From a virus, in IMG/VR virus record IMGVR_UViG_3300045738_001464, positions 1-59,968 of that record: a stretch of 59,968 bases of DNA. One strand, given 5' to 3'. Every line of letters starts with the position of its first letter. Position 1 is the stretch's first letter. The position numbers and the translations under genes are program-made. The notes under the pieces were generated by a model that saw only the letters and a list, made by a program, of their open reading frames with translations, was not told the DNA's origin and did no database searches. Shown here one piece after another: positions 1 through 59,968 of this stretch.

Positions 1-3000
1 GCATATTTGTCGTTGGAAATGAGCCACTATATTTTGATTTCTTGCTTTCAATAATCATTATTGATTTAATGAGCGCATACATCTCGGCTTGGGTCATATT
101 ATAATCCTCCCAAAGATCTCCCCATTCAGTCTCGAGAGCGTCCTGCATCTTGTCTTTTGTATCTGCATTCAGATACGCCGAACTGGTCATAAACTTCCTC
201 CAGTCAGTCATAAATTCTTTTCTAGGGTCCCAATCAGTCATAAGGCCGGGACGCTCCTTGCTAAGCTTCTCTGGCATTGCCCCAAGAGACTCCCCACCGG
301 GGTAACGAGTGCTTGGTTCAGTCCGGGCGGCGTCCCATGCCGCTTGGAATTTATCTGAAGGGCCATAGAGCATCGGGGCGCTTGCACCGATGTATGCGTC
401 CCTTCCGGGGGTATGGCCTGAGTCAGTGAGTTGGAACCCGTATCCTTCTTCCCTCAGGGAATGCCCTCTCATCACTCCCGTATTCTCCCACAAGCTCTTG
501 AAACTCGGCTTGTTCTGGATACTTGAACTTCTGGAAAGAGGATTTATCGCTGCCTGAAATGGAGTTCTCGTAACTGAAGCGGGAATAGTGCCAGATTGGT
601 TCCTGAAAGCATTTACAGTTCTTGCTGAAGCCGCCTGTTGCTGATTGTACATCATATTCGCCCATGCACTAGCGAAGGATTCGGGCATCGTCTTGAGGGC
701 CACTTCAAGGTCACCATTTGATTTTATTAAGTCTGCTTGAGAAGTGATAAGGTTGGACATTTGTTGGACATTGCCACCAAGAATTTCAACAAGATTTCTT
801 CTCAGTTGTCCTTGTTCTTTTTCTATTTCTCCTGTTATATCTTTTCTCTGTTTGTCTATCTCTCCGCTTTTCAATGTGCGAAGCATCTGAAAGATAAGAT
901 CTCCGTGCTTTGTTCTTGCTCCTCCGTATACGGCGGGTGTTCCGGGTATTCCGGGTCTTCCGGGAAAATCCTCCCTTGGGTCGGCGGGTACTGGAGGTAC
1001 TGGAGGCGTTATTACACCTCCTCTTAACCAGTCTGCTGCATCGTCTAGGGACTTACCTTTTAGCATTTCCGCTTTATCTTTACCGACAAGGTAATCAAGG
1101 TTCATACTAGAAGCTTCACGAAATCTATCTGCTTGTAATTTCTTTTTAAACCCTTGAAGATCGCCTCTTGAGAAATCGAATCCCATGCTTTCAAGAGTCT
1201 TCATGGATTGTGCCCTCTCGGTAAAGGCTCCTTCTCTTCCGGGCGCACCTGCACCCAAGGGGCTAAATAAGCCCTGTATAGCACTGAACATATCCTTTGA
1301 GGGAGATAGCGCCATCGTTTCCAGTTTTCTTCTGTGTTGAAAATCCAAATTGCTTTTTTGTACTACTGTTTGTGTTTTGACTAGCTCATTTGATATGTGT
1401 TGTTTGACTGTGTTTTTGGCCAGTTCGAGACTTAGAGTAGCCATTCTGGCTTGAAGCGAAATTTGAGTATTTTTGTCGAGCTTAGATCCCGGCCCCAAAA
1501 GATCTTCATACATTTTTGTATCAATATTACCCTTCATCATTTGTAAGCCTAATGTTTGTAATTGTTGCTCCGTTTCGGTTCCAAGTCCCATTGTTACTCC
1601 CTTGGCTCCCATTCCATAAATATCCATTCCACCTTTTGAATAGGCTTGAAAATTTTCATTGAATAAGGAGGCATTCCCGAGTTTTATCTTTCTTTGAAGA
1701 TTCTTGTCCAGTTCTTCATAGGAACTTATATTTTGTTCCATTTTACCAACGATTTCCTCCATTGTAACGGTTGCCTTATAAAACAAATCAGCCAATTGAA
1801 GTTCAGCTTGTCGGGCAGCTATAAGTTGTACGGTTTTCTCTTTTAAATTTACGAGCGCAGTAGCGGCACTGTTTGCGCTTTTGGTTTCGGCATCCGCTGC
1901 ATCTTTTAATTTTCTTGCTTTTTCTACAAATCTGATTAGAGTGTCAAATGCTGCACCGTCCATAAGGTCCACGAAACTTTCTAAATCATCATCTTTTGAA
2001 TCTATTCCCATTTCCCTGAGGCTTGCCTTAGTCGCTGGTCCCTTTAGTTTGCCAGACAGTACTATGTCTGCGGCCATTTTTCTAAATACTTCTTCTGATG
2101 GCGTTTGCTCCAATTCCCCGGCCTCATGCATCCTTTCTATAACACCGCCTTTGCCAGTGATCATAACTTGATTAGCAGCTTCTTGAGAAAGATCGGCCTG
2201 AATTTCTGCCAACTTCTTTGGATCACCCTTGGCATCAATTAATCTTTGCATTAATTTTGGATCTCCCAACCTTACAAGTTGGTCAACCATTGCTCTTCTC
2301 AGGGCTTCGAGTGCCTTTGGTCCCGCTCCGGCAGCAAGTGCCTGATTATATGAGTTTTGCGCCTTGGTATATTTGCTTGTCGCAGCAGCAGCTTCTTGTT
2401 TGATTTTAATTTCTGCTTCGTATTTTCTTCTTACGTCATCCAATATGGATTTACCCGCTTCCATCGTGCTGAACAGTGCCATAATTGATCCAATAGCAAG
2501 ACCAATACCCGCGCCAATCGCAGCACCGGGGATAGCACCAGCACCTCCGGCAGGAGCCCCTATCATGCTCCCGATCCATGCTCCAGTACCCGCCATTCCC
2601 AACGCAGTACCACCGCCTTGTAACATGGCTCGCTTTCTTCTTGAGTCCTTACCAACACCCCTTCCGCCGAAAGCCTCGGCTGCTGCGCCACCAACCATTG
2701 GAGCCACAAAACTCATGGCCATTCCTATACTACCTAGTGCCTGATTGTTTCTTGACGCCCAGCTTTGTTTCTTTAATTCGTTTCGTTTCTCTTTTGCGTT
2801 TTTTTCATTTTGTCGTGATACCGCTTCTCTCTCCTTCGCAGTTTCTTTAGCTGCTGCTGCTTCCTGTTTTTTCGCTTCCACGGTTCCAAGATTCACTCGG
2901 GCCTGTTTATTTACGACTTCTACCTGTGATGCCGCTGCCCTAGCTCTTGATTTTACGCTTTCTCTGTCTCCCTTTTTGAGATCTTCGATTCGCTTCGTTT

Positions 3001-6000
3001 CCGCTTCTCTAGATGCTCTTAGCTCTTCTGTGGTTTGTCCTGCTCCTGCCCCCTTTTTGTACTCCCCTGCGGCTCGACGCCGCTCTCGGTCCCTTGCGTT
3101 CCTTAACTTCAACTCCGCTGCCTCTTTTTTCTGAAGTGCAAGAGCCGCTTTCGCGGTAGGAGTCGTCCTTTTTAGGCGCTCGTCGTTCTTTGCGATTTTA
3201 TTCTCCGCCTTCCTTTGCTTTTCCGCCGTCTTCTCGACGTTTGCTTTGGCTTGCTGTGTCTCGCGATCCAATTTCGCTTTGTGCTCGCCAAGAGTCACGG
3301 GTCTAAATCTTTTCCCAGCCTTTTCGGCTTCTTTTGCTCCAGCTTGATTTATTGCTACTATTGTTAACCGTCGCTGAGCTACTGATCGATCCCTGAACTT
3401 TTTTTCTTCCTTTGTTGCCTTTTTTACTTCGCTTACTGCTTTTTCTTTTTCGCGAATCGTGTCTTTATGTACTTTTCTTAATTTTCTGTCAGTTTCTCTT
3501 TCACGATCCAAGACTTTTTGGGTAAGCTCTACTCTTTTTATTGATGTATCATGTTCATTTTTAGCTTGAGTAACTTGATCTATTGCGGCTTGTCTACCTC
3601 CAAGTTCCGTCGTTCTTGCCACGTTTGCTGCCTCCTTTTTACGAACATCCTCTTGAGTAGTTTCGATATTCTTCAATATTTGCTGCAACTGCTGTGCCTG
3701 TTGGTTTTGCTTTTGGTCACCCTTACCTTCAAAAACACCTAGGTCTCCAAGTTGTTTTCTAAGGGATTCAATTGTCGCTGGGCTCGGACTACCCTCAGCG
3801 ATATTCAAAAGCTTTTGTTTAATAGCAGGTAGTTTCTTTTCCTGCTTAATGTCTTTTTGTTCTTGTTCGAAAACTTTCGCTTCTGCTTGAGTAGCTTTTT
3901 CTGTCGCTATGACTGCCTTGGCTGTCGCCTTTTGGTCTTTTTCAAACGTAGCCTGAAGCTCCTTTAATTGTGAATCCATCATGCCATAAATTTTATATCC
4001 TGCGGCCCCTGCAGCCCCAGCCACAGCACCACCCATGAGTATATCTCCAATAAAGTTAGGAACGTGACCCGCTGCGGCTCCAGCCATTGCCGGATTGGGA
4101 TGATTCATAACAGCAGACCTTAAAGCCATCTTGGTTGGCTCATCACGCCTATTGCCAACCACTGGCCCTGAGTAATTTGGAGTATGTACGCTGGTGGCAT
4201 AAATTTGACTAGGGGGTAATCCACTGGCTTTCTTTTCTCTGGCGAAAGCGGCAGCCATTGGATCTGCGAAGTTTGGAACGTGACCACCAGCCATATTTAG
4301 CATACCTTTGGTTCCAGCTTGAAATTCCTTTATACTGTCCGGATGAAAAGCCTTACCCCAACTACTGCCGGGCATTTTGAACATAGTTGAATATGATCTA
4401 GCATCAGCATAAAGTTCTTGCACCTGTTGGCCCGAAAAAGGATGTTTGAAGCTGCTTAACACGCTTTCTCCCTGTGCACCACCACGGTATGAAGAACTCT
4501 TTGCACTCCTCCTTACTATATGTTTTGCAATAGGATTGTTTGATTGAAAGAATGTTAAAAATTCTCGCATTTCCTTGGGGATATTTGTGGCTCCAGAAAG
4601 ATAACTGGAAATATCACCAGTGGCCATCCCGCTGTTGCTCATTTTATCTCCCATGATTGTAGTTAGCCCTTTTTTGCTGCCACCTTGCCAACCAAATTTG
4701 GAAGGACCAAACCCCCGACGAAGCATGTACTTCAAGGCTGCTTCCGCATGTCCCGCTTCATGCAACACCACCCGTTCAAGCTCATCGCGTAGATTAAACA
4801 TAACTCCGGGCTTCTTGTTCTTTCCTTTAAGGGCATCCCATTGAGCTTGATCAGGGAATTTCCGCTTCAAGCCCTTGCTTGGATCAGTGCCGAAACGAAT
4901 TTGGGGTAAACCACCCTTTTGGCCTTTTATTGGAAATTCTTTATCGCCTTTGCCGCGAAAAATATCATTGTGTGGATGCCGCCGGATATCCATAGTACCT
5001 CTAGTAGGACTAAATGCCCCCATGAGCCCGGCTGCATCTCCAAACTTTCTGGGTGATGACTCGCGGTAATTAAAAGTAATTTTATCCCTAAGACCGCCAA
5101 TTAAGTGTGCGTATTTTGGGTCTAAGATTTGCTCAGATGCCGCTTTCATCGCAGGACCATCAACCATTCGACTGAGAGCTTTAAACTCTTCCTTGTTGAG
5201 GCCCTTAACACCCCCTATCTCTTTATCAATTCTAAATCTCCCATATTTTCCTGTTATGAAGTTCTGGGAGAATCGAGAAAAATTCGGAATATGACCTCCG
5301 CTTCTTACCCTATATCGCTGCTGGGTCCATTTTTGTCCGGGTGCGCCTCCTACTCCGGCTGCGGGTGGCATAGTAAAACCACCGGGTAATACTTTTCCGG
5401 GTCCCATTGGTTTTCTATTAGATATTATTTGTTGTATTTTTTCCCATAGGCTTAGACTTACGTTTTTGGCCCCTTTTACTAAGGGAGATTCACCCCATTG
5501 TCCTTTGAGCCAATCTCCTCCAGCTTTCCTAGCCCTCAGCCTTGAAGATTCGAGGTCCTTGATGCGCTGAGGTTCTTGATATCCAAAACTCGGAATGTGA
5601 CCTCCAGACCGTCTTTTTCTTCCAAATGCAGGACCCTGCATTTGCGGTTTTAGCCCAAGCGTTTCTTTGAGTAAATAAAGGGAAGACTCACCCTGCGGCA
5701 CTCCCCCGGCTTTCCACGGAGCCGCCTTGTCTATCCCAAGACCTTGCATCATTTGAAGTCTTTCCATCTCTTGACGAGTAAGCCATTTTTGTCCGGATGC
5801 GCCCCCTACTCCCGCTTTGGGCGGCATCATTTGATTACCGGGTTGTAACATTTTTCCGGGTCCCCATTTCATGAGATTCGGAATATGGCCACCAGCATAA
5901 GAAGGACCCAAATGCTTCATCATTTTCATTTCTGAAAGCATGTCTTTGTAGATATATTCTAGACCTTTTCCCTCGCCCAAGTATACCCGCCTTGCGTCTA

Positions 6001-9000
6001 AAGATTTCTCAAGGCCGCTCAATCCGATCTTATCAGCAAATTTACGATGCCTACGCATATCCGTAGCATGTTTCATCGCGTATTCTATTCCGGGTTGTAC
6101 GTGTCCAGACGGAGAGGTTTCATGGCCTCTGGGTCCAATTGTATAGCTCGTTCCGGGAGTTGTTACGACACCCGGAGGGAGTACTCGCGTTGCAACGCTC
6201 TCCGATTGTCCTGTTATCATACGTCCATAACTTGCAGTATCTTTGGCCGCAAGCCGTTGGTACATTTTGTCTTGCTGATCAGGTGATAACCTATTAAATG
6301 AGTTAGTAGCTCTTTCAGCTAACCTGTGATGACGAAAGAGTTCCTGTGGGGTTACTGACGTTAATCTGCGATCACCTATCATCTCCTGAGCGAAACCTTT
6401 ATCTTTCCCCCGAATACCTCCAACTGCGTTTATTGCTGCAATATTGTGATAATCTTTAATTCCTCGTTTACTATTAGTAATTTGTTCCAGAAGCCATTTG
6501 GGGGCTGTTTTCCAAAATGGGTCTGCAAGTTCACTTTGTGCCCTTAAGTCGGACCCTATGGCTTTCATCCCTGATGGTTTTGCTACATAGTTCCCCCACT
6601 CTTGTCTATCGACGTTCCATATTTCCTTTTTCTTTGGTTGGTAGACCTCCCCCTCTCCAACACTCCATTGTTTTCCCTGCTGGATATTCACGCCGGTATC
6701 AAACTTAAATGTCTCGTAAACCTCTTTGTTTGCGGGTTTCCACATCCTTCCACCCATCGCCATAGCTTGAGGAGTACCACCAATATTGAGTTGCATGTCT
6801 CTTGGGATATTAAACATTCCGTGATGTTCGCCTTTAGAAATCTTTTTCCACATCGCTTTTTTAGACTTTTGCATCATGAAGTCTATAAATTCCTTACCAG
6901 ACCCGAATTGGTTCATAAGCCATTTGGGGGCTGTTGGATCTTTACCCTTTATTGGAAAATACCCCGGAGCATGACCATCCACGCTATACATTTTCTTCAT
7001 CAGTTCTTGCTTAAATCCAGAATATTGGAAATCTCCCGCTCCTTTGTAATATGGAGTCTTTGGGCCAAATCCCCCGCGCCCAGCGAAGTTTGGAATATGG
7101 CCTCCAGCCATAAATGGTTGGTTCTCTATAAAACTTCTTCCTGTTTTATACGCACTCTGCCAACCGGGGGTAGTGTCTGCTGCGTATTTTTCCATAGCTG
7201 GTAGATGTTTTTTTCTCAAGAAGTTGGTTGCAACGGCGACATCTGGATGGCTTCCCCCTATTGTTTCAAGCATTTTTATATAGTAGTCAGGATACAGTTG
7301 CATCGATTTCCCTACCAAGTTGGCCTTAGTAAATCTGTCCGAGGTAGCTTTGATATCACCAAGTTGAGTAGCCCCGCTCCGAAGGGGGATGCCTACGTCT
7401 GCTGGACCCCCTCCTCCTGCGCTCCTATAATTTACTGCACCAAAATTATGAATACCCGGTGCTTTCTCGAAAACTATATCCTCAAAAAATTTGGCATAAG
7501 ATGGATCTTTGGTCAGGCCAAACGATTTGGCGGCACGACCTATATGCGAAAATACCTGTCGAGGAGATTCATAATTACTCAACATACTTGTGTCCATTCC
7601 TTGACTTCTTATTTTTTGGAGCATCCCTTTATCAAGCCCTTGGAAAGCTTTTGATTCCAAAATATGTGCCACGGTTGTTCCCACTGGAAGTATGTCTGCA
7701 ATTTCGTTTAGGGACGAAAAACTGACCCCCTGTACTTTATTACTGGTTAAAATTCTACCAATCGCATCATATCCTTCTTTGCTGGCTCTGGTATTTGTAT
7801 GTGTTTTAAACGCCTTAGTTAAGGGGGGTTTGTAATGTGCCTTGCTACTAGTGCGCCCAAACAGACCACCGACAGGAGATGGAACCAATCCCCTACCACT
7901 ACGAGGGTCTCCACTCCATCTTTGTTGCATTCCAAAATTAGGGACATGACCTCCAGCATATAACATTTCCATCAAGCCGTCAGAATGTTTTCTAAATTTG
8001 TGACCCCCCACACTGAATCCCATAATTCTATCAACTGCGGCTTCACGAAAATCTTGCGCGGGACCAGTGTCCCAAAAACGAAGATATCCCGGTCTCTCCT
8101 TATGGGAAGCCTTTCCTCCCTTGAGGCTTTTTGCCGCCCACCTCTTGCCTTGTCTTTCTTGAAATTGACCTCGTGCATCTTTAAATTGTATATTAAAGAA
8201 GTGTCCTGTTCTGGCAGAATATTCCCTTACTACCGCAGCCAACGTATCAGGATTCATTTTATCTCCCGCACCCCAAGGTTTTGGTTCTAGAGGGGCTATG
8301 AGTCCTCGCGCCGGAGCGTATCGGCTTTTCGGTTGCCGAGCGCGACTTACACCCGCAAAATTCGGAATATGACCACCAGCTAATGAATCGGGGCTATAGC
8401 CAATTTGTTGTTTAAATTCCCTTCTGTAAATTTTACCCGCCGAGCTTCCCTTCGGGGGTATAATGGCGGGTTGGGCAAAACCCGGAACACGTTTGACTTG
8501 TTCTGCTGTATTGTATGTAACTCTTCCCATCCCCGGCATTTGTCCCGTCTTGATTTTTCCGGGCATGTAACCACCAGCAATTGCTCCCATTATTTCAGCA
8601 GATTGATTTTGTTTGTTGAGATTAGGAATATGGCCTCTAGCCAGTTTTTTGACAGGCCCTCCTATCTTTGTCTCGCCTTTTAGATTGGTTCCACCGCCAC
8701 CCGCTACTATAGTTCTTGCCATCCCCCCCGCCTGTGCATCTATTACCTTCATTTTAATGCTTTGGTCAGTAATTAATTTTAGTATTTGTCTTTCAGCATC
8801 CCTCCTAGTTATGGTTCCCGCGATCAATTTACCAAGAATTACCTCCTGACCACCCAAAACTTCTGCAACTACTTGTTGCGTAGCCGCTATTTTCATAGAC
8901 TGAGACTGAATTTCCATAAATTCTAATGCAGCTTGGCCCATATATTTCGAAAACGTTACAACTATTTTCATTCCGAGTATCGCAATAGCAGCCAATCCCG

Positions 9001-10333
9001 GCCCACTTAAAAATTCTCCGAATCCCTTTATAAATCCTACTGCTATATCTTGCCCCAGACTCCTTCCCTTGGCGTCGCCCTTTTCAAAATATCCAAACAC
9101 CTTATCAAAAACTTTGATTATGTTTTCTATCGATGGGCCAAGAACAGCTTCACCAATGCCCTTACCTGCCATTGTCAACCTAGCCTTCATTTGGTTAATT
9201 TGGGCGTCAAGGGTCTTATTGAGTTCCTTATTCCTTAGTATAGCTTGGTTTGTGGCTTTATTTGATACATCTAGAGCAGAAGCATAAATCGAATAATCCT
9301 TTCCAAGATCACCCAATAAGGCTCTTAAAGTATTCATTTGAAATACTCCAGCAACTATTTCTGATGTATGCGCTTGCTGAGCCTTTGTTAGTTGTGGAAA
9401 TTTCTTTGCCAGATTTTCAAGGACAGTCATAGCTGGAAGCATAGACCCCTGTAGACCCCTTACTGCAACGCCAAGGGCTTCTAATTGGTCCAGAGTGTCT
9501 GTTCTTTGAATCCTTGTGAAAATACTCTTTAACCCGTTACCAATTACAGGTCCACCACGAGCGGTTGTTTGTTGCAATGAAGAAACAGCCGCGAGTAATT
9601 GATTGAAGTCAACCGAAACGTCTTGAGCGGTACTACCAACTCGCTTCATGGCTTCCGCAAGGTCTTGAGTACTGACAGCAAATGCGGCATCAACATTTGC
9701 CATTTTGTTAATGATTTGAGTTGAAGTAAGGGCAGATCTATTAAAAGTATTTATTGCGGCGGTTAATGCATTAACAGAAGCCTCCGCATCCATTCCAGAA
9801 AGCCTTGTCAATATAAGAGCATCGCTAGTTCTTCGTAGGGTTTCTTCTAGTGTGAGACCCTGACGAGCTAATTCTTTTGCTGCTATAGCTACCGTTTGGA
9901 ATGATTGTCCGGTTTTTCCAGCAATGTTAAATAACTCTCTAGAAAAACTTTGAAGTTGAGAGGAATTTGCGTTTAAAATAACATTGATATCTTGCAATTC
10001 CCTTTCTACATCTATCATTGTTTCGACAAGGAATCTAAATGCTCTCTGAAGTGCAAAAATAGCTCCGGCAGAAGCCCCGAATGCTAAAACACGGGCATTA
10101 GAAGCTTCAAGGGACTTTTGGAATTCGCCCAACGAACCCTTAATTTGTCCAAGGGGCCTTGTGAATTGTTTGGCATCGATACCCTTAACGCCCTTGTTAG
10201 CGGCTCTAGAATGCTCCCTACCATAGGCTTGGCCACTCTTTCGTCCAGCAGTAGCAGACTCTCGTAAGAGTCTTTTTTCGTCGAGGTCAAATCTAACCTC
10301 TGCCTCGATAACTCCAAATTTGTCTTTCGCCAT
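1..10333 (-). CDS. Giant tail tape measure protein, partial at the left edge, with embedded domains
   Basis: The frame is open from the ATG at 10333 to base 1, giving 3444 visible codons; the C-terminus lies outside the window. Residues about 60-330 look like the TP901-type tape measure core (helical, with RELQDINVIL, then ALTAAINTF and the SLQQTTARGG segment). This family spans the tail tube lumen and sets tail length. Residues about 565-2090 are atypical: nine copies of GGHIPNF or close variants separate segments of 69 to 403 residues, including one with HEAGH (residues 1858-1862) and one with a PD-(D/E)xK-like pattern (D979, D993-I-K995). Residues about 2120-2530 are a Lys/Glu-rich coiled coil. 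Residues about 2540-2625 are a Gly/Ala-rich hydrophobic stretch, typical of tape measures that reach the host membrane. The gene follows the chaperone-position genes, as expected. A GTGTAAT motif lies 25 bases before the start. The tape measure call is firm; roles of the inserted segments are inferred. Confidence 0.9.
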   Translation of the reverse strand, partial: MAKDKFGVIEAEVRFDLDEKRLLRESATAGRKSGQAYGREHSRAANKGVKGIDAKQFTRPLGQIKGSLGEFQKSLEASNARVLAFGASAGAIFALQRAFRFLVETMIDVERELQDINVILNANSSQLQSFSRELFNIAGKTGQSFQTVAIAAKELARQGLTLEETLRRTSDALILTRLSGMDAEASVNALTAAINTFNRSALTSTQIINKMANVDAAFAVSTQDLAEAMKRVGSTAQDVSVDFNQLLAAVSSLQQTTARGGPVIGNGLKSIFTRIQRTDTLDQLEALGVAVRGLQGSMLPAMTVLENLAKKFPQLTKAQQAHTSEIVAGVFQMNTLRALLGDLGKDYSIYASALDVSNKATNQAILRNKELNKTLDAQINQMKARLTMAGKGIGEAVLGPSIENIIKVFDKVFGYFEKGDAKGRSLGQDIAVGFIKGFGEFLSGPGLAAIAILGMKIVVTFSKYMGQAALEFMEIQSQSMKIAATQQVVAEVLGGQEVILGKLIAGTITRRDAERQILKLITDQSIKMKVIDAQAGGMARTIVAGGGGTNLKGETKIGGPVKKLARGHIPNLNKQNQSAEIMGAIAGGYMPGKIKTGQMPGMGRVTYNTAEQVKRVPGFAQPAIIPPKGSSAGKIYRREFKQQIGYSPDSLAGGHIPNFAGVSRARQPKSRYAPARGLIAPLEPKPWGAGDKMNPDTLAAVVREYSARTGHFFNIQFKDARGQFQERQGKRWAAKSLKGGKASHKERPGYLRFWDTGPAQDFREAAVDRIMGFSVGGHKFRKHSDGLMEMLYAGGHVPNFGMQQRWSGDPRSGRGLVPSPVGGLFGRTSSKAHYKPPLTKAFKTHTNTRASKEGYDAIGRILTSNKVQGVSFSSLNEIADILPVGTTVAHILESKAFQGLDKGMLQKIRSQGMDTSMLSNYESPRQVFSHIGRAAKSFGLTKDPSYAKFFEDIVFEKAPGIHNFGAVNYRSAGGGGPADVGIPLRSGATQLGDIKATSDRFTKANLVGKSMQLYPDYYIKMLETIGGSHPDVAVATNFLRKKHLPAMEKYAADTTPGWQSAYKTGRSFIENQPFMAGGHIPNFAGRGGFGPKTPYYKGAGDFQYSGFKQELMKKMYSVDGHAPGYFPIKGKDPTAPKWLMNQFGSGKEFIDFMMQKSKKAMWKKISKGEHHGMFNIPRDMQLNIGGTPQAMAMGGRMWKPANKEVYETFKFDTGVNIQQGKQWSVGEGEVYQPKKKEIWNVDRQEWGNYVAKPSGMKAIGSDLRAQSELADPFWKTAPKWLLEQITNSKRGIKDYHNIAAINAVGGIRGKDKGFAQEMIGDRRLTSVTPQELFRHHRLAERATNSFNRLSPDQQDKMYQRLAAKDTASYGRMITGQSESVATRVLPPGVVTTPGTSYTIGPRGHETSPSGHVQPGIEYAMKHATDMRRHRKFADKIGLSGLEKSLDARRVYLGEGKGLEYIYKDMLSEMKMMKHLGPSYAGGHIPNLMKWGPGKMLQPGNQMMPPKAGVGGASGQKWLTRQEMERLQMMQGLGIDKAAPWKAGGVPQGESSLYLLKETLGLKPQMQGPAFGRKRRSGGHIPSFGYQEPQRIKDLESSRLRARKAGGDWLKGQWGESPLVKGAKNVSLSLWEKIQQIISNRKPMGPGKVLPGGFTMPPAAGVGGAPGQKWTQQRYRVRSGGHIPNFSRFSQNFITGKYGRFRIDKEIGGVKGLNKEEFKALSRMVDGPAMKAASEQILDPKYAHLIGGLRDKITFNYRESSPRKFGDAAGLMGAFSPTRGTMDIRRHPHNDIFRGKGDKEFPIKGQKGGLPQIRFGTDPSKGLKRKFPDQAQWDALKGKNKKPGVMFNLRDELERVVLHEAGHAEAALKYMLRRGFGPSKFGWQGGSKKGLTTIMGDKMSNSGMATGDISSYLSGATNIPKEMREFLTFFQSNNPIAKHIVRRSAKSSSYRGGAQGESVLSSFKHPFSGQQVQELYADARSYSTMFKMPGSSWGKAFHPDSIKEFQAGTKGMLNMAGGHVPNFADPMAAAFAREKKASGLPPSQIYATSVHTPNYSGPVVGNRRDEPTKMALRSAVMNHPNPAMAGAAAGHVPNFIGDILMGGAVAGAAGAAGYKIYGMMDSQLKELQATFEKDQKATAKAVIATEKATQAEAKVFEQEQKDIKQEKKLPAIKQKLLNIAEGSPSPATIESLRKQLGDLGVFEGKGDQKQNQQAQQLQQILKNIETTQEDVRKKEAANVARTTELGGRQAAIDQVTQAKNEHDTSIKRVELTQKVLDRERETDRKLRKVHKDTIREKEKAVSEVKKATKEEKKFRDRSVAQRRLTIVAINQAGAKEAEKAGKRFRPVTLGEHKAKLDRETQQAKANVEKTAEKQRKAENKIAKNDERLKRTTPTAKAALALQKKEAAELKLRNARDRERRRAAGEYKKGAGAGQTTEELRASREAETKRIEDLKKGDRESVKSRARAAASQVEVVNKQARVNLGTVEAKKQEAAAAKETAKEREAVSRQNEKNAKEKRNELKKQSWASRNNQALGSIGMAMSFVAPMVGGAAAEAFGGRGVGKDSRRKRAMLQGGGTALGMAGTGAWIGSMIGAPAGGAGAIPGAAIGAGIGLAIGSIMALFSTMEAGKSILDDVRRKYEAEIKIKQEAAAATSKYTKAQNSYNQALAAGAGPKALEALRRAMVDQLVRLGDPKLMQRLIDAKGDPKKLAEIQADLSQEAANQVMITGKGGVIERMHEAGELEQTPSEEVFRKMAADIVLSGKLKGPATKASLREMGIDSKDDDLESFVDLMDGAAFDTLIRFVEKARKLKDAADAETKSANSAATALVNLKEKTVQLIAARQAELQLADLFYKATVTMEEIVGKMEQNISSYEELDKNLQRKIKLGNASLFNENFQAYSKGGMDIYGMGAKGVTMGLGTETEQQLQTLGLQMMKGNIDTKMYEDLLGPGSKLDKNTQISLQARMATLSLELAKNTVKQHISNELVKTQTVVQKSNLDFQHRRKLETMALSPSKDMFSAIQGLFSPLGAGAPGREGAFTERAQSMKTLESMGFDFSRGDLQGFKKKLQADRFREASSMNLDYLVGKDKAEMLKGKSLDDAADWLRGGVITPPVPPVPADPREDFPGRPGIPGTPAVYGGARTKHGDLIFQMLRTLKSGEIDKQRKDITGEIEKEQGQLRRNLVEILGGNVQQMSNLITSQADLIKSNGDLEVALKTMPESFASAWANMMYNQQQAASARTVNAFRNQSGTIPASVTRTPFQAAINPLSRSSSIQNKPSFKSLWENTGVMRGHSLREEGYGFQLTDSGHTPGRDAYIGASAPMLYGPSDKFQAAWDAARTEPSTRYPGGESLGAMPEKLSKERPGLMTDWDPRKEFMTDWRKFMTSSAYLNADTKDKMQDALETEWGDLWEDYNMTQAEMYALIKSIMIIESKKSKYSGSFPTTNM
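4295..5268 (-). other. Embedded metallopeptidase-like segment (HEAGH) in the tape measure protein
   Basis: This segment lies between the seventh and eighth GGHIPNF motifs, about 325 residues. It contains ERVVLHEAGHAEAAL, with HEAGH encoded at 4748-4762. That fits the HExxH zinc site with the hydrophobic and small residues usual in zincin helices. Upstream is a beta-like stretch with TRGTMDIRRH. The downstream third ligand is not certain; several Glu, Asp and His follow. Tape measures are known to carry peptidase or lysozyme domains for cell-wall penetration, but catalytic activity here is an inference from the motif. Confidence 0.55.
7112..7930 (-). other. Embedded PD-(D/E)xK-like segment in the tape measure protein
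   Basis: This segment lies between the third and fourth GGHIPNF motifs, about 273 residues. It has a helix with FFEDIVFEKA, then PADVGIP (D979) and, 13 residues on, GDIKAT (D993, K995), followed by a helix with KSMQLYP. The helix-Glu, Asp, D-x-K, helix order is what PD-(D/E)xK nuclease folds show. Only the pattern can be seen, and a chance match in a long protein is possible. A nuclease carried in the tail would be unusual. Confidence 0.35.
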
Positions 10334-10358
10334 AGTTTGACCTTGTGCCTTTTATACT

Positions 10359-10366
10359 ATTACACG
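10359..10366 (-). promoter_or_regulatory. GTGTAAT element before the tape measure gene
   Basis: Minus-strand CGTGTAAT, 25 bases before the tape measure ATG; same element as before 13 other genes in the window. Candidate phage promoter core. Confidence 0.5.
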
Positions 10367-10371
10367 TAATT

Positions 10372-11385
10372 TTACTCTGCTCCGTGCAATTTCATAAGCT
10401 CTTCCATATTCAATTGACCTCCTTTCTTTGCGGCTGCTTTTGCCAAACTAATAGTGCCCTCATCATCATTTGAGGCTCCAAGCCGCTGCAATTCCTCTTT
10501 GGATGCTCCGACTAATGAAGATCCACCCGCTTTGTCCGAAGTGTGTCTTTCCATCGCTTCTTGTGCATTTTGAGAAGATTCATACCATTCTATTATCTTA
10601 TCTGGATCACCCATTATGTCTTCTGGAGCTTTATTTTTCGAACGAGTCATTAATGATTTAAAATATTTCCCAAGCCCAAATAATTCGGCCTGAAAAAAGG
10701 TTAATTCACAAATGGGTTTGCCATAAAAAGCATAGGCGTCATCTTCCGAAAGATAAAAGTGGTTAAGGAAAAAACCATTCAAAGCTATTCTTTTCATGTT
10801 TTTACTATAAAAGCCGTCTATCTTTTTGTTATAGAGTGTTATTAAATCTATTAATTGGTGATTTGATAATTCATCGAATTCTTCTTTTTCGAAAAGGCTT
10901 TCTTTAAACTCTTTGTCTTTGAAAATTGAATTAAAAATATAAAATTCGTTTATTTTTTTAGCCGCAAAGGATTCACAAGTCATACCAACAAGCTCTTCTT
11001 TTTTTTGATTGAGTTTAGATATTTCTTCTTCAGAGTCTTTTATTTGAGTAACTATTTGATTGATTTCTCTTTTTAAGAAAAGCTTGGATTTTGAATGTCT
11101 CAAATTTACGATGTAACCGCTTAGTTCTATTATCCTTGAATCTTCTTGATCCGTCCATAGTTCATCTTTTTTTAACTCTTTTAATTTTTCTTTTTCTGTT
11201 TCGAGTCCATTATCTTTGGCTTTTTTCATGCATTCGCTTTTAAATTCATCTATGTCTGATGCATCAAAATGAGTTAAATGCTTTATATAAAAGTGCCCAA
11301 ATTGTTTACTAGTGGAGACAGAACACCCCTTAAGAATATCAACAAAAACAAGTCTTAATTGACTATTTGAAACTTTTTCTTCCAT
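10372..11385 (-). CDS. Uncharacterised protein in tail-chaperone position
   Basis: Protein of 337 residues from the ATG at 11385 (MEEKVSNSQ). A GTG at 11418 would add 11 residues but would place the terminator hairpin at 11392-11410 inside the gene; neither start has a good ribosome site. The middle is a Lys/Glu-rich coiled coil (residues about 70-140). The C-terminal part holds a conserved-looking block with YAFYGKPICELTFFQAEL, and the tail is polar. Its place directly before the tape measure gene, after the tube-like gene, is where tail assembly chaperones or tail completion factors sit. I recognise no family, and the role is positional inference only. The short poly-T of the upstream terminator abuts the ATG, so expression may depend on readthrough. 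Confidence 0.6.
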   Translation of the reverse strand: MEEKVSNSQLRLVFVDILKGCSVSTSKQFGHFYIKHLTHFDASDIDEFKSECMKKAKDNGLETEKEKLKELKKDELWTDQEDSRIIELSGYIVNLRHSKSKLFLKREINQIVTQIKDSEEEISKLNQKKEELVGMTCESFAAKKINEFYIFNSIFKDKEFKESLFEKEEFDELSNHQLIDLITLYNKKIDGFYSKNMKRIALNGFFLNHFYLSEDDAYAFYGKPICELTFFQAELFGLGKYFKSLMTRSKNKAPEDIMGDPDKIIEWYESSQNAQEAMERHTSDKAGGSSLVGASKEELQRLGASNDDEGTISLAKAAAKKGGQLNMEELMKLHGAE

Positions 11386-11391
11386 AAAAAA

Positions 11392-11410
11392 GCCCCCAAT
11401 AATAGGGGGC
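11392..11410 (-). terminator. Intrinsic terminator directly against a start codon
   Basis: Minus strand reads GCCCCC, loop TATTATT, GGGGGC, then six T and immediately ATG of the gene starting at 11385. A textbook hairpin plus T-run, placed before the last gene ahead of the tape measure. Confidence 0.75.
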
Positions 11411-11432
11411 AAACTCACGGCTAAATGAGTAG

Positions 11433-12470
11433 TTATTTAGATTCTTGTTTGGGCTCGCCCTCAGCCTCTGGTTCTGGCTCCGGCTCTGGCTCTGGCTCTG
11501 GTTCCGCCTCTGGTTCCGGCTCTGGCTCCGGCTCTGGCTCTGGTTCCGCCTCTGGTTCCGGCTCTGGCTCCGGCTCTGGCTCTGGTTCCGCCTCTGGTTC
11601 CGATTCTGGCTCTGGTTCCGGCTCAGTTTCTGGCTCTGACTCTGGCTTAGTTTCTGGCTCTTTTTTGGATTCAGGTTCTTCCTTATCTTTATCCTCAGGC
11701 TCCGATTCTGATAAATTATTTAGATCTTCTACAATATTTTGTTCCGCTAGAGCTTCTTCGAGTTCTTTTTCGGTATTCGCCTTTGACACAAACCAAAAAC
11801 TAATAATATAGGTAAGCTTTTTAATTACGTTTTCTATAAATTCGTTTTCCTCTTCAATAAAAGCGTCATAAGTATCTAATTGCTCTTCGAAAGAACCACC
11901 CCCAAAATAAGCTATTTCTTTGCCATCGTTATCGACAGCATAAGACAAGAATAATATCCACCACAAAATAGTTTTGTTTCTTGCTCTTACTTCAGCGGTC
12001 TGTTCGTATAAACTTTGTTGACCCATTTCGAAATCAGTAAGAGCACTTCTTGTAGTAAGAAGAAAGGCTTCGAGTTCTTTGAATTTATTTGATTCTTCTT
12101 CTGTTCTATTTTTTTCTGTTTTTTCTGCGATTTCAACATAGTCTTTTTGATTTTCGTAAAAATCTAAATATAAGGAACCAAATCTTTCAATATCGGGTTT
12201 ACTTAATGTACCGCCGTCATTGTCATACCTTTTCGCGAGCAATGCCCTTGTTAGCAATCCAGCTTTTATTCCTTCCGATAATTTTACAGCATAATAAAGC
12301 TCTGCTTCGTCATATAATGATCGGGTGGGTTTACGTATAAAAAACTCATAGGGAACTTTTTTTTCCTCTTCTTTTTCGACAGTAATCTTTTCACCCTTTT
12401 CATTTTCGGTGGTTTCTCTTGTGATTACCGTTTCTTTCTTGTTTTCTTTGAAGGTGTACAATCTTTTCAT
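11433..12470 (-). CDS. Acidic protein with long Glu-Pro repeat tail, chaperone position
   Basis: Protein of 345 residues. The N-terminal 255 residues look folded and helical ([18 protein letters not shown], then [12 protein letters not shown]). From about residue 260 the chain is low complexity: alternating Glu-Pro with periodic Glu-Ala, ending EGEPKQESK. Encoded by a 42-bp minisatellite at 11459-11680. The start overlaps the stop of the upstream gene by one base (TAATG), suggesting coupled translation. A terminator follows at 11392. Position between the tube-like protein and the tape measure suggests a tail assembly chaperone or tail scaffold role, but no family is recognised. The Glu-Pro tail should be an extended, rigid, strongly negative rod. 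Confidence 0.65.
11459..11680. repeat. 42-bp minisatellite coding Glu-Pro repeats
   Basis: Three clear copies of a 42-bp unit (anchor gttccgcc at 11501, 11543 and 11585 on the plus strand) within a longer 6-bp degenerate repeat. Each unit encodes 14 residues, six Glu-Pro pairs plus Glu-Ala. Copy number is likely to vary by slippage or recombination. Confidence 0.85.
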
Positions 12471-12700
12471 TACTTTAACCTTATGTCAAATTGATCTAAA
12501 TTTTCCTCGATTTCTCGAATGGTATCATTTCCATAATCTAATACTCTTTTTCTAGCTCTTTGGAAAACCTCTTCCGGTATATCATGACCAGAATCTTGCA
12601 TATCTTCCAAGATGAAAAGAAAGTTTTTATAAAGGTTGGTAACTTTTCTGCGAACCTGAAAAGCAATGAAGTCTCGTTCTTTGTTACCTTTTTCCTCCAC
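12470..12700 (-). CDS. Small charged protein, GTG start, chaperone position
   Basis: Protein of 76 residues if started at GTG 12700. That start is chosen because AGGAAGAAGG sits 7-8 bases before it, and a GTGTAAT element lies 24 bases upstream at 12725. A longer open frame to 12859 would run through the terminator hairpin at 12758-12782 and overlap the end of the tube-like gene. The protein is helical and charged ([15 protein letters not shown], then [15 protein letters not shown]). The stop overlaps the next ATG. In size and place it resembles the first of a pair of tail assembly chaperones, but no slippery frameshift site was evident at the junction, where the two genes simply overlap by one base. 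Confidence 0.6.
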
Positions 12701-12724
12701 CTTAAAACCTTCTTCCTTATATTT

Positions 12725-12732
12725 ATTACACC
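12725..12732 (-). promoter_or_regulatory. GTGTAAT element after a terminator
   Basis: Minus-strand GGTGTAAT, just downstream of the terminator at 12758-12782 and 24 bases before the GTG start at 12700. The terminator then motif then start order supports a promoter role. Confidence 0.55.
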
Positions 12733-12757
12733 CTTTTAGCCTAAAAAGCAAAAAAAT

Positions 12758-12782
12758 AACCCCCCTTGTTTTAAGGGGGGTT
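12758..12782 (-). terminator. Intrinsic terminator after the tube-like gene
   Basis: Ten-base-pair stem AACCCCCCTT/AAGGGGGGTT with a 5-base loop, then on the minus strand a T-rich run (TTATTTTTTT). It closes the unit ending with the gene at 12801-14156. Confidence 0.85.
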
Positions 12783-12800
12783 TGTTGAATAATTTCAATA

Positions 12801-14156
12801 TTACGATTGGGCGCTGGTATCCTGTTGGACATCAGCGATGAAGTCAAGCGAAATACCACTCATAAACAGACCTTGATTAGTCTGGTTGGGTCCACCAACT
12901 TGAGTAGAGAAATCAAGGGTTACGCTTTTGTTCGAACCGATATCGGAACTGAACGATTGTGCGTCAACCTTAACATTCTTCATCGCGTATTGAGCGAAGA
13001 TTTGCTTGGCTGTTCCATCATCTAGACTTCCCGGACAGCTTGTGGGCCTTAACAGGTTGATTGTAATATCATAGCTGTCATCACAATTAACGATGTCAGA
13101 CAAGCTTCCTGTCGTAAGGTCAGCCACTAGGGCATCAATTGAACAGGATACTGTCATTGGGAATGTAATCTCGCGAGTAAACGCAAATCTACTTCCTAAT
13201 CTTTGGATGGGCTCTCTACCCAAATCCAATGAAATATTGTAGCTTTGAATCTTGGCGTGATTCTTGCTTGTCATGTCACCGATTGTAGCACCGGGAGCAT
13301 CATAAGAATTTAATCCACCGACAACAGCAGTATCAAGATCAATACCTTCTGCATCAACCTTTTGGAATTCAAAGGTAATATCTCCGGGGCGAAGAGCGCT
13401 TGTAGCAAGAAATCCAGTCTCAGCACTTCCTGTCGTTACCGGAACACAATATTTGAAGTGATCTAATCTCGTTCCGCTTTCGGGTACGACTGCGGGACTA
13501 GCACCAGAAATACTATTGTTGAAGGTCATGTTCATTCCTTCGACACTTACGGAACACGTTGGGAAATTACCCACTGAACATTCCGTTGAATAAGAGGTCA
13601 TGAAGCCATTACCAATACCAATTGTAGAAATAGTATCCGTTTCAACTCCCCCGCCTTGTCCAGCAGCAGTAGACAAATCACCAACGGCATCTTCACCCTC
13701 GGCAACCGTCTTGATAAAGTAGTTTCTTTCGTCTTCTACCTTGTTGAGAATACCGGAAATACAGGAAACTCCTTTATTAACCGTAAACCCAAGTCTTGCC
13801 TCATTATCCATAGTGGCAAGAATGTAGGAAAAGTCTAGAGCAACGGTTGGAGTATCCATAATTACTCTATCAATCGCTGCTAACTCACCGAATTGGTTAA
13901 TGTCGGTACGAGCGATATTAAACGAGTAGTTGCAAGTTTGAATTCTATGAAGCTGTATAATGTCATTGCTGAGCAATTCCCGTGCGCTTCCGATACTGTC
14001 AGAACCTGATAGCGGCTGGCTTTCCCCGTTGGGTCCACCTTCTGCGTCCACGCTATCCCAGCCCAACATGTTTTTGTTGCTGAAAAATCCGCTTACTGCC
14101 GGGGAGGGTCCTACGTAAACAGCTTCCGATTGATAAATAACTCTATTTCTAGCCAT
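12801..14156 (-). CDS. Tube-like structural protein A, probable tail tube
   Basis: Protein of 451 residues, beta-rich, no membrane segments. It is a paralogue of the protein at 39407-40705. Shared features in the same order: an N-terminal VGPSP block, an N-I-x-R/Q-x-D-I/V segment before a conserved Glu-Leu, then a block ending in ARLGF or IRMGF, a Y-S-T-E strand with Ser/Val, and a C-terminal FSTxV block with GLFxSG. It has a strong ribosome site (AGAAAGGAC) and an ATGTAAT element 20 bases upstream, and it is followed by a strong terminator, as for a highly expressed virion protein. Position before the chaperone-like genes and the tape measure gene makes the major tail tube subunit the best guess. 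A decoration or connector role for either paralogue is possible. Confidence 0.6.
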   Translation of the reverse strand: MARNRVIYQSEAVYVGPSPAVSGFFSNKNMLGWDSVDAEGGPNGESQPLSGSDSIGSARELLSNDIIQLHRIQTCNYSFNIARTDINQFGELAAIDRVIMDTPTVALDFSYILATMDNEARLGFTVNKGVSCISGILNKVEDERNYFIKTVAEGEDAVGDLSTAAGQGGGVETDTISTIGIGNGFMTSYSTECSVGNFPTCSVSVEGMNMTFNNSISGASPAVVPESGTRLDHFKYCVPVTTGSAETGFLATSALRPGDITFEFQKVDAEGIDLDTAVVGGLNSYDAPGATIGDMTSKNHAKIQSYNISLDLGREPIQRLGSRFAFTREITFPMTVSCSIDALVADLTTGSLSDIVNCDDSYDITINLLRPTSCPGSLDDGTAKQIFAQYAMKNVKVDAQSFSSDIGSNKSVTLDFSTQVGGPNQTNQGLFMSGISLDFIADVQQDTSAQS

Positions 14157-14176
14157 AAGTTTTGTCCTTTCTAATA

Positions 14177-14184
14177 ATTACATT
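14177..14184 (-). promoter_or_regulatory. ATGTAAT variant before tube-like protein A
   Basis: Minus-strand AATGTAAT 20 bases before the ATG at 14156; one-base variant of the recurring GTGTAAT element. Confidence 0.4.
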
Positions 14185-14224
14185 TATTATCTTAAAAAGA
14201 GAAATGCATTTTGTTTAAATTCTA

Positions 14225-15151
14225 TTATATATCCGTGCCGTCAGTGGCTTTTCTTGGCCATCTTGGCTTAGATAACTCAAAATCTATTACACCATTAAAT
14301 ACATCTGGGTTCATATTATCTATTTTTAAATTAACGTCTCTACTAAATTTTGCTACGTTCACTTGGTCTATGAATACATATTGATCACTAGAACTTTTAC
14401 CTTTAATTGTCCCCGTATATGAATAAGCTTCATTATTTTTATAGGCCCCCAAAGCATTAAAAGGCATGTCTCCAGTATCCAGCAAAGTAATATGGGTATT
14501 TGACAAGTCTCTAAAGATAGAGCAAGCACCATCTAAATTGAATTGAGAATCAGCCAAAACTATTGCTCTTATATTTATTTTTGTATTGTCCATTCCGCCA
14601 AACGCAAGTGGTTCGTTCCTAGCTCCATTATACCTAAGAAAAATAGCAGGATAGGTTATTGAATCAGGAGCCAAACCAGACGGAGTTTGGCTGGTTTTTG
14701 GAGTCATGTTAAATTTTGTCTCAAAAAGCAACTTTTCTTCGGGTTCATTCGTCAAATAAACATTAAAATCCTTTACCGCATAGTCACCACTTATCGAAGT
14801 TGTTGGATCTTGAACTTCGTATGTCATGTAAATATGGCCCTTGTCGTAATTGATACCGGACAGTCCATTTGTACCAACTGGAGTAAATACTCCGCTTAGA
14901 TAAACCCCAGTGGGAATTTGTACGTGTTTTGACGAAGCTCTATTGGGATATGAACTACCTGTTCCAGTAATCGAAAAATCTGCGACAAACTGATGATAGG
15001 GAGCACCATAAGTATAATATCCATTATATAAACTTGAGACGGGATAAAACTCACTCCCATAATTTGTAAAGGCTTCACCACGTCTTGATAAGTTATGGTC
15101 AAACCACAAAAGTAAACTGGACATTAATCTATTGTCAAATTGTGGTATCAT
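14225..15151 (-). CDS. Uncharacterised virion-region protein
   Basis: Protein of 308 residues, rich in aromatic, Gly and Ser residues, with alternating beta-type patterning and no membrane segments. The start ATG overlaps the stop of the upstream gene (ATGA, 15148-15151). It lies between the gp10-like protein and the probable tail tube gene, the usual place of tail terminator or neck genes. The C-terminus VIDFELSKPRWP has the look of a structural beta protein. I recognise no family; a neck or tail-end virion component is the most likely role, by position only. Confidence 0.55.
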   Translation of the reverse strand: MIPQFDNRLMSSLLLWFDHNLSRRGEAFTNYGSEFYPVSSLYNGYYTYGAPYHQFVADFSITGTGSSYPNRASSKHVQIPTGVYLSGVFTPVGTNGLSGINYDKGHIYMTYEVQDPTTSISGDYAVKDFNVYLTNEPEEKLLFETKFNMTPKTSQTPSGLAPDSITYPAIFLRYNGARNEPLAFGGMDNTKINIRAIVLADSQFNLDGACSIFRDLSNTHITLLDTGDMPFNALGAYKNNEAYSYTGTIKGKSSSDQYVFIDQVNVAKFSRDVNLKIDNMNPDVFNGVIDFELSKPRWPRKATDGTDI

Positions 15152-15759
15152 TTTAATTTTTTTTCAAAGTTTCTTATTAAAGCGCTTATATAACGAGTCG
15201 GTGTATAGCCTCCGCCTCTGATTTTAACCCTAGATTGAATTCCCGTCCCTGACCTACTGTTTCCATGAATATAGTCAGGGTCATCATGCATGTATTGACC
15301 AAGACCAGACAATCCAGACTCGATTCCCTGAAGCCAACTTTTCCCAAGCCATCCCAATCTCGTTGCGGCAAAAAGTTTAGATTTTGTCATTCCTACTACT
15401 CTAAATTTATATTCAACACTACCACGCTTTTGTATTACTGTAGGCTTCATCAATTCAGACACGCTAAGAAGTTGCCTTACTAATTCGATAGGGTCTTCTT
15501 CTTCGTGAAATCCAATAAATGAAAATAAATTTCCATAACCGCCTAGAAGACCAGTTGAATTGAATGCATCTGGCCCCCCTTCTATTTCTAGCGTAACTGG
15601 ATGACTATCAAATTCTTTTATCAACTCTCTTTTCGCTCTCCTGAGACGATTTTCTGCGTTTGCCGTGACCGTAGAAAGTAATTTCCGATTTTTCGTAGCA
15701 TTTTTTGCGATCTTCTTTTTGATCTTCACCCAATTATATCTTACTTTTATTTTAGCCAT
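15148..15759 (-). CDS. Head-tail joining or tail completion protein (gp10-like)
   Basis: Protein of 203 residues from ATG 15759 (MAKIKVRYNW), chosen because the longer frame to 15804 overlaps the upstream gene by 44 bases, whereas this start leaves a 1-base gap. The N-terminus is a basic helix (KIKKKIAKNATKNRKLL), followed by residues resembling HK97 gp10-type tail completion proteins, with a basic Gly-rich C-terminus (RVKIRGGGYTPTRYI). Two genes upstream encode a connector-like protein and a stopper-sized protein, which together form the usual neck module. The family assignment is tentative. Confidence 0.5.
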   Translation of the reverse strand: MAKIKVRYNWVKIKKKIAKNATKNRKLLSTVTANAENRLRRAKRELIKEFDSHPVTLEIEGGPDAFNSTGLLGGYGNLFSFIGFHEEEDPIELVRQLLSVSELMKPTVIQKRGSVEYKFRVVGMTKSKLFAATRLGWLGKSWLQGIESGLSGLGQYMHDDPDYIHGNSRSGTGIQSRVKIRGGGYTPTRYISALIRNFEKKLK

Positions 15760-15760
15760 T

Positions 15761-16204
15761 TTATGTGGTGAATTGAAGATGAAAGACGTAGAGCTTAACC
15801 CCAAAGAAATATTTAACAGATTCTTCCGTCATTAGTTGGAAGTTTTTTCCGTCTACTACGATTTTTTCAGTTTTTCCATTTTTTATATAATCCGCTGCTG
15901 CTTGATCTACTTTTATTCTAATGTCCCCAGCGAAATATCTAATTTCAGATACGCCCCCAAGATCATCAGATTCTTGATAATCCTTATATAAAACCATTCC
16001 CTCAAAATCCTGCGAAACTGTTTCATATGTATAGTTAGCTTGATTTGCCGCTTCTCCATATCCATACAAAAAATCAGTATTGATTTGTGCGATAATTCTT
16101 TTTGGAGCTTTGTGGACAGTAAACGTCCTCTTAAAGGTATCAAAGAGGTTCATGAAGTCTCCCGTAAACACAGAGATTTCATCAGTTGAAACTAAGCTTG
16201 CCAT
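15761..16204 (-). CDS. Small neck protein, head closure candidate
   Basis: Protein of 147 residues, mostly beta by pattern (QDFEGMVLYKD, then YFAGDIRIKVD), no membrane segment. It sits between the connector-like gene (16207-16695) and the gp10-like gene, with a 2-base gap upstream and 1 base downstream, so translation is probably coupled. The size and order fit a head closure or stopper protein. No motif that fixes the family is visible. Confidence 0.5.
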   Translation of the reverse strand: MASLVSTDEISVFTGDFMNLFDTFKRTFTVHKAPKRIIAQINTDFLYGYGEAANQANYTYETVSQDFEGMVLYKDYQESDDLGGVSEIRYFAGDIRIKVDQAAADYIKNGKTEKIVVDGKNFQLMTEESVKYFFGVKLYVFHLQFTT

Positions 16205-16206
16205 TT

Positions 16207-16695
16207 TTAAGTTCTATTCAATTGTCTATCTGGTGTGTAAGCAGCAGCCACCGTATCATCTCCGGCCACTTGCAAGGGTTGAGTATCTTTTGTTATATAT
16301 GCGGTAATCAAACTCTTTAACTCTTCAAAGTGCTGTTTTCTAATTGCTACATAAGTTTTGGCTTGTTCATTTTTATTAATCTTCTTAATAGATGACCCAT
16401 CAGAACTGAGGGCAACAACTGCGTCGGTTGTAGCGGCATCAATAGTATCTCTTAGTTTTCCATCGAAATAGTAAACTTGATACATTTTTTTCAATATGGA
16501 AACGGCTTCCGGATCGATCTCCGTACCCGCTTCTTCGATTTCGAAGCTCGTTGAATGTATATCAAAACTTGTATTTATATAATTATTCATTGCCCCAATG
16601 TTTGTCCTAACCCAAAAAGCAATCGCTGGTATCGATACCGTTGTGGGCGATCCTAGTTCTCTGTGGATTTCGTCTGCTATATCAACAATTTTCAT
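16207..16695 (-). CDS. Head-tail connector-like protein
   Basis: Protein of 162 residues from ATG 16695 (MKIVDIADEI). An in-frame start at 16752 exists but would overlap the preceding gene by 32 bases, and a GTGTAAA element ends 7 bases before 16695. Helical, with IPAIAFWVRTNIGAMNNYI followed by an Ile-Glu-rich helix and VYYFDGKLRDTI. This is the pattern of small helical adaptor proteins that dock under the portal (gp6/gp15-type). It is the first of the neck genes in transcription order. Assignment is by pattern and position. Confidence 0.5.
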   Translation of the reverse strand: MKIVDIADEIHRELGSPTTVSIPAIAFWVRTNIGAMNNYINTSFDIHSTSFEIEEAGTEIDPEAVSILKKMYQVYYFDGKLRDTIDAATTDAVVALSSDGSSIKKINKNEQAKTYVAIRKQHFEELKSLITAYITKDTQPLQVAGDDTVAAAYTPDRQLNRT

Positions 16696-16702
16696 AATAA
16701 TA

Positions 16703-16710
16703 TTTACACA
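16703..16710 (-). promoter_or_regulatory. GTGTAAA variant before the connector-like gene
   Basis: Minus-strand TGTGTAAA, 7 bases before the ATG at 16695. It lies inside the end of the upstream small gene. Confidence 0.35.
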
Positions 16711-16720
16711 ATAATTTAAA

Positions 16721-16948
16721 TTAGATTCGCGTGTAATTTGGATAGTTCCCATCTGGGATGGTCAATCCGGAACGATTTAAGGTTTTTCTTGCTTGGGTTT
16801 CGTTGTGGATAGTAAGTAGTCTTTGGCCTTTTCTTGGGTCTGGCGCAAGTGGATAACCGGGATCAGGAAGACTATCCAATGAATTTATATCGTTTATCCG
16901 TGGATAATCATATATATCTACAAAAGGGAGTGTGCTAGTGCCTATCAT
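16721..16948 (-). CDS. Small Pro/Asp-rich protein of unknown function
   Basis: Protein of 75 residues with a Pro-Asp-Gly-Tyr-Pro-rich middle (LDSLPDPGYPLAPDP) and no membrane segment. It begins 8 bases after a GTGTAAT element that itself overlaps the stop region of the radical SAM gene at 16963. First gene after the modification island and before the neck module. Function unknown; its place suggests a small virion component. Confidence 0.55.
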   Translation of the reverse strand: MIGTSTLPFVDIYDYPRINDINSLDSLPDPGYPLAPDPRKGQRLLTIHNETQARKTLNRSGLTIPDGNYPNYTRI

Positions 16949-16956
16949 TTACATTA

Positions 16957-16964
16957 ATTACACT
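16957..16964 (-). promoter_or_regulatory. GTGTAAT element at the start of the neck module
   Basis: Minus-strand AGTGTAAT, 8 bases before the ATG at 16948 and overlapping the stop codon of the upstream radical SAM gene. It would separate neck gene expression from the modification island. Confidence 0.5.
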
Positions 16965-18333
16965 AAAATTTTACCCATTCTTTTTTGTCTTTGTGCCACA
17001 TGACTGTTTCGTTAATGGGCAATTCGACTACATCAATTCCGTTTTCCTTTCTTAAGTCCTTCGAGTTAATGAAATAGACCTCGTTCTTGTACCATATGTC
17101 TTTTAGTAAACCTTTCTTAACTAACTTTAACCCATCTTGGATTCTTTTTTCTTCTTCTCTTTTTCTTTTTTCTTCTTCTCTTTTACTTTTTATTTCTTCG
17201 TATTCTCGAAGATTTTCTTCATATTGAGATATATCTTTCCCTTTTCTCAAGTTTCTTAGTTGACCCATCGCTATCACGAGAGAATCACTTTCTTTTTTAT
17301 TTTCGGAATCTTCGGGATACAGGTCAAAAAAATCGTCCCTCAATACCTCAAGAAACTCTTTGTGTTCGGGGTGTTTTTTTTCTTGGATAGCCTTTTCTAA
17401 CCACTCGTCAAGATAATCCATATAATGTAAATCTCTTATGAAATCCGGCTCTATTATTTGAAATTGTACATAGTTTGCGCCATAATTTTCAGACATCTTG
17501 ACAAAGTCTTTCATTTCTTTAAAATTATTCTGTTGCACTACAAAGCTGGTTTGAAAAGAGCATATCTCTCCCGACGCTTTGAGTTCTCCGATAAATTTTA
17601 AATTTTCATGTATACCCTCCCAAGTACCACCTCTTCTATTTATTAGGTATGTTTCCTCTTCGGTGGCATCGACAGAGACGCTTATATGTATTGGTATAGT
17701 CTTTACGTAGTCGCTAATTGTATCCCAATACTTTTTAACAAGTAGGCCGTTAGTTAGAATTCTTAAGAACTTGAGATTTGGTGCGTCGTCTTTTTTGAGG
17801 GTTTGTAAGAGTTTTCTAAATACTGGGCTCGCAAATGCATCTCCTGATGCGGTTATGTCAAAAATTTTTGCATCTTTGAAAAAGTTGTTTTTTATTTTTT
17901 CCTGTAGTTCGAGTGTCTCTTTCTTTTTTTCGCCGGAGATTACAATGACTTTTCTCCTGCACGACGGGCAAGACAAATTGCAAGACCTGTCATATGTGAA
18001 TTCTATTTCTAGGGGACCATGATCTAAGGTGATTTTATTTTGTTTGATATCTTCGACTACTTCTTCATCTCTTATATTCTCAAGTTTTAGAACCGGACCT
18101 GTTTTCGCCACCAAATGTGGACAAGATTTGGCGTTACAATATTTGAATGAACCATCTAAAATTGATTTCCTAAAGTCTTGAGCTTTTTTTCCATTCCAAA
18201 CTTCTTCAGCAGATTGAACCTTAAGGTTACCTATTGTATAATGATCAATCCACGGAGGGCAGCAAGGGAGAACATTTCCGTTATCCATTACTTGCATGTG
18301 ATCAAATGCCCTTGTACAATAATATTTACTCAT
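16963..18333 (-). CDS. Radical SAM protein with N-terminal SPASM-like cluster domain (second copy)
   Basis: Protein of 456 residues from ATG 18333, which overlaps the stop of the methyltransferase gene (ATGA). Residues about 6-71 hold a SPASM-like cysteine set (C6, C24, C25, C66, C71) with the usual N-G-x-V-x-x-CC and I-G-N-L blocks. The radical SAM motif C118-x3-C122-x2-C125 (CNLSCPSC) follows, then a barrel with ITASGDAF, SVDATEEETY and RRGGTW. In the family this fold cleaves S-adenosylmethionine to a 5-deoxyadenosyl radical; the SPASM domain carries extra iron-sulfur clusters. The canonical order is radical SAM then SPASM, so the order here is reversed. A charged Arg/Glu/Lys helix (residues about 385-410) precedes the C-terminus. 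Paralogue of 19629-20765. Substrate unknown. Confidence 0.8.
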   Translation of the reverse strand: MSKYYCTRAFDHMQVMDNGNVLPCCPPWIDHYTIGNLKVQSAEEVWNGKKAQDFRKSILDGSFKYCNAKSCPHLVAKTGPVLKLENIRDEEVVEDIKQNKITLDHGPLEIEFTYDRSCNLSCPSCRRKVIVISGEKKKETLELQEKIKNNFFKDAKIFDITASGDAFASPVFRKLLQTLKKDDAPNLKFLRILTNGLLVKKYWDTISDYVKTIPIHISVSVDATEEETYLINRRGGTWEGIHENLKFIGELKASGEICSFQTSFVVQQNNFKEMKDFVKMSENYGANYVQFQIIEPDFIRDLHYMDYLDEWLEKAIQEKKHPEHKEFLEVLRDDFFDLYPEDSENKKESDSLVIAMGQLRNLRKGKDISQYEENLREYEEIKSKREEEKRKREEEKRIQDGLKLVKKGLLKDIWYKNEVYFINSKDLRKENGIDVVELPINETVMWHKDKKEWVKF

Positions 18334-18968
18334 TTTTCTATACAAACTAAGTTTTGATAATATGTTATGCTCTTGTATGGGCTTTGAAGCCTTAAATTAT
18401 CTAAGTCTCTTATTTCGCTAGACCAATACTGCTCGTATAGGTCTCTATTTTGAAAAACAGATCTATTATTATCCTCTTCCAGTGCTGTCATCTCTTTTAT
18501 GTTTGTGGAATTGACTATCCTATAATGCCACCCATATAGCGTCAAAACTGTATCTTCTATTATATAAAGCTTCGTAAATTTGTCTTTAAAAAATTCAAAT
18601 GAAGCTAATATATCTTCTACAAAGTGAGACCCGTCATCTATTATTATATCTAATGGGCCAGATTTTTCATATACATCATATAATGTTTTTAGGCTTGACT
18701 GCGAGCCCTCAAAAATATTTATATTAGGTTTCAATAATTCAGCATTGTTTTTCCATCGACCCGAGCAATCGATTCCGTATATTTCTGCGTTATTAAAGTA
18801 CTCATTAAACACCTGAATTGATGACCCATATCTCACACCAATTTCCAGTATTTTGACAGGTGCATCGCGATGTGGCCCCAGAGCTTTTTCATAAAACCAA
18901 TCGTAATTCCCCTTATCTGTATCATACTTTTCGCAAAGGAGTTTAAAGTCGCTTTTGTTCATATGCAT
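18330..18968 (-). CDS. Class I SAM-dependent O-methyltransferase, sugar-type
   Basis: Protein of 212 residues from ATG 18968 (ATG 18962 is an alternative). The N-terminal YDTDKG, then VKILEIGVRYGSS (SAM-binding loop), IYGIDCSG and LDIIIDDGSHF match the MycE/TcmP-like family that O-methylates sugars on natural products; the IIDDGSH block is its metal and catalytic region. IIEDTV follows, as in that family. The gene overlaps the sulfotransferase upstream by 26 bases and the radical SAM gene downstream by 3. Alongside a glycosyltransferase and a sulfotransferase, a role in decorating a glycan, on phage fibres or on host surface sugar, is the simplest reading. Confidence 0.75.
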   Translation of the reverse strand: MHMNKSDFKLLCEKYDTDKGNYDWFYEKALGPHRDAPVKILEIGVRYGSSIQVFNEYFNNAEIYGIDCSGRWKNNAELLKPNINIFEGSQSSLKTLYDVYEKSGPLDIIIDDGSHFVEDILASFEFFKDKFTKLYIIEDTVLTLYGWHYRIVNSTNIKEMTALEEDNNRSVFQNRDLYEQYWSSEIRDLDNLRLQSPYKSITYYQNLVCIEK

Positions 18969-19626
18969 ACCCGAACTGTTCAACGTCTTCCTTGTAATAT
19001 TCCCCAACTAAATCAATTGTTTTAGAATTGTTATAATATAATTTATAATTATATGTTGACGTTACGTGTTTTTCTTTTAATTTTGTTACTTTTAAACCCA
19101 AATGTTTTTGCACATGCCCAAAGTCGTCATTAACATTTTCCAACTTGCCAACAAAATCATATACTAGTCCATTTTTAATATGAAGGCATTCGACATGGGT
19201 TCTCCAATGAGCGTTAGCCATATCGGCGTGGTCTCTTTCTATATTAACAATAAAATCAATAAAATTTTCAAATGAAACATATCCTTGCATTAGGTCGTAT
19301 ATCTTTTGATACGAAAGACCTTGTTGTTCATCTAGTCCCGTGTGGCCGAATGGCCTACGTCTTATAAGCTCTCTAAAAGCTGCAACGACTCTGGTCCACG
19401 GATTCCTTACAAAAGCAATTTTATAGTAGTTTTTGTATTCTTCCGTTGTCTTAAATTGAGAGCTCCATTTGACATTAAAGTCATGATGAATTTTTTTTCT
19501 TATTTCGAAAGGCTTAATCTTTGGGGTGGGGCAACACATAATGGAGTGAAAATAATTAATAAAGCTATTTGTAGCGACCTTGCACACAGGCATGTACAAA
19601 CATTTGATTTTAGGAAATACTAGCAT
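18943..19626 (-). CDS. Sulfotransferase, carbohydrate type
   Basis: Protein of 227 residues. The N-terminal MPVCKVATNSF is a 5-prime-phosphosulfate loop, AFVRNPWTRVVAAFR is a strong 3-prime-phosphate-binding motif for PAPS, and VYDFVGKLENVNDDF is the usual downstream block. The C-terminus holds the YYKEDVEQFGY pattern of carbohydrate sulfotransferases (Sulfotransfer_2 type). The reaction would be transfer of sulfate from PAPS to a sugar hydroxyl. It lies 2 bases after the first radical SAM gene and overlaps the methyltransferase. PAPS would have to come from the host. Distinct from the diverged sulfotransferase-like protein at 57103-57882. Confidence 0.8.
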   Translation of the reverse strand: MLVFPKIKCLYMPVCKVATNSFINYFHSIMCCPTPKIKPFEIRKKIHHDFNVKWSSQFKTTEEYKNYYKIAFVRNPWTRVVAAFRELIRRRPFGHTGLDEQQGLSYQKIYDLMQGYVSFENFIDFIVNIERDHADMANAHWRTHVECLHIKNGLVYDFVGKLENVNDDFGHVQKHLGLKVTKLKEKHVTSTYNYKLYYNNSKTIDLVGEYYKEDVEQFGYAYEQKRL

Positions 19627-19628
19627 TT

Positions 19629-20765
19629 TTATTTGTGTTTATATTCCGTTAAGTTTCCAAGATCAACAATTGGATCATCGAAGATCGGGTTCTGTAAAGT
19701 CTTCGCAAACTCCCCAAACTCCGGGTGCGTATCTTTCCAGACGCAATTGCGTTCATATACTTGGACCGGCCACGTACCCCAATCTACAAGTAGCGAAAAA
19801 AATACTTTATCCACCTTCAAGTCTAAACCTATCTTCACTAGCTTATCTAATTCTTTGTAGTTAGCTTTTTGGACAACGCAGTCTATTCTTAGCTCATTGA
19901 TAAGACCTTTTTGTCTTAGAGAACTTAAGAACTTCATATTCTCTTGAAGCCTGTCCCAGTTTCCGCCTCGACGAGTAATTTGATATGTTTCAGGCGTTCC
20001 CGCATCATATGAAACCATAACTGTGTTGATGTTTTTTTGTATTCTTTTCATTTTGTCCCAATACCTTGGGGTAAACATTACTCCGTTTGTTTGTAGGTTA
20101 AAAAATACTCTAGGAAACTTTTCTCCATCTACGTTAAATAGCAACTCTCTAAAAAGTTTTGACCCAAATGGATCTCCCGAACCAGTTACGTTAATAAGGC
20201 AATAATTATCATGAGGCTTTCCAAAGATATGTGCTATTAGTTTGTCTTGTATTTTTTTCTTGGTCTCGTAAACTTTGCCTTCGTAATAAAAGATTTTATT
20301 CACCCTGCAGCTTGGACAGCTTAAATTACAGGACTCATCATAACAAAGGTTATAGAATGTCGGCTCAAGGTCTTTTATTTGATTGTTCTCTATGATTGAT
20401 TTGTGGCGAGGATCTTTGACTTCTTCCCTGTCGGGTAAAGAACCATTCTGTATATAGGGACATAGCTTGTGGTCACAATACTTAAAAGAACCATCTAGTA
20501 TGCTTTTCCTTATGTCTTGCGCTTTTTCCGAATTAAAAATTTCCCCAATCTCTTTTTCTTTTGCGTTTCCTATCTTCTCAGGAAGCCAACTCATACAACA
20601 AACAGACACTGTGCCATCGGGATGGATTTCAAACTGGTCGAATGGATTTTTACAAAATTTTCCTTCTGACTTTTTAGGAATGTTGATTACCCCTTCAGAA
20701 TCTAGGAATTTATCCTTCCTAATCCTTTCTCGGATACTCATTTTATGTCTTTTGTCCCCATTCAT
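19629..20765 (-). CDS. Radical SAM protein with N-terminal SPASM-like domain (first copy)
   Basis: Protein of 378 residues; the ATG overlaps the glycosyltransferase stop (ATGA, 20762-20765). Residues about 38-102 form the SPASM-like region (FCKNPF, DGTVSVCCMSW, IGNAKEKEIGEIF, then CDHKLCPY). The radical SAM site CNLSCPSC follows at about 146-153, then NVTGSGDPFGS, SYDAGTPETYQITRRGG and CVVQKANYKEL. The blocks line up with the second copy at 16963-18333, about 80 residues longer. The two copies bracket the sulfotransferase and methyltransferase. Possible roles are peptide or sugar modification by radical chemistry; substrate unknown. Confidence 0.8.
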   Translation of the reverse strand: MNGDKRHKMSIRERIRKDKFLDSEGVINIPKKSEGKFCKNPFDQFEIHPDGTVSVCCMSWLPEKIGNAKEKEIGEIFNSEKAQDIRKSILDGSFKYCDHKLCPYIQNGSLPDREEVKDPRHKSIIENNQIKDLEPTFYNLCYDESCNLSCPSCRVNKIFYYEGKVYETKKKIQDKLIAHIFGKPHDNYCLINVTGSGDPFGSKLFRELLFNVDGEKFPRVFFNLQTNGVMFTPRYWDKMKRIQKNINTVMVSYDAGTPETYQITRRGGNWDRLQENMKFLSSLRQKGLINELRIDCVVQKANYKELDKLVKIGLDLKVDKVFFSLLVDWGTWPVQVYERNCVWKDTHPEFGEFAKTLQNPIFDDPIVDLGNLTEYKHK

Positions 20766-23029
20766 TTTAGTAGGTTATATACCTCACTTTCTTGAATGGA
20801 TTTTTCAAAATGTTCTTTAGACAGCTTATCCCTAGTTTCGCAATCCTTAAGGTACTCATGAGTTTCTTTGATAAGATCAAAGTTTTCAGCTTTTTCAGCA
20901 GCTTCGTCTAAGGATTCATAATAGAACGGATAATCTTTTCCTAAATACTCTATTACTGCTGGCAAGGGATTGACAAGAAGTGGAGTAGCCCTTGCTATGC
21001 ATTCTATTACGGCGTTATTAGCACTGGAGTCGTATAAATCGAGAAAGATGATATTTTTTGAAAGTAAATCATCATACTCCTGATTTGGTAAGGAGCTTTT
21101 TGTTATTGTGTTTTTTGAATATTTGTCTGGTATTTCTATATTGTATATTCTTTTTTCCTTTTCTACTAACTCATCTATTATTTCCATCGGTCTAGATGCA
21201 GAATAGGGAATGAGTCTTATCTTTTCAAAGGTGTTTCCGCTCTCAATCGGAAGAGAGAAAATAGAATTTAGTTTCCTTAACCAGTAACCGATATTTACGA
21301 TTTTTTTCTCTGGATTATTTAAAAATTCTTCATAATTAAAAAGACCTTCTGGTATCTCGGTGGGATGTATAAGAACTGATACCTTTTTGCCCGTAGCTTC
21401 CCTTAAATATTCCGCCTGATATTCCGACAAAGAAAATAAGCCCACGCAATTTTCTAGGCTTTCTTGGAATTCTTTTCCGGCAATTATATTTTGCAAAGAA
21501 AATTCATAAAAGAACCAAGGTGGCATATTCTGAGGATTGTGGAAAAACCCCACCCAAGGCTCTCTATAGGGTATATGTTTTCCGTCTCTCCTGTGCTCTT
21601 CCAAATGCCAAGCAAAATTGTTTTCCAAAAATCCATCAAATAAAACCCCCTTTACATTATGTAAAGGAGCAAGGGCTTCTATTGCAAAGCTCCATCCGCT
21701 CCTATGAGATTGAAAAACTGTTTGTGAATTAAGGTTTATTTTCCCCTCCGGGTTGGACTTCCTAAACAAAAAGCTTTCTGTCCTCCCCCCCCAACCACTA
21801 CCCATTTTTTCGATAAATTCATATATTTCTTTATGTCTTTCGTCATCACTCTCTTCTAGAAGTTTTACCAATCTTCTTTTTGTTCTAATGTTTAGGTCTT
21901 TGAGGTGGTTGTTTTTTTCTAGATTTTCATTTTCTACTGCATGAAAATGGAAACTTCGCGGCTTTTCTATGAATTCTAGACTGCTTCTCCAAAATCCGAT
22001 GTTGTGAGACCTATCAAAAAAACTAATTTCAAACTTTTCGCATATTCGATTCATGCATTCCTGCTCAAAAAATTCTGAGTCATCCAGATAAGTTTCTCTC
22101 CAAAAGCTCGGAAATTCTTTACTCGCGCAAAATACATAACCCGCATTAAAAAATCCAAAATTAACACAGCCATTTGCATCTGGCGTTCCTATTTTATGGT
22201 AATGGGGAGAAAGAAATATATTTTTATCAAATTTTTCTTGAAGTTGATCTACAACAATAATATCGCTATCTAGAAAAAAAGTATTTTCATGGTGGCATAA
22301 TGCAAAATCCATGCATTCCATTTTTTTGAAAATGCATTCTGGTCTATGATAATTGTTAATCCTGTCGAATGAGTATTCAGTTTCTATTTTGCTTAGTGAT
22401 TCTTTTTCCATTTCTATTTCGAAAAAGACATCGTTTAAATCTATATTCAAGCACGATATGAAATATTTTGTTTCCATATCGCAGAACACATATACGGGTT
22501 CCGAGTGAAATAGCCTCAAGCTCTTAAGTAAAATGGCTGCTTCTTCTTTAACTTCTTTTGTCGCGACGAAACAAAAGCTTTCTATTTTGTGGTCGATTTC
22601 CAAAGATTTTTTCTTTTTGAATTCTAATTTATAGGGATATTCATCTTCATAAATGTCAGAAATTTTCCCCAGTGCTTCTTGGGCAAGCGCTGTATTCTTA
22701 GAATGGTGAAATTTTATAGGAAAAAAGGCACTTGCAGAAGTATTGTGCTCTTTTACTTTTTCTAAGGTGTTTGTATTTTTTGAACAATCAGCGACAAAGA
22801 ATATCCATTTTTTGTTCGTCATTTTTTTTTCTATATCTTCTAAAAGTTCTTGAATTTCATTTTCGCAGTCTTTTGTTGTTAAGCATACTCTGAATTTGTC
22901 TATGAACGATTCATTGGCCCCATTCAGCGCTGCATCAAGGACTCTTGAATTTTTAGGCACAAGTGTTCCGTCTTCCATTTCGCGAACGGAAATTGAAACG
23001 TTTCCAAAAACTAACTCTCGTTCTTCCAT
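20762..23029 (-). CDS. Large two-domain glycosyltransferase
   Basis: Protein of 755 residues. The first half (about 140-420) looks like a GT-A nucleotide-sugar transferase: alpha/beta pattern and a DxD metal site in NTFFLDSDIIVVD, plus a NFGFFNAGY block. The second half (about 430-755) looks like a GT-B, GT4-type domain: QSHRSGWSFAIEAL, GFFHNPQNMPPW, VGLFSLSEYQAEYL, then a C-terminal ANNAVIECIARATPLLVN nucleotide-binding block with an E-x7-E-like region. Such fusions can add two sugars in sequence. It lies directly downstream of the fibre genes and starts the modification island with the radical SAM, sulfotransferase and methyltransferase genes. Acceptor unknown: fibre glycosylation or host glycan remodelling. 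Confidence 0.75.
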   Translation of the reverse strand: MEERELVFGNVSISVREMEDGTLVPKNSRVLDAALNGANESFIDKFRVCLTTKDCENEIQELLEDIEKKMTNKKWIFFVADCSKNTNTLEKVKEHNTSASAFFPIKFHHSKNTALAQEALGKISDIYEDEYPYKLEFKKKKSLEIDHKIESFCFVATKEVKEEAAILLKSLRLFHSEPVYVFCDMETKYFISCLNIDLNDVFFEIEMEKESLSKIETEYSFDRINNYHRPECIFKKMECMDFALCHHENTFFLDSDIIVVDQLQEKFDKNIFLSPHYHKIGTPDANGCVNFGFFNAGYVFCASKEFPSFWRETYLDDSEFFEQECMNRICEKFEISFFDRSHNIGFWRSSLEFIEKPRSFHFHAVENENLEKNNHLKDLNIRTKRRLVKLLEESDDERHKEIYEFIEKMGSGWGGRTESFLFRKSNPEGKINLNSQTVFQSHRSGWSFAIEALAPLHNVKGVLFDGFLENNFAWHLEEHRRDGKHIPYREPWVGFFHNPQNMPPWFFYEFSLQNIIAGKEFQESLENCVGLFSLSEYQAEYLREATGKKVSVLIHPTEIPEGLFNYEEFLNNPEKKIVNIGYWLRKLNSIFSLPIESGNTFEKIRLIPYSASRPMEIIDELVEKEKRIYNIEIPDKYSKNTITKSSLPNQEYDDLLSKNIIFLDLYDSSANNAVIECIARATPLLVNPLPAVIEYLGKDYPFYYESLDEAAEKAENFDLIKETHEYLKDCETRDKLSKEHFEKSIQESEVYNLLK

Positions 23030-23033
23030 GATT

Positions 23034-23270
23034 TTAAGCCTGAGCCCATTCCTCGGTTTTCAATATTTCAAGAAATTCTTTATGGGAATATTCCTTTTTC
23101 CCAATTAAGTCATTTGTAATTTCAAAAATAAAATCCGGCTGCTCTTCCGCATACTTAATAAAGGTTCGCGTTTTGTCCTTGTTCCATCTTAAGGTATATT
23201 CACTTGTTTGTGATACTTCAGAAAAATCTATCAGGTTTGCTTCATCTTTTTCTATTATAACATATCTCAT
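23034..23270 (-). CDS. Small protein between fibre genes and glycosyltransferase
   Basis: Protein of 78 residues beginning MRYVIIEKDEANLIDF, with ETS-type and TLRWNKDKTRTFIKY blocks and ending EEWAQA; no Cys, no signal peptide, no membrane segment. It lies 4 bases upstream of the glycosyltransferase and 20 bases downstream of a LamG gene. Short proteins in this place after phage fibres are often uncharacterised. It is the only small protein next to the radical SAM island, so a substrate role can be imagined, but it lacks the leader and core features of a peptide precursor. Function unknown. Confidence 0.6.
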   Translation of the reverse strand: MRYVIIEKDEANLIDFSEVSQTSEYTLRWNKDKTRTFIKYAEEQPDFIFEITNDLIGKKEYSHKEFLEILKTEEWAQA

Positions 23271-23290
23271 ATTTTTATTTATGGTTAAGA

Positions 23291-24214
23291 TTATGAAATT
23301 TTATAGCCGCTTCCCGGCGTATAATAATATTGGTTTGTTGCTAAATAATTTTGTCTAACTTTAGAATGCTCCAAAGCTCTATTATAAAAATGAAAATGTC
23401 CGAATTTGTGGCCTTCCGTTGAAATATTAATGGTGGAGGTAGAGGCGATAAAAGCACCAATGGCAACTTTTTGAAGTCCAATTCCAGAGAAGTTATCTGG
23501 CCCTGCGCGAAATGGATTAGGTGGATATACTCTTTCCCTTACTCCGTTAATATAAAATCGATAAGCTTCATCATTGGTATTTGATGAATCATACACAAAC
23601 GTGAAATTATACCAACGACTGTCTTCTAGAGCACCTAATCCGTGCTTTTCTCCAGTATTCGCTTCTCCGGGGCCTTCGCCAATTATAAAGCGCTTGGAAC
23701 TTGATTGGCTCCCAATGTCTAATTCTAATCCATTACCTTTTACAATTAGTGCTATTCCGGGATTTGTTCCCTCGAAATAACCAAAGGGACTGCCCAAAGA
23801 CCAAACATAACTATTATTGGTTATTTCCATTGCGTTCCATATGGAAATTGTAAAATCATTACCCAAGTCAGCACGAAAATCAGAAGCATAACCGCCGCCA
23901 GCAAAACTACATGAACCTATAAAATCGTCAGAGCCATCCGATTCAAAAAAAGCAGGATGACCAAGATGGTCTCCACTTCCGGAGATAAATGACATTCCAT
24001 TTAAAACACATAAATCATCATCACCCTTTAAATTGTTATAATCTGTTGGGCTAACATTATAATCGAAACTTTCAGTATTGTTTGGGTCAAAATTTCCACT
24101 AAGATAACCTGAGATAAATTGATCAGGCTGCCAATAGAAATCATCAACTATACCGCTTGATTTGTGTCCTAAGACACTATTCCAAGTAGTGCTGAACCAA
24201 TCCGTAATATGCAT
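23291..24214 (-). CDS. LamG/concanavalin-like tail fibre protein B
   Basis: Protein of 307 residues, beta-rich. A jelly-roll lectin-type domain covers about residues 85-300: FESDGSDDFIGS, FTISIWNAM, RWYNFTFVYD, YRFYINGVRERVY and GHFHFYNRAL are the strands typical of LamG/concanavalin A-like domains. The N-terminus has ISGYLSGNFDPNNTESF. The C-terminus (YNRALEHSKVRQNYLATN) matches that of the protein at 24678-25628 (YNKPLKNSQIRQNYFATK), so the two are paralogues. Probable host glycan-binding tip or fibre protein; follows the collagen-like fibre in one unit. Confidence 0.75.
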   Translation of the reverse strand: MHITDWFSTTWNSVLGHKSSGIVDDFYWQPDQFISGYLSGNFDPNNTESFDYNVSPTDYNNLKGDDDLCVLNGMSFISGSGDHLGHPAFFESDGSDDFIGSCSFAGGGYASDFRADLGNDFTISIWNAMEITNNSYVWSLGSPFGYFEGTNPGIALIVKGNGLELDIGSQSSSKRFIIGEGPGEANTGEKHGLGALEDSRWYNFTFVYDSSNTNDEAYRFYINGVRERVYPPNPFRAGPDNFSGIGLQKVAIGAFIASTSTINISTEGHKFGHFHFYNRALEHSKVRQNYLATNQYYYTPGSGYKIS

Positions 24215-24216
24215 GA

Positions 24217-24669
24217 TTAATCCTGCTCCGCATATCCAGCTATTGTTCCACTAATTTGAGAATTGAAACATGTAACAACTAGCATTCCTGTTTTTCCAGA
24301 AGGGAATACATCTGGCTTTTCCCCTATAAAACCCATATCAGAATGAAACGTAACACGATTACCTGTTGGGCATGTTATCCTAAGGAGTAAAGAGCTTCCT
24401 ATTTCGATGCCAGTTAAACCGAATGAACCAATGTCTCCTGTAACGTTTGCTGAAGAAAAGCTATTGTCAAAATTGCCAGTAAAATTAGTAATAATTGGAA
24501 TATTACCATAATCATGGAAACCAGTATAGCCACCACCGCCGCCTCCGGCGCTGGATACAGTACCAAACTCACACTCTGTTCCGGCGTCATTTATAACCAC
24601 ACCTTCCCCAGCGGAGCCGCCCGAAGGGCTTATCCTAGATACATTAAGTCGTTTTAGCTTACTGTCCAT
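24217..24669 (-). CDS. Small fibre-tip protein, paralogue of the long fibre C-terminus
   Basis: Protein of 150 residues. The Gly/Ser-rich N-terminus contains SSAGGGGGGYTGF. The last 60 residues (SLLLRITCPTG, GFIGEKPDVFPSGKTGML, ending GTIAGYAEQD) align with the C-terminal end of the 1673-residue fibre (LPSGKIGLLAIKSF, ending AAFAVED). It is therefore a free copy of the fibre's terminal domain placed between two LamG genes. Likely a small virion or receptor-contact component. Confidence 0.65.
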   Translation of the reverse strand: MDSKLKRLNVSRISPSGGSAGEGVVINDAGTECEFGTVSSAGGGGGGYTGFHDYGNIPIITNFTGNFDNSFSSANVTGDIGSFGLTGIEIGSSLLLRITCPTGNRVTFHSDMGFIGEKPDVFPSGKTGMLVVTCFNSQISGTIAGYAEQD

Positions 24670-24677
24670 TTTATCCT

Positions 24678-25628
24678 TTAATAACTATAGAGGTTCCAAT
24701 GGCCTACGTCTACTACTTTTTTGGTGGCGAAATAATTTTGTCTAATTTGTGAATTTTTAAGCGGTTTATTGTATATCAATGTTCTTCCCACTCTATATCC
24801 AGCATTAGCGTATTGAGTGGGAGTAATATCAGAGGCTAATATTCTACCTATAGTTAGTGGAGCTCCGGTGTTGTGGATAGGATGGCGAAGGATGTGGCCA
24901 CCAAATTCAGCCGCATAAGGACTATCTGGAATGGAAATGTCACCAAATGTCATTATCGGTTCAAAAGAAGGTCCATAAAATAAATCAAAATAACTAATAT
25001 CTTTTTTCTTTGTTATCGAAATCATATACCATCGATCCGGTTCGAAAGTTGGGCGAGGCACGTATTGATCCTTCATAGGGTATCTTTCCATCATCGAACA
25101 CGCTGCGGATTCCATAGTTCCTCCGCCATCAATATTCCAAATTTTGAGACTTCCCACAAGCGGAGCAGTACCGTGGTCGCCGCCACCCCCTTCCCCACTG
25201 TGAGTTGATAGGGCAAATCCTGCCGCACCTTCTCCGGGGCCTTCGTGGTCCGATTGGACAGGGTCAGATCCTATAAGACAACCATTTACCGTTGGACTGC
25301 CCTCATCAAATTTCCACCAAGAACATATGGTAAAACCTTCAGTTATATTAAACTGAAATTTGCTCTCGTATGCTCCATCGAATGGGCCGATATAGTCATC
25401 TGTTCCATCAAATAAAAAATGTCTTGAAGTATCTCCAGTAACAAAAGTGATACCATTTTTGAGTTCTAAGTTTGGCTCTGAAGAAACTAAATTGGTAAAT
25501 TTAGTACCTACCTCATTATAGCTGCCAGTATGGTTTGGATCAAAGTCTCCTATTAAATCATCTGGGTATATACCAGATGGACTCAATGCACCTAATGTGA
25601 CTACTTGCTGTATTCCTGCAACAAACAT
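24678..25628 (-). CDS. LamG/concanavalin-like tail fibre protein A
   Basis: Protein of 316 residues with a FDPNHTGSYNEVGTKF block near the N-terminus and a LamG-type jelly roll from about residue 85: FLFDGTDDYIGPF, FTICSWWKFD, RWYMISITKKK, then PLTIGRILASD and YNKPLKNSQIRQNYFATK. Paralogue of 23291-24214 with the same domain order and C-terminal signature. Likely a carbohydrate-binding fibre component. A poly-Gly region (HSGEGGGGDHG) lies in a loop. Confidence 0.75.
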   Translation of the reverse strand: MFVAGIQQVVTLGALSPSGIYPDDLIGDFDPNHTGSYNEVGTKFTNLVSSEPNLELKNGITFVTGDTSRHFLFDGTDDYIGPFDGAYESKFQFNITEGFTICSWWKFDEGSPTVNGCLIGSDPVQSDHEGPGEGAAGFALSTHSGEGGGGDHGTAPLVGSLKIWNIDGGGTMESAACSMMERYPMKDQYVPRPTFEPDRWYMISITKKKDISYFDLFYGPSFEPIMTFGDISIPDSPYAAEFGGHILRHPIHNTGAPLTIGRILASDITPTQYANAGYRVGRTLIYNKPLKNSQIRQNYFATKKVVDVGHWNLYSY

Positions 25629-25648
25629 ACCTTAATCCTATACCTCAC

Positions 25649-28600
25649 TTAGTCCTCTACCGCAAACGCAGCGACACAATCTCCTGATTCGCTTCCAAAA
25701 CTTTTAATTGCCAACAGCCCTATTTTTCCAGAGGGTAATGAAGTTGGCGATTCCCCTACAAAATGAATTCCAGCATTTCCACTACAGAAAGTAAAATCTC
25801 TATATACTTGCGCTCCAGAAACCCTAAGTAAAACTTCGGCTCCTTCTGATATATTTTGAACTAAAAGTCCCGTGGCATCACCAGACAAAATCAACTTTTG
25901 AGAAGATAATCCTGCCATATCCACCACTAAAAACCCGGTAGTTGCAAAAACTCCGCTATCGTAAATCTCATCTCTGAAGTTGCCGCTTAAATAAAGAGTT
26001 CCCTCGCCTGTCGTCGAGGCAGCGCTAAATGTTAATCCGGTTTCTGCATTTACTTCCCCAGTATTAGCAGCAATTGTAACTAGTCGATTTTCTGCTGGAT
26101 TATGTACGACTAATGCACCATCATTACCTGCCCTTATAAAATTTAAAACTACATCCTCACCATCATTAAATGGTGGATCTGCTGATCCATTAATGGGCGT
26201 TACATCTATCTCAAAATAATCTGTTTGATCCGTAAGACCGTCAACTTGAAAAACGGCAAAAGATGGATCTACAGAATCTTTAGACTGCATGACTAAATGC
26301 CCCTTAACAATTGCATCAGCATCGTCCCACGCAGATAAATAATCTGCTTGAGGTTCGCTATTGGCATCTACGTCATCTATAGAGATTGTAGTTACTAGTG
26401 AGAATACAACATCATCGAAAGCTAAGACTCCGTTACCCGGATCTCCAATAACTACAGTATCATCAAATTTATATTGTAATCCGCCTCTTGGACCGAGCGT
26501 TCCCGAAAGCCCACTAACCCCACTTGGACCTTGTATATTTATAGGGCCAAATGATGCAGGTTCATTCGTTAAAAAGTAAATTCCTGTACCCTCACCAGTA
26601 GCTCCTGTAATGCTTGCGCCAGTAGCGCCAGTAGCCCCCGAAGGTCCGGTTACTCCGATCTCCCCTTTGTTTCCTGTAGGTCCGATAGGGGAGAACGAAG
26701 CGATAACCTCACTACCAAAATCCCATATACTATAAGTCTCATCGCCAGCTTCGCTGAGGACAATCCCCCCCCCATAATAAAAATCTCCTCCAGAAATACC
26801 GCTTGGCTTAAGTCCTATTTCGGTATATCCCACATCTGTACTATTCTCAAATTCGGTAGCGTCACCAGTAACAACAAATGATGCATACTTTAAATTCGCA
26901 GACGTTTTGTCATACACCTTTAGAATGCCTCGGGCATTTTCATTTCCGAAAGCCATAAAAGAGGATGCAAAAGCTTTTACATTCTCACTAGTATCTTCAG
27001 CGCCGAAACTATCCCAAGACAGTGCCACTCCTGTCGCATATTGAAGTTGGGCTCCATCACCAGTACTTGCGTCTGTAAAAAACTTTATTTGGGTTCGTTT
27101 AAAGCCTTCATACCCAAAATAACTTTCAACCATATCCGATGGATCGGTTCCAGTTTGTAACTCGTAACTATGAGCATAGCCTCCAAATTGACCTATCATG
27201 CCACTACCAACAGGGGAGTGCACCAAGGCAACCATAATATTACCCCAACCATCATTTTCAGGTGAGTCTCCACCTTCAGAGACAAAACCCACATCCAATG
27301 TAATATAGCCCCTGTCTGCTCCTGCGTCATATCCCTCCCCGTGAACACCGTTGATCTTAAATTGACCGAAATTGTCTGGTTTTCTTGGATCATACATTTT
27401 GATCCGTGCATTAACGTAATCCGACAAACTGGTAGTCCAACCAGAAACTGGTGCTCCATCATAATCGTAAAAATCAAGATATATTTCTGTCACTATAGAA
27501 AGTGGTCCAGTATCATTATATGATAAACCTCCAGCCGATGGGGGCGTACCTTGAGCACCATCGTGAACGAAGTATCTGTAGTCACCGCCAGCAGTACCTA
27601 TTCTTCCCGCTTGGGAATAGGAAATTCCCATTGTGTCACCACTTATAAAATCTGCAAGAGGGAATCCAAGATTATCATCTACATATCCCACCGGAATAAC
27701 TCTATAATCGGGACTTGAAGAATCGTCGTTGTATATGTCTCCTGTTATGTCCCATGTTGAATATATTTTTGAATTTCCTAGGTTAAATATTCTAAGTCTT
27801 CCACGAGACTCTTCGGAACGAAAGCCATAAGTTCCACCCAGAGAATCTAGCCATCCTGTTGAAACGTCGTATTTTTCTGCTCCGCTATTACTAATACATA
27901 ATCCAGTAACATATCCCAGATTGACATCTCCCGGATTTATGCCGTCTTTGTGATGATAACTAAAGCGTCCTGTTCCCGGATCTAATTGTTGGTTTGCTTT
28001 AATCCCCATAGGGTCATCTGGATCAACACCAGTACCGTGATAAATCCAAGAATGAGTATCACCACCGAATATTCCAGTAGGCCCAACTAGTCCCTTATCT
28101 CCCGTGTTCCCCTTGTTTCCCATAGGAGTAAATGAAGCAATTACCTCATCGCCATGAGTCCATATATTATAGGTTTCGCCATAATTATCATTTGGATAAT
28201 GCTTACCTTCCGTGAAGTTGCCACTTACCCCAACGATAGTATATACTCCCTCTCCACCTTTCACTGAATAATCTGGCACTAAACCAGTAATGAGAAATGG
28301 CGCGAATATCAAATTCGTATTATTTATATCATATATTTTTAAAATGCCTCGACCAGTTTCGGTTCCGAAAGTCATGAAAGTTTCTGCAAAGCCCCTAGTA
28401 TTGTCTAATGTCAAACCAGCATTATAACTTTGCCAAGCGATAGCTATACCTGTGGCATTTTGAACTTGAGCTCCGTCGCCAGTACTTGTGTCGGTAAGGA
28501 TTTTTATATCTCCCATACTAAACCCATACAGGTCTAGATTAGTTGGATCGGTTCCAGTGTTTATTGAGAAGGTGAAAGAATACCCACCGGGTTCACCATC

Positions 28601-30670
28601 AAGACCGCTTCCAGCAGGAGCGTGACTCAGAACAACTGGTGAACCTAATCCAATTTCATAACCATCGAATCCACCATGAGAGACATACTCTACGTTTAGC
28701 CTGATGAAATCGTTTGCTTCGATATGGGAATCAACAATTTTGTATTGGCCAAAAATCTTTGGGTTTTCTTCACTATAGATTTTAAGTCTTCCATAGACAG
28801 GTGATGATAAACTGGTAGCCCAACCGGAAGCTTCTGCTCCATAATAATCATAAAAGTCAACACCTATAGTATCAACCCCACCCCAACCATTATAATTTAC
28901 TCCTATGTGTCCTAGGCCGGGATCGTCAGTCACTGATACACCACCTGCCCACTTGAAGAGTCTACTGTCGCCACCATGACCTCCCGCTGCTCCCGCCTGT
29001 GTAAAGGAAACTCCAATTTCGTCTCCGCTTGCAAAATTTGCATTATGAAATCCATTATAACTATCTACATACCTTACTGGAACTTGTTTGTAATCGTACC
29101 CTTCTAATATGTCTCCTGTTACATCAAATATTGAAAATGAATTTTGATTACCTATATTAAACAACCTGAGTCTTCCACGACTACTCACAGAAGAACGGTA
29201 ATGATCTTCATAGCTTCCGGTATTCCCATCCAAACTATTAAGCCATCCTGAAGTCCCAGCGCCTAGATTATAACTTCCTTCTCCGCTGTTGTTAAAAAAT
29301 AATCCGGTAACATTTTGTATTACTTGGGTTCCTTTTATCGCGTAAACAAAACGCCCTGTTCCGGGATCTGTTGGATTAACACCAGTACCTTTATAAATCC
29401 AAACATGAGTATCACCACCGAATATTCCAGTGGGTCCAATGATTCCGGTAGCCCCACTTGGACCCTGTATATTTATTGGGCCAAGTGATTCAGGTTTATT
29501 CGTTAAAAAGTAAGTCCCAGTACCACCGCCAGTGACTCCGGTAACGTGATATCCCGTAGCTCCCGTGGGGCCTGTTGGACCTGTTATTCCCGTAGCCCCA
29601 CTTGGACCCTGTATATTTATAGGACCAAGTGATTCGGGTTTATTCGTTAAAAAGTAAGTCCCAGTGCCACCGCCAGTAACCCCGGTAACGTGATACCCAG
29701 TTCCTTCTGCGCCAGTAGCTCCCGAAGGCCCCGTTGCTCCATCTGAGCCAACATATCCATCAGCACCCCTAGCGCCAGTAGCTCCCGAAGGTCCAGTAGG
29801 TCCAGCAGGTCCTGTTTCACCCGTTGCGCCCGTTGCGCCTGTCGCGCCGTCCGAACCAACATATCCATCAGCGCCAGTCGGTCCTGCGGGTCCAGTATCA
29901 CCAACAGCGCCAGTCGGTCCCGTTGCTGCGGGAGCAAAAGTTACAACCAAATCTTCATTGTTTAAAAATGAGTCACTATGAGTTATATAAAAAACCCTTA
30001 GAAGAACAAAACCACTTTTGTTTATGTTTGTATTTATTATTTTGACAACGATGAATTTATTAGGGTCGTCTACTGAAAATATTTTTACTCTTGAGCCTAT
30101 AACGTCATCAAGCGAAGCAAGCCATGCGGTTATGTTATCTGATGCCGCATCAAGGTTATCTATATAAATTTGAGTTACGCTTGAGTAAGTAGAATTATTA
30201 AATGCTACCTTTGAAGTCCCCGGATCACTGCCATCTATAGCCGTATTAAACTTGAATAGAAAACTATCACCACCAGCACGACCAGTTTCTCCAGTAGATC
30301 CACCGGGTCCAGTTGGACCCGCGACACCAGTAGCCCCTGAAGGTCCCGTAGGGCCTGTAGGGCCTGTTGCGCCACTCCCTGTGACACCAGTAGCCCCCGA
30401 AGGTCCAGTGGGTCCCGTAGGGCCTGTTGCGCCACTTCCTGTGGCTCCTGAAGGCCCCGTAGGGCCTGTAGGACCCGTAGGACCCGTAGGACCCGCAGGT
30501 CCACCGGGACCTTGAGTGCCTCTGAAAACGGCATCTACCTGAGCAGAATCAGGAGCGGTGATTGAGGCCGAAGTATCTTTAGAGGTAACGTCAACAAACG
30601 CACTTCCCCGCACTTCTATGCTTGAGGATGTGCCGCCTGAAATTGTTACATCTACATTAGTTTCGGCCAT
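25649..30670 (-). CDS. Collagen-like tail fibre with repeated modules
   Basis: Protein of 1673 residues. After an N-terminal beta cap of about 50 residues comes a Gly-x-y collagen-like stretch rich in GPTGPTG and GATG; more such stretches occur near residues 250-330, 350-420 and 1330-1400. Between them are beta modules that recur: GGDTHVWIYKGTG and GGDTHSWIYHGTG, two TGTDP modules, and two GGDxRxF modules. The repeated NKPESLGPINIQGPSG block occurs twice exactly and once as a variant. The C-terminal end (PSGKIGLLAIK) matches the protein at 24217-24669. This is a trimeric fibre in the style of phage collagen-like proteins. TAATG coupling with the upstream gene at 30670. Confidence 0.85.
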   Translation of the reverse strand: MAETNVDVTISGGTSSSIEVRGSAFVDVTSKDTSASITAPDSAQVDAVFRGTQGPGGPAGPTGPTGPTGPTGPSGATGSGATGPTGPTGPSGATGVTGSGATGPTGPTGPSGATGVAGPTGPGGSTGETGRAGGDSFLFKFNTAIDGSDPGTSKVAFNNSTYSSVTQIYIDNLDAASDNITAWLASLDDVIGSRVKIFSVDDPNKFIVVKIINTNINKSGFVLLRVFYITHSDSFLNNEDLVVTFAPAATGPTGAVGDTGPAGPTGADGYVGSDGATGATGATGETGPAGPTGPSGATGARGADGYVGSDGATGPSGATGAEGTGYHVTGVTGGGTGTYFLTNKPESLGPINIQGPSGATGITGPTGPTGATGYHVTGVTGGGTGTYFLTNKPESLGPINIQGPSGATGIIGPTGIFGGDTHVWIYKGTGVNPTDPGTGRFVYAIKGTQVIQNVTGLFFNNSGEGSYNLGAGTSGWLNSLDGNTGSYEDHYRSSVSSRGRLRLFNIGNQNSFSIFDVTGDILEGYDYKQVPVRYVDSYNGFHNANFASGDEIGVSFTQAGAAGGHGGDSRLFKWAGGVSVTDDPGLGHIGVNYNGWGGVDTIGVDFYDYYGAEASGWATSLSSPVYGRLKIYSEENPKIFGQYKIVDSHIEANDFIRLNVEYVSHGGFDGYEIGLGSPVVLSHAPAGSGLDGEPGGYSFTFSINTGTDPTNLDLYGFSMGDIKILTDTSTGDGAQVQNATGIAIAWQSYNAGLTLDNTRGFAETFMTFGTETGRGILKIYDINNTNLIFAPFLITGLVPDYSVKGGEGVYTIVGVSGNFTEGKHYPNDNYGETYNIWTHGDEVIASFTPMGNKGNTGDKGLVGPTGIFGGDTHSWIYHGTGVDPDDPMGIKANQQLDPGTGRFSYHHKDGINPGDVNLGYVTGLCISNSGAEKYDVSTGWLDSLGGTYGFRSEESRGRLRIFNLGNSKIYSTWDITGDIYNDDSSSPDYRVIPVGYVDDNLGFPLADFISGDTMGISYSQAGRIGTAGGDYRYFVHDGAQGTPPSAGGLSYNDTGPLSIVTEIYLDFYDYDGAPVSGWTTSLSDYVNARIKMYDPRKPDNFGQFKINGVHGEGYDAGADRGYITLDVGFVSEGGDSPENDGWGNIMVALVHSPVGSGMIGQFGGYAHSYELQTGTDPSDMVESYFGYEGFKRTQIKFFTDASTGDGAQLQYATGVALSWDSFGAEDTSENVKAFASSFMAFGNENARGILKVYDKTSANLKYASFVVTGDATEFENSTDVGYTEIGLKPSGISGGDFYYGGGIVLSEAGDETYSIWDFGSEVIASFSPIGPTGNKGEIGVTGPSGATGATGASITGATGEGTGIYFLTNEPASFGPINIQGPSGVSGLSGTLGPRGGLQYKFDDTVVIGDPGNGVLAFDDVVFSLVTTISIDDVDANSEPQADYLSAWDDADAIVKGHLVMQSKDSVDPSFAVFQVDGLTDQTDYFEIDVTPINGSADPPFNDGEDVVLNFIRAGNDGALVVHNPAENRLVTIAANTGEVNAETGLTFSAASTTGEGTLYLSGNFRDEIYDSGVFATTGFLVVDMAGLSSQKLILSGDATGLLVQNISEGAEVLLRVSGAQVYRDFTFCSGNAGIHFVGESPTSLPSGKIGLLAIKSFGSESGDCVAAFAVED

Positions 30671-31056
30671 TATGACATTGAAGTTGTAACTTCGGGAATA
30701 ACATTAATGTAACCCCTAGCTACTTTCTGAACGTTCCAATCTCCGGAAGAGGCAGGAACAGTTTCATACTTTTCAATATCGTATACGCCTTGGACGATGG
30801 GAAGGCCAGAGGTTACGTCAGGTCTGAGGTAAATATCAATAAAACCACTGGCTCCGAGAGTAAGGTCTGAACCATAGCCAGAAATTACCTTTGGATTAAG
30901 ATCTAGAAGAACGCTTCCTGTTCCATATCTAAATTTAGCTACTCCACGAGCAGAATAGCCGCTTAAATTAATTGGAATATCACTGTCGTCTTTTACCTTA
31001 AACCTTATATCCAGAGTAGACCCTTGATTTATGTCGATGTTGTAAGTGGTTGCCAT
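30670..31056 (-). CDS. Small beta-rich virion protein before the fibre gene
   Basis: Protein of 128 residues: ATTYNIDINQGSTLDIRFKVKD, then INLSGYSARGVAKFRYG and a C-terminal ARGYINVIPEV. This QGxTxxxxxxxxDxxGxPxxLxGYxAR-like layout is common in small phage tail or baseplate proteins that precede fibres, where it may anchor the fibre. Its stop overlaps the ATG of the collagen-like fibre by one base. A double GTGTAAT element lies 11 bases upstream, so this gene probably starts the fibre unit. Confidence 0.6.
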   Translation of the reverse strand: MATTYNIDINQGSTLDIRFKVKDDSDIPINLSGYSARGVAKFRYGTGSVLLDLNPKVISGYGSDLTLGASGFIDIYLRPDVTSGLPIVQGVYDIEKYETVPASSGDWNVQKVARGYINVIPEVTTSMS

Positions 31057-31067
31057 ACCGTTTATTC

Positions 31068-31083
31068 ATTACACGATTACACG
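31068..31083 (-). promoter_or_regulatory. Tandem double GTGTAAT element heading the fibre unit
   Basis: Two exact copies of CGTGTAAT in direct tandem (31076-31083 and 31068-31075, minus strand), the nearer ending 11 bases before the ATG at 31056. The only tandem case in the window. Confidence 0.55.
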
Positions 31084-31107
31084 ACGAGAAACCCAACCTT
31101 GTATTAT

Positions 31108-31533
31108 TTAACGCCCCTCTTCTAAAATTCTTCTAATATGGGAAGGCAAATTTTCAATGTTGTTATTTGGATTTCTCTGCATCTTGGGAACTTGATAACC
31201 GTAGACATGACGCCTAAACTCATCGAGCAACCGTACTTCTAGCCGTTCTCTATCCCCAGTAGGGACAATGCCCAATGTACTTGCATGGGTTTCCAAATCG
31301 GTTCTTCCCATTTCGTCTAATTGTTTTAAATATACCTTTTCATCCATAGTGTCGTATTTAGACATGCCGTCATCACCCCAAATTTGGTCAAGAGTACTTG
31401 GCTCAAAGTTTTCCTCTTTGCCGTGAGTTTGCTCCATGTCGCTAATTTTTGGCTTCTTGGAAGCTTTCACAGATTTTTTAGGGGTCTTTTTCACAGTTTT
31501 TTTCTTTGTTTTTTTATTCATAACTATATCCAT
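31108..31533 (-). CDS. Lys-rich protein with SAP-like C-terminal region
   Basis: Protein of 141 residues from ATG 31533 (MDIVMNKKTKKK); ATG 31521 is equally possible. An in-frame start at 31569 is unlikely because it touches the capsid gene terminator at 31565-31587. The first 35 residues are a lysine/threonine-rich tail able to bind nucleic acid. Residues about 75-110 (RTDLETHASTLGIVPTGDRERLEVRLLDEF) are cited here only by their ends: the TDLETHASTLG and RLEVRLLDEF pieces resemble a SAP/HeH helix-extension-helix DNA-binding motif. Lies just after the major capsid gene. Could be a head protein that contacts DNA; role inferred. Confidence 0.55.
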   Translation of the reverse strand: MDIVMNKKTKKKTVKKTPKKSVKASKKPKISDMEQTHGKEENFEPSTLDQIWGDDGMSKYDTMDEKVYLKQLDEMGRTDLETHASTLGIVPTGDRERLEVRLLDEFRRHVYGYQVPKMQRNPNNNIENLPSHIRRILEEGR

Positions 31534-31564
31534 TTTAATTATTATAACCCATAAAACCAAAAAA

Positions 31565-31587
31565 CCCAAGGGGAAAGTCCCCTTGGG
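31565..31587 (-). terminator. Intrinsic terminator after the major capsid gene
   Basis: Nine-base-pair stem CCCAAGGGG/CCCCTTGGG with a 5-base loop, then TTTTTT on the minus strand, 21 bases after the capsid stop codon. Confidence 0.9.
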
Positions 31588-31608
31588 CTTAGGTTAATCA
31601 TTTAATGA

Positions 31609-32784
31609 TTAGGCAAGTACGAGACCGCACACTGCACGACCATCAAGGAGAAGTCTACCCTCTTCAAGAGAGCCGTAGAATCCAGCCTTTTCGGAACGAG
31701 TTGCGTACCATTGGTCATCTGGCAGCGCAATAAATGTGCCACCAGTGTCAGCATCACGAGCAACCGGACGGATAAATGCGTCACGGCCCAAGTCGAGACC
31801 AACCATTACTTCATTAGTCGCGGTAGCGAAGTCAGACAAGCTGTTGCCACCAGCGAGGTTAGTCGCAGCAACACCAACGGTGTCAAAGAACGTCTCAAAG
31901 AGAGCGTTATAACGTTGACTCTTACCAAGTTCAATCAACTCATGAATGCCCACTCCGTAGATCGATTCCATGCCAGCAGCACCCCAAATGGCCATACGAG
32001 CCGCATCGGGCATGTTCTGGGCATTTGCAGCATCTGCGGCAGCATCTGTGCGAATTGCGTTATAAGCGAATGCGCGAACTTGAGCCTTTACCTCTGGGGA
32101 AACCCACAGGTCAGTCAAGCCACGAGCATTATAGTCAGCAGGAGTACCGCCAGCAAAGCCAACGTTTACTCTCTTCATTCTGACCATAAGATCATTAAGA
32201 TCTTGAAGAACGAACTTCGAAGTAGCACCATCTTGATTTGAGGTCAAAACATGGCGCAAAGCACCACTAGTACTAGCAGTCGAGGAACGACCATTTAGAC
32301 TAGCAGCCTCAGCGAGACCCTTCATGATTACTGACCAAGCATTTCTTTCTTGCTTAATCAGAACCTCTTGAGCCATTCGCTCTACGGCCTTGCTTACCAC
32401 GTCAAGGCGAGCCTTACGAGCGTACTTCTTGTGAAGATGTACGGCACTATCTAAGCGATAGGTCATAACCTTCAACTCTTGTACAGGAACATGGGCATCG
32501 GAGCTTGGTAGGCCACCAGCCATATTCTGTTGCCATACACTAATAAATCCCTTATCAGTGTTGTAATACAAGTCGAGAGGATAGCTTGGATTGTCGTCCT
32601 GATCAAATTCAGAATCGGCATAAATGGCGCTGGAAGTTCCAGCCTCATTCAAAACCTTGCTTACGACAGGGCCAATAAAAGCAGCGAATGCTTCATTAGC
32701 TTCCCGAGAAACAGCAGCGTTTCGCGAGCCCAAAGCTTTAATCAACTCTACTTGTTCTGGAGTATTCTTTAATTTTAGTTTCAT
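31609..32784 (-). CDS. Major capsid protein, HK97 fold
   Basis: Protein of 391 residues. A short helical N-terminus is followed by YPLDLYYNTDKGFISVW, AHVPVQELKVMTYRLDSAVHL as an E-loop/P-domain-like block, a long spine helix (KARLDVVSKAVERMAQEVLIKQERNAW), and an A-domain with DLWVSPEVKAQVRAF and late strands (DQWYATRSEKAGFYGSL). It has an AAAAAGGA ribosome site and is followed by a strong terminator. Upstream are the decoration-like protein and the protease-scaffold fusion, the standard head module order. No long N-terminal delta domain is seen; scaffolding is provided by the separate upstream protein. Confidence 0.85.
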   Translation of the reverse strand: MKLKLKNTPEQVELIKALGSRNAAVSREANEAFAAFIGPVVSKVLNEAGTSSAIYADSEFDQDDNPSYPLDLYYNTDKGFISVWQQNMAGGLPSSDAHVPVQELKVMTYRLDSAVHLHKKYARKARLDVVSKAVERMAQEVLIKQERNAWSVIMKGLAEAASLNGRSSTASTSGALRHVLTSNQDGATSKFVLQDLNDLMVRMKRVNVGFAGGTPADYNARGLTDLWVSPEVKAQVRAFAYNAIRTDAAADAANAQNMPDAARMAIWGAAGMESIYGVGIHELIELGKSQRYNALFETFFDTVGVAATNLAGGNSLSDFATATNEVMVGLDLGRDAFIRPVARDADTGGTFIALPDDQWYATRSEKAGFYGSLEEGRLLLDGRAVCGLVLA

Positions 32785-32811
32785 TATAATCCTTTTTAGT
32801 AAAGTGTTAAT

Positions 32812-33375
32812 TTAGAGTTCTAGTTTAATTAAAGCGTAGCCATCGGAATCACTTGATCCGAGAACTTTACCTACTACGAAACCAGCGCTGTCATCATTAT
32901 ATTGAATGATTTCGCCACTGTCTCCAGCATAAAGCTTCTGACCAGCAGTAACTGTACCGATTGAGTCTCCTGTGTACAGGAGGACGCCTCTTGTAAGAAC
33001 TGGTACTGTTTGACCGCTGAGAGCAACTTCCATCTCTGCGGCCTTACGGGGGTTAAATTTCAAGAGTTCACCGTTCTCATCAACTTCAGCGACGCTATGG
33101 AGTAATACTCCAAGAGCTACGTTGCCCGAAGAAGTTACAGCAACCTTAGCGGTTGTGCCGTAACGTTGAGATACAGTTCCGTTGTAAGAAGCTCCGGGGG
33201 AACCTAACATCTCTGTTGGGTCATCGGTATTCTTCCAACCATCACCTTGAACCTTTACGAGCGTTCCCTTTGGAACGTCCGTGCCAGCGACGATGCTAAT
33301 TGCTCCACTATAAGCGTAGAGATTAACAACATCGTGTTCATCATATACTCTGAATGGTTTTAGATTAATAGCCAT
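32812..33375 (-). CDS. Capsid decoration or stabilisation protein candidate
   Basis: Protein of 187 residues, beta-rich: VAGTDVPKGTLVKVQGDGW, GVLLHSVAEVDENG, VPVLTRGVLLYTGDSIG and KLYAGDSGEIIQY resemble the repeated beta-barrel layout of DUF2190-type and head-fibre or decoration proteins. Located directly between the protease-scaffold gene and the major capsid gene, where decoration proteins are usual. Good ribosome site (AGGAAAAAA). It would bind the outer capsid surface after expansion. Confidence 0.6.
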   Translation of the reverse strand: MAINLKPFRVYDEHDVVNLYAYSGAISIVAGTDVPKGTLVKVQGDGWKNTDDPTEMLGSPGASYNGTVSQRYGTTAKVAVTSSGNVALGVLLHSVAEVDENGELLKFNPRKAAEMEVALSGQTVPVLTRGVLLYTGDSIGTVTAGQKLYAGDSGEIIQYNDDSAGFVVGKVLGSSDSDGYALIKLEL

Positions 33376-33418
33376 AATTTTTTCCTATTGTTTATTATTA
33401 AATCTTTCTTTGTTGTCG

Positions 33419-34996
33419 TTACTTTTGAATCCAATTCTCTGGACTAAAAGCTTGTTCATATTTCTCGAAGACAGTCGGCTCTTCAGCCCCTGCCGAAACA
33501 GGAAGATCAGAAGCTTCAGTTTCAGAAGAATCAATGGCCTCTTCGACCACTTCGGAAGCAGATTTTTCAATCTCTTTAGGAGTTTCCGGAGTCTCTTCGG
33601 AAGCCTTAACTTCCTCTGTCTTTTTGATTTTAGAATTCTCAGTTTCGACTTCAGCTTTCTCGGCCTCAGCAGCTTCTACAATCTCTCTTTTCTTGGAATC
33701 CATAAGGACTTCCATTTTCTTTGAGAAAATTTCGAAATTTTCATCTGACATATCCTTAATCTCGACAGCAAGAACTTCCCGATCTTCATCGGAAAGAACA
33801 TACTCTTCGTCAAGCGAAGTCATTCGATTCACGAATTTAATTTCTGCCTCCTTGGCAGCCGCTTCTTTCTGCAAAGCCTCAAGATCAGCCTTAACCTTCT
33901 CAAGATCTTCGCTGCTGATATCAGCAGACTTCTTAAGAGTGTCAAGTTCTTCCCCAGTGGCTTTCAGCTTGTTTTCTACTTCTTGCGTCTCGGCAAGGTA
34001 CTTCTCAGTAGCTTTGTTCAACTCCTCTTCAATAAAATCAGAGATAGCCGAAGCTGAAAGCTCCTTGAGAGTCTCATCGTTGATGTCTTTTAAGCTTTCT
34101 ATTTTCATAACGAGTTTCTTTACTTTCTTTACATTTTTTTCATTAGATTGTGAAATGCAATTTTCTTTTTCTTTTATTTTCTTTAATTGTTTCAATTTTT
34201 TTGGATCTTGGATTTCCCCTTCGGTTTTATCCTCTGGTTCGTCTTCAGATTCTTTAGATAAGACAGTAACCCCCTGCACGTCAGCAGCCGGAGTTTCGGT
34301 TAAGCCAATTCCAAGAGGCACAACTTGTCCCACAACCTTACGATAAATATATCTACCATCTTCGGTTTGTCCAGAGCCACCTAGTGCTTTTAAGCATTCT
34401 TTTAGAGCCTCAATTTCCTGCTCATTTGAGACAACAGTTGCAGATTCTATGTTTTTGTCCTCTTTTTCTGCTACAATTAGCTCATAATCGGAAAATCCTA
34501 ACTCCCAGCTTGCACTAATTTTTAAATAGTTTTTACTCGTTGGATCGTTAGATTCTTCGATTACATTAGATAATTCAGGATGTACGATTCTCCAAGCTAC
34601 CCCCCCTAAGGTTATATTAAACGGAGAACTCAAATCTTTTACTTCGTCTTCGCTAAGAGGTTTATCTGTTCCAAACTCGCTGAACCCTGCGACAAGAATT
34701 GTCCCGATTACTCTTTGTCTATTGTGCTCGACATTGATAGGTTTGTTTATAAAAGATTTATAAATCGCTATAGCCGTATTTGTATCAATTGCGTCACCAT
34801 TTCTGTTCACTCTATTTGCGACACAGGCATTAAAAGCTAATGGTAACAGGTCAATTTCTTTACTTGTATCTATATCGGGAACAAATTCTGCGATATCTAG
34901 ATGACTGGCAAGAGCCAAGTACTTATCTTTCTCTTCGGAAACCAAAGGTTTTACAATAGAGCTAAAAATAGTTTTGAACTTAAAATCTTCTTTCAT
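33419..34996 (-). CDS. Prohead protease fused to scaffold protein
   Basis: Protein of 525 residues. The N-terminal 200 residues resemble phage prohead proteases of the assemblin-like serine type: NRVNRNGDAIDT, then INKPINVEHNRQRVIGTI with the candidate catalytic His, and NYLKISASWELGF with the candidate Ser. A linker of about 100 residues rich in Asp, Glu and Lys follows. Residues about 290-470 form a coiled coil (DELNKATEKYLAET and KVKADLEALQKEAAAKE regions) like a scaffold. The C-terminus ends with an acidic region and PENWIQK. Protease-scaffold fusions are known in phages; the scaffold part would be digested during maturation. Position ahead of the capsid genes agrees. Confidence 0.75.
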   Translation of the reverse strand: MKEDFKFKTIFSSIVKPLVSEEKDKYLALASHLDIAEFVPDIDTSKEIDLLPLAFNACVANRVNRNGDAIDTNTAIAIYKSFINKPINVEHNRQRVIGTILVAGFSEFGTDKPLSEDEVKDLSSPFNITLGGVAWRIVHPELSNVIEESNDPTSKNYLKISASWELGFSDYELIVAEKEDKNIESATVVSNEQEIEALKECLKALGGSGQTEDGRYIYRKVVGQVVPLGIGLTETPAADVQGVTVLSKESEDEPEDKTEGEIQDPKKLKQLKKIKEKENCISQSNEKNVKKVKKLVMKIESLKDINDETLKELSASAISDFIEEELNKATEKYLAETQEVENKLKATGEELDTLKKSADISSEDLEKVKADLEALQKEAAAKEAEIKFVNRMTSLDEEYVLSDEDREVLAVEIKDMSDENFEIFSKKMEVLMDSKKREIVEAAEAEKAEVETENSKIKKTEEVKASEETPETPKEIEKSASEVVEEAIDSSETEASDLPVSAGAEEPTVFEKYEQAFSPENWIQK

Positions 34997-35006
34997 AATC
35001 TGATAT

Positions 35007-35537
35007 TTAAATTAATGAGTAATAATGATAACCCATTGGTTTATCTTGCAAAAATAATTCATCCAAATTGAAATCCATTACCAAACCGAATTCTTTCGAT
35101 TCTTTCTTTGCTAATTTGATGTCTTCCAGAGAAGGGGCATCGCATAATTCTTTACAATTGTTTTTTACAAAATTGTTCACATGGGCGACTGACCATGTAT
35201 TCTTATTTATACTAGGATCAATATTAGAATCAACCGAAGCCAAACAAAATACTTCCTTAAATCGTTCTAGGGTCATTTTCCTACCATTTTCTTTATTGAA
35301 CTTTTTTCTTTTTCCATCTAGGAATTTTATTATTTTAACGGAATAATCAATAGCTTGTGATTGAGTGGTTATTTTGTCAGAGGCTTCAGGTTTTGCATCC
35401 GGTTTCGTATCGGAGATAACTTCTGCATTTTCTTTTAGCAGGGGTTCTGGACTTGCGTCTTTAGATTCTTTATTAGAGATTTGATTGACCTTAATCCAAA
35501 GGTCTTTGTAATTTCTCTTAGCCCTATTTTTTTCCAT
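35007..35537 (-). CDS. Uncharacterised charged protein before the scaffold gene
   Basis: Protein of 176 residues, basic N-terminus (KNRAKRNYKDLWIKVNQI), acidic Pro-rich linker and a folded helical C-terminal half (IDYSVKIIKFLDGKRKKFN, RMKTLERF-like and SVAHVNNFVKNNCKEL segments). No catalytic motif or membrane segment. A GTGTAAT element lies 26 bases upstream, after a terminator. It is the first gene of the head unit (protease-scaffold, decoration, capsid), so a head assembly role is likely but unproven. Confidence 0.55.
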   Translation of the reverse strand: MEKNRAKRNYKDLWIKVNQISNKESKDASPEPLLKENAEVISDTKPDAKPEASDKITTQSQAIDYSVKIIKFLDGKRKKFNKENGRKMTLERFKEVFCLASVDSNIDPSINKNTWSVAHVNNFVKNNCKELCDAPSLEDIKLAKKESKEFGLVMDFNLDELFLQDKPMGYHYYSLI

Positions 35538-35563
35538 AATGAATACCTAACTAGTCTAGCTAT

Positions 35564-35571
35564 ATTACACA
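35564..35571 (-). promoter_or_regulatory. GTGTAAT element heading the capsid unit
   Basis: Minus-strand TGTGTAAT 26 bases before the ATG at 35537 and downstream of the terminator at 35617-35638; likely drives the protease, decoration and capsid genes. Confidence 0.5.
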
Positions 35572-35616
35572 AAATTTAACCTAAAATCTTGAAATGTCCA
35601 AAATAAAAATAAAAAA

Positions 35617-35638
35617 CCCCGCATATTAAAATGCGGGG
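35617..35638 (-). terminator. Intrinsic terminator after the lipoprotein genes
   Basis: Stem CCCCGCAT/ATGCGGGG with loop TTTAAT, then TTTTTTATTTTTATTTT on the minus strand. Confidence 0.9.
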
Positions 35639-35664
35639 CTTGGTCTAATTGGATTTTTAGATTG

Positions 35665-35865
35665 CTATTTCTTCTTTTCTTTAGTCGAAGAAGTGGGGGA
35701 TGTCGTCAGCTTAACCAGAGGCAAGGTTATGCTTACTCCATCAGTTGAGGCTGAAGCCCCAATCACTTTATCCTCGTTAGCCCCTGCTCCAAGAGCTACG
35801 GTACTCGTACAACCCGACGTTGCAAAAAGCAACGCCCCAATAGAAACGATTAGTAATGTTTTCAT
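35665..35865 (-). CDS. Small lipoprotein
   Basis: Protein of 66 residues with a clear lipoprotein signal: a hydrophobic stretch (LLIVSIGALLF) then ATSGC lipobox, Cys at residue 19. The mature part is short, Ser/Thr/Val-rich, ending in a basic STKEKKK tail. Followed by a terminator. Last of four consecutive lipoprotein genes. Could be an outer-membrane spanin-like or exclusion lipoprotein; no family recognised. Confidence 0.7.
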   Translation of the reverse strand: MKTLLIVSIGALLFATSGCTSTVALGAGANEDKVIGASASTDGVSITLPLVKLTTSPTSSTKEKKK

Positions 35866-35906
35866 TCGGGCGAGAAGCTATACGAAATCTATCTTGCCGT
35901 CAAGGA

Positions 35907-36407
35907 TTATTTTTTTATTTTTTCAATCAAAAAAACTTTATCGATTATTGTGCATTTTCCGAAAAAATTCTCAAAATATGTATCTATGGGATAAACAGCC
36001 CAATGATATTCCAAGGTCATTGATTTGTGGATTAAAATTATAGCAATGTCTTTTTTGGCATCTAATACGCTAAGCGACTTTACTTCTCTCATTTTAAAAT
36101 TAGACAATTTTAGAATATGTTCTATCTCACTCCTAAAGGTAATCCCCCTTGCGCGAGAATCGAAAATCGAATAAAAAGTCCTATATGGATGTCCTCTTTT
36201 TTGTATTGCGTGGCTTATTACTTCTCTATTTGTATTTATGCTAAAATGCCTTAATATTTTTTCTAGAGCTATTGGACCGCAGCTATACACATGAGCGGGA
36301 TCTTTGTGTTGGTCTATTAAGGCTCTAACTTCTTTCCCTTCGGAAAAAGTTTGTATTGTACCACATCCAACGAAAAACAATATTAAAAAAATTAGTACAT
36401 TCTTCAT
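35907..36407 (-). CDS. Lipoprotein with C39-peptidase-like domain
   Basis: Protein of 166 residues. A lipoprotein signal (LIFLILFFVGC) puts the lipid Cys at residue 15. Residues about 40-142 match the outline of C39-type papain-fold peptidases: SCGPIALEKIL with candidate nucleophile C43, EYHWAVYPID with candidate H135 and D142. Family members cleave Gly-Gly leader peptides or other substrates; some are tethered to membranes. Here the enzyme would face the periplasm. Upstream GTGTAAT element 10 bases before the start. Lysis, superinfection exclusion, or processing of a host secreted peptide are possible roles; none shown. Confidence 0.6.
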   Translation of the reverse strand: MKNVLIFLILFFVGCGTIQTFSEGKEVRALIDQHKDPAHVYSCGPIALEKILRHFSINTNREVISHAIQKRGHPYRTFYSIFDSRARGITFRSEIEHILKLSNFKMREVKSLSVLDAKKDIAIILIHKSMTLEYHWAVYPIDTYFENFFGKCTIIDKVFLIEKIKK

Positions 36408-36417
36408 AACATTCTTT

Positions 36418-36425
36418 ATTACACG
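36418..36425 (-). promoter_or_regulatory. GTGTAAT element before the C39-like lipoprotein gene
   Basis: Minus-strand CGTGTAAT 10 bases before the ATG at 36407. Confidence 0.5.
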
Positions 36426-36449
36426 AAAAGAATGCTATCGGATAATTTG

Positions 36450-36770
36450 TTATTTGGATTTATTTCGAATGCTTCTTTTGACAGCCATTCTCAGAGCAAT
36501 CATCATGACGACTACAATCATAGACCATACAACAAGACTTTTAAAATTTGCCTTGGGTTTCTCTTCAACCGCAGAAGGTAACGCGACAGCATGTTTATTT
36601 TTTGGGATTGCTGTTTCTTTTTTTTCTTCTTTCGTAATGCCTACGGCTTCCCCAATATTTTCTCCGATACTTTTTACAATAGTAATAGGAAGCTTTAAGA
36701 TCTTACATCCAGATAAAGGAATTAACATAGAGATTAAGGCTATGCAAAAAAATGTTTTTAGTTTTTTCAT
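36450..36770 (-). CDS. Lipoprotein with C-terminal membrane segment
   Basis: Protein of 106 residues. Signal KTFFCIALISMLIPLSGC has a lipobox with Cys at residue 22, followed by a charged linker and a C-terminal hydrophobic helix (LVVWSMIVVVMMIAL) with a basic end. The ATG overlaps the stop of the upstream lipoprotein gene. A protein anchored at both ends, by lipid and helix, could bridge or deform membranes. Part of the lysis-like cluster. Confidence 0.65.
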   Translation of the reverse strand: MKKLKTFFCIALISMLIPLSGCKILKLPITIVKSIGENIGEAVGITKEEKKETAIPKNKHAVALPSAVEEKPKANFKSLVVWSMIVVVMMIALRMAVKRSIRNKSK

Positions 36771-37375
36771 TTAGACCTTTTCTTAGCGGGTCTTTTTTTG
36801 GTGGATCTTTTTTTAGTTTTTGGCTTATTCTTTTTGCTCTTGGATATTGCCCTTACCGTATCATAAGCAAGATAAGCTATAATCAGAACTAGAATAACAA
36901 AAAAATAATACATAAATAATTCAAGCCAATTGATTTTCATTTCTTCTTCTTTTGGGTTGTTTGTTTTAACTTCGTCACTTGGTTCTCCTTTAGACGGGTT
37001 ATTCGTCACTGGTTTAGGAGGATTATTCGTAATTGGTAATACATTTACCAATGGAAAAAGAGATTCTGGTTTCTGATTTCGCGTTTCCGGCACGATAGGA
37101 ATTCCAATAGATGTATTTGGTTTTGCGCTTTCGAGCCCCTCCAAGGATTTTGGTTTGCTACGTGCAGATGACAATTTAACTGGAGGAGTAGCAACAGCTT
37201 TTGCGTTTTTAAATTTTTCTGATTCTTCTCTTTTGGCTTTCGATTCCTTATTCAGTTGTTCTCCCGTTTTCGGAGAAATAATTTTTCCAACAGAATGCTT
37301 ACTTATAGTAGTACCACCTGTCCTGCATCCAACACAGGCAATTAAAAAACAAATTGCAAATAATTTAAGCTTCAT
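36767..37375 (-). CDS. Pro-rich lipoprotein with membrane segment, outer spanin candidate
   Basis: Protein of 202 residues. Lipobox LIACVGC gives Cys 17. The mature chain is Lys/Ser-rich then Pro/Asn-rich (NNPPKPVTNNPS), followed by a hydrophobic helix (YYFFVILVLIIAYLAY) and a very basic Lys/Arg tail (KKRSTKKRPAKKRSK). It overlaps the coiled-coil protein gene upstream by 11 bases, in the manner of overlapping spanin pairs. An outer spanin would lack the second membrane helix, so the call is a candidate only. Confidence 0.55.
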   Translation of the reverse strand: MKLKLFAICFLIACVGCRTGGTTISKHSVGKIISPKTGEQLNKESKAKREESEKFKNAKAVATPPVKLSSARSKPKSLEGLESAKPNTSIGIPIVPETRNQKPESLFPLVNVLPITNNPPKPVTNNPSKGEPSDEVKTNNPKEEEMKINWLELFMYYFFVILVLIIAYLAYDTVRAISKSKKNKPKTKKRSTKKRPAKKRSK

Positions 37376-37691
37376 ACCTTTTGTTCCTTCTGTCTAATTC
37401 TTCTTTCATTTTCTTTAGCAAGTCCATTAGGACCTTATTATAAAGATCTAATTCGGTATTTTGTTTTATGAATTTATTGAGTAAATTTCGTTGTGCGTGA
37501 ATTAGGTCCCTCTGCTCTTTTATCGCGAGTCCATACTTTTCTATTGTAACCGCTTTTGTGATTTTGTGAATTGTAATTTCAGATGCTTGGGTTAAATTCA
37601 AAAATAAAGAAACAGAAAGCGCGATTCCTAAACTCATTTTAACGGCGAAATCCATGTTTATTTTTTTAAATAAATTTTTTATTTTTTTCAT
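37365..37691 (-). CDS. Membrane-anchored coiled coil, inner spanin candidate
   Basis: Protein of 108 residues: basic N-terminus, one membrane helix (MSLGIALSVSLFLNL), then a long helix of heptad type (REQRDLIHAQRNLLNKF and LDLYNKVLMDLLKKM regions). This N-in, C-out layout with periplasmic coiled coil is that of an i-spanin. It lies between the holin-like gene (4-base overlap) and the Pro-rich lipoprotein gene (11-base overlap), the usual lysis order. No sequence signature can confirm the family. Confidence 0.55.
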   Translation of the reverse strand: MKKIKNLFKKINMDFAVKMSLGIALSVSLFLNLTQASEITIHKITKAVTIEKYGLAIKEQRDLIHAQRNLLNKFIKQNTELDLYNKVLMDLLKKMKEELDRRNKRYEA

Positions 37692-38125
37692 GTCGATCCT
37701 TTTGCTGTTGCGTTGCCGAAATAAAAGCCTACGATTGCTGTAAGGGTGTGCCTTACTTCCGGAACCATTAAGTATCCTTTTAGCTCAACAAATAAAATTT
37801 CTGTCCCTCCGCCGAATAGTCCAAAAAACCATGTCGGATTTTCAGTTTCTATTTCCACTATGGTCGAATATCCGAATATAGATAAAAGAAATGGGGCCAA
37901 AATAACGGCAAATAATATCGAAGCAACAATTGCTCTACGTACCCATTTACCTACATCAACTGGAACTCTTTTCGCTGCCTTGTCAGCACTGTCGTCTTCT
38001 GCTTTTTTCCAGCCAATTGCCCTTTTGTAGATTTCATGACGTTCTTTTGCTCTTTCGGCTAAATACCTGAATATAAAGCCGACAATAGTACCACCGATCA
38101 TTGTGATGAGTTCCATTGAAAGCAT
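37688..38125 (-). CDS. Holin-like membrane protein
   Basis: Protein of 145 residues with three likely membrane helices: MELITMIGGTIVGFIFRYLA near the N-terminus, AIVASILFAVILAPFLLSIF in the middle, and a C-terminal TAIVGFYFGNATA block of the kind common in phage holins. A Lys/Arg-rich loop links helices 1 and 2. Followed by the coiled-coil and lipoprotein genes. Holins permeabilise the inner membrane at lysis; no endolysin gene is visible nearby. A GTGTAAG element lies 15 bases upstream. Confidence 0.6.
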   Translation of the reverse strand: MLSMELITMIGGTIVGFIFRYLAERAKERHEIYKRAIGWKKAEDDSADKAAKRVPVDVGKWVRRAIVASILFAVILAPFLLSIFGYSTIVEIETENPTWFFGLFGGGTEILFVELKGYLMVPEVRHTLTAIVGFYFGNATAKGST

Positions 38126-38140
38126 AACGTCTTACATATA

Positions 38141-38148
38141 CTTACACC
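38141..38148 (-). promoter_or_regulatory. GTGTAAG variant heading the lysis-like cluster
   Basis: Minus-strand GGTGTAAG directly after the terminator at 38154-38180 and 15 bases before the ATG at 38125. Confidence 0.4.
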
Positions 38149-38153
38149 AAAAA

Positions 38154-38180
38154 AGCCGCACAGTTATTCACCATGCGGCT
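38154..38180 (-). terminator. Intrinsic terminator after the FtsZ-like gene
   Basis: Stem AGCCGCA/TGCGGCT with a 13-base loop, then TTTTTT on the minus strand. Confidence 0.85.
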
Positions 38181-38204
38181 TCGATATATGTTTTAGTATT
38201 ATAT

Positions 38205-39386
38205 TTAGGTCAAATCACCTAATTTTTTTAATTCTTTTAACTTATCGCTTGGTTTATCCAAACCACCAATTGCTGTATATACCGTAAGGTTAGGCTTGTC
38301 TCCGCTGTATATTCCTCTATGAACAACATTTCCAGCTTTCAACATTCTGCATAATTGGTCAAAACCTTGATCGAGCGCAGTTTGCTGAATATTATCAAGT
38401 TGCTCCTTTCCCCCTACTATAATAGCTCCCGCGCAAGTGCCTGTTGACAAATCAATACCACCAGATAAAAGACCGCTTTTGAAGTTGTCTCTTATAGCTC
38501 TTGAAATGTTAACGGGGTCTTTCCAGTTTTCCACTGGGGCAGCGCCAAAGACCATCATGCCGGAATCTAAGATTGACTTATAATCACTAGCATCAAAAGA
38601 GGAATATGAACTATCTCTTGCTGCTGTTAAATTAAACAAGTGAAACAATCCAGCCATGCTCATATTTGCTGTCTGCCAAAAATTGGAAACCACGAGATTG
38701 GGATAAACTTTTCCGATTCTTTCATTATCTATCACGACAAGAGGAGAAACGATTCCATCCTTAACTAAATTATATACAGCATTCAAACAATGGAAAGAAT
38801 TTGCGTTTACCTTTCTTCCTTCTGAAAATTTTGGAAGAGCTAAGATGACTCCTACTTTTTTAGTAGAGCAGCCGAGTGTCTCTTGTAATTCTTTTGCTGC
38901 GTGAATCAATGGAACCACCGTTCCTCCACCAGTCCCACCACCCGCACCCGCGCAAATCATAATCCTATCTAACTGTTCGCCAAAGGAGTAACGCATGAAA
39001 TCGATAACGTCATCTCTTCTTTCGGCAAAAACCTTAGCTGCGTATTTAGGGTCTTTACCCGCACCACCTTCTCCGATGCATAATTTATTATTCAGGTTAA
39101 CAGTATTTAAATCTTGTTCTGCTGTATTAAGAACAGCAACTTTTCTATATCCCAATTGATGGAATGTTTCCGCGATACGAGATCCGCCTTGTCCAGACCC
39201 AACAAAAGCAAATTTATAGGCTACTTCAATTTCATCCTCAATTTCTTTTACCTGCTCGGGTTCTGGGCTCGGCATGGGTATGTCAGGTAATGAAATATCA
39301 AATCCATCAGGATTCATATATTCATTAACTCCTTGACCAATTGGTTTATCTTGGTTTTCGAGATTCTCTTGATTTTCTTCGCTCAT
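38205..39386 (-). CDS. FtsZ/tubulin-like GTPase
   Basis: Protein of 393 residues. After an acidic Pro-rich extension of about 55 residues come the family blocks in order: FVGSGQGGSR, VAVLNTAEQDL, IGEGGAGKDP, the tubulin signature GAGGGTGGG at 147-155 (G-box of FtsZ is GGGTGTG), KVGVILALPKFSEGRK, and a T7-like loop FDASD with D265 and D268 spaced as the catalytic acids of FtsZ. GTP binding and filament-dependent hydrolysis are therefore plausible. Phage tubulins (PhuZ, TubZ) position phage DNA or virions in the host. It lies between a tube-like gene and the lysis cluster, with its own GTGTAAT element and a terminator. The C-terminus is short, with no evident FtsZ-type tail binding motif. Confidence 0.85.
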   Translation of the reverse strand: MSEENQENLENQDKPIGQGVNEYMNPDGFDISLPDIPMPSPEPEQVKEIEDEIEVAYKFAFVGSGQGGSRIAETFHQLGYRKVAVLNTAEQDLNTVNLNNKLCIGEGGAGKDPKYAAKVFAERRDDVIDFMRYSFGEQLDRIMICAGAGGGTGGGTVVPLIHAAKELQETLGCSTKKVGVILALPKFSEGRKVNANSFHCLNAVYNLVKDGIVSPLVVIDNERIGKVYPNLVVSNFWQTANMSMAGLFHLFNLTAARDSSYSSFDASDYKSILDSGMMVFGAAPVENWKDPVNISRAIRDNFKSGLLSGGIDLSTGTCAGAIIVGGKEQLDNIQQTALDQGFDQLCRMLKAGNVVHRGIYSGDKPNLTVYTAIGGLDKPSDKLKELKKLGDLT

Positions 39387-39399
39387 AGTCTTTTCCTTT

Positions 39400-39407
39400 A
39401 TTACACC
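39400..39407 (-). promoter_or_regulatory. GTGTAAT element before the FtsZ-like gene
   Basis: Minus-strand GGTGTAAT 13 bases before the ATG at 39386, overlapping the stop of the upstream gene; an AAAGGA ribosome site lies between. Confidence 0.55.
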
Positions 39408-40705
39408 TAGAAATTATACCCGGAGAAAGTTGCCCCTGACTCTATTGTCCTTCCGCTAATGAAAAGGCCCTTTCCTGAGACCGTATCTGCCACATCAGTA
39501 CTAAACTCCATTGTAAGTTCCGCTCTTTCGTTGACTACAGCCCCAAGACTTATTGAGTCTACATCACATTGATATAAATCATATTGAAGTACAACGGATG
39601 GATCAATTACCCCAGTGCAGACTATCCAAGGAGAAGCGTTTCTTGCTTTAAAGAATATATCATATTTATAATCATTAAAAAATAAATTTCTTAATTCTCC
39701 TGTTTTTGAACTGGCGACCAATGCGGTAAAATTAGCCCCAACTTTAATTGGGTATTTTATTGGCTTATCTACCGGAAGCTTATGCCCTATCCCTATAATT
39801 TCTCTTCTATTAAAATCGACAGTAAACGATGCGCTTTGAACGTGTAGGTCTTCGAGATTGAAACCTATGTCTTCTATATCAGATCGATCTTCCCCGTAAC
39901 CAGTGGCTTGAATAACCAAATCTAAATCAGTAGTTAAAAGTGGTTTTCTAGCGCCCGTGATATTGGAACCACTCGCTTCTCCCCTTAAAATTGGTATCTT
40001 AAAAATATTATCATTAATATTATTGAATCCCGTTGTATCAATTGAAGGAATTATTCCCGAACCACTATTGTAAAAATTTACATTGTGGCAAACATAAGAG
40101 ACACTGGACCTAACAAGATCTTGGATATTGAATTCAGTAGAGTAACTATTGATATAGCAATCTCCGAAAGCCAAGGTACTGATTTCATTAAATTCGTTTT
40201 CAGGTAAATTTCTTAAATCCATTCCTCGTTTTCCATTCACGAAAAACAAATTTCTTCTGTCTCTATCTTCGAATGGCCAATTACCCCCTTCGGGATAAGC
40301 TTGTGTTGTTTCTCTAGACGTAAACCCCTTGAAACAAAAAACTCCTGTATTGTGTTCGTAATATGGTTGTTTATATTGGAACCCCGTTGGGAAATTAGGA
40401 TTGAAGCCCATTCTTATTTCGTTTCTTAGATCATATGCCATGTATTGGAAACTCAGATCTACAAGCGGAGGGGTTATTTGTGGTCTAGATACTAATTCTC
40501 TTCGCCCAAGCTCAGATACATCTTGCCTTTGTGTGTTGATATTATATTCGAATTGCGTAAGCCCATTGAGTTGTTTGATTAGATTGTGAGTTCCATCAGA
40601 ACTGCCAGTAAGATCTCCGTAACTATTTACGAAGTGATACCCAGACGATGGAGAAGGCCCAACGAATAACGCCTGTTCATTAGATCTAATCGTATATTCA
40701 GGCAT
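39407..40705 (-). CDS. Tube-like structural protein B, paralogue of 12801-14156
   Basis: Protein of 432 residues. It shares with protein A a VGPSP N-terminus, a NINTQRQDVSELGRRELV-like block before VDLSFQYM and IRMGF, a YSTEFNIQDL strand, a KYPIKVGANFTALVAS late strand, and a closing MEFSTDVADTVSGKGLFISG block. Located right after the portal gene (8-base overlap), far from the tail genes. Two diverged copies 25 kb apart may be a tube and a head or neck protein of the same fold, or tube and tube-cap. Structural call is good, exact role open. Confidence 0.55.
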   Translation of the reverse strand: MPEYTIRSNEQALFVGPSPSSGYHFVNSYGDLTGSSDGTHNLIKQLNGLTQFEYNINTQRQDVSELGRRELVSRPQITPPLVDLSFQYMAYDLRNEIRMGFNPNFPTGFQYKQPYYEHNTGVFCFKGFTSRETTQAYPEGGNWPFEDRDRRNLFFVNGKRGMDLRNLPENEFNEISTLAFGDCYINSYSTEFNIQDLVRSSVSYVCHNVNFYNSGSGIIPSIDTTGFNNINDNIFKIPILRGEASGSNITGARKPLLTTDLDLVIQATGYGEDRSDIEDIGFNLEDLHVQSASFTVDFNRREIIGIGHKLPVDKPIKYPIKVGANFTALVASSKTGELRNLFFNDYKYDIFFKARNASPWIVCTGVIDPSVVLQYDLYQCDVDSISLGAVVNERAELTMEFSTDVADTVSGKGLFISGRTIESGATFSGYNF

Positions 40706-42662
40706 CTTTCTTTACCTCACTAGCATATAGGATGCTCGCAAGATAAGAATCCACCTGATAATCATAAGCTATACTATGAATCCTTTTGATAGCTTCTGAA
40801 TTTGTATCTGCTGGTGACTTAATGTACTTTCTGATGGTTCTTACCTTGTTCCAATTAGACGGAATTTCGTTAGCAACTATTATTTCACAAAGTTTATTTA
40901 CAACTTCCTTTTGCTTTCCGTCAAGTTCTTTGAGCTTATGTATTTTCTTTAGTTCTGCTTCGACTTTATCCTGAAGTTTAGAAGCCAATGCTAAGTTTTC
41001 TTTTACAGCCTTGAAAGCAAATAACAAAGTAGATTTGGCTCTTGATTGTTTTTCTCCAATTTTTCCGGGTTCTCTATTCGGTTGTGGCACACCCGTTACT
41101 TGAGGAGGTCTGCCATCTTTGTCTTTTCCCTTGTCGTTAGAATCACCAACGTCTTTACTGCCTCCGATAAGGGGTTCATATAGCCCTTCGTCCTTAAGGG
41201 TTTTGAATTTTCTTTGAGACTCTACTGAAGCATCATAATCTGGCAATTTATTATTTTGAATTGCATCAAACCCTTCTTCTGGAGTGAGCAAACCAAGCTC
41301 CATCATTCTGCCATAAATTCTTTGAGTATTGTAATTATTCTTTAGTGGAATGTCTTCAAATACGGGAGTAGGATAAGATTTAAATCCCAAAGATTTTGCA
41401 ATCCTTTTGATTTCTATATTAAGGAAACTATGAAGAAAGGCTTCTCGACCCTGTTTTAGTCTGGCCATAAAAACTTCTACTTTGGTTTGCTGATTCGCAA
41501 ACTTTTCCCCGCCTACTAAAACATTATTTAATCCTTCGTTGATATCTCTGTCAATTACTTCATATTTTTTAGGATCGAGTAAATCTGCAATATCAGGAAT
41601 AACAAATTTGGCATCTGTCGTGTAATCGGAAATCAAGACCCTCCCAACAGATTCATTTTCAAAAAGTTTTTGCATCGCCTCTAAATTCTTTTGATTTATA
41701 CCTCCTTTTTCTGGTTCCGTTCCCATTGTTACTAAAAGAATAGCCTGATGGGTTGTTCTTGTTATCGCCATATCCATTTTTCTCATTTCGGCTTTGGCAT
41801 TAATGGATTCCAATACAGGCCACCCCATAGGAACAGCTAACGGCTCATAATCTTGCTTTTTATAAAAAACCGATAAGGTTTTTTCTGGATTTAGCTCTAT
41901 TCTTATAGAGTGGACATTCTTATCTTTTATTTGTTTTCGCACCTCGGGGGAAAGAGTGCTAAGGATTTCGAAATCTTCTGTGGTTTTCGGACTCCTCAAT
42001 CTCATCAGTTCATAATCCGAAAGTATTTTGTAGAATTTATTTCGCACAAAAGAAATATTACCCCCTGCCTGAATATCGGCAGGATTTAAAATGATATATC
42101 TGGAAGGAAGGGTAACGTCTTCACCAGCGCTTAAAGAGTCTGAGATTTTCTTACCCAAGCCAAAAGACCTAGCAATTTTCACTACGTCAGCTTTTCTAAT
42201 TTTATTGTCGAATCTGTGGATAAAAACATTGCCGGATCTATAATACTCACGAAAGAATTTTTCTTGTAGGCTCCAAATGTCGAATTTTTTGAAAAGAGCC
42301 ATGAAAAAATCACGAGACTTTTTAGTCCCCCCCGTAAGAAAAATATCTGCAATTGAAAATTCAGTCATTAAATCAATGACGTTACGAAAAATGGCAAAAT
42401 TATAATAAGCCTTTTGACAAAGAATTACGGCATCTCTTACATCAAAATTTTGGTTAGTTCCTTTGTAGTAACCAGCTAAAGTATAATTAAATGGAAGTAA
42501 CCCATCTTCAATATTCTTAAACCTACTAGTTCTTTCGAGATACGATGATGCATTTCTTCTGGTCCGAGTGGTTTTTGCAGCTTTCGAATAAGCTAGAGTC
42601 TCCTCCATTCCAGCCATCAATGGTTCTATTTCGCTGTTTTCTGGTTTCTTTTTTGCTGGCAT
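40698..42662 (-). CDS. Portal protein
   Basis: Protein of 654 residues. An N-terminal disordered region is followed by the portal pattern: NYTLAGYYKGTNQNFDVRD, AIFRNVIDLMTEFSIADI, YYRSGNVFIHRFD, SRYIILNPADIQ, a long helix region (ESINAKAEMRKMDMAIT), DYTTDAKFVIPDI, and VEVFMARLKQGREAFLHSF. The C-terminal third is charged and flexible with a coiled coil. It forms the dodecameric DNA entry ring at one capsid vertex. Immediately downstream of the large terminase gene, as usual; own GTGTAAT element 14 bases upstream. Confidence 0.9.
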   Translation of the reverse strand: MPAKKKPENSEIEPLMAGMEETLAYSKAAKTTRTRRNASSYLERTSRFKNIEDGLLPFNYTLAGYYKGTNQNFDVRDAVILCQKAYYNFAIFRNVIDLMTEFSIADIFLTGGTKKSRDFFMALFKKFDIWSLQEKFFREYYRSGNVFIHRFDNKIRKADVVKIARSFGLGKKISDSLSAGEDVTLPSRYIILNPADIQAGGNISFVRNKFYKILSDYELMRLRSPKTTEDFEILSTLSPEVRKQIKDKNVHSIRIELNPEKTLSVFYKKQDYEPLAVPMGWPVLESINAKAEMRKMDMAITRTTHQAILLVTMGTEPEKGGINQKNLEAMQKLFENESVGRVLISDYTTDAKFVIPDIADLLDPKKYEVIDRDINEGLNNVLVGGEKFANQQTKVEVFMARLKQGREAFLHSFLNIEIKRIAKSLGFKSYPTPVFEDIPLKNNYNTQRIYGRMMELGLLTPEEGFDAIQNNKLPDYDASVESQRKFKTLKDEGLYEPLIGGSKDVGDSNDKGKDKDGRPPQVTGVPQPNREPGKIGEKQSRAKSTLLFAFKAVKENLALASKLQDKVEAELKKIHKLKELDGKQKEVVNKLCEIIVANEIPSNWNKVRTIRKYIKSPADTNSEAIKRIHSIAYDYQVDSYLASILYASEVKKDA

Positions 42663-42676
42663 AACAATTTATAGGA

Positions 42677-42684
42677 ATTACACG
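42677..42684 (-). promoter_or_regulatory. GTGTAAT element before the portal gene
   Basis: Minus-strand CGTGTAAT between the terminase stop (42685) and the portal ATG (42662), 14 bases before the start. Confidence 0.5.
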
Positions 42685-44514
42685 TTATTTGATTACAATA
42701 GGGGTAAAAGTATGGGATATGTCTTCTACCTTTAATTTTTTCATATCATAATAGCATTTTGTGGCCCAAACGGCCAACATAAGAGTTGTATAATTATCCT
42801 TCCTAGCCCGAAGTGAAGAAGTACTTCTTTTTAAGTGCGCTGGCAAGTCAAAAGTTTGGGTTCCTTTTGCGGTAGATTTAACTTCGATCAATGCACATTG
42901 TTTTTTCGTTTGGTGGATAAGAGAATCTTGGGTTTCTATGAAATCCAAAATATTTATTTCGTTAACCAAACCCAATTTTACCCTTGTCGAAGAAAATCCA
43001 CCGAAAGACGTATTATGCGCCACTGTTCTTGAGGCAAACCATAATCTTTTATGATCTATGCTGGCCTGAAGATGTTCATTAGCTTTCCTAAGCCACTCGC
43101 TACTGAAAATTTGTTTGAAACAAATATAGCCACCGCCTTTATTGTAGAGTCTCTTCAGGTTCTTTAATTCTTTTGTATAGTCTTCTCCATCTTTGTTGCT
43201 ATCAAAATCTATGAAATTAATTTGCTTGTGAATGTCTTTAAAAAATTTAGATTCGTTAGCACTGTCTATGAATTGATATCCGGCGTTATCAATAACAACC
43301 ATTTCTAAATTAAAATTTTGGACCACATGGGATAAATATTGAATGTGGTCTTTTAGGTTCCCTCCTGCTACAGCGTAACTATGGACAAGTGTCGTAGATT
43401 CGTTTTCTTCATCCAAATTTAATATGGACATGGCAAAATAATCAGAACTAGGACTGTTTGAAAACGAAGGATCAATTGCTAATATATATTTCTCTCCTTT
43501 TTTTCCTATTATTTGAGAAGTGGGATCTTCTCCATCTGGTATTGTGCATTCGTGCATTTTCTTAGCACTGAAATAAGAATCACTACCGTCTGTGAACTGG
43601 GCACAATATTCCCGAACGAATGAGGAATGAGATTGGCCACCATTTTGAGCTTCCTCAATAATGGTATGATCTATCATCTCTTCCGGAAGAGCTTCGTAGC
43701 CCAATTGAGATACAAAATATTTACCGTCTGTTTCTTCTTTGGAATAGATTTTTTCCACCCACTCTTTGTAAACTCTGTATAGATTTTCGAATGTATAACT
43801 AGCAGAAGATAAGCCAATTAGTTTGGAATCGTTTTCGAAAACCATACGATCCTCTTCCTTCATTTTTCCTTCTCTTATTAGGCTTGCTTCTATTTCCCTT
43901 ATCTCTAGCCTCTCTTTCATATTTTGTGGAGCGACAAGAAAAGGCATTAGAACATTGCTAATTATATCTTCAGGAATCAACAGGTACTCATCAAGGACTA
44001 ATACGTTAGCGCGAAAACCACGAATCTTTTCGCCATTAAGAGGAATGGCTGTAATCGAACCCCCATTGATTTGCCATTCGAATTGATCATTTCGTTTCGA
44101 CTTGGCTCCAAACGCCTGAGCAAGAAGCTCAGCGCCCTTGGATGCAACTATACTTTCCAAATTATTGAAAATAAAACGTGCAGTACGAAAGGTCGGCCCA
44201 GCTATAAGAATTTTAGTCCCCGGTTCAAAAATGCACTGCAAGAAACAAAATACCGAAGCAATAAAAGTTTTCCCACAACCACGACCCCATACGCACATGG
44301 AAAAGTTTCTATTGAGCATTCCCTTTAATGTAATCTCTTGATAAGGAGCGAGCTTAATTCCAGAAAGCAATTCCGTTGTTATTCCAATATTGCTCCTCAA
44401 AAATCTAGCTAGGGATATTTTACTCTGCTTGCTTGTAAGTTCTCCCTTTAATTCAAGAAACTCCTGATTAAGATTAGGTATATCTTGTTTATATTTTTCC
44501 GGAAAATACCACAT
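42685..44514 (-). CDS. terL: Terminase large subunit
   Basis: Protein of 609 residues. The ATPase half has APYQEITLKGML, Walker A GRGCGKT (about residues 77-83), ILIAGPTFRTARFIF, and Walker B VLVLDEY followed by the PxxIISNVL coupling region. The nuclease half has KYILAIDPSFSNSPSSDYF (first acid), MVVIDNAGYQF (second acid) and a late acidic NILDFIETQDSL. It pumps and cuts DNA during packaging at the portal. The ATG shares one base with the stop of the dehydrogenase gene upstream. No small terminase gene is recognisable next to it. Confidence 0.95.
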   Translation of the reverse strand: MWYFPEKYKQDIPNLNQEFLELKGELTSKQSKISLARFLRSNIGITTELLSGIKLAPYQEITLKGMLNRNFSMCVWGRGCGKTFIASVFCFLQCIFEPGTKILIAGPTFRTARFIFNNLESIVASKGAELLAQAFGAKSKRNDQFEWQINGGSITAIPLNGEKIRGFRANVLVLDEYLLIPEDIISNVLMPFLVAPQNMKERLEIREIEASLIREGKMKEEDRMVFENDSKLIGLSSASYTFENLYRVYKEWVEKIYSKEETDGKYFVSQLGYEALPEEMIDHTIIEEAQNGGQSHSSFVREYCAQFTDGSDSYFSAKKMHECTIPDGEDPTSQIIGKKGEKYILAIDPSFSNSPSSDYFAMSILNLDEENESTTLVHSYAVAGGNLKDHIQYLSHVVQNFNLEMVVIDNAGYQFIDSANESKFFKDIHKQINFIDFDSNKDGEDYTKELKNLKRLYNKGGGYICFKQIFSSEWLRKANEHLQASIDHKRLWFASRTVAHNTSFGGFSSTRVKLGLVNEINILDFIETQDSLIHQTKKQCALIEVKSTAKGTQTFDLPAHLKRSTSSLRARKDNYTTLMLAVWATKCYYDMKKLKVEDISHTFTPIVIK

Positions 44515-45635
44515 TAAGATACAAGTTTAAGTTTTTTAAGATTCTCATTGAATTTGTCATAAGGCACATCCTCATATGTTAAACTCTTAAGATAATAAGT
44601 ATAATAGTCTCTGTGTTCATCTTTTTTGCCATCAAATACTCCCTCTGCCATTAAAGCTGCAACAGACGAGATAGGGAAAGCCGTAGCTTTTTGCATTGCG
44701 CTAAAATTTTCATCTGGTTTGATTAGTTTTTCTTCGTTCCAAGTTTTGTTGCCCTTGTGGACTTTGGCGATAACAATAACTTCATCTTTTTCTGCGTAGC
44801 CGCAACCAGTAACAAAAATTTGCTCTAAGGCGTGATCGTCTAAACCACAATCCCTAATTAAAAACTTTACTATGTCGCAATGCCCTTTGTACCTAAGGGT
44901 TTTGTAAGAACAATTTTTTACCCCCTTTTTTTTCATTGACTCTAGAGTATGAGAGGCTCCACCGCTGGTATAAAAAGCTTCCAGAACACCGAGACTTTCT
45001 GTTTTTACGGTTTCTAAACCAGACATACCCCCAACTAATTTTGTTTCTCCATCAAAAAGAATTAAACAGTCATCTTTGTACTCATTAATTAGTCCGTCAA
45101 TTGACCAAGTAATACCATACCTTAAGGGGTTTTTATTGCTTTCGAGATAATCTGGCAAACCACCAACCATCATTTCGACAGAAATTATCTCTGCGCCACC
45201 ATATAACTTTCGATAACCTTCTTCCGCTAGAATATTTACCCATCCCGGTGCAAGGCCAAGATCAGTAAATACGGGTTTAGTAGCATGTCGTTTTGCATCA
45301 TCATTGATGCCCTTAGAAACGTCAACACGCCCCCCCAAATCACAATAACGAAGTTCGTTAGCTATGCACCAGTACGCCATTTCTTCTGTTTGATGGTACG
45401 GAAGGCTACTGATAACGATGTCGGGCTTTTCAAAGACCAATACATTTTCCATACATTTGTCTGCATCATTTTGGTCTGTCAAATAAAATGCTCCATCGGG
45501 ACCACCTACGTATTTTCTAAAATTTTCGGCTGTATGTTCATTTGAATCTGCACCGACGACATAGAACCCCAGCTTATGCATAGCATAGCATATGGCTGTG
45601 CCCATTTTACCTATGCCTAAAACCGCCGCTTTCAT
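44514..45635 (-). CDS. Lysine 6-dehydrogenase-like enzyme (saccharopine dehydrogenase family)
   Basis: Protein of 373 residues. Rossmann motif GIGKMG at 7-12, then DIVISSLPYHQTEEM, RYCDLGGRVD, FTDLGLAPGWVNILAEE, MMVGGLPDY, ITWSIDGLINEY, LEAFYTSGGASHT and KTLRYKGHCDIVKFL. These blocks follow bacterial lysine 6-dehydrogenase closely and fit it better than carboxynorspermidine dehydrogenase. The reaction in that family: L-lysine plus NAD to 2-aminoadipate 6-semialdehyde and ammonia. The phage also encodes an ALDH7-like enzyme (48685-50223) able in principle to oxidise that aldehyde. ATGA overlap with the small basic gene upstream and one-base overlap with terminase downstream put it in one unit. 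Substrate is inferred from similarity by eye. Confidence 0.75.
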   Translation of the reverse strand: MKAAVLGIGKMGTAICYAMHKLGFYVVGADSNEHTAENFRKYVGGPDGAFYLTDQNDADKCMENVLVFEKPDIVISSLPYHQTEEMAYWCIANELRYCDLGGRVDVSKGINDDAKRHATKPVFTDLGLAPGWVNILAEEGYRKLYGGAEIISVEMMVGGLPDYLESNKNPLRYGITWSIDGLINEYKDDCLILFDGETKLVGGMSGLETVKTESLGVLEAFYTSGGASHTLESMKKKGVKNCSYKTLRYKGHCDIVKFLIRDCGLDDHALEQIFVTGCGYAEKDEVIVIAKVHKGNKTWNEEKLIKPDENFSAMQKATAFPISSVAALMAEGVFDGKKDEHRDYYTYYLKSLTYEDVPYDKFNENLKKLKLVS

Positions 45636-45775
45636 TTTTTTGGTTTTTTGGATCTTTTTCTTGGCCCACCTTGGCCTCTGTATTTTTTCATACCCTTACT
45701 GTGAGTGCCACAACCTTGCCGAGTTTTCTTTTTGACTCTTCTATGCTCATACTGAAAAGTTTTTTTTGCTGCCAT
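45632..45775 (-). CDS. Very basic 47-residue protein
   Basis: Protein of 47 residues from ATG 45775, stop TGA overlapping the next ATG (ATGA). About 40 percent Lys/Arg: AAKKTFQYEHRRVKKKTRQG, then CGTHSKGMKKYRGQGG and PRKRSKKPKK. Ribosomal-protein-like composition suggests nucleic acid binding. It fills the otherwise empty space between the 45778 gene and the dehydrogenase and has an upstream stop 2 bases away, so it reads as a real coupled gene. Function unknown. Confidence 0.7.
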   Translation of the reverse strand: MAAKKTFQYEHRRVKKKTRQGCGTHSKGMKKYRGQGGPRKRSKKPKK

Positions 45776-45777
45776 TT

Positions 45778-46056
45778 TCAATTCTCCAATGATTTTATGC
45801 CGTGTTCATCTTGAATCCACAGCGCAAGTTCCAAGGCTTTTTCTTTACTTAGAATAACTTGGTCATCGTAGTAATTGCCCTTGATTAGCGCCATCCAGCA
45901 CAGTTTCAATCGCATCCACCAAGATAATTTGATGGGATCAACACCGTGACGCCAGTAACTAAAGTACATCTCTTCCTCGTCATCGAACTTAGTAATAAGC
46001 ATACCTTCGCTCCAACAATCGCATTTAATAAATTTTTCTCTGTCAGCCATTTTCAT
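45778..46056 (-). CDS. Small aromatic protein of unknown function
   Basis: Protein of 92 residues from ATG 46056 (MKMADREKF); ATG 46050 is possible, and a longer frame to 46080 overlaps the SpeD-like gene. Pattern: KFIKCDCWSEGMLITKFDDEEEMYFSYW, quoted by its pieces CDCWSEGM and MYFSYWRHG, then a Trp-rich helix (SWWMRLKLCWMAL) and a C-terminal helix with ALELALWI. Looks like a conserved small phage protein of beta-alpha type. No catalytic motif recognised. Confidence 0.55.
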   Translation of the reverse strand: MKMADREKFIKCDCWSEGMLITKFDDEEEMYFSYWRHGVDPIKLSWWMRLKLCWMALIKGNYYDDQVILSKEKALELALWIQDEHGIKSLEN

Positions 46057-46067
46057 CTTTCTTTTTA

Positions 46068-46475
46068 TTATTCTTTCCACGTTAGCTTAATTAAATCTTC
46101 TTCAAAAAATTCTGTGGTATATCTAACAACATCTAAATATTTAAATTTTTTACAAGTATATATATCTATGGAAAAGAATTTTGGATCTCTTACGTTCCAT
46201 GAGTAGATATGCATACCGGACTCTTTCCAATGCATATAGGCACACCAACCGTATTTTTCTGCAAAGTCAGTTATGGGTTCCCCGATGGGAGTCATGTTCA
46301 ATACTTTAGAAATTTCCTTACAATATCTGATCATGTCGTCTGCTTCAAAAGGGTTATAAAGGGTTCCCTCTAGAATCATTCTCTGACGACAAATTTCCGG
46401 TGCTAAATCTGTCCATCCCGGTTCACCCTTTTTTCCACGAGGTCCCACTGGACAACAATGTCTACGATCATTCAT
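46068..46475 (-). CDS. S-adenosylmethionine decarboxylase-like protein (SpeD-like)
   Basis: Protein of 135 residues. Residues about 34-135 follow the SpeD outline: MILEGTLYN near the start, a helix, then WKESGMHIYSW and FFSIDIYTC. SpeD self-cleaves at Glu-Ser to make its pyruvoyl group; here E85-S86 and C108 are kept, but the His after the Ser is a Gly. Family reaction: decarboxylation of AdoMet for polyamine synthesis; some phage relatives are reported to act on other amino acids. The first 20 residues are odd: CCPVGPRGKKGEPGW reads as a short collagen-like run. ATGA overlap with the dioxygenase upstream gene. Activity uncertain. Confidence 0.6.
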   Translation of the reverse strand: MNDRRHCCPVGPRGKKGEPGWTDLAPEICRQRMILEGTLYNPFEADDMIRYCKEISKVLNMTPIGEPITDFAEKYGWCAYMHWKESGMHIYSWNVRDPKFFSIDIYTCKKFKYLDVVRYTTEFFEEDLIKLTWKE

Positions 46476-47125
46476 GATGACCTCCTTGCCGTAAAAACCA
46501 TAACATCCATATAAGCAGATTGGGTATCATCAATAGGTTGGATAGATCTACCATTATGCCACAAGTAACTATCGTCTACAATTACCATTGTACCTGAATC
46601 CATAACTGCTTTCAAAAATGGCTTCTCTGTCTTGCTAGTAGATAATAGTACTTCACCCCCAATGATATTGTGACGATCAATTCCAATCATAGCAATGCAG
46701 TCATACCCATCCTGATGCCAACCTTCCGGAGATAGCTGAGTAGCACCGCCGATACATTTGACTCTCATTTGGTGTATATCAATCTCTTGAATCTCAGAAA
46801 ATAAACAAGCATCCCAATAAGCGGTTATCAGTTCTTTTATCGCTGGACTGTGAATAACATTTTCATCAATGTTAATAAATTTTCGATTCATTCCCCCTTG
46901 GTGTTTATTGTATTTTTCGCTTTGTATAAATTCATTTTTACTTATAGAAGAAATTGTAGTTGTACCGAATTTATTTTGAGATGCTTTAACTTTCGAATAT
47001 TTTCTTAGCCTATATTTTCCATCAGTATGATCTGTTTCGGGCAAATCGTCAAACGAAGGTTTGATCTCTTCTATTAACAGGGGATCTATTTTAATGACTT
47101 GTAATATGGTACTTGTCATTTTCAT
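46472..47125 (-). CDS. 2OG-Fe(II) dioxygenase of the amino-acid hydroxylase type (PF10014-like)
   Basis: Protein of 217 residues. Core: GGATQLSPEGWHQDGYDCIA with the iron ligands H137 and D139 (HxD), RHNIIGGEVLLS, DSGTMVIVDDSYLWHNG with H190, and YMDVMVFTARR giving the 2OG-binding Arg. This order matches the family of free amino acid dioxygenases typified by Bacillus isoleucine 4-hydroxylase. Substrate could be a free amino acid. Translationally coupled with the HAD gene upstream and the SpeD-like gene downstream. One of three 2OG-oxygenase-like genes in the window. Confidence 0.75.
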   Translation of the reverse strand: MKMTSTILQVIKIDPLLIEEIKPSFDDLPETDHTDGKYRLRKYSKVKASQNKFGTTTISSISKNEFIQSEKYNKHQGGMNRKFINIDENVIHSPAIKELITAYWDACLFSEIQEIDIHQMRVKCIGGATQLSPEGWHQDGYDCIAMIGIDRHNIIGGEVLLSTSKTEKPFLKAVMDSGTMVIVDDSYLWHNGRSIQPIDDTQSAYMDVMVFTARRSS

Positions 47126-47544
47126 AACTCTTCAATCCTTTTTGCTTTGTCATCCACAATCATATCATAAGGAGGCTTTATGTGTTCTCCTTTCGTTCCT
47201 GTGGATAAATCATGGAACTTACATCCCCAAGATTCTAACTGCTTCCAAGTAAAGTCATAGTAACACTTCCCCGTCTTTCTAGATTTTTCAGATCCTCCCC
47301 TTGCAGTCCAATAAACAACGTGCCAACCCTCATCGTATAGTTTATTTATTTTTGCGATATTGGCCATATGGCCGACAGCCAAGTCATATCTTCTTTTGTT
47401 TTCGTAAAAACATATTGTTTCATCAATATCCACCAAGACGACTCTTTTTTCGCCTTCTTCTGCTAGTCTGCTTGATTCGTGAAATTCCATTTGAAGATAC
47501 TCCATGTATTGCTCATATTGATCGGCCTCTGGGTGGCCACTCAT
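47122..47544 (-). CDS. HAD-superfamily phosphatase
   Basis: Protein of 140 residues. The first 30 residues are a helical extension. HAD motif I is VVLVDIDETICFY (D39, D41), motif II is VVYWTARGG, a conserved Lys sits in KPPYD, and motif III/IV is MIVDDKAKRI. No cap domain, so it is of the small polynucleotide kinase 3-phosphatase or KdsC-like type. Substrate unknown: nucleotide ends or a sugar phosphate. ATGA overlaps on both sides. Confidence 0.75.
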   Translation of the reverse strand: MSGHPEADQYEQYMEYLQMEFHESSRLAEEGEKRVVLVDIDETICFYENKRRYDLAVGHMANIAKINKLYDEGWHVVYWTARGGSEKSRKTGKCYYDFTWKQLESWGCKFHDLSTGTKGEHIKPPYDMIVDDKAKRIEEL

Positions 47545-47702
47545 TTTGACACCTCGTTAAAGTTGTGTCTTAAATTCACCTGTAACCATTTCTCTGCTTC
47601 TGCACTAAGATGATTGCTATTAAGCATGTGTCGGTTTTGTCTTTCGACACTTTTATACATTGCCATTAGTAGCTTCTGCTTCACTTGATTATTGTTGTTC
47701 AT
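47541..47702 (-). CDS. 53-residue coupled protein
   Basis: Protein of 53 residues from ATG 47702 to TGA 47541, beginning MNNNNQVKQKLLMAMYKSVE and ending RHNFNEVSK. Helical, polar, Asn-rich. The stop overlaps the HAD gene ATG (ATGA) and the start is 1 base after the stop of the gene at 47704, so it fills the gap exactly. No family recognised. Confidence 0.7.
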   Translation of the reverse strand: MNNNNQVKQKLLMAMYKSVERQNRHMLNSNHLSAEAEKWLQVNLRHNFNEVSK

Positions 47703-47703
47703 T

Positions 47704-47907
47704 TTATTTTCCCGTTATTGATTCGACGATCCTTTTAAATAGACTTCCTTTGGACTGGTTTCGATATTTTCCTTCTCTTCTTAGGCGTTCGTGTTCTTCT
47801 TGTTGCCATTTTTCTTCTTTTTCCCATTCTTCTCTTTCCTCTGGGGAAAGATGGGGAGGAATCGGGCTTCTAAACTTTTTATAAAAGTTCTCTTTATCTT
47901 TTTTCAT
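47704..47907 (-). CDS. Small charged protein
   Basis: Protein of 67 residues, highly charged: PHLSPEEREEWEKEEKW, then EEHERLRREGKYRN and a basic end with an amphipathic FKRIVESITGK. Start overlaps the stop of the ClpP-like gene (ATGA). The C-terminal amphipathic helix might bind membrane or a partner. Function unknown. Confidence 0.65.
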   Translation of the reverse strand: MKKDKENFYKKFRSPIPPHLSPEEREEWEKEEKWQQEEHERLRREGKYRNQSKGSLFKRIVESITGK

Positions 47908-48683
47908 TTTCTTTTCCTAGAGATTTTTTTCTTTGTTTTTTTTGATTTAGCAGTTTTTAATTTCATTTCTGGCATCATGGCACGAACTTGATCTACCAAT
48001 TCCAATTCAAGACATTCATCTGCGCTAAGCCACCAATCTTTTCTATCCCAATTGCGCTTGATTTTTTGCTTGGTAAGTCTTGAACGAGAGACGAATATAT
48101 CCAAACAGCGTTCTTCAATTCGCTTGACAAGTTCTACCTCGTCCTCTACTTCAAACGTTTTTCCATAAGCTCCGAACGCCGCTCTATGAATCATCACCCA
48201 AGCCTGATGTCCAATCCAACGAACGTCACCCGCTTGTAAGAGAATGCCAGCCATAGATGCTGCATATCCTAGCGAACCAGTGGTTATTTTATGGCCGCTG
48301 TTTCTTAAAGATTGAATGAAATCAAACAATTCAAAACCAGAAATAATTTCTCCACCCGGAGAGGCAAAAACAATTTCAATATCGCATTTGGGATCTAATC
48401 GAGACCACTCAGTAAGCTTCTTCATACATGTAGTAACGGAAGCCTTAGAGACTTCCCCGGAGAACCTGTATAAATGATTTTCTTCGTCGGTAGCTTTTTC
48501 GCGACTTCTTTTTCTTTGGGCCGCTCTTGCTTCTATTTCAGCCTTTAACGCATCGGCTTCAGCCTTTCTAGTTTCGGCGTTTATCTTATTAGTTTCAGCT
48601 ATGGTCTTCTCTACGTCAGCTTGAATTTCTTGCAGAGTTCTTTCCGGGGCTTGGTTCTTTAAATCTTTATTTTCTTTACTCAT
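47904..48683 (-). CDS. ClpP-like serine protease
   Basis: Protein of 259 residues. The first 65 residues are a coiled coil (AETNKINAETRKAEADALKA). The ClpP/crotonase fold follows: EIVFASPGGEIISG oxyanion loop, SLGYAASMAG with the candidate Ser, WVMIHRAAFG with the candidate His, and DWWLSADECLELELVD with the candidate Asp. Catalytic triad looks intact. Ends in a Lys/Arg-rich tail. Phage ClpP-like enzymes often process the head, but here a separate prohead protease exists (33419-34996) and this gene is in the metabolic block, so a host-directed or regulatory role is possible. Confidence 0.8.
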   Translation of the reverse strand: MSKENKDLKNQAPERTLQEIQADVEKTIAETNKINAETRKAEADALKAEIEARAAQRKRSREKATDEENHLYRFSGEVSKASVTTCMKKLTEWSRLDPKCDIEIVFASPGGEIISGFELFDFIQSLRNSGHKITTGSLGYAASMAGILLQAGDVRWIGHQAWVMIHRAAFGAYGKTFEVEDEVELVKRIEERCLDIFVSRSRLTKQKIKRNWDRKDWWLSADECLELELVDQVRAMMPEMKLKTAKSKKTKKKISRKRK

Positions 48684-48684
48684 T

Positions 48685-50223
48685 TTATTTCATTCCTTGT
48701 GGAAAGGTTAGTTTGTCTGCGTGATTAACTGTCCAGCTAATCTCATGCGTGACTGCCCTAAAGGTTCTCGCCGCGCTCGGAAAACCATTTCCGGATTTTT
48801 TTACTCCGCCAAAAGCAAGGTGAGATTCAGCGGCAATGGAACCACCGTTCCAATAAATCATTCCCGCGTCACATTCGTCTCGCATAATTCTTGCCTTTCT
48901 AAAATCATTCGTTAAAACTCCAACAGCTAATCCATATTCCGTATCGTTATAAATACGAATTGCGTCTTCTATGGTATCGAATGGGATGATGGCGACATGA
49001 GGACCAAATACTTCTTTTCTTAGATAAGGTGCTTCGTGACCCCTCCATTCGGTTTTGTACACCATTGGCGATAAGAAATAAGCATTTTCGTTATCGATTG
49101 CTCTTATTGGTGATAGGAGAACTTTGGCTAGTGGGTCTTGATGGACAAGCTTATTATAACGGTGAACTTTTTCATACCCCTGCTTATTGATAAGTGGACC
49201 ATAATAAATTTCTTCATCTGGAACTGATGCTTCCCATGCGACACATCCGGGATCACCGCTGGTTGAAAAAACTTTTTTAAATGGATTTCCAGTTTTTAAC
49301 TTAGAAGCCTCTTCTACAAATCGTCTGGCAAAACAATCCACCACACTTCTTTGCACAATCATACGACCAGAAGATACACACCTTTGGCCAGAGAGCTTAA
49401 ATGCGCTTGCAATTGTTGCTTCAACCGCCAAGTCCATTTCTACATCGTCGAAAATAATACATGCAGATTTACTTCCCATTTCACAGGAAGTAGTTTTATG
49501 CCAACTCTCAGCCGCTACTTTTCGAATATGTTGACCAACTTCGGCAGAGCCAGTAAAGCAAATATGATCCACGTCGCCACGAGCCAAGAGATCGCCAGTA
49601 TCCCCACAACCATGCACCAAATTAACGACTCCACGAGGGAGCCCAGCTTCCTCGTAAATCTCGATAGCCATTTGTGTAGACATTGGAGCATCTTCACTTG
49701 GTTTAATTATAACCGTATTGCCTTCCACAATTGCGGGAGCAGCACACCAATAAGCTCCGATTGCCAAGGGGAAGTTAAACGGAGATATAATTGCTATTAC
49801 ACCCTTGGGCTTACGAAGCATATAGGAATCTTTATCTTCTATTTCAGACGCGACTACTTCTCCGTGAGAGGATCTTCCAGATCCAAAGGCAAATTGAGCC
49901 ATGTGCAAAGCCTCATTTACCTCTGCAATTGACTCATTGTAATTTTTACCCGTTTCTAAAGAAATAACCGTAGCTAATTCATCCCGACGACGCTCAATGA
50001 TTTGAGCAACTTTGTTCATATAGTCTGACCGAACAAATCGGCTAACCTTTCTCCATTTTTTAAAAGTTCGCCTAGCAGAAAGAATAGCCTTATTAACCAT
50101 TACCTTGTCGCTCTCAGGAAACATTCCTTGTTTTTCACCCGTGGAAGGGTTTATCTTCACGTACATTTCGGGAGTTGTCTCCCATTGGCCATTAATGTAA
50201 TTTCTTCCTTCGAAATCTCTCAT
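48685..50223 (-). CDS. Aldehyde dehydrogenase, ALDH7 (aminoadipate semialdehyde)-like
   Basis: Protein of 512 residues from ATG 50223, one base after the VOC gene stop; the frame extends further upstream but would overlap it. Full ALDH set: SPFNFPLAIG with the oxyanion Asn, NTVIIKPSEDAP with the cofactor Lys, FTGSAEVGQHI, general base E248 in CEMGSKS, nucleophile C282 in SGQRC, and EVFGPHVAII. The SGQRCxxxxR block and the SPFNFP block resemble family 7 (antiquitin, 2-aminoadipate semialdehyde dehydrogenase). It would oxidise an aldehyde to the acid using NAD. With the lysine 6-dehydrogenase-like gene at 44514 this suggests lysine to 2-aminoadipate. Aldehyde identity is inferred. Confidence 0.85.
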   Translation of the reverse strand: MRDFEGRNYINGQWETTPEMYVKINPSTGEKQGMFPESDKVMVNKAILSARRTFKKWRKVSRFVRSDYMNKVAQIIERRRDELATVISLETGKNYNESIAEVNEALHMAQFAFGSGRSSHGEVVASEIEDKDSYMLRKPKGVIAIISPFNFPLAIGAYWCAAPAIVEGNTVIIKPSEDAPMSTQMAIEIYEEAGLPRGVVNLVHGCGDTGDLLARGDVDHICFTGSAEVGQHIRKVAAESWHKTTSCEMGSKSACIIFDDVEMDLAVEATIASAFKLSGQRCVSSGRMIVQRSVVDCFARRFVEEASKLKTGNPFKKVFSTSGDPGCVAWEASVPDEEIYYGPLINKQGYEKVHRYNKLVHQDPLAKVLLSPIRAIDNENAYFLSPMVYKTEWRGHEAPYLRKEVFGPHVAIIPFDTIEDAIRIYNDTEYGLAVGVLTNDFRKARIMRDECDAGMIYWNGGSIAAESHLAFGGVKKSGNGFPSAARTFRAVTHEISWTVNHADKLTFPQGMK

Positions 50224-50224
50224 G

Positions 50225-50797
50225 TTATAACTCCCTTGTGCTTTCCATAAGCGCTTTGACATTGTCTTCACAAAATCCGTTACCATCTCTTTTAATGAGT
50301 TCATATATTACTCCTGTTAATTCTGAGGGTTTAGTAAATACTTGCTTGAGTCCGGGACACTCCATTGGTTTTTCTGAAAGAAATTCTACATATTTTTCTT
50401 TTTCCCATTCTTTCATTGCGGCTTCGACATCACCAACCTGATAAGCTATGTGGTGTATGCCCCCGACACCACCCCTTTCTTCTACCCAATCACCGACAAT
50501 AGACCCCTTTGGTCCATCGCTAACAAAGATTTCCGGTGGCGCATGAAATTCACAATGAACACCATATATAGGATCACCGGGACCAGCAAGGTGAGTACCC
50601 ATTAAAGTCCTATGGGTCCAATTACTGGTTTCCGGATGTCTTGTTTCTGGCGGTTCGAGAGTAATACAATCGGTTGTGCTACCATCTTCAAATTTCAATT
50701 TAAACTTAGTACCTATTTTGTATCCAAAGCACCTTTTAAAAAATTCGGCAGTTTTATACCTATTCTTCGTTCTGTAGGCTATGTGGTCTAGTCTCAT
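50225..50797 (-). CDS. VOC-superfamily metalloprotein
   Basis: Protein of 190 residues with two beta-alpha-beta-beta-beta halves: RLDHIAYRT, and GIHHIAYQVGDVEAAMKEW followed by FTKPSELTGVIYELIKR. His, His and Glu in the DHIAY, HHIAY and YELI blocks are the usual three metal ligands of glyoxalase/epimerase/dioxygenase VOC folds. The end, NGFCEDNVKALMEST, recalls the C-terminus of 4-hydroxyphenylpyruvate dioxygenase, while the HHIA block recalls methylmalonyl-CoA epimerase. Substrate unresolved. Strong ribosome site (AGGAAA). Directly upstream of the aldehyde dehydrogenase, so probably in the same pathway. Confidence 0.7.
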   Translation of the reverse strand: MRLDHIAYRTKNRYKTAEFFKRCFGYKIGTKFKLKFEDGSTTDCITLEPPETRHPETSNWTHRTLMGTHLAGPGDPIYGVHCEFHAPPEIFVSDGPKGSIVGDWVEERGGVGGIHHIAYQVGDVEAAMKEWEKEKYVEFLSEKPMECPGLKQVFTKPSELTGVIYELIKRDGNGFCEDNVKALMESTREL

Positions 50798-50811
50798 GAG
50801 ATTTCCTTCTA

Positions 50812-51765
50812 TTATAACTTCCCCGCATCATAGGCTAATTGCAAGTCTATCTTTTTGATAGCTCCTCCAGATGTAAATATTTTCTCTGTCACTCTAGCTG
50901 CTTCTTTTCTTCCATTAACGAATAAAAACTGAATATGTTTATATTTTTGGATTAAATTTCTTAAATTATGAAAAATATATTCTGGAGTAATTCTTATTTT
51001 CCTATATACTTTTGAAGAGGTTCCTTTTCTTCTTATTTGATTAAAATATAACGAGTCATTAAATTTAGCTTCTACCAAGATAACTAAATAAGCACTTGCC
51101 TCTTTAGCCCTTTCGATTTCTTTTTTAAATCTCTCTAAACCGCCACTTAGAGTTCCTATAAAATCTGGAAGAGATTTTCGTTCTATATAGCAATTTCCAG
51201 AAGCTTCTTTACTGCTGAAGGAATAGTCTCCGAAGTTTAATTTTTTTATTTCTATTGGCCTATTAAATCTTAAAGCTTTTCGCTCTCTTGTATCTATAAA
51301 AATTTTATATTTTGGATCATCCCATTCTTTACCACATATGATTTCCTTGAAATCCAAATATTTATTCTCAAGACCCAGCCTAGAACAAAGCTCATAATAA
51401 CTTCCAAATATTTCATTGTAATATGGGATAGGGGGAAACATCAAAGACCTAAGTTCAACCTGACTTGGCGCATAAGATAAATCTTTTTGTATTATTCTTT
51501 CTTGTAATATTTCTTCACAGAATCCTTTAGCATTTTTTTTAGTTTGCTTTTTGAGCCAAAGGCGAAGATTGGTTCGAGAATTAAACTTGGAAGAAAAATA
51601 TTGGGTTTTATTTTTGAATTTTATAATAGAATCGTCATATAGATCATAACGAGGATAATGTTTTTGATAGTATTCTATTACGCGCAAACCATGAGCTTTA
51701 AAGTGACCATGCAATTGCCTTTCTGAATCGAAAGCTGTCTTACATATTTTACAGATATTAGCCAT
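50812..51765 (-). CDS. C2H2 zinc finger plus ERCC4-type nuclease
   Basis: Protein of 317 residues. Residues about 5-25 form a C2H2-like finger (CKICKTAF, then HGHFKAH). The middle holds helix-turn-helix-like segments. Residues about 150-290 are an ERCC4/XPF-type nuclease: FIDTRERKALRF, LNFGDYSF, CYIERKSLPDFIGTL with the ERK-x3-D site, GLERFKKEIERAK and LVILVEAKF. Family members cut branched or flap DNA. An 8-base overlap with the upstream gene indicates coupling. Likely used in phage DNA replication, recombination or repair. Confidence 0.8.
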   Translation of the reverse strand: MANICKICKTAFDSERQLHGHFKAHGLRVIEYYQKHYPRYDLYDDSIIKFKNKTQYFSSKFNSRTNLRLWLKKQTKKNAKGFCEEILQERIIQKDLSYAPSQVELRSLMFPPIPYYNEIFGSYYELCSRLGLENKYLDFKEIICGKEWDDPKYKIFIDTRERKALRFNRPIEIKKLNFGDYSFSSKEASGNCYIERKSLPDFIGTLSGGLERFKKEIERAKEASAYLVILVEAKFNDSLYFNQIRRKGTSSKVYRKIRITPEYIFHNLRNLIQKYKHIQFLFVNGRKEAARVTEKIFTSGGAIKKIDLQLAYDAGKL

Positions 51766-52855
51766 TTAAAACCTCTTCATCTGAGATGCCAAATATTTTG
51801 GCTTTAATTTCATCCATCGAAGTTAATTTTCCGATTTCCTTTTTAAGGGTTTCTTTTCTCAATTCAGCTAAATGGATCATCTTCTTTCTACTTTCTTCTT
51901 CTCTCCATAATTGAACCAAATTAAGAATACTTGCGTTATCTCTGATTTGTTTACTCAGCCTATCGCTTCTCTTTACCTTAAGATCGTTTAGAAGTTTTTG
52001 CTGCCTGTTTACGCATTGGTTGTATTCTGTCCTTGCTGTATTATTTGCTTCTATTAGCGTCATGGGAATTCGATTGCCTCCTTCTATTTCTTGGTCAATC
52101 TGCAATTGCATCATTTGAATTGTTTCTTGGATACTGGAAGAGATAACAATTTCGGTACATAAAACGATATATTGATCAACTTCTTCCTGAGTTAAATCAG
52201 ATTTATTATGAGTATAACGAACAAAGCTAGATTCGAATAAATCCCTATCTGTTTCAGATTGGTAAGTATTTATTTGGTGATTAAATCTATAAGTGAATAG
52301 ATAACCCATGATTGCATTAACCTCTCTCTTTTGGGCTCCGGTCATTTTATCTTTATTGATTTTGTCTGCTATATATCTATTGATTCTAGCTACCATTGTC
52401 AGAAACGTTTTAGGAGCCTTGTATGCATCCACAGTCTCATCATTATCGTCTCTTTGGCTATAAACCAATTTAGGGTCTAATGTCTTAATATATTCGATTA
52501 CAGTTCTTGCTTCTTGGCTCAAGGTAGTGAGCTTATCGTTGTTGAAAGCGGCCTTGGCTATATCCAAGGGTTTCATTGTCAGGACGTTATTCGTAATGAA
52601 CTCTTCTCGATCCACAGTTAGCTCTAGAAGCCCTTTTGGCTTGTATTGGTGTGACCCCCTTGCCTTAAGATCCTGAACCGCTAGAAAGGCTTTTACGGCC
52701 TTCCCCTCCTTGCTTCTTCCGTCTGCATTTTCGACATTTGGGAAAGCTATTTTAACAAGCTCTAGAAGAGAAGGGGGATCATTCGGATGATTGTCCCATA
52801 GATTAATAATCGCTTTTTCTTGTTCTTGCGTTAGTTCTTGTATTTTTTTAGTCAT
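51758..52855 (-). CDS. Uncharacterised helical protein next to the nuclease
   Basis: Protein of 365 residues, mainly helical, no Cys clusters. Features: N-terminal LTQEQEKAIINLWDNHPNDP, a PPSLLELVKIAFP block then DGRSKEGKAVKAFL (a helix-turn-helix-like start), and a C-terminal coiled coil (LVQLWREEESRKKMIH). ATGA overlap with the sigma-like gene and 8-base overlap with the nuclease. A DNA-binding partner of the nuclease or a small-terminase-like protein are possibilities; neither is supported by a decisive motif. Confidence 0.55.
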   Translation of the reverse strand: MTKKIQELTQEQEKAIINLWDNHPNDPPSLLELVKIAFPNVENADGRSKEGKAVKAFLAVQDLKARGSHQYKPKGLLELTVDREEFITNNVLTMKPLDIAKAAFNNDKLTTLSQEARTVIEYIKTLDPKLVYSQRDDNDETVDAYKAPKTFLTMVARINRYIADKINKDKMTGAQKREVNAIMGYLFTYRFNHQINTYQSETDRDLFESSFVRYTHNKSDLTQEEVDQYIVLCTEIVISSSIQETIQMMQLQIDQEIEGGNRIPMTLIEANNTARTEYNQCVNRQQKLLNDLKVKRSDRLSKQIRDNASILNLVQLWREEESRKKMIHLAELRKETLKKEIGKLTSMDEIKAKIFGISDEEVLNG

Positions 52856-53550
52856 GACAATTCAATCTCCCCGTCTTCGAGAATTTTTTTAACTTTTTCT
52901 ATAATTGATTTTTTGATATTTTTTAATTGTTTGTAGCCCGGAGACCTATTCTTTTCTGATGTCTTATATCCCATTTTTTTCGAGACTTCTTTTTCAGGTT
53001 TAAATTCTATGTAAAGCATTTTATATACTTTCCATTCGAACGGTTTTAAAATTGATTGCATTTTTGTATGCAACCCTTTTACTGATTTTTCAAAGTCTAT
53101 ATATTCCGTTGGCATACTATATACTTCTTGCCTATGATTTTCTAAAGAGACCGGGAGCTTTGTGTCGTGGGCTCTTTTCTTTGTCTTTTCCCAATTCGAA
53201 TATAATGGGCATTCATTACATTGCTTCTCGTATATGGAACATAGATTAGTCCCTTCGGCAGCATCACACCTTAAACATGGTCTACTAAAATTACCGTAAT
53301 TATTACGAATAAGATTTTTAATTTGGTTAGAAATAATCCTATTGAGCCACGGTGCTAATGGCTTTGTGGGATCATATTGATCCCACTTTTTCCATATGTG
53401 AATACGCAAAATTTGAGCAACGTCATCAAAGTCCATCCAAGATAGGATAGTCAAACTCCATTTACCTCTCCTTTTAAAGATTTCAGTGTCTATTTTCTGT
53501 ATAACGTCTTCAAATTCTGGTTTTTTTACTTGCGTTCTTTTTTTTGGCAC
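52852..53550 (-). CDS. Sigma-70-like factor with zinc-binding insert
   Basis: Protein of 232 residues. Residues about 35-85 resemble sigma region 2 (SWMDFDDVAQILRIHIWKKW, cited by pieces FDDVAQILRI and YDPTKPLAPWLNRIISNQIKN). An insert at about 90-125 has RPCLRC, then C-S-I-Y-E-K-QCNECPL, a probable zinc site. The C-terminal part (KPFEWKVYKMLYIEF, then MGYKTSEKNRSPGYKQLKNI) is region-4-like helix-turn-helix. It would direct host RNA polymerase to phage promoters, comparable in job to T4 gp55. Overlaps the zinc-ribbon gene by one base. A good candidate reader of the recurring GTGTAAT element, by inference. Confidence 0.7.
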   Translation of the reverse strand: MPKKRTQVKKPEFEDVIQKIDTEIFKRRGKWSLTILSWMDFDDVAQILRIHIWKKWDQYDPTKPLAPWLNRIISNQIKNLIRNNYGNFSRPCLRCDAAEGTNLCSIYEKQCNECPLYSNWEKTKKRAHDTKLPVSLENHRQEVYSMPTEYIDFEKSVKGLHTKMQSILKPFEWKVYKMLYIEFKPEKEVSKKMGYKTSEKNRSPGYKQLKNIKKSIIEKVKKILEDGEIELS

Positions 53551-53915
53551 TACTCCTCTTTTTCTTTGAGTGTGCCAGCCTCATTACGAAAAGCATCCAA
53601 ATGTTCCTTAGCAGACATTGGGTTTTGTGGGGTAAAATCCACTACTTCTGGGGGAGGTTGCTCTTGAGATGCTTGTTGGAAAATTGTTCCTAAAGTTTCT
53701 GAAGCTGGCTTATCTGTTTCAAATATGAATTCCAAGCCCTTGGTTGGCACTGTGAAATTCTCTTCTTGAAGTTCGAATTCGTCATCTTCGATATGTTTTG
53801 CTTGGTTTACGGGCTGGCTCCCAATAGCCAATGAATTGCCACAGTTTTGGCAAAAATTAGGTTTTTTTACCTTGTACTCCATCTTGTTTCCGCAACTTGG
53901 GCAATAAGTTTTCAT
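53550..53915 (-). CDS. Zinc-ribbon protein
   Basis: Protein of 121 residues. N-terminal zinc ribbon: YCPSCGNKM and FCQNCGNSL give four Cys in two CxxC pairs. The rest is acidic and disordered (DDEFELQEENF, Pro/Gln-rich middle, AKEHLDAFRNEAG helix). First gene of the leftward unit with the sigma-like factor; a GATGTAAT variant lies 24 bases upstream. Likely nucleic-acid or polymerase binding, possibly a partner of the sigma-like factor. Confidence 0.65.
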   Translation of the reverse strand: MKTYCPSCGNKMEYKVKKPNFCQNCGNSLAIGSQPVNQAKHIEDDEFELQEENFTVPTKGLEFIFETDKPASETLGTIFQQASQEQPPPEVVDFTPQNPMSAKEHLDAFRNEAGTLKEKEE

Positions 53916-53939
53916 AGTTTTTTCTACTATCTCTTTTCT

Positions 53940-53947
53940 ATTACATC
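53940..53947 (-). promoter_or_regulatory. ATGTAAT variant, leftward side of the divergent region
   Basis: Minus-strand GATGTAAT 24 bases before the ATG at 53915. Back to back with the plus-strand copy at 53985. Confidence 0.4.
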
Positions 53948-53984
53948 TATATTAACACCCATTTTTTAAAAAGTCTACTTAATC

Positions 53985-53992
53985 AGTGTAAT
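53985..53992 (+). promoter_or_regulatory. Plus-strand GTGTAAT element
   Basis: AGTGTAAT on the plus strand, 10 bases before the ATG of the only rightward gene in the central window. The element flips with the gene, which supports a strand-specific function. Confidence 0.55.
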
Positions 53993-54002
53993 TTAGAGTA
54001 GA

Positions 54003-54200
54003 ATGGATAGACGAAAAATCAAGGAAGACTTCTCCCAGATCTTGGAATTGAGCTATCAATATTGCAGAACAGAATATTGCAGAATGGAAGATTTAGATGA
54101 CGAAATAATCGATTTAGCACGAGAGATAAACGCCAAAGCCTATCTGGTTAAGAAAAATGTTGAACAAGATGTTGAACAAAGTAGTGGTAATGTAATCTAA
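54003..54200 (+). CDS. Small rightward protein of unknown function
   Basis: Protein of 65 residues, acidic and helical: DRRKIKEDFSQILELSY, a repeated short YCRTEYCRMED piece, EIIDLAREINAKAYL. No ribosome site, but a GTGTAAT element 10 bases upstream on the same strand. It is isolated among leftward genes, facing the PhoH gene tail. Size and charge fit a small regulator or host-interaction protein. Real gene probable because of the correctly oriented element. Confidence 0.6.
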   Translation: MDRRKIKEDFSQILELSYQYCRTEYCRMEDLDDEIIDLAREINAKAYLVKKNVEQDVEQSSGNVI

Positions 54201-54320
54201 TGTGTGTTCGAAAGTTTCTCAAAATAGAAATCATCTTTTTATTATTCCGGATTCATTTTTGACAATGAATGTGGCGCAGATGCTTTTCACATTTCCATCT
54301 TAGCAGGATAATGTAATTTT
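54201..54320. other. Convergent intergenic gap
   Basis: 120 bases between the tail-to-tail ends of the rightward small gene and the PhoH gene. No strong hairpin with T-run and no RNA gene is recognisable. Confidence 0.5.
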
Positions 54321-55097
54321 TCAATTCGCTATTTCTAAATGCTTGAATTTTTTTACCAAGAATTTTACCAATTCAGACCTCATGATATCATCTTCATCGA
54401 AACTGAAAGTTCGAATTCCCATTGCTTGACTCTCTTGATCAGTAAATAGCTTATACATAGCCTCAAAAGCACCTATGTTATGAGATCCTCTAAGATCCGT
54501 TTGCATTGGATCAGCTAAAATAAAGCATATACTGTTTTCACCCATACGAGTTAAAACAGTAATAATTTCTTTAGCGGTAGAGTTTTGAGCTTCATCCAAA
54601 ATGATGCATTTTGCATCCCAATGGAGTCCCCTTGCGAAATTAACGGGGAACATGGAGATTCTCCCTTCCTGTTCAAGTTTTTCCGCTCTTGTGGAGGCAA
54701 GCAGTTCCTCCAGCTTGTCCAGAAATGGTAAATTATAAAACCTTAATTTATCTTCTGCGGAACCGGGAAGGTAGCCCAAGCTCTTCTCTGACGATTCTAC
54801 GGCTGATCTCAGATACATTATATCTGATATAACCTTCATGTTAAGTAATTGAAGACCACAGTACACTGACAATAACGTTTTTGCCGTACCGGCAGGGCCA
54901 TTTACAAACATTACCTTTGTGCCACGAGCAAGCGCTACTTTAAAAAAATCCTTTTGATGCTCAGTCCAAGGAAATTGTTTTACCTTGATTTGTCTTTTAA
55001 TTGGGTTTTCAACATAAGGCATTGATAGTGCTTCATTGATTTCTTCTGCGGTATCTGCCGCAAGCTTTGCGCGTGAGGCTTTATTTGATCTTGCCAT
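54321..55097 (-). CDS. phoH: PhoH-like ATPase
   Basis: Protein of 258 residues. Walker A GPAGTAKTLL, then LRSAVESSEKSLGYLPG, RGLHWDAKCIILDEAQN (Walker B plus Gln-Asn sensor), and FILADPMQTDLRGS. This is the standard PhoH core, common in large phages and probably an RNA or DNA helicase-like ATPase of unclear role. A GTGTAAA variant lies 10 bases before the start. Followed by the convergent small gene. Confidence 0.9.
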   Translation of the reverse strand: MARSNKASRAKLAADTAEEINEALSMPYVENPIKRQIKVKQFPWTEHQKDFFKVALARGTKVMFVNGPAGTAKTLLSVYCGLQLLNMKVISDIMYLRSAVESSEKSLGYLPGSAEDKLRFYNLPFLDKLEELLASTRAEKLEQEGRISMFPVNFARGLHWDAKCIILDEAQNSTAKEIITVLTRMGENSICFILADPMQTDLRGSHNIGAFEAMYKLFTDQESQAMGIRTFSFDEDDIMRSELVKFLVKKFKHLEIAN

Positions 55098-55107
55098 ACT
55101 ACCGTTG

Positions 55108-55115
55108 TTTACACT
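55108..55115 (-). promoter_or_regulatory. GTGTAAA variant before phoH
   Basis: Minus-strand AGTGTAAA 10 bases before the ATG at 55097, overlapping the stop of the upstream gene. Confidence 0.4.
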
Positions 55116-55720
55116 TATTTCTTGAATAATTCGTATCCAGCCTCTTTATCAAATCTTTCATTAGCTGTATCCTTGCATTGTATTAACGGTATAAAAGACG
55201 TTCCATTTAGATATTCAAAAGATTCATCACAAATATCAAAACCTATTGTTATCCTGAAGTCGTCATAGTCTTCCAAAACTTCAACTTTGTGTTTTCTATG
55301 CCCCTTACCTAAATAAATATTTCCTATCTCGTTTTTAATACTATAATTTTCAAAAATAGTCCGAGAATTTTTGGGGTCTATACAAATATATCCATGATAA
55401 GGCCACTTATGATTGTGCCAATCTAAAACATCGTCTTTAGAATGAAAATTCAACCAACTTTGAAACCAATATCTATTACCATCATTAAAATATTTCAAAA
55501 GAAATTCTACTAACTCCAAAAAAATCTCATAATACAATACTGAAGGAGAAGAAAGTGCAAAAATGTTATATTTATAATAATTCCAAGTAGAATCATCATT
55601 GTTAAACTCGTCTTGGTACTTTTTGTAAATTTTATATGTTTCTTGTACAATCTCGTGATGATTATTTATTATAAATTCAGATTTCTCTATGGCAAAATCC
55701 TTGTTACTACGTAATAACAT
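55115..55720 (-). CDS. Putative 2OG-Fe(II) oxygenase
   Basis: Protein of 201 residues from ATG 55720 (MLLRSNKDF), chosen because it overlaps the upstream stop by one base (TAATG); a longer frame to 55810 runs through that gene. Pattern: RYWFQSWLNFHSKDDVLDWHNH, cited by SWLNFHS and DWHNHKWP, then GYICID, TIFEN, KGHRKHKVEV and RITIGFDI. This is the outline of phage 2OG oxygenases with a W-x-N, H-x-H, H and R-x-x-x-x-F series. The second ligand of the usual HxD is His here, so activity is uncertain. Confidence 0.55.
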   Translation of the reverse strand: MLLRSNKDFAIEKSEFIINNHHEIVQETYKIYKKYQDEFNNDDSTWNYYKYNIFALSSPSVLYYEIFLELVEFLLKYFNDGNRYWFQSWLNFHSKDDVLDWHNHKWPYHGYICIDPKNSRTIFENYSIKNEIGNIYLGKGHRKHKVEVLEDYDDFRITIGFDICDESFEYLNGTSFIPLIQCKDTANERFDKEAGYELFKK

Positions 55721-55947
55721 TATGTACTCCAATTCATATATCCATAAACATTCATAATGACCAATGCAAAAGACATAACGGCAGTAGGATAAGCTTGTCT
55801 TTCTATACAATACAATCCAACTAGAGTATTACCTATAAGCCATATAGGCCAACAGTTATCATTCATATTAGCATTAAGATAATACCCATACAAAACTAAT
55901 ATGGCTCCTAGCCAACCTAAGGCATGATGTCTATAAAGTGTTTTCAT
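55720..55947 (-). CDS. Small membrane protein with three helices
   Basis: Protein of 75 residues: LGWLGAILVLYGYYLN, WPIWLIGNTLVGLYCI, and AVMSFALVIMNVYGYMNW are three likely membrane helices. The Trp-x-IGN and N-x-YGYxxW pieces recall small phage membrane proteins and PnuC/SemiSWEET-like transporters, but the length is below those families. ATGA overlap with the COQ4-motif gene. Function unknown. Confidence 0.6.
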   Translation of the reverse strand: MKTLYRHHALGWLGAILVLYGYYLNANMNDNCWPIWLIGNTLVGLYCIERQAYPTAVMSFALVIMNVYGYMNWST

Positions 55948-56561
55948 ACTAGTCTTTGACTCTCCGGGCTATTAAGGAAACATCCTTTTTCGAATTCATA
56001 ACAACATTTCAAAAAGTCTTTATCTATTCCGAACCTAAGTCTTAACCCCTTTAGGGAGTATCCTTCGTATTTTTTAAAATCAAATTCAGACAAATCAACC
56101 AAACATCTTTTCCCAGCTTCTAAAGCTATGTTAAATACCAACCTTTCCTCTTCGCTGAATTTATAACCTTCCGGATATAAATGCTTTGCACAAAACATAA
56201 ACAAATTTTTTCTCCATCGAAACATTTTTTTCGTACTTCCCATAGTATAGCCTATTACAAACGCTTCGTCTTTAAGTAAAATTCCACGACCCAAAAGAAT
56301 ATGTATGCAATCATGAGTATGAAGATCTACATTTCCAGCAAAAAGCCCAATATCATATTTTGGATTTTCTACCAGCTTAATTACCAAAGGAATATCACCC
56401 TGACTTAGTTTAAACGGAGCCATACTATCAAGTGCCTGTCCAAGAGTTAAAAATGAATCATGCTTTAGGGGCACATGCCATTTTTCTGCTCTTTTTTGAG
56501 CAATTTGTTTTTGGTGCTCTTTTTCTGCTTTGGCATACTTTCTATGTTGTCTGGGAGTCAT
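55944..56561 (-). CDS. COQ4-like metal-motif protein
   Basis: Protein of 205 residues. Basic helical N-terminus, then a helical core with LHTHDCIHILLGRG and KDEAFVIGYTMG. HDCIH at 83-87 and E99 give HDxxHx11E, exactly the spacing of the zinc/iron motif of COQ4, a protein of ubiquinone biosynthesis. The family is helical and about this size. Coupled by ATGA overlaps to the aspartyl hydroxylase-like and membrane protein genes. A link to quinone metabolism is not supported by other genes here, so the enzyme may act on something else. Confidence 0.55.
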   Translation of the reverse strand: MTPRQHRKYAKAEKEHQKQIAQKRAEKWHVPLKHDSFLTLGQALDSMAPFKLSQGDIPLVIKLVENPKYDIGLFAGNVDLHTHDCIHILLGRGILLKDEAFVIGYTMGSTKKMFRWRKNLFMFCAKHLYPEGYKFSEEERLVFNIALEAGKRCLVDLSEFDFKKYEGYSLKGLRLRFGIDKDFLKCCYEFEKGCFLNSPESQRLV

Positions 56562-57073
56562 ACAAAGGCTCCTTTTTTGAAATCCATTAATACAATTATT
56601 CTTTTTTCCTCGGTATAATTTCGGGCCTCGTGTTCTATTGTGTCATCAAAGATTAATAATTTGTCATTTTCCCATAGTCTTTTCTGTCCTCCTACTTTTA
56701 ACCAACAATTTTCAGAATCTTTTGGTACAACAAGAGGTAAGTGGACTCTATAGACAGGTTCATCTTCAGATTGGCCTACGTGTGGATAAATTTCGGCTCC
56801 CGGTTCAAATATACTATAATATGCAGAGAAAATATGATCAAGTTTCCTGAGAAGAGCTTCTGATTTCTTACATGGGTGATTATATTTTTTTCTTCCCCAT
56901 CTATTTTTAAAAACAAATGGAAATAAATACCATTTTTTATTGTTAAGCAAAATATCGTCCTGATATTCAGGATATTGAAAGAAAGAAGAAATATTTCCAT
57001 ATTCTTCAAGAAAAATATGAGAATTATCTAAAAGTAAATCCTTATAAATAAATTTTTCCTGATCAATAAACAT
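56558..57073 (-). CDS. Aspartyl/asparaginyl beta-hydroxylase-like 2OG oxygenase
   Basis: Protein of 171 residues. Core: YSIFEPGAEIYPHVGQSEDEPVYRVHLPLVVP with H98 and the R-x-H pair (quoted here by its ends EPGAEIYPHVG and YRVHLPLVVP), KVGGQKRLWENDKLLIFDD, TIEHEARN with H148, and EKRIIVLMDF with R158 for 2OG. This is the compact PF05118-type fold. Substrates in the family are Asp/Asn side chains of proteins or free amino acids. A ferrous-iron enzyme next to the COQ4-motif gene and near a sulfotransferase. Confidence 0.8.
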   Translation of the reverse strand: MFIDQEKFIYKDLLLDNSHIFLEEYGNISSFFQYPEYQDDILLNNKKWYLFPFVFKNRWGRKKYNHPCKKSEALLRKLDHIFSAYYSIFEPGAEIYPHVGQSEDEPVYRVHLPLVVPKDSENCWLKVGGQKRLWENDKLLIFDDTIEHEARNYTEEKRIIVLMDFKKGAFV

Positions 57074-57102
57074 AATTATTCCAAAAATTAATCTTACCCC
57101 CG

Positions 57103-57882
57103 CTATTTAACCAAATCATTGTACCCATGATAGACTTCTAGGTCTATACTAAGCAAATTTTCCAAATCTTTTCTTCTGTATGTCTCTTTCTTTGATATCG
57201 ATGACTCCCTTGCTATCCTTCCCCTGTATGGAATGTCAATTTCAAGCATCTGATTCAAAATTTCTATGGATTTTTTCATTTTTTCAACAATTCCAACAAA
57301 ATTATAACAAACAGGGTTCTTGGAACGATATACCTGCTCAACCAAATAATATTTAACACCATTAAACTTAACTTCAATTTGCCCCGAATTCTCAATAAAG
57401 CAATCAATAAACTCTTCGAGTGATTTATCAACGAATCCACTGAAAGCACAAGTCGCCAAATTTTTAGATCTGGTTGTTTCGCTCTCTTCCATAGCTCTTT
57501 GGTAGTCAAATTTTGCAAAATGATAAAGATCATACAATCGGTCCACCGGATTTTTCATAAAGGTAAACAAAAAGTCATCCTTTTTTAAATCTAACCGATT
57601 TTTACTAAAAACTCCATAAAGGTATTCAATATCCGCCGGATTTTTTCCTTCCAATCCGTTTTTTTCAATGGATGCCTGTTCCATGTTTGGCTCATAACAA
57701 GATTTTCTAGGTAATTTTTGATCTAAAGGGTAAACAACGATTTCGTCTTCCACAGATTGCTCAAAATCGTCTGCGAATGGTTCAAGAGGGAAATGAAAAT
57801 GATAAAGCTGCTTATAATTCGGTCTCAAGAGAAGATTCAGGAGAGGATACTCTCTAACGGGATGTGCGTAAAATATAATCAT
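57103..57882 (-). CDS. Diverged sulfotransferase-like protein
   Basis: Protein of 259 residues. FTFMKNPVDRLYDLYHF resembles the 3-prime-phosphate-binding R-x-P-x-x-R-x-x-S motif, with Lys-Asn-Pro in place of Arg-Asn-Pro, and VCYNFVGIVEKMKKSIEIL matches the usual downstream block. The N-terminus YAHPVREYPLLNLL is not a clear 5-prime loop. C-terminal IDLEVYHGYNDLV is also family-like. First leftward gene after the intergenic region at 57.9-58.6 kb. Sulfate donor binding is doubtful without a clear N-terminal loop. Confidence 0.55.
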   Translation of the reverse strand: MIIFYAHPVREYPLLNLLLRPNYKQLYHFHFPLEPFADDFEQSVEDEIVVYPLDQKLPRKSCYEPNMEQASIEKNGLEGKNPADIEYLYGVFSKNRLDLKKDDFLFTFMKNPVDRLYDLYHFAKFDYQRAMEESETTRSKNLATCAFSGFVDKSLEEFIDCFIENSGQIEVKFNGVKYYLVEQVYRSKNPVCYNFVGIVEKMKKSIEILNQMLEIDIPYRGRIARESSISKKETYRRKDLENLLSIDLEVYHGYNDLVK

Positions 57883-58606
57883 AGTTAGCTATATGAGGGG
57901 TAGAGTAAGAAAGAACTCCCCCCCCGAACTGGAAACGGAGAGGGAGCCCTAGACCACTCCATAGGGAGGTAAAACTCCACTTCGCTTGAAAACAGTGTTG
58001 CTACAAGCGCCATAACAGCAATCCGCTATAATATAGCAACATATTACAAGATTGCAAATGAAAAGACCTTTAAAAAAAGTACCCCCCCGGTTTTTTTTGA
58101 GTTGAATCATTTATGGTATGATCAAATCCATTTTAAATTTGTTTAAATTTAAATTGGGGCTATATGAGAAGACGTAAAGGGGAAGACGGATTATCGCTCG
58201 GGGAGACTGAAAAATACCCCCCCGCGCCACTATGTGATTATACGTGCGTTCCTATTTCGAGTAACAGGGGGGACGGGGATGGGGGGGGTATTTAGAATGA
58301 TTCTAATTCTCATTAGGCGTGAATTATTTTCATAATAAACATCGACACGGGGAGGGCATTGCCCTAAAATTTTGGAAGTGAGGGCGGGGAGAAATCCGCT
58401 GGTGAGGTTAAAAGCCACCGACACCTTAACACGGAGCGAGACACGGATTGCCACTGGTCATCAAAGGATTCTGCGAAAGCGAAAAGCGAAAGCGTCAAAC
58501 TCATTCGAACCGAGCCGGAGCAAACCAATGCCACGAAGGGGAGGGACGAATCAAAGAACAAGTTTCAAAAAATAAACACACTACAAAAACAAAGGACTAA
58601 AATATT
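57883..58606. promoter_or_regulatory. Divergent intergenic region with inverted repeats and G/C tracts
   Basis: 724 bases separate the leftward unit from the rightward genes. It holds the inverted repeat TGTTGCTA (57996-58003)/TAGCAACA (58034-58041), a 13-base palindrome GCTATAATATAGC (58025-58037) containing TATAAT, runs of seven to eight C at 57918-57925, 58082-58088 and 58217-58223, and eight G at 58281-58288. Base composition shifts here. It is the natural place for divergent promoters or an origin, but no complete sigma-70 promoter with good spacing could be fixed. Two short frames (58164-58295 and 58372-58575) are not convincing genes. Confidence 0.5.
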
Positions 58607-58840
58607 ATGACAGCAAATGAAATCACACTGACGAAAATCATCACTGACTCCATCGGAAGGCTAACGCCTCCGCCATCTCGCAAGAGAGACTATAATCCGC
58701 ACATCGTTGCGATACGTGAAAATATGCAGGACAGGTTAGACCAGTTCGAAACGAATGAGGCGCGGGAAATACTCCCCACCGATTCCGACACAGTGGCCGA
58801 AATGAAATTAGCCGCAGCGTTTCCGGAACTCTATAACTAA
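58607..58840 (+). CDS. Small rightward protein, right-end region
   Basis: Protein of 77 residues: TANEITLTKIITDSIGRLTPPPSRKRDY, cited by its pieces ITLTKIITDSIG and TPPPSRKRDYNPH, then QDRLDQFETNEAREIL and MKLAAAFPELYN. Helical with a basic Pro-rich loop. Upstream sequence is A/C-rich with a weak AGGA 11 bases before the ATG. Followed by a GAAA-loop hairpin. GC-richer and T-poorer than the leftward genes. Function unknown. Confidence 0.6.
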   Translation: MTANEITLTKIITDSIGRLTPPPSRKRDYNPHIVAIRENMQDRLDQFETNEAREILPTDSDTVAEMKLAAAFPELYN

Positions 58841-58850
58841 AACAAATCAC

Positions 58851-58872
58851 GGGGGAGGCGAAAGCTTCCCCC
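58851..58872 (+). terminator. GC-rich GAAA-loop hairpin after the 58607 gene
   Basis: Stem GGGGGAGGC/GCTTCCCCC with GAAA loop; only CCTTT follows, so termination would rely on the very strong stem. Twin of the hairpin at 59600. Confidence 0.6.
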
Positions 58873-58904
58873 CTTTCAACCGAAACACAAAACACACATA
58901 CAAA

Positions 58905-59591
58905 ATGAAACACAAAAAATACACAGTGACACCGAAAGCGAGTGTCGAAAAAATACTCACCTCAATCATCGGATGCCAGTTCATCCGGATGCAAACCAAA
59001 ACCAGCGCAGGACTCCGCAAGACGCGAGACGATGCAAACGGTAAACGATACAAACACGAGCACGGCGATATTCAAAAAATATCGGACGGGCAGTTTATCG
59101 TCGGTTTTCGATACGCAAACAGTTTGGCAAACCAAGCGAAACGCGAAGACAAGAAAATCGAATTCAACGTGCAACCTCGAATGTGGGGCGAACACGTTTC
59201 CGGCACTTGCCTCATCGAACACAAGGGCAGCGTGTACGTGGAAACGATACCGCAAAAATCGTTTTGGCATCGATACGTTGACGAAAACGGCGACCCGATA
59301 TGGCAGCCGGATATCCAAGACCTCATCGACCACAAAAACGCGAGGCGCGGCAAGAGCAGCACCCAAGCCAACCTCGAAGGCGAAGTGATTGTGAGAGATT
59401 ATAAATTGACCAACGTTTTATATCTCGTCGCGAATCACTACACGTTCGGCACGTTCGACCAGTACGCATCCGAAGCGATGGAAGACGAAGACGCAGTGAA
59501 CGTCGATAAGCAATGGGACGCACTCCGCGAATCGAATAACGATTTGTGGGCAATGGGGCAGCAGTCCGAATCGGACGGAATGCCTTGGTAA
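58905..59591 (+). CDS. Unknown rightward protein, 228 residues
   Basis: Protein of 228 residues. A basic N-terminal part (KHKKYTVTPKASVEKIL, TSAGLRKTRDDANGKRYKHE) is followed by beta-type segments (GQFIVGFRYANSLANQ, SVYVETIPQKSFWHRYVDENGDPIW) and an acidic C-terminus ending in QQSESDGMPW. The C-terminal short acidic tail and basic first half suggest nucleic acid binding, for example a single-strand DNA-binding style protein, but no OB-fold signature is certain. A/C-rich leader, no ribosome site. Followed by a strong hairpin. Confidence 0.6.
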   Translation: MKHKKYTVTPKASVEKILTSIIGCQFIRMQTKTSAGLRKTRDDANGKRYKHEHGDIQKISDGQFIVGFRYANSLANQAKREDKKIEFNVQPRMWGEHVSGTCLIEHKGSVYVETIPQKSFWHRYVDENGDPIWQPDIQDLIDHKNARRGKSSTQANLEGEVIVRDYKLTNVLYLVANHYTFGTFDQYASEAMEDEDAVNVDKQWDALRESNNDLWAMGQQSESDGMPW

Positions 59592-59599
59592 ATCAAACG

Positions 59600-59621
59600 G
59601 GGGGAGGCGAAAGCCTCCCCC
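59600..59621 (+). terminator. GC-rich GAAA-loop hairpin after the 58905 gene
   Basis: Perfect nine-base-pair stem GGGGGAGGC/GCCTCCCCC with GAAA tetraloop, then TAATTTT. Near-identical to 58851-58872. Confidence 0.75.
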
Positions 59622-59644
59622 TAATTTTCGACCACACAAAAAAT

Positions 59645-59818
59645 ATGATGGAAAATCCAAACGCACTGAATGACCCGCAAAGCGAATTGCGTGACCTCAT
59701 TCAACTCACGCCGGAGCAGTTTGCACTGCTCACCAACACCAGCCCTTTTCGGACGAAGGGGCTGCGAGACAAACTCACGAAGCGAATCAAAGTGAAGCGC
59801 GACACACCGCCGGACTAG
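59645..59818 (+). CDS. Small rightward protein, right-end region
   Basis: Protein of 57 residues (MMENPNALNDPQSEL start) with a helical middle LRDLIQLTPEQFALL and a basic end LRDKLTKRIKVKRDTPPD. Start chosen at the ATG after the hairpin; the open frame extends upstream into the previous gene. A/C-rich leader (cacacaaaaaat) like that of the 58905 gene. Followed by a third GC-rich hairpin. Function unknown. Confidence 0.55.
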   Translation: MMENPNALNDPQSELRDLIQLTPEQFALLTNTSPFRTKGLRDKLTKRIKVKRDTPPD

Positions 59819-59832
59819 TCCTCCGGCACATC

Positions 59833-59863
59833 GGGACGGGGGGGGTTGTGTTCCTCCCGTCCC
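59833..59863 (+). terminator. GC-rich hairpin after the 59645 gene
   Basis: Stem GGGACGGG/CCCGTCCC extended by further G pairs, followed by CCTTTT; contains a run of eight G. Confidence 0.7.
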
Positions 59864-59885
59864 CCTTTTCCGCGCCCTAGATAGT

Positions 59886-59950
59886 ACGTACACGTACTAT
59901 ACGCACACGTATGATTTAGTACGTACACGTATGATACGTACACGTATGAT
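59886..59950. repeat. Four-copy 15-bp iteron-like array
   Basis: Consensus ACGTACACGTATGAT. Copies at 59886-59900 (last five bases differ slightly), 59901-59915 (one mismatch), 59921-59935 and 59936-59950 (both exact), arranged as two pairs with a 5-base gap. Each contains the ACGTxxACGT-like core. No gene follows before the window ends in a run of nine G. Fits protein-binding iterons of an origin or an operator array. Confidence 0.75.
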
Positions 59951-59968
59951 TTTTGGTTTGGGGGGGGG

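Follow-up and report, generated by a model that had tools for sequence, protein, structure and literature searches.

Injected phage proteins are usually regarded as head or pilot proteins. Large multidomain proteins of phages and plasmids that are delivered together with the DNA and carry shuffled effectors, including metallopeptidases, have been described as polyvalent proteins, and self-cleavage was proposed to free their domains (Iyer et al., 2017; PMC5512222). The tape measure protein (TMP) analysed here resembles them in that several diverse enzyme or effector domains are held in one polypeptide and are shuffled among relatives. However, polyvalent proteins are head or conjugation proteins, whereas here the carrier is a TMP, a class of protein unmentioned in that paper (PMC5512222), and the domain boundaries bear a universal short motif. 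The N-terminal tape domain is homologous to that of TMPs of the PF10145/TP901 type (compare also lambda gpH, T5 pb2 and JBD30 gp46), which enter the envelope on infection and for some of which cleavage has been reported or proposed (PMC11445458). A close cultured relative was not found: cultured TMPs reach at most about 28% identity across the tape domain, and the four that were checked lack the motif. The relatives used below are all metagenomic, and contigs assigned to Flavobacteriales MAGs point to marine flavobacteria as candidate hosts. In polymorphic toxin systems, too, the carrier stays constant while its toxin or enzyme domains are exchanged and spread by recombination (PMC3482391), but they swap mainly one C-terminal domain, whereas here up to ten segments lie in series in the middle of a predicted virion protein, with a tag at each joint. 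In the open-access papers searched, no description of cargo arrays in TMPs was found, nor a paper using the motif strings as this motif.

The window, i.e. the whole stretch of 59,968 nucleotides of the IMG/VR record IMGVR_UViG_3300045738_001464, carries the TMP gene at its start (Table 1). The N-terminal part matches PF10145 PhageMin_Tail (E 1.3e-27, residues 140-322) and 11 tape-measure families of PHROGs (best 3.5e-48), and thus contains a homologous TP901/PF10145 tape domain. Next to the TMP gene, at 10372-11418, a 348-aa protein is encoded, a homologue of which lies ahead of the TMP gene in about 86 relatives. The PADLOC result was a single weak match. A first-pass annotation of the window had reported nine irregularly spaced copies of one seven-residue motif in the TMP, and these were recovered, all in one minus-strand frame of a single uninterrupted ORF, while 0/2000 shuffled versions of the protein contained a copy and no further copy is present elsewhere in the 60-kb record. 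The count of nine stands, but only three copies are exactly GGHIPNF, the others being GGHVPNF (two) and GGHIPNL, GGHIPSF, AGHVPNF and RGHIPNL (one each), preceded by Ala in 7/9 cases and by Ser in 2/9. Likewise the spacing is irregular as described, but runs from 72 to 404 residues from start to start (87, 141, 283, 404, 96, 102, 337 and 72) rather than from 69 to 403. Within the gene the copies use different synonymous codons, which indicates conservation at the protein level.

Table 1. Features of the tape measure protein gene, with positions in the window.
Feature	Residues	Position	Strand	Remark
TMP gene		1..10333	minus	begins with ATG at 10333; runs off the contig end; at least 3444 aa
Conserved N-terminal tape part	1-565	8639..10333	minus	common to hundreds of IMG/VR contigs
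Hydrophobic TM-like stretch	442-461	8951..9010	minus	ahead of motif 1
Motif 1, RGHIPNL	566-572	8618..8638	minus	
Conserved spacer c0	573-652	8378..8617	minus	found in 75/102 TMPs
Motif 2, GGHIPNF	653-659	8357..8377	minus	
Cargo segment 2	660-793	7955..8356	minus	seen in this TMP only
Motif 3, GGHVPNF	794-800	7934..7954	minus	
Cargo segment 3	801-1076	7106..7933	minus	common to L029, 27% identity
Motif 4, GGHIPNF	1077-1083	7085..7105	minus	
Cargo segment 4	1084-1480	5894..7084	minus	no relatives found
Motif 5, GGHIPNL	1481-1487	5873..5893	minus	
Segment 5	1488-1576	5606..5872	minus	short piece recurring in segment 6
Motif 6, GGHIPSF	1577-1583	5585..5605	minus	
Segment 6	1584-1678	5300..5584	minus	short piece recurring in segment 5
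Motif 7, GGHIPNF	1679-1685	5279..5299	minus	
Cargo segment 7	1686-2015	4289..5278	minus	HEAGH 1858-1862; ELYADA 1973-1978
Motif 8, GGHVPNF	2016-2022	4268..4288	minus	
Conserved spacer c1	2023-2087	4073..4267	minus	found in 66/102 TMPs
Motif 9, AGHVPNF	2088-2094	4052..4072	minus	
C-terminal tape part	2095 onward	1..4051	minus	
Gly-rich hydrophobic stretch	2599-2621	2471-2539	minus	in the C-terminal part

The motif copies bracket a cargo region that is flanked by two conserved tape parts. Each copy had been said to be followed by a different, non-repeated segment, which holds except for segments 5 and 6; these have in common a stretch some 26-39 aa long (GPGK..MPP.AGVGGA.GQKW; hhalign 94%), so that the segments are not all wholly unrelated to one another. 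Segment 3 carries an E...DxK...Q signature (KFFED at 948-952, GDIK at 992-995, GKSMQ at 1008-1012) like that of PD-(D/E)xK nucleases and is a candidate for their fold. A CDI toxin match to the same segment (E 0.095 at best) was set aside because the matched stretch leaves out the signature residues. Segment 7 fits the HExxH pattern with a downstream acidic metal ligand and is by this motif a putative zincin-type metallopeptidase; it matches no known peptidase family, and no relative was found in Pfam, the PDB or IMG/VR. For segment 2 nothing better than a sub-threshold WYL_2/Sm-like match (E 0.033) was obtained, and segment 4 has no detectable relative in IMG/VR or the PDB, while spacer c1 is 79% identical to that of L029. 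The enzyme assignments in this virus's own TMP thus come solely from residue signatures.

In 102 non-redundant related TMPs the motif has the consensus [AS]xG[FYH][IV]PN[FY][AS], which occurs 436 times, compared with 1.2 times in shuffled sequences and 5 times for the reversed pattern, with a mode of four and a maximum of eleven copies per protein. Motif columns of aligned relatives have an entropy of 0.34 bits against 2.13 elsewhere, and in an alignment of 31 rows nearly every invariant column belongs to one of the four motif copies or corresponds to a catalytic-type residue in the cargo. The detected TMPs hold 350 copies, and the matches beyond this set come mostly from long ORFs on the same contigs that resemble TMPs. 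When the whole of IMG/VR was scanned with a DNA pattern, which carries no bias toward TMPs, six matches resulted, namely four full-length proteins of the TMP family carrying 7 to 11 copies each, one partial ORF with two copies and one non-coding match. By these sequence searches the motif appears essentially confined to this TMP family. It is absent from head genes and other proteins of the same contigs, and a general head-maturation protease site was rejected as an explanation.

The segments between the motifs of related TMPs fall into 74 clusters and range from about 50 to more than 600 aa. TMP pairs whose N-terminal parts are 95-100% identical have cargo of only 20-30% identity between flanking spacers of 75-98% identity. 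In near-identical pairs codon identity is held through the motif, lost inside the segment and regained at the next motif; such codon-level junctions were found in six pairs. When 31 left and 29 right junctions are combined, codon identity lies mostly between 0.3 and 1.0 outside the segments and is about 0.05 within them. Cassettes are also permuted, the order being c2-c24-c13 in L184 and c2-c13-c24 in L200, and c4, c6, c8 and c9 are reshuffled among L198, L194, L118 and L091, while L133 holds c10 in triplicate. Insertion, permutation, duplication and replacement with junctions at the motif bear out the proposal of the first-pass annotation that the motif is a standard connector by which unrelated domains are slotted into the protein, and an architecture of cassettes exchanged at the motif is almost certain.

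Enzyme-like cargo in the relatives includes poly(A)/CCA polymerase (PolyA_pol match in L206, E 3e-14), GNAT (9e-7), PcfJ (1.3e-6), cytidyltransferase, staphylococcal nuclease and GHKL ATPase domains; the matches to HIGH_NTase, SNase and HATPase have E values of 1.5e-7, 1e-4 and 1e-4. As to the published polyvalent domain families, PcfJ, ParB_N, GNAT and peptidase signatures occur in relatives, and none is above threshold in the TMP of this virus. The commonest cargo (c2 and c3, related by profile comparison) is a widespread PD-(D/E)xK-like domain with an E ... D ... (D/E)xK signature, in which G170, F173, E174, D196, K220 and K234 are invariant over 48 members; its model (pLDDT 87) has no Foldseek match to PDB or BFVD structures.

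What the motif does was considered from several sides. The AlphaFold model of the four-motif relative L048 shows no repeated fold; all copies lie in linkers with a pLDDT of about 50 or below that separate better-folded pieces. Together with the diversity in length and cluster of the segments, this makes it highly improbable that the motif is a hinge or structural turn within a single repeated TMP fold, even though Gly and Pro-Asn favour turns. Sensing of pH or metal through the His, which is present in 9/9 copies of this virus, has next to no likelihood, since across the family the position is Phe in 60%, Tyr in 15% and His in only 12% of cases, so that the His is particular to this virus. It could also be argued that the motif has no partner and is a recombination joint, in which some 20 coding bases serve as micro-homology or a short flexible linker is the sole tolerated junction. 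The junctions of swapped pairs do lie on motif codons, but synonymous codons vary among the copies of one gene, for which reason the idea that the motif DNA serves purely as a recombination site was rejected, leaving the joint as a minor rival; moreover, the strict G..PN[FY] exceeds what a flexible linker needs, and the variable motif positions co-vary within a protein (at +1, 0.549 versus 0.387 ± 0.015, a comparison that ignores kinship). A partnerless joint is therefore improbable.

The co-variation fits any common partner, and thus also a docking or assembly tag, in which uncut copies would bind the tube wall, a chaperone or the hub and keep the cargo ordered or unfolded. Such a role suits a short linear motif with an aromatic residue and a Pro in a low-confidence linker, and the tape density in the tail channel is only about 20 Å wide (PMC11445458), so that the cargo would need to be held in an extended form. 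On the other hand, the long flanking tape parts carry no motif copies, and the cargo-less TMP of L089 retains c0 and the tape although its motifs have all decayed, which suggests that the tag is dispensable for tail assembly as such. Docking is accordingly rather unlikely. A case against the reading favoured below is L123, in which a cargo domain is retained with only a degenerate motif. Taken together, the co-variation and the motif loss in L089 speak for a partner that recognises the motif in some step involving the cargo, rather than for a passive hinge, and recognition of the tag by a common partner seems likely.

On balance we somewhat favour a multi-effector tape measure whose cassettes are swapped at a short linear tag. 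In it, independent cargo domains are arranged in series between the two conserved tape parts, with each boundary marked by the tag in a flexible linker and with c0 and c1 bracketing the array. Published work describes TMPs that are delivered into the envelope and form channels there, and cleavage has been proposed (PMC11445458, PMC13190303). Because the TMP is the first component to leave the tail and passes into the cell envelope on infection, its cassettes would travel with it into the cell and act on the host; judged by this analogy, they are probably delivered effectors. One partner acting in trans would read the tag at every copy and may cut the cassettes free, polyprotein-like, after tail assembly or upon ejection. 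That this partner is a protease we place a little short of an even chance, proteolytic release being nonetheless the most likely outcome; docking, whether within the tail or to a chaperone, ranks next. Against cleavage, the tape itself would be severed if the outermost copies were cut. No common protease was found beside the TMP gene among ten genes of the window checked, mostly adjacent to the TMP, the sole protease among them being a Clp-type head protease far from it, and most TMPs have no recognised peptidase-like cassette. Tentatively, then, abundant uncultured aquatic phages may carry a reloadable polyprotein, with up to ten effectors in series, a universal tag, a phage- or host-encoded partner and cassettes that are swapped.

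The TMP itself thereby appears to serve as a delivery platform that can evolve and whose joints are sharply defined. The tag could be used to mine hundreds of new phage effector domains, such as anti-defence or takeover enzymes, and the arrays offer a natural rule as to the kinds of domain able to travel inside a tail, as well as the prediction that cutting or docking would take place at a single defined peptide.

In its N-terminal part the window tape measure protein (TMP) is similar to PF10145 (1.3e-27) and to many tape measure families of PHROGs, and nine copies of a GGHIPNF-like motif lie between residues 566 and 2094. The first-pass annotation had counted GGHIPNF nine times; the nine copies stand, but only three have the exact form, the others deviating at one or two positions. 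Shuffling the protein 2000 times never produced a copy, and the motif is absent from every other gene of the 60-kb record. Since codon choice differs between copies, it is the peptide that is conserved, not the DNA. Segments are numbered by the motif preceding them, and a short piece (GPGK..MPP.AGVGGA.GQKW) is duplicated in segments 5 and 6.

Coordinates of the features discussed
Feature	Position	Strand	Length
Tape measure protein gene	ATG at 10333, open to contig end	minus	at least 3444 aa
Duplicated piece, segments 5 and 6	5327-5404 and 5783-5863	minus	
Protein encoded ahead of TMP gene in relatives	10372-11418	minus	348 aa
Two radical SAM genes	16963-18345 and 19629-20765	minus	
Tail fibre/collagen-like protein	25649-30670	minus	1673 aa

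Relatives (L numbers) were retrieved from IMG/VR with the TMP N-terminal domain as query, using the best 80 of each scan from more than 500 matching contigs. The resulting 102 non-redundant TMPs contain 436 matches to the strict form G.[IVLM]PN[FLYM], compared with 1.2 in shuffled sequences and five to the reversed pattern. The family consensus is [AS]xG[FYH][IV]PN[FY][AS], with Phe in 60% of copies at the position that is His in the window virus. Four copies are commonest (55 of 102), arranged as motif, constant spacer c0 (~73 aa), motif, one cargo domain (~250 aa), motif, constant spacer c1 (~65 aa) and motif; larger versions reach eleven. When all of IMG/VR was scanned at the DNA level with one motif variant, without reference to tape measure proteins, four of the six matches were full-length TMPs of this family, each bearing 7 to 11 copies, the remainder being a partial ORF with two copies and a non-coding match. 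Four cultured distant relatives checked all lack the motif.

The cassette array and the exchange of cassettes at the motif were both obtained by computation. BLAST sorted the 344 inter-motif segments into 74 clusters (c numbers), 49 of them singletons, and one cluster can occupy different positions in different TMPs: c24-c13 in L184 is c13-c24 in L200, c4, c6, c8 and c9 are variously ordered among L198, L194, L196, L118 and L091, c10 occurs three times in L133, and c17-c4 twice in L091. For cassettes beside different neighbours, BLAST homology typically stops only a few residues from the motifs on either side, a result that is partly circular because the motif itself defined the segments. The junction test suffers less from this: where two TMPs have N-terminal parts 95-100% identical, their codons agree into the motif, agreement drops to ~5% in the cassette, and it returns once the next motif is reached (shown for six pairs). 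The same course was seen over 31 left and 29 right junctions pooled from overlapping, non-independent pairs at 75% or more. L130 and L131 are identical in the N-terminal part (100%) and nearly so in cassette c22 (98%) and spacer c1 (98%), with an unrelated cassette (24%) following c22.

Pfam matches among the cassettes include a poly(A)/CCA polymerase head (L206, 3e-14), a cytidyltransferase type (1.5e-7), GNAT acetyltransferases (best 9e-7), PcfJ (1.3e-6), a staphylococcal nuclease (1e-4) and a GHKL ATPase (1e-4), which shares its cassette, c22 of L130 and L131, with a HEAAH metallopeptidase signature. An invariant E..D..(D/E)xK signature, as in PD-(D/E)xK nucleases, marks the cargo found most often (77 of 94 TMPs; clusters c2 and c3 with their profile relatives). 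The confident model of this cargo (pLDDT 87) resembled none of the solved structures, and nuclease activity is therefore put forward as a hypothesis. Window segment 3 (residues 801-1076) carries a comparable signature, and segment 7 (1686-2015) a zincin signature, HEAGH...ELYADA; a search for family-level support for these two signatures returned none. The remaining segments in the window yielded no assignment.

Short linear motifs that another protein recognises usually show strong conservation within a disordered linker. AlphaFold modelling of L048, a relative with four motifs (residues 480-1035; 31 sequences, mean pLDDT 66), places every copy in a low-confidence linker separating better-folded pieces, which speaks against the motif being an element inside one repeated fold, the outcome named in advance as refuting a connector. 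The variable letters at the His/Phe position agree within a protein above expectation (0.549 versus 0.387 +/- 0.015, a statistic that ignores phylogeny), and L089, a member without cargo, keeps spacer c0 with all motifs decayed. This conservation, agreement and decay hint that the motif is read by another protein; L123 is a counter-example, having a degenerate motif yet retaining a cargo domain.

In about 86 of 102 relatives the TMP gene follows the gene for a homologue of the 348-aa protein, which is a candidate for a tail chaperone or for the partner of the motif. The radical SAM genes, of which one has a SPASM domain, lie upstream of the tail genes and are unusual phage cargo. Contigs of L117, L119, L122, L123 and L125 were assigned to MAGs of Flavobacteriales, which hints weakly at marine flavobacteria as hosts.

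Tape measure proteins exit the tail first, make contact with machinery of the inner membrane and build the DNA channel or assist in building it (PMC11445458, PMC13190303). In several TMPs checked, that of the window included, hydrophobic stretches flank the series of motifs on both sides, so that a membrane-crossing loop formed by the cargo array would be possible. We infer that the cassettes would be carried into the host by the TMP and act there as effectors, the motif most likely being a processing site that frees them; that it is instead a docking tag is less likely. Cleavage is the weakest link of this mechanism, since no protease partner was identified. No prior description was found in the open-access literature searched, which does not in itself prove novelty. 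Membership of toxin or polyvalent families is not proven for the window TMP, and the system is filed as a variation on the polyvalent-protein theme, with a PF10145-type tape measure protein as the carrier.
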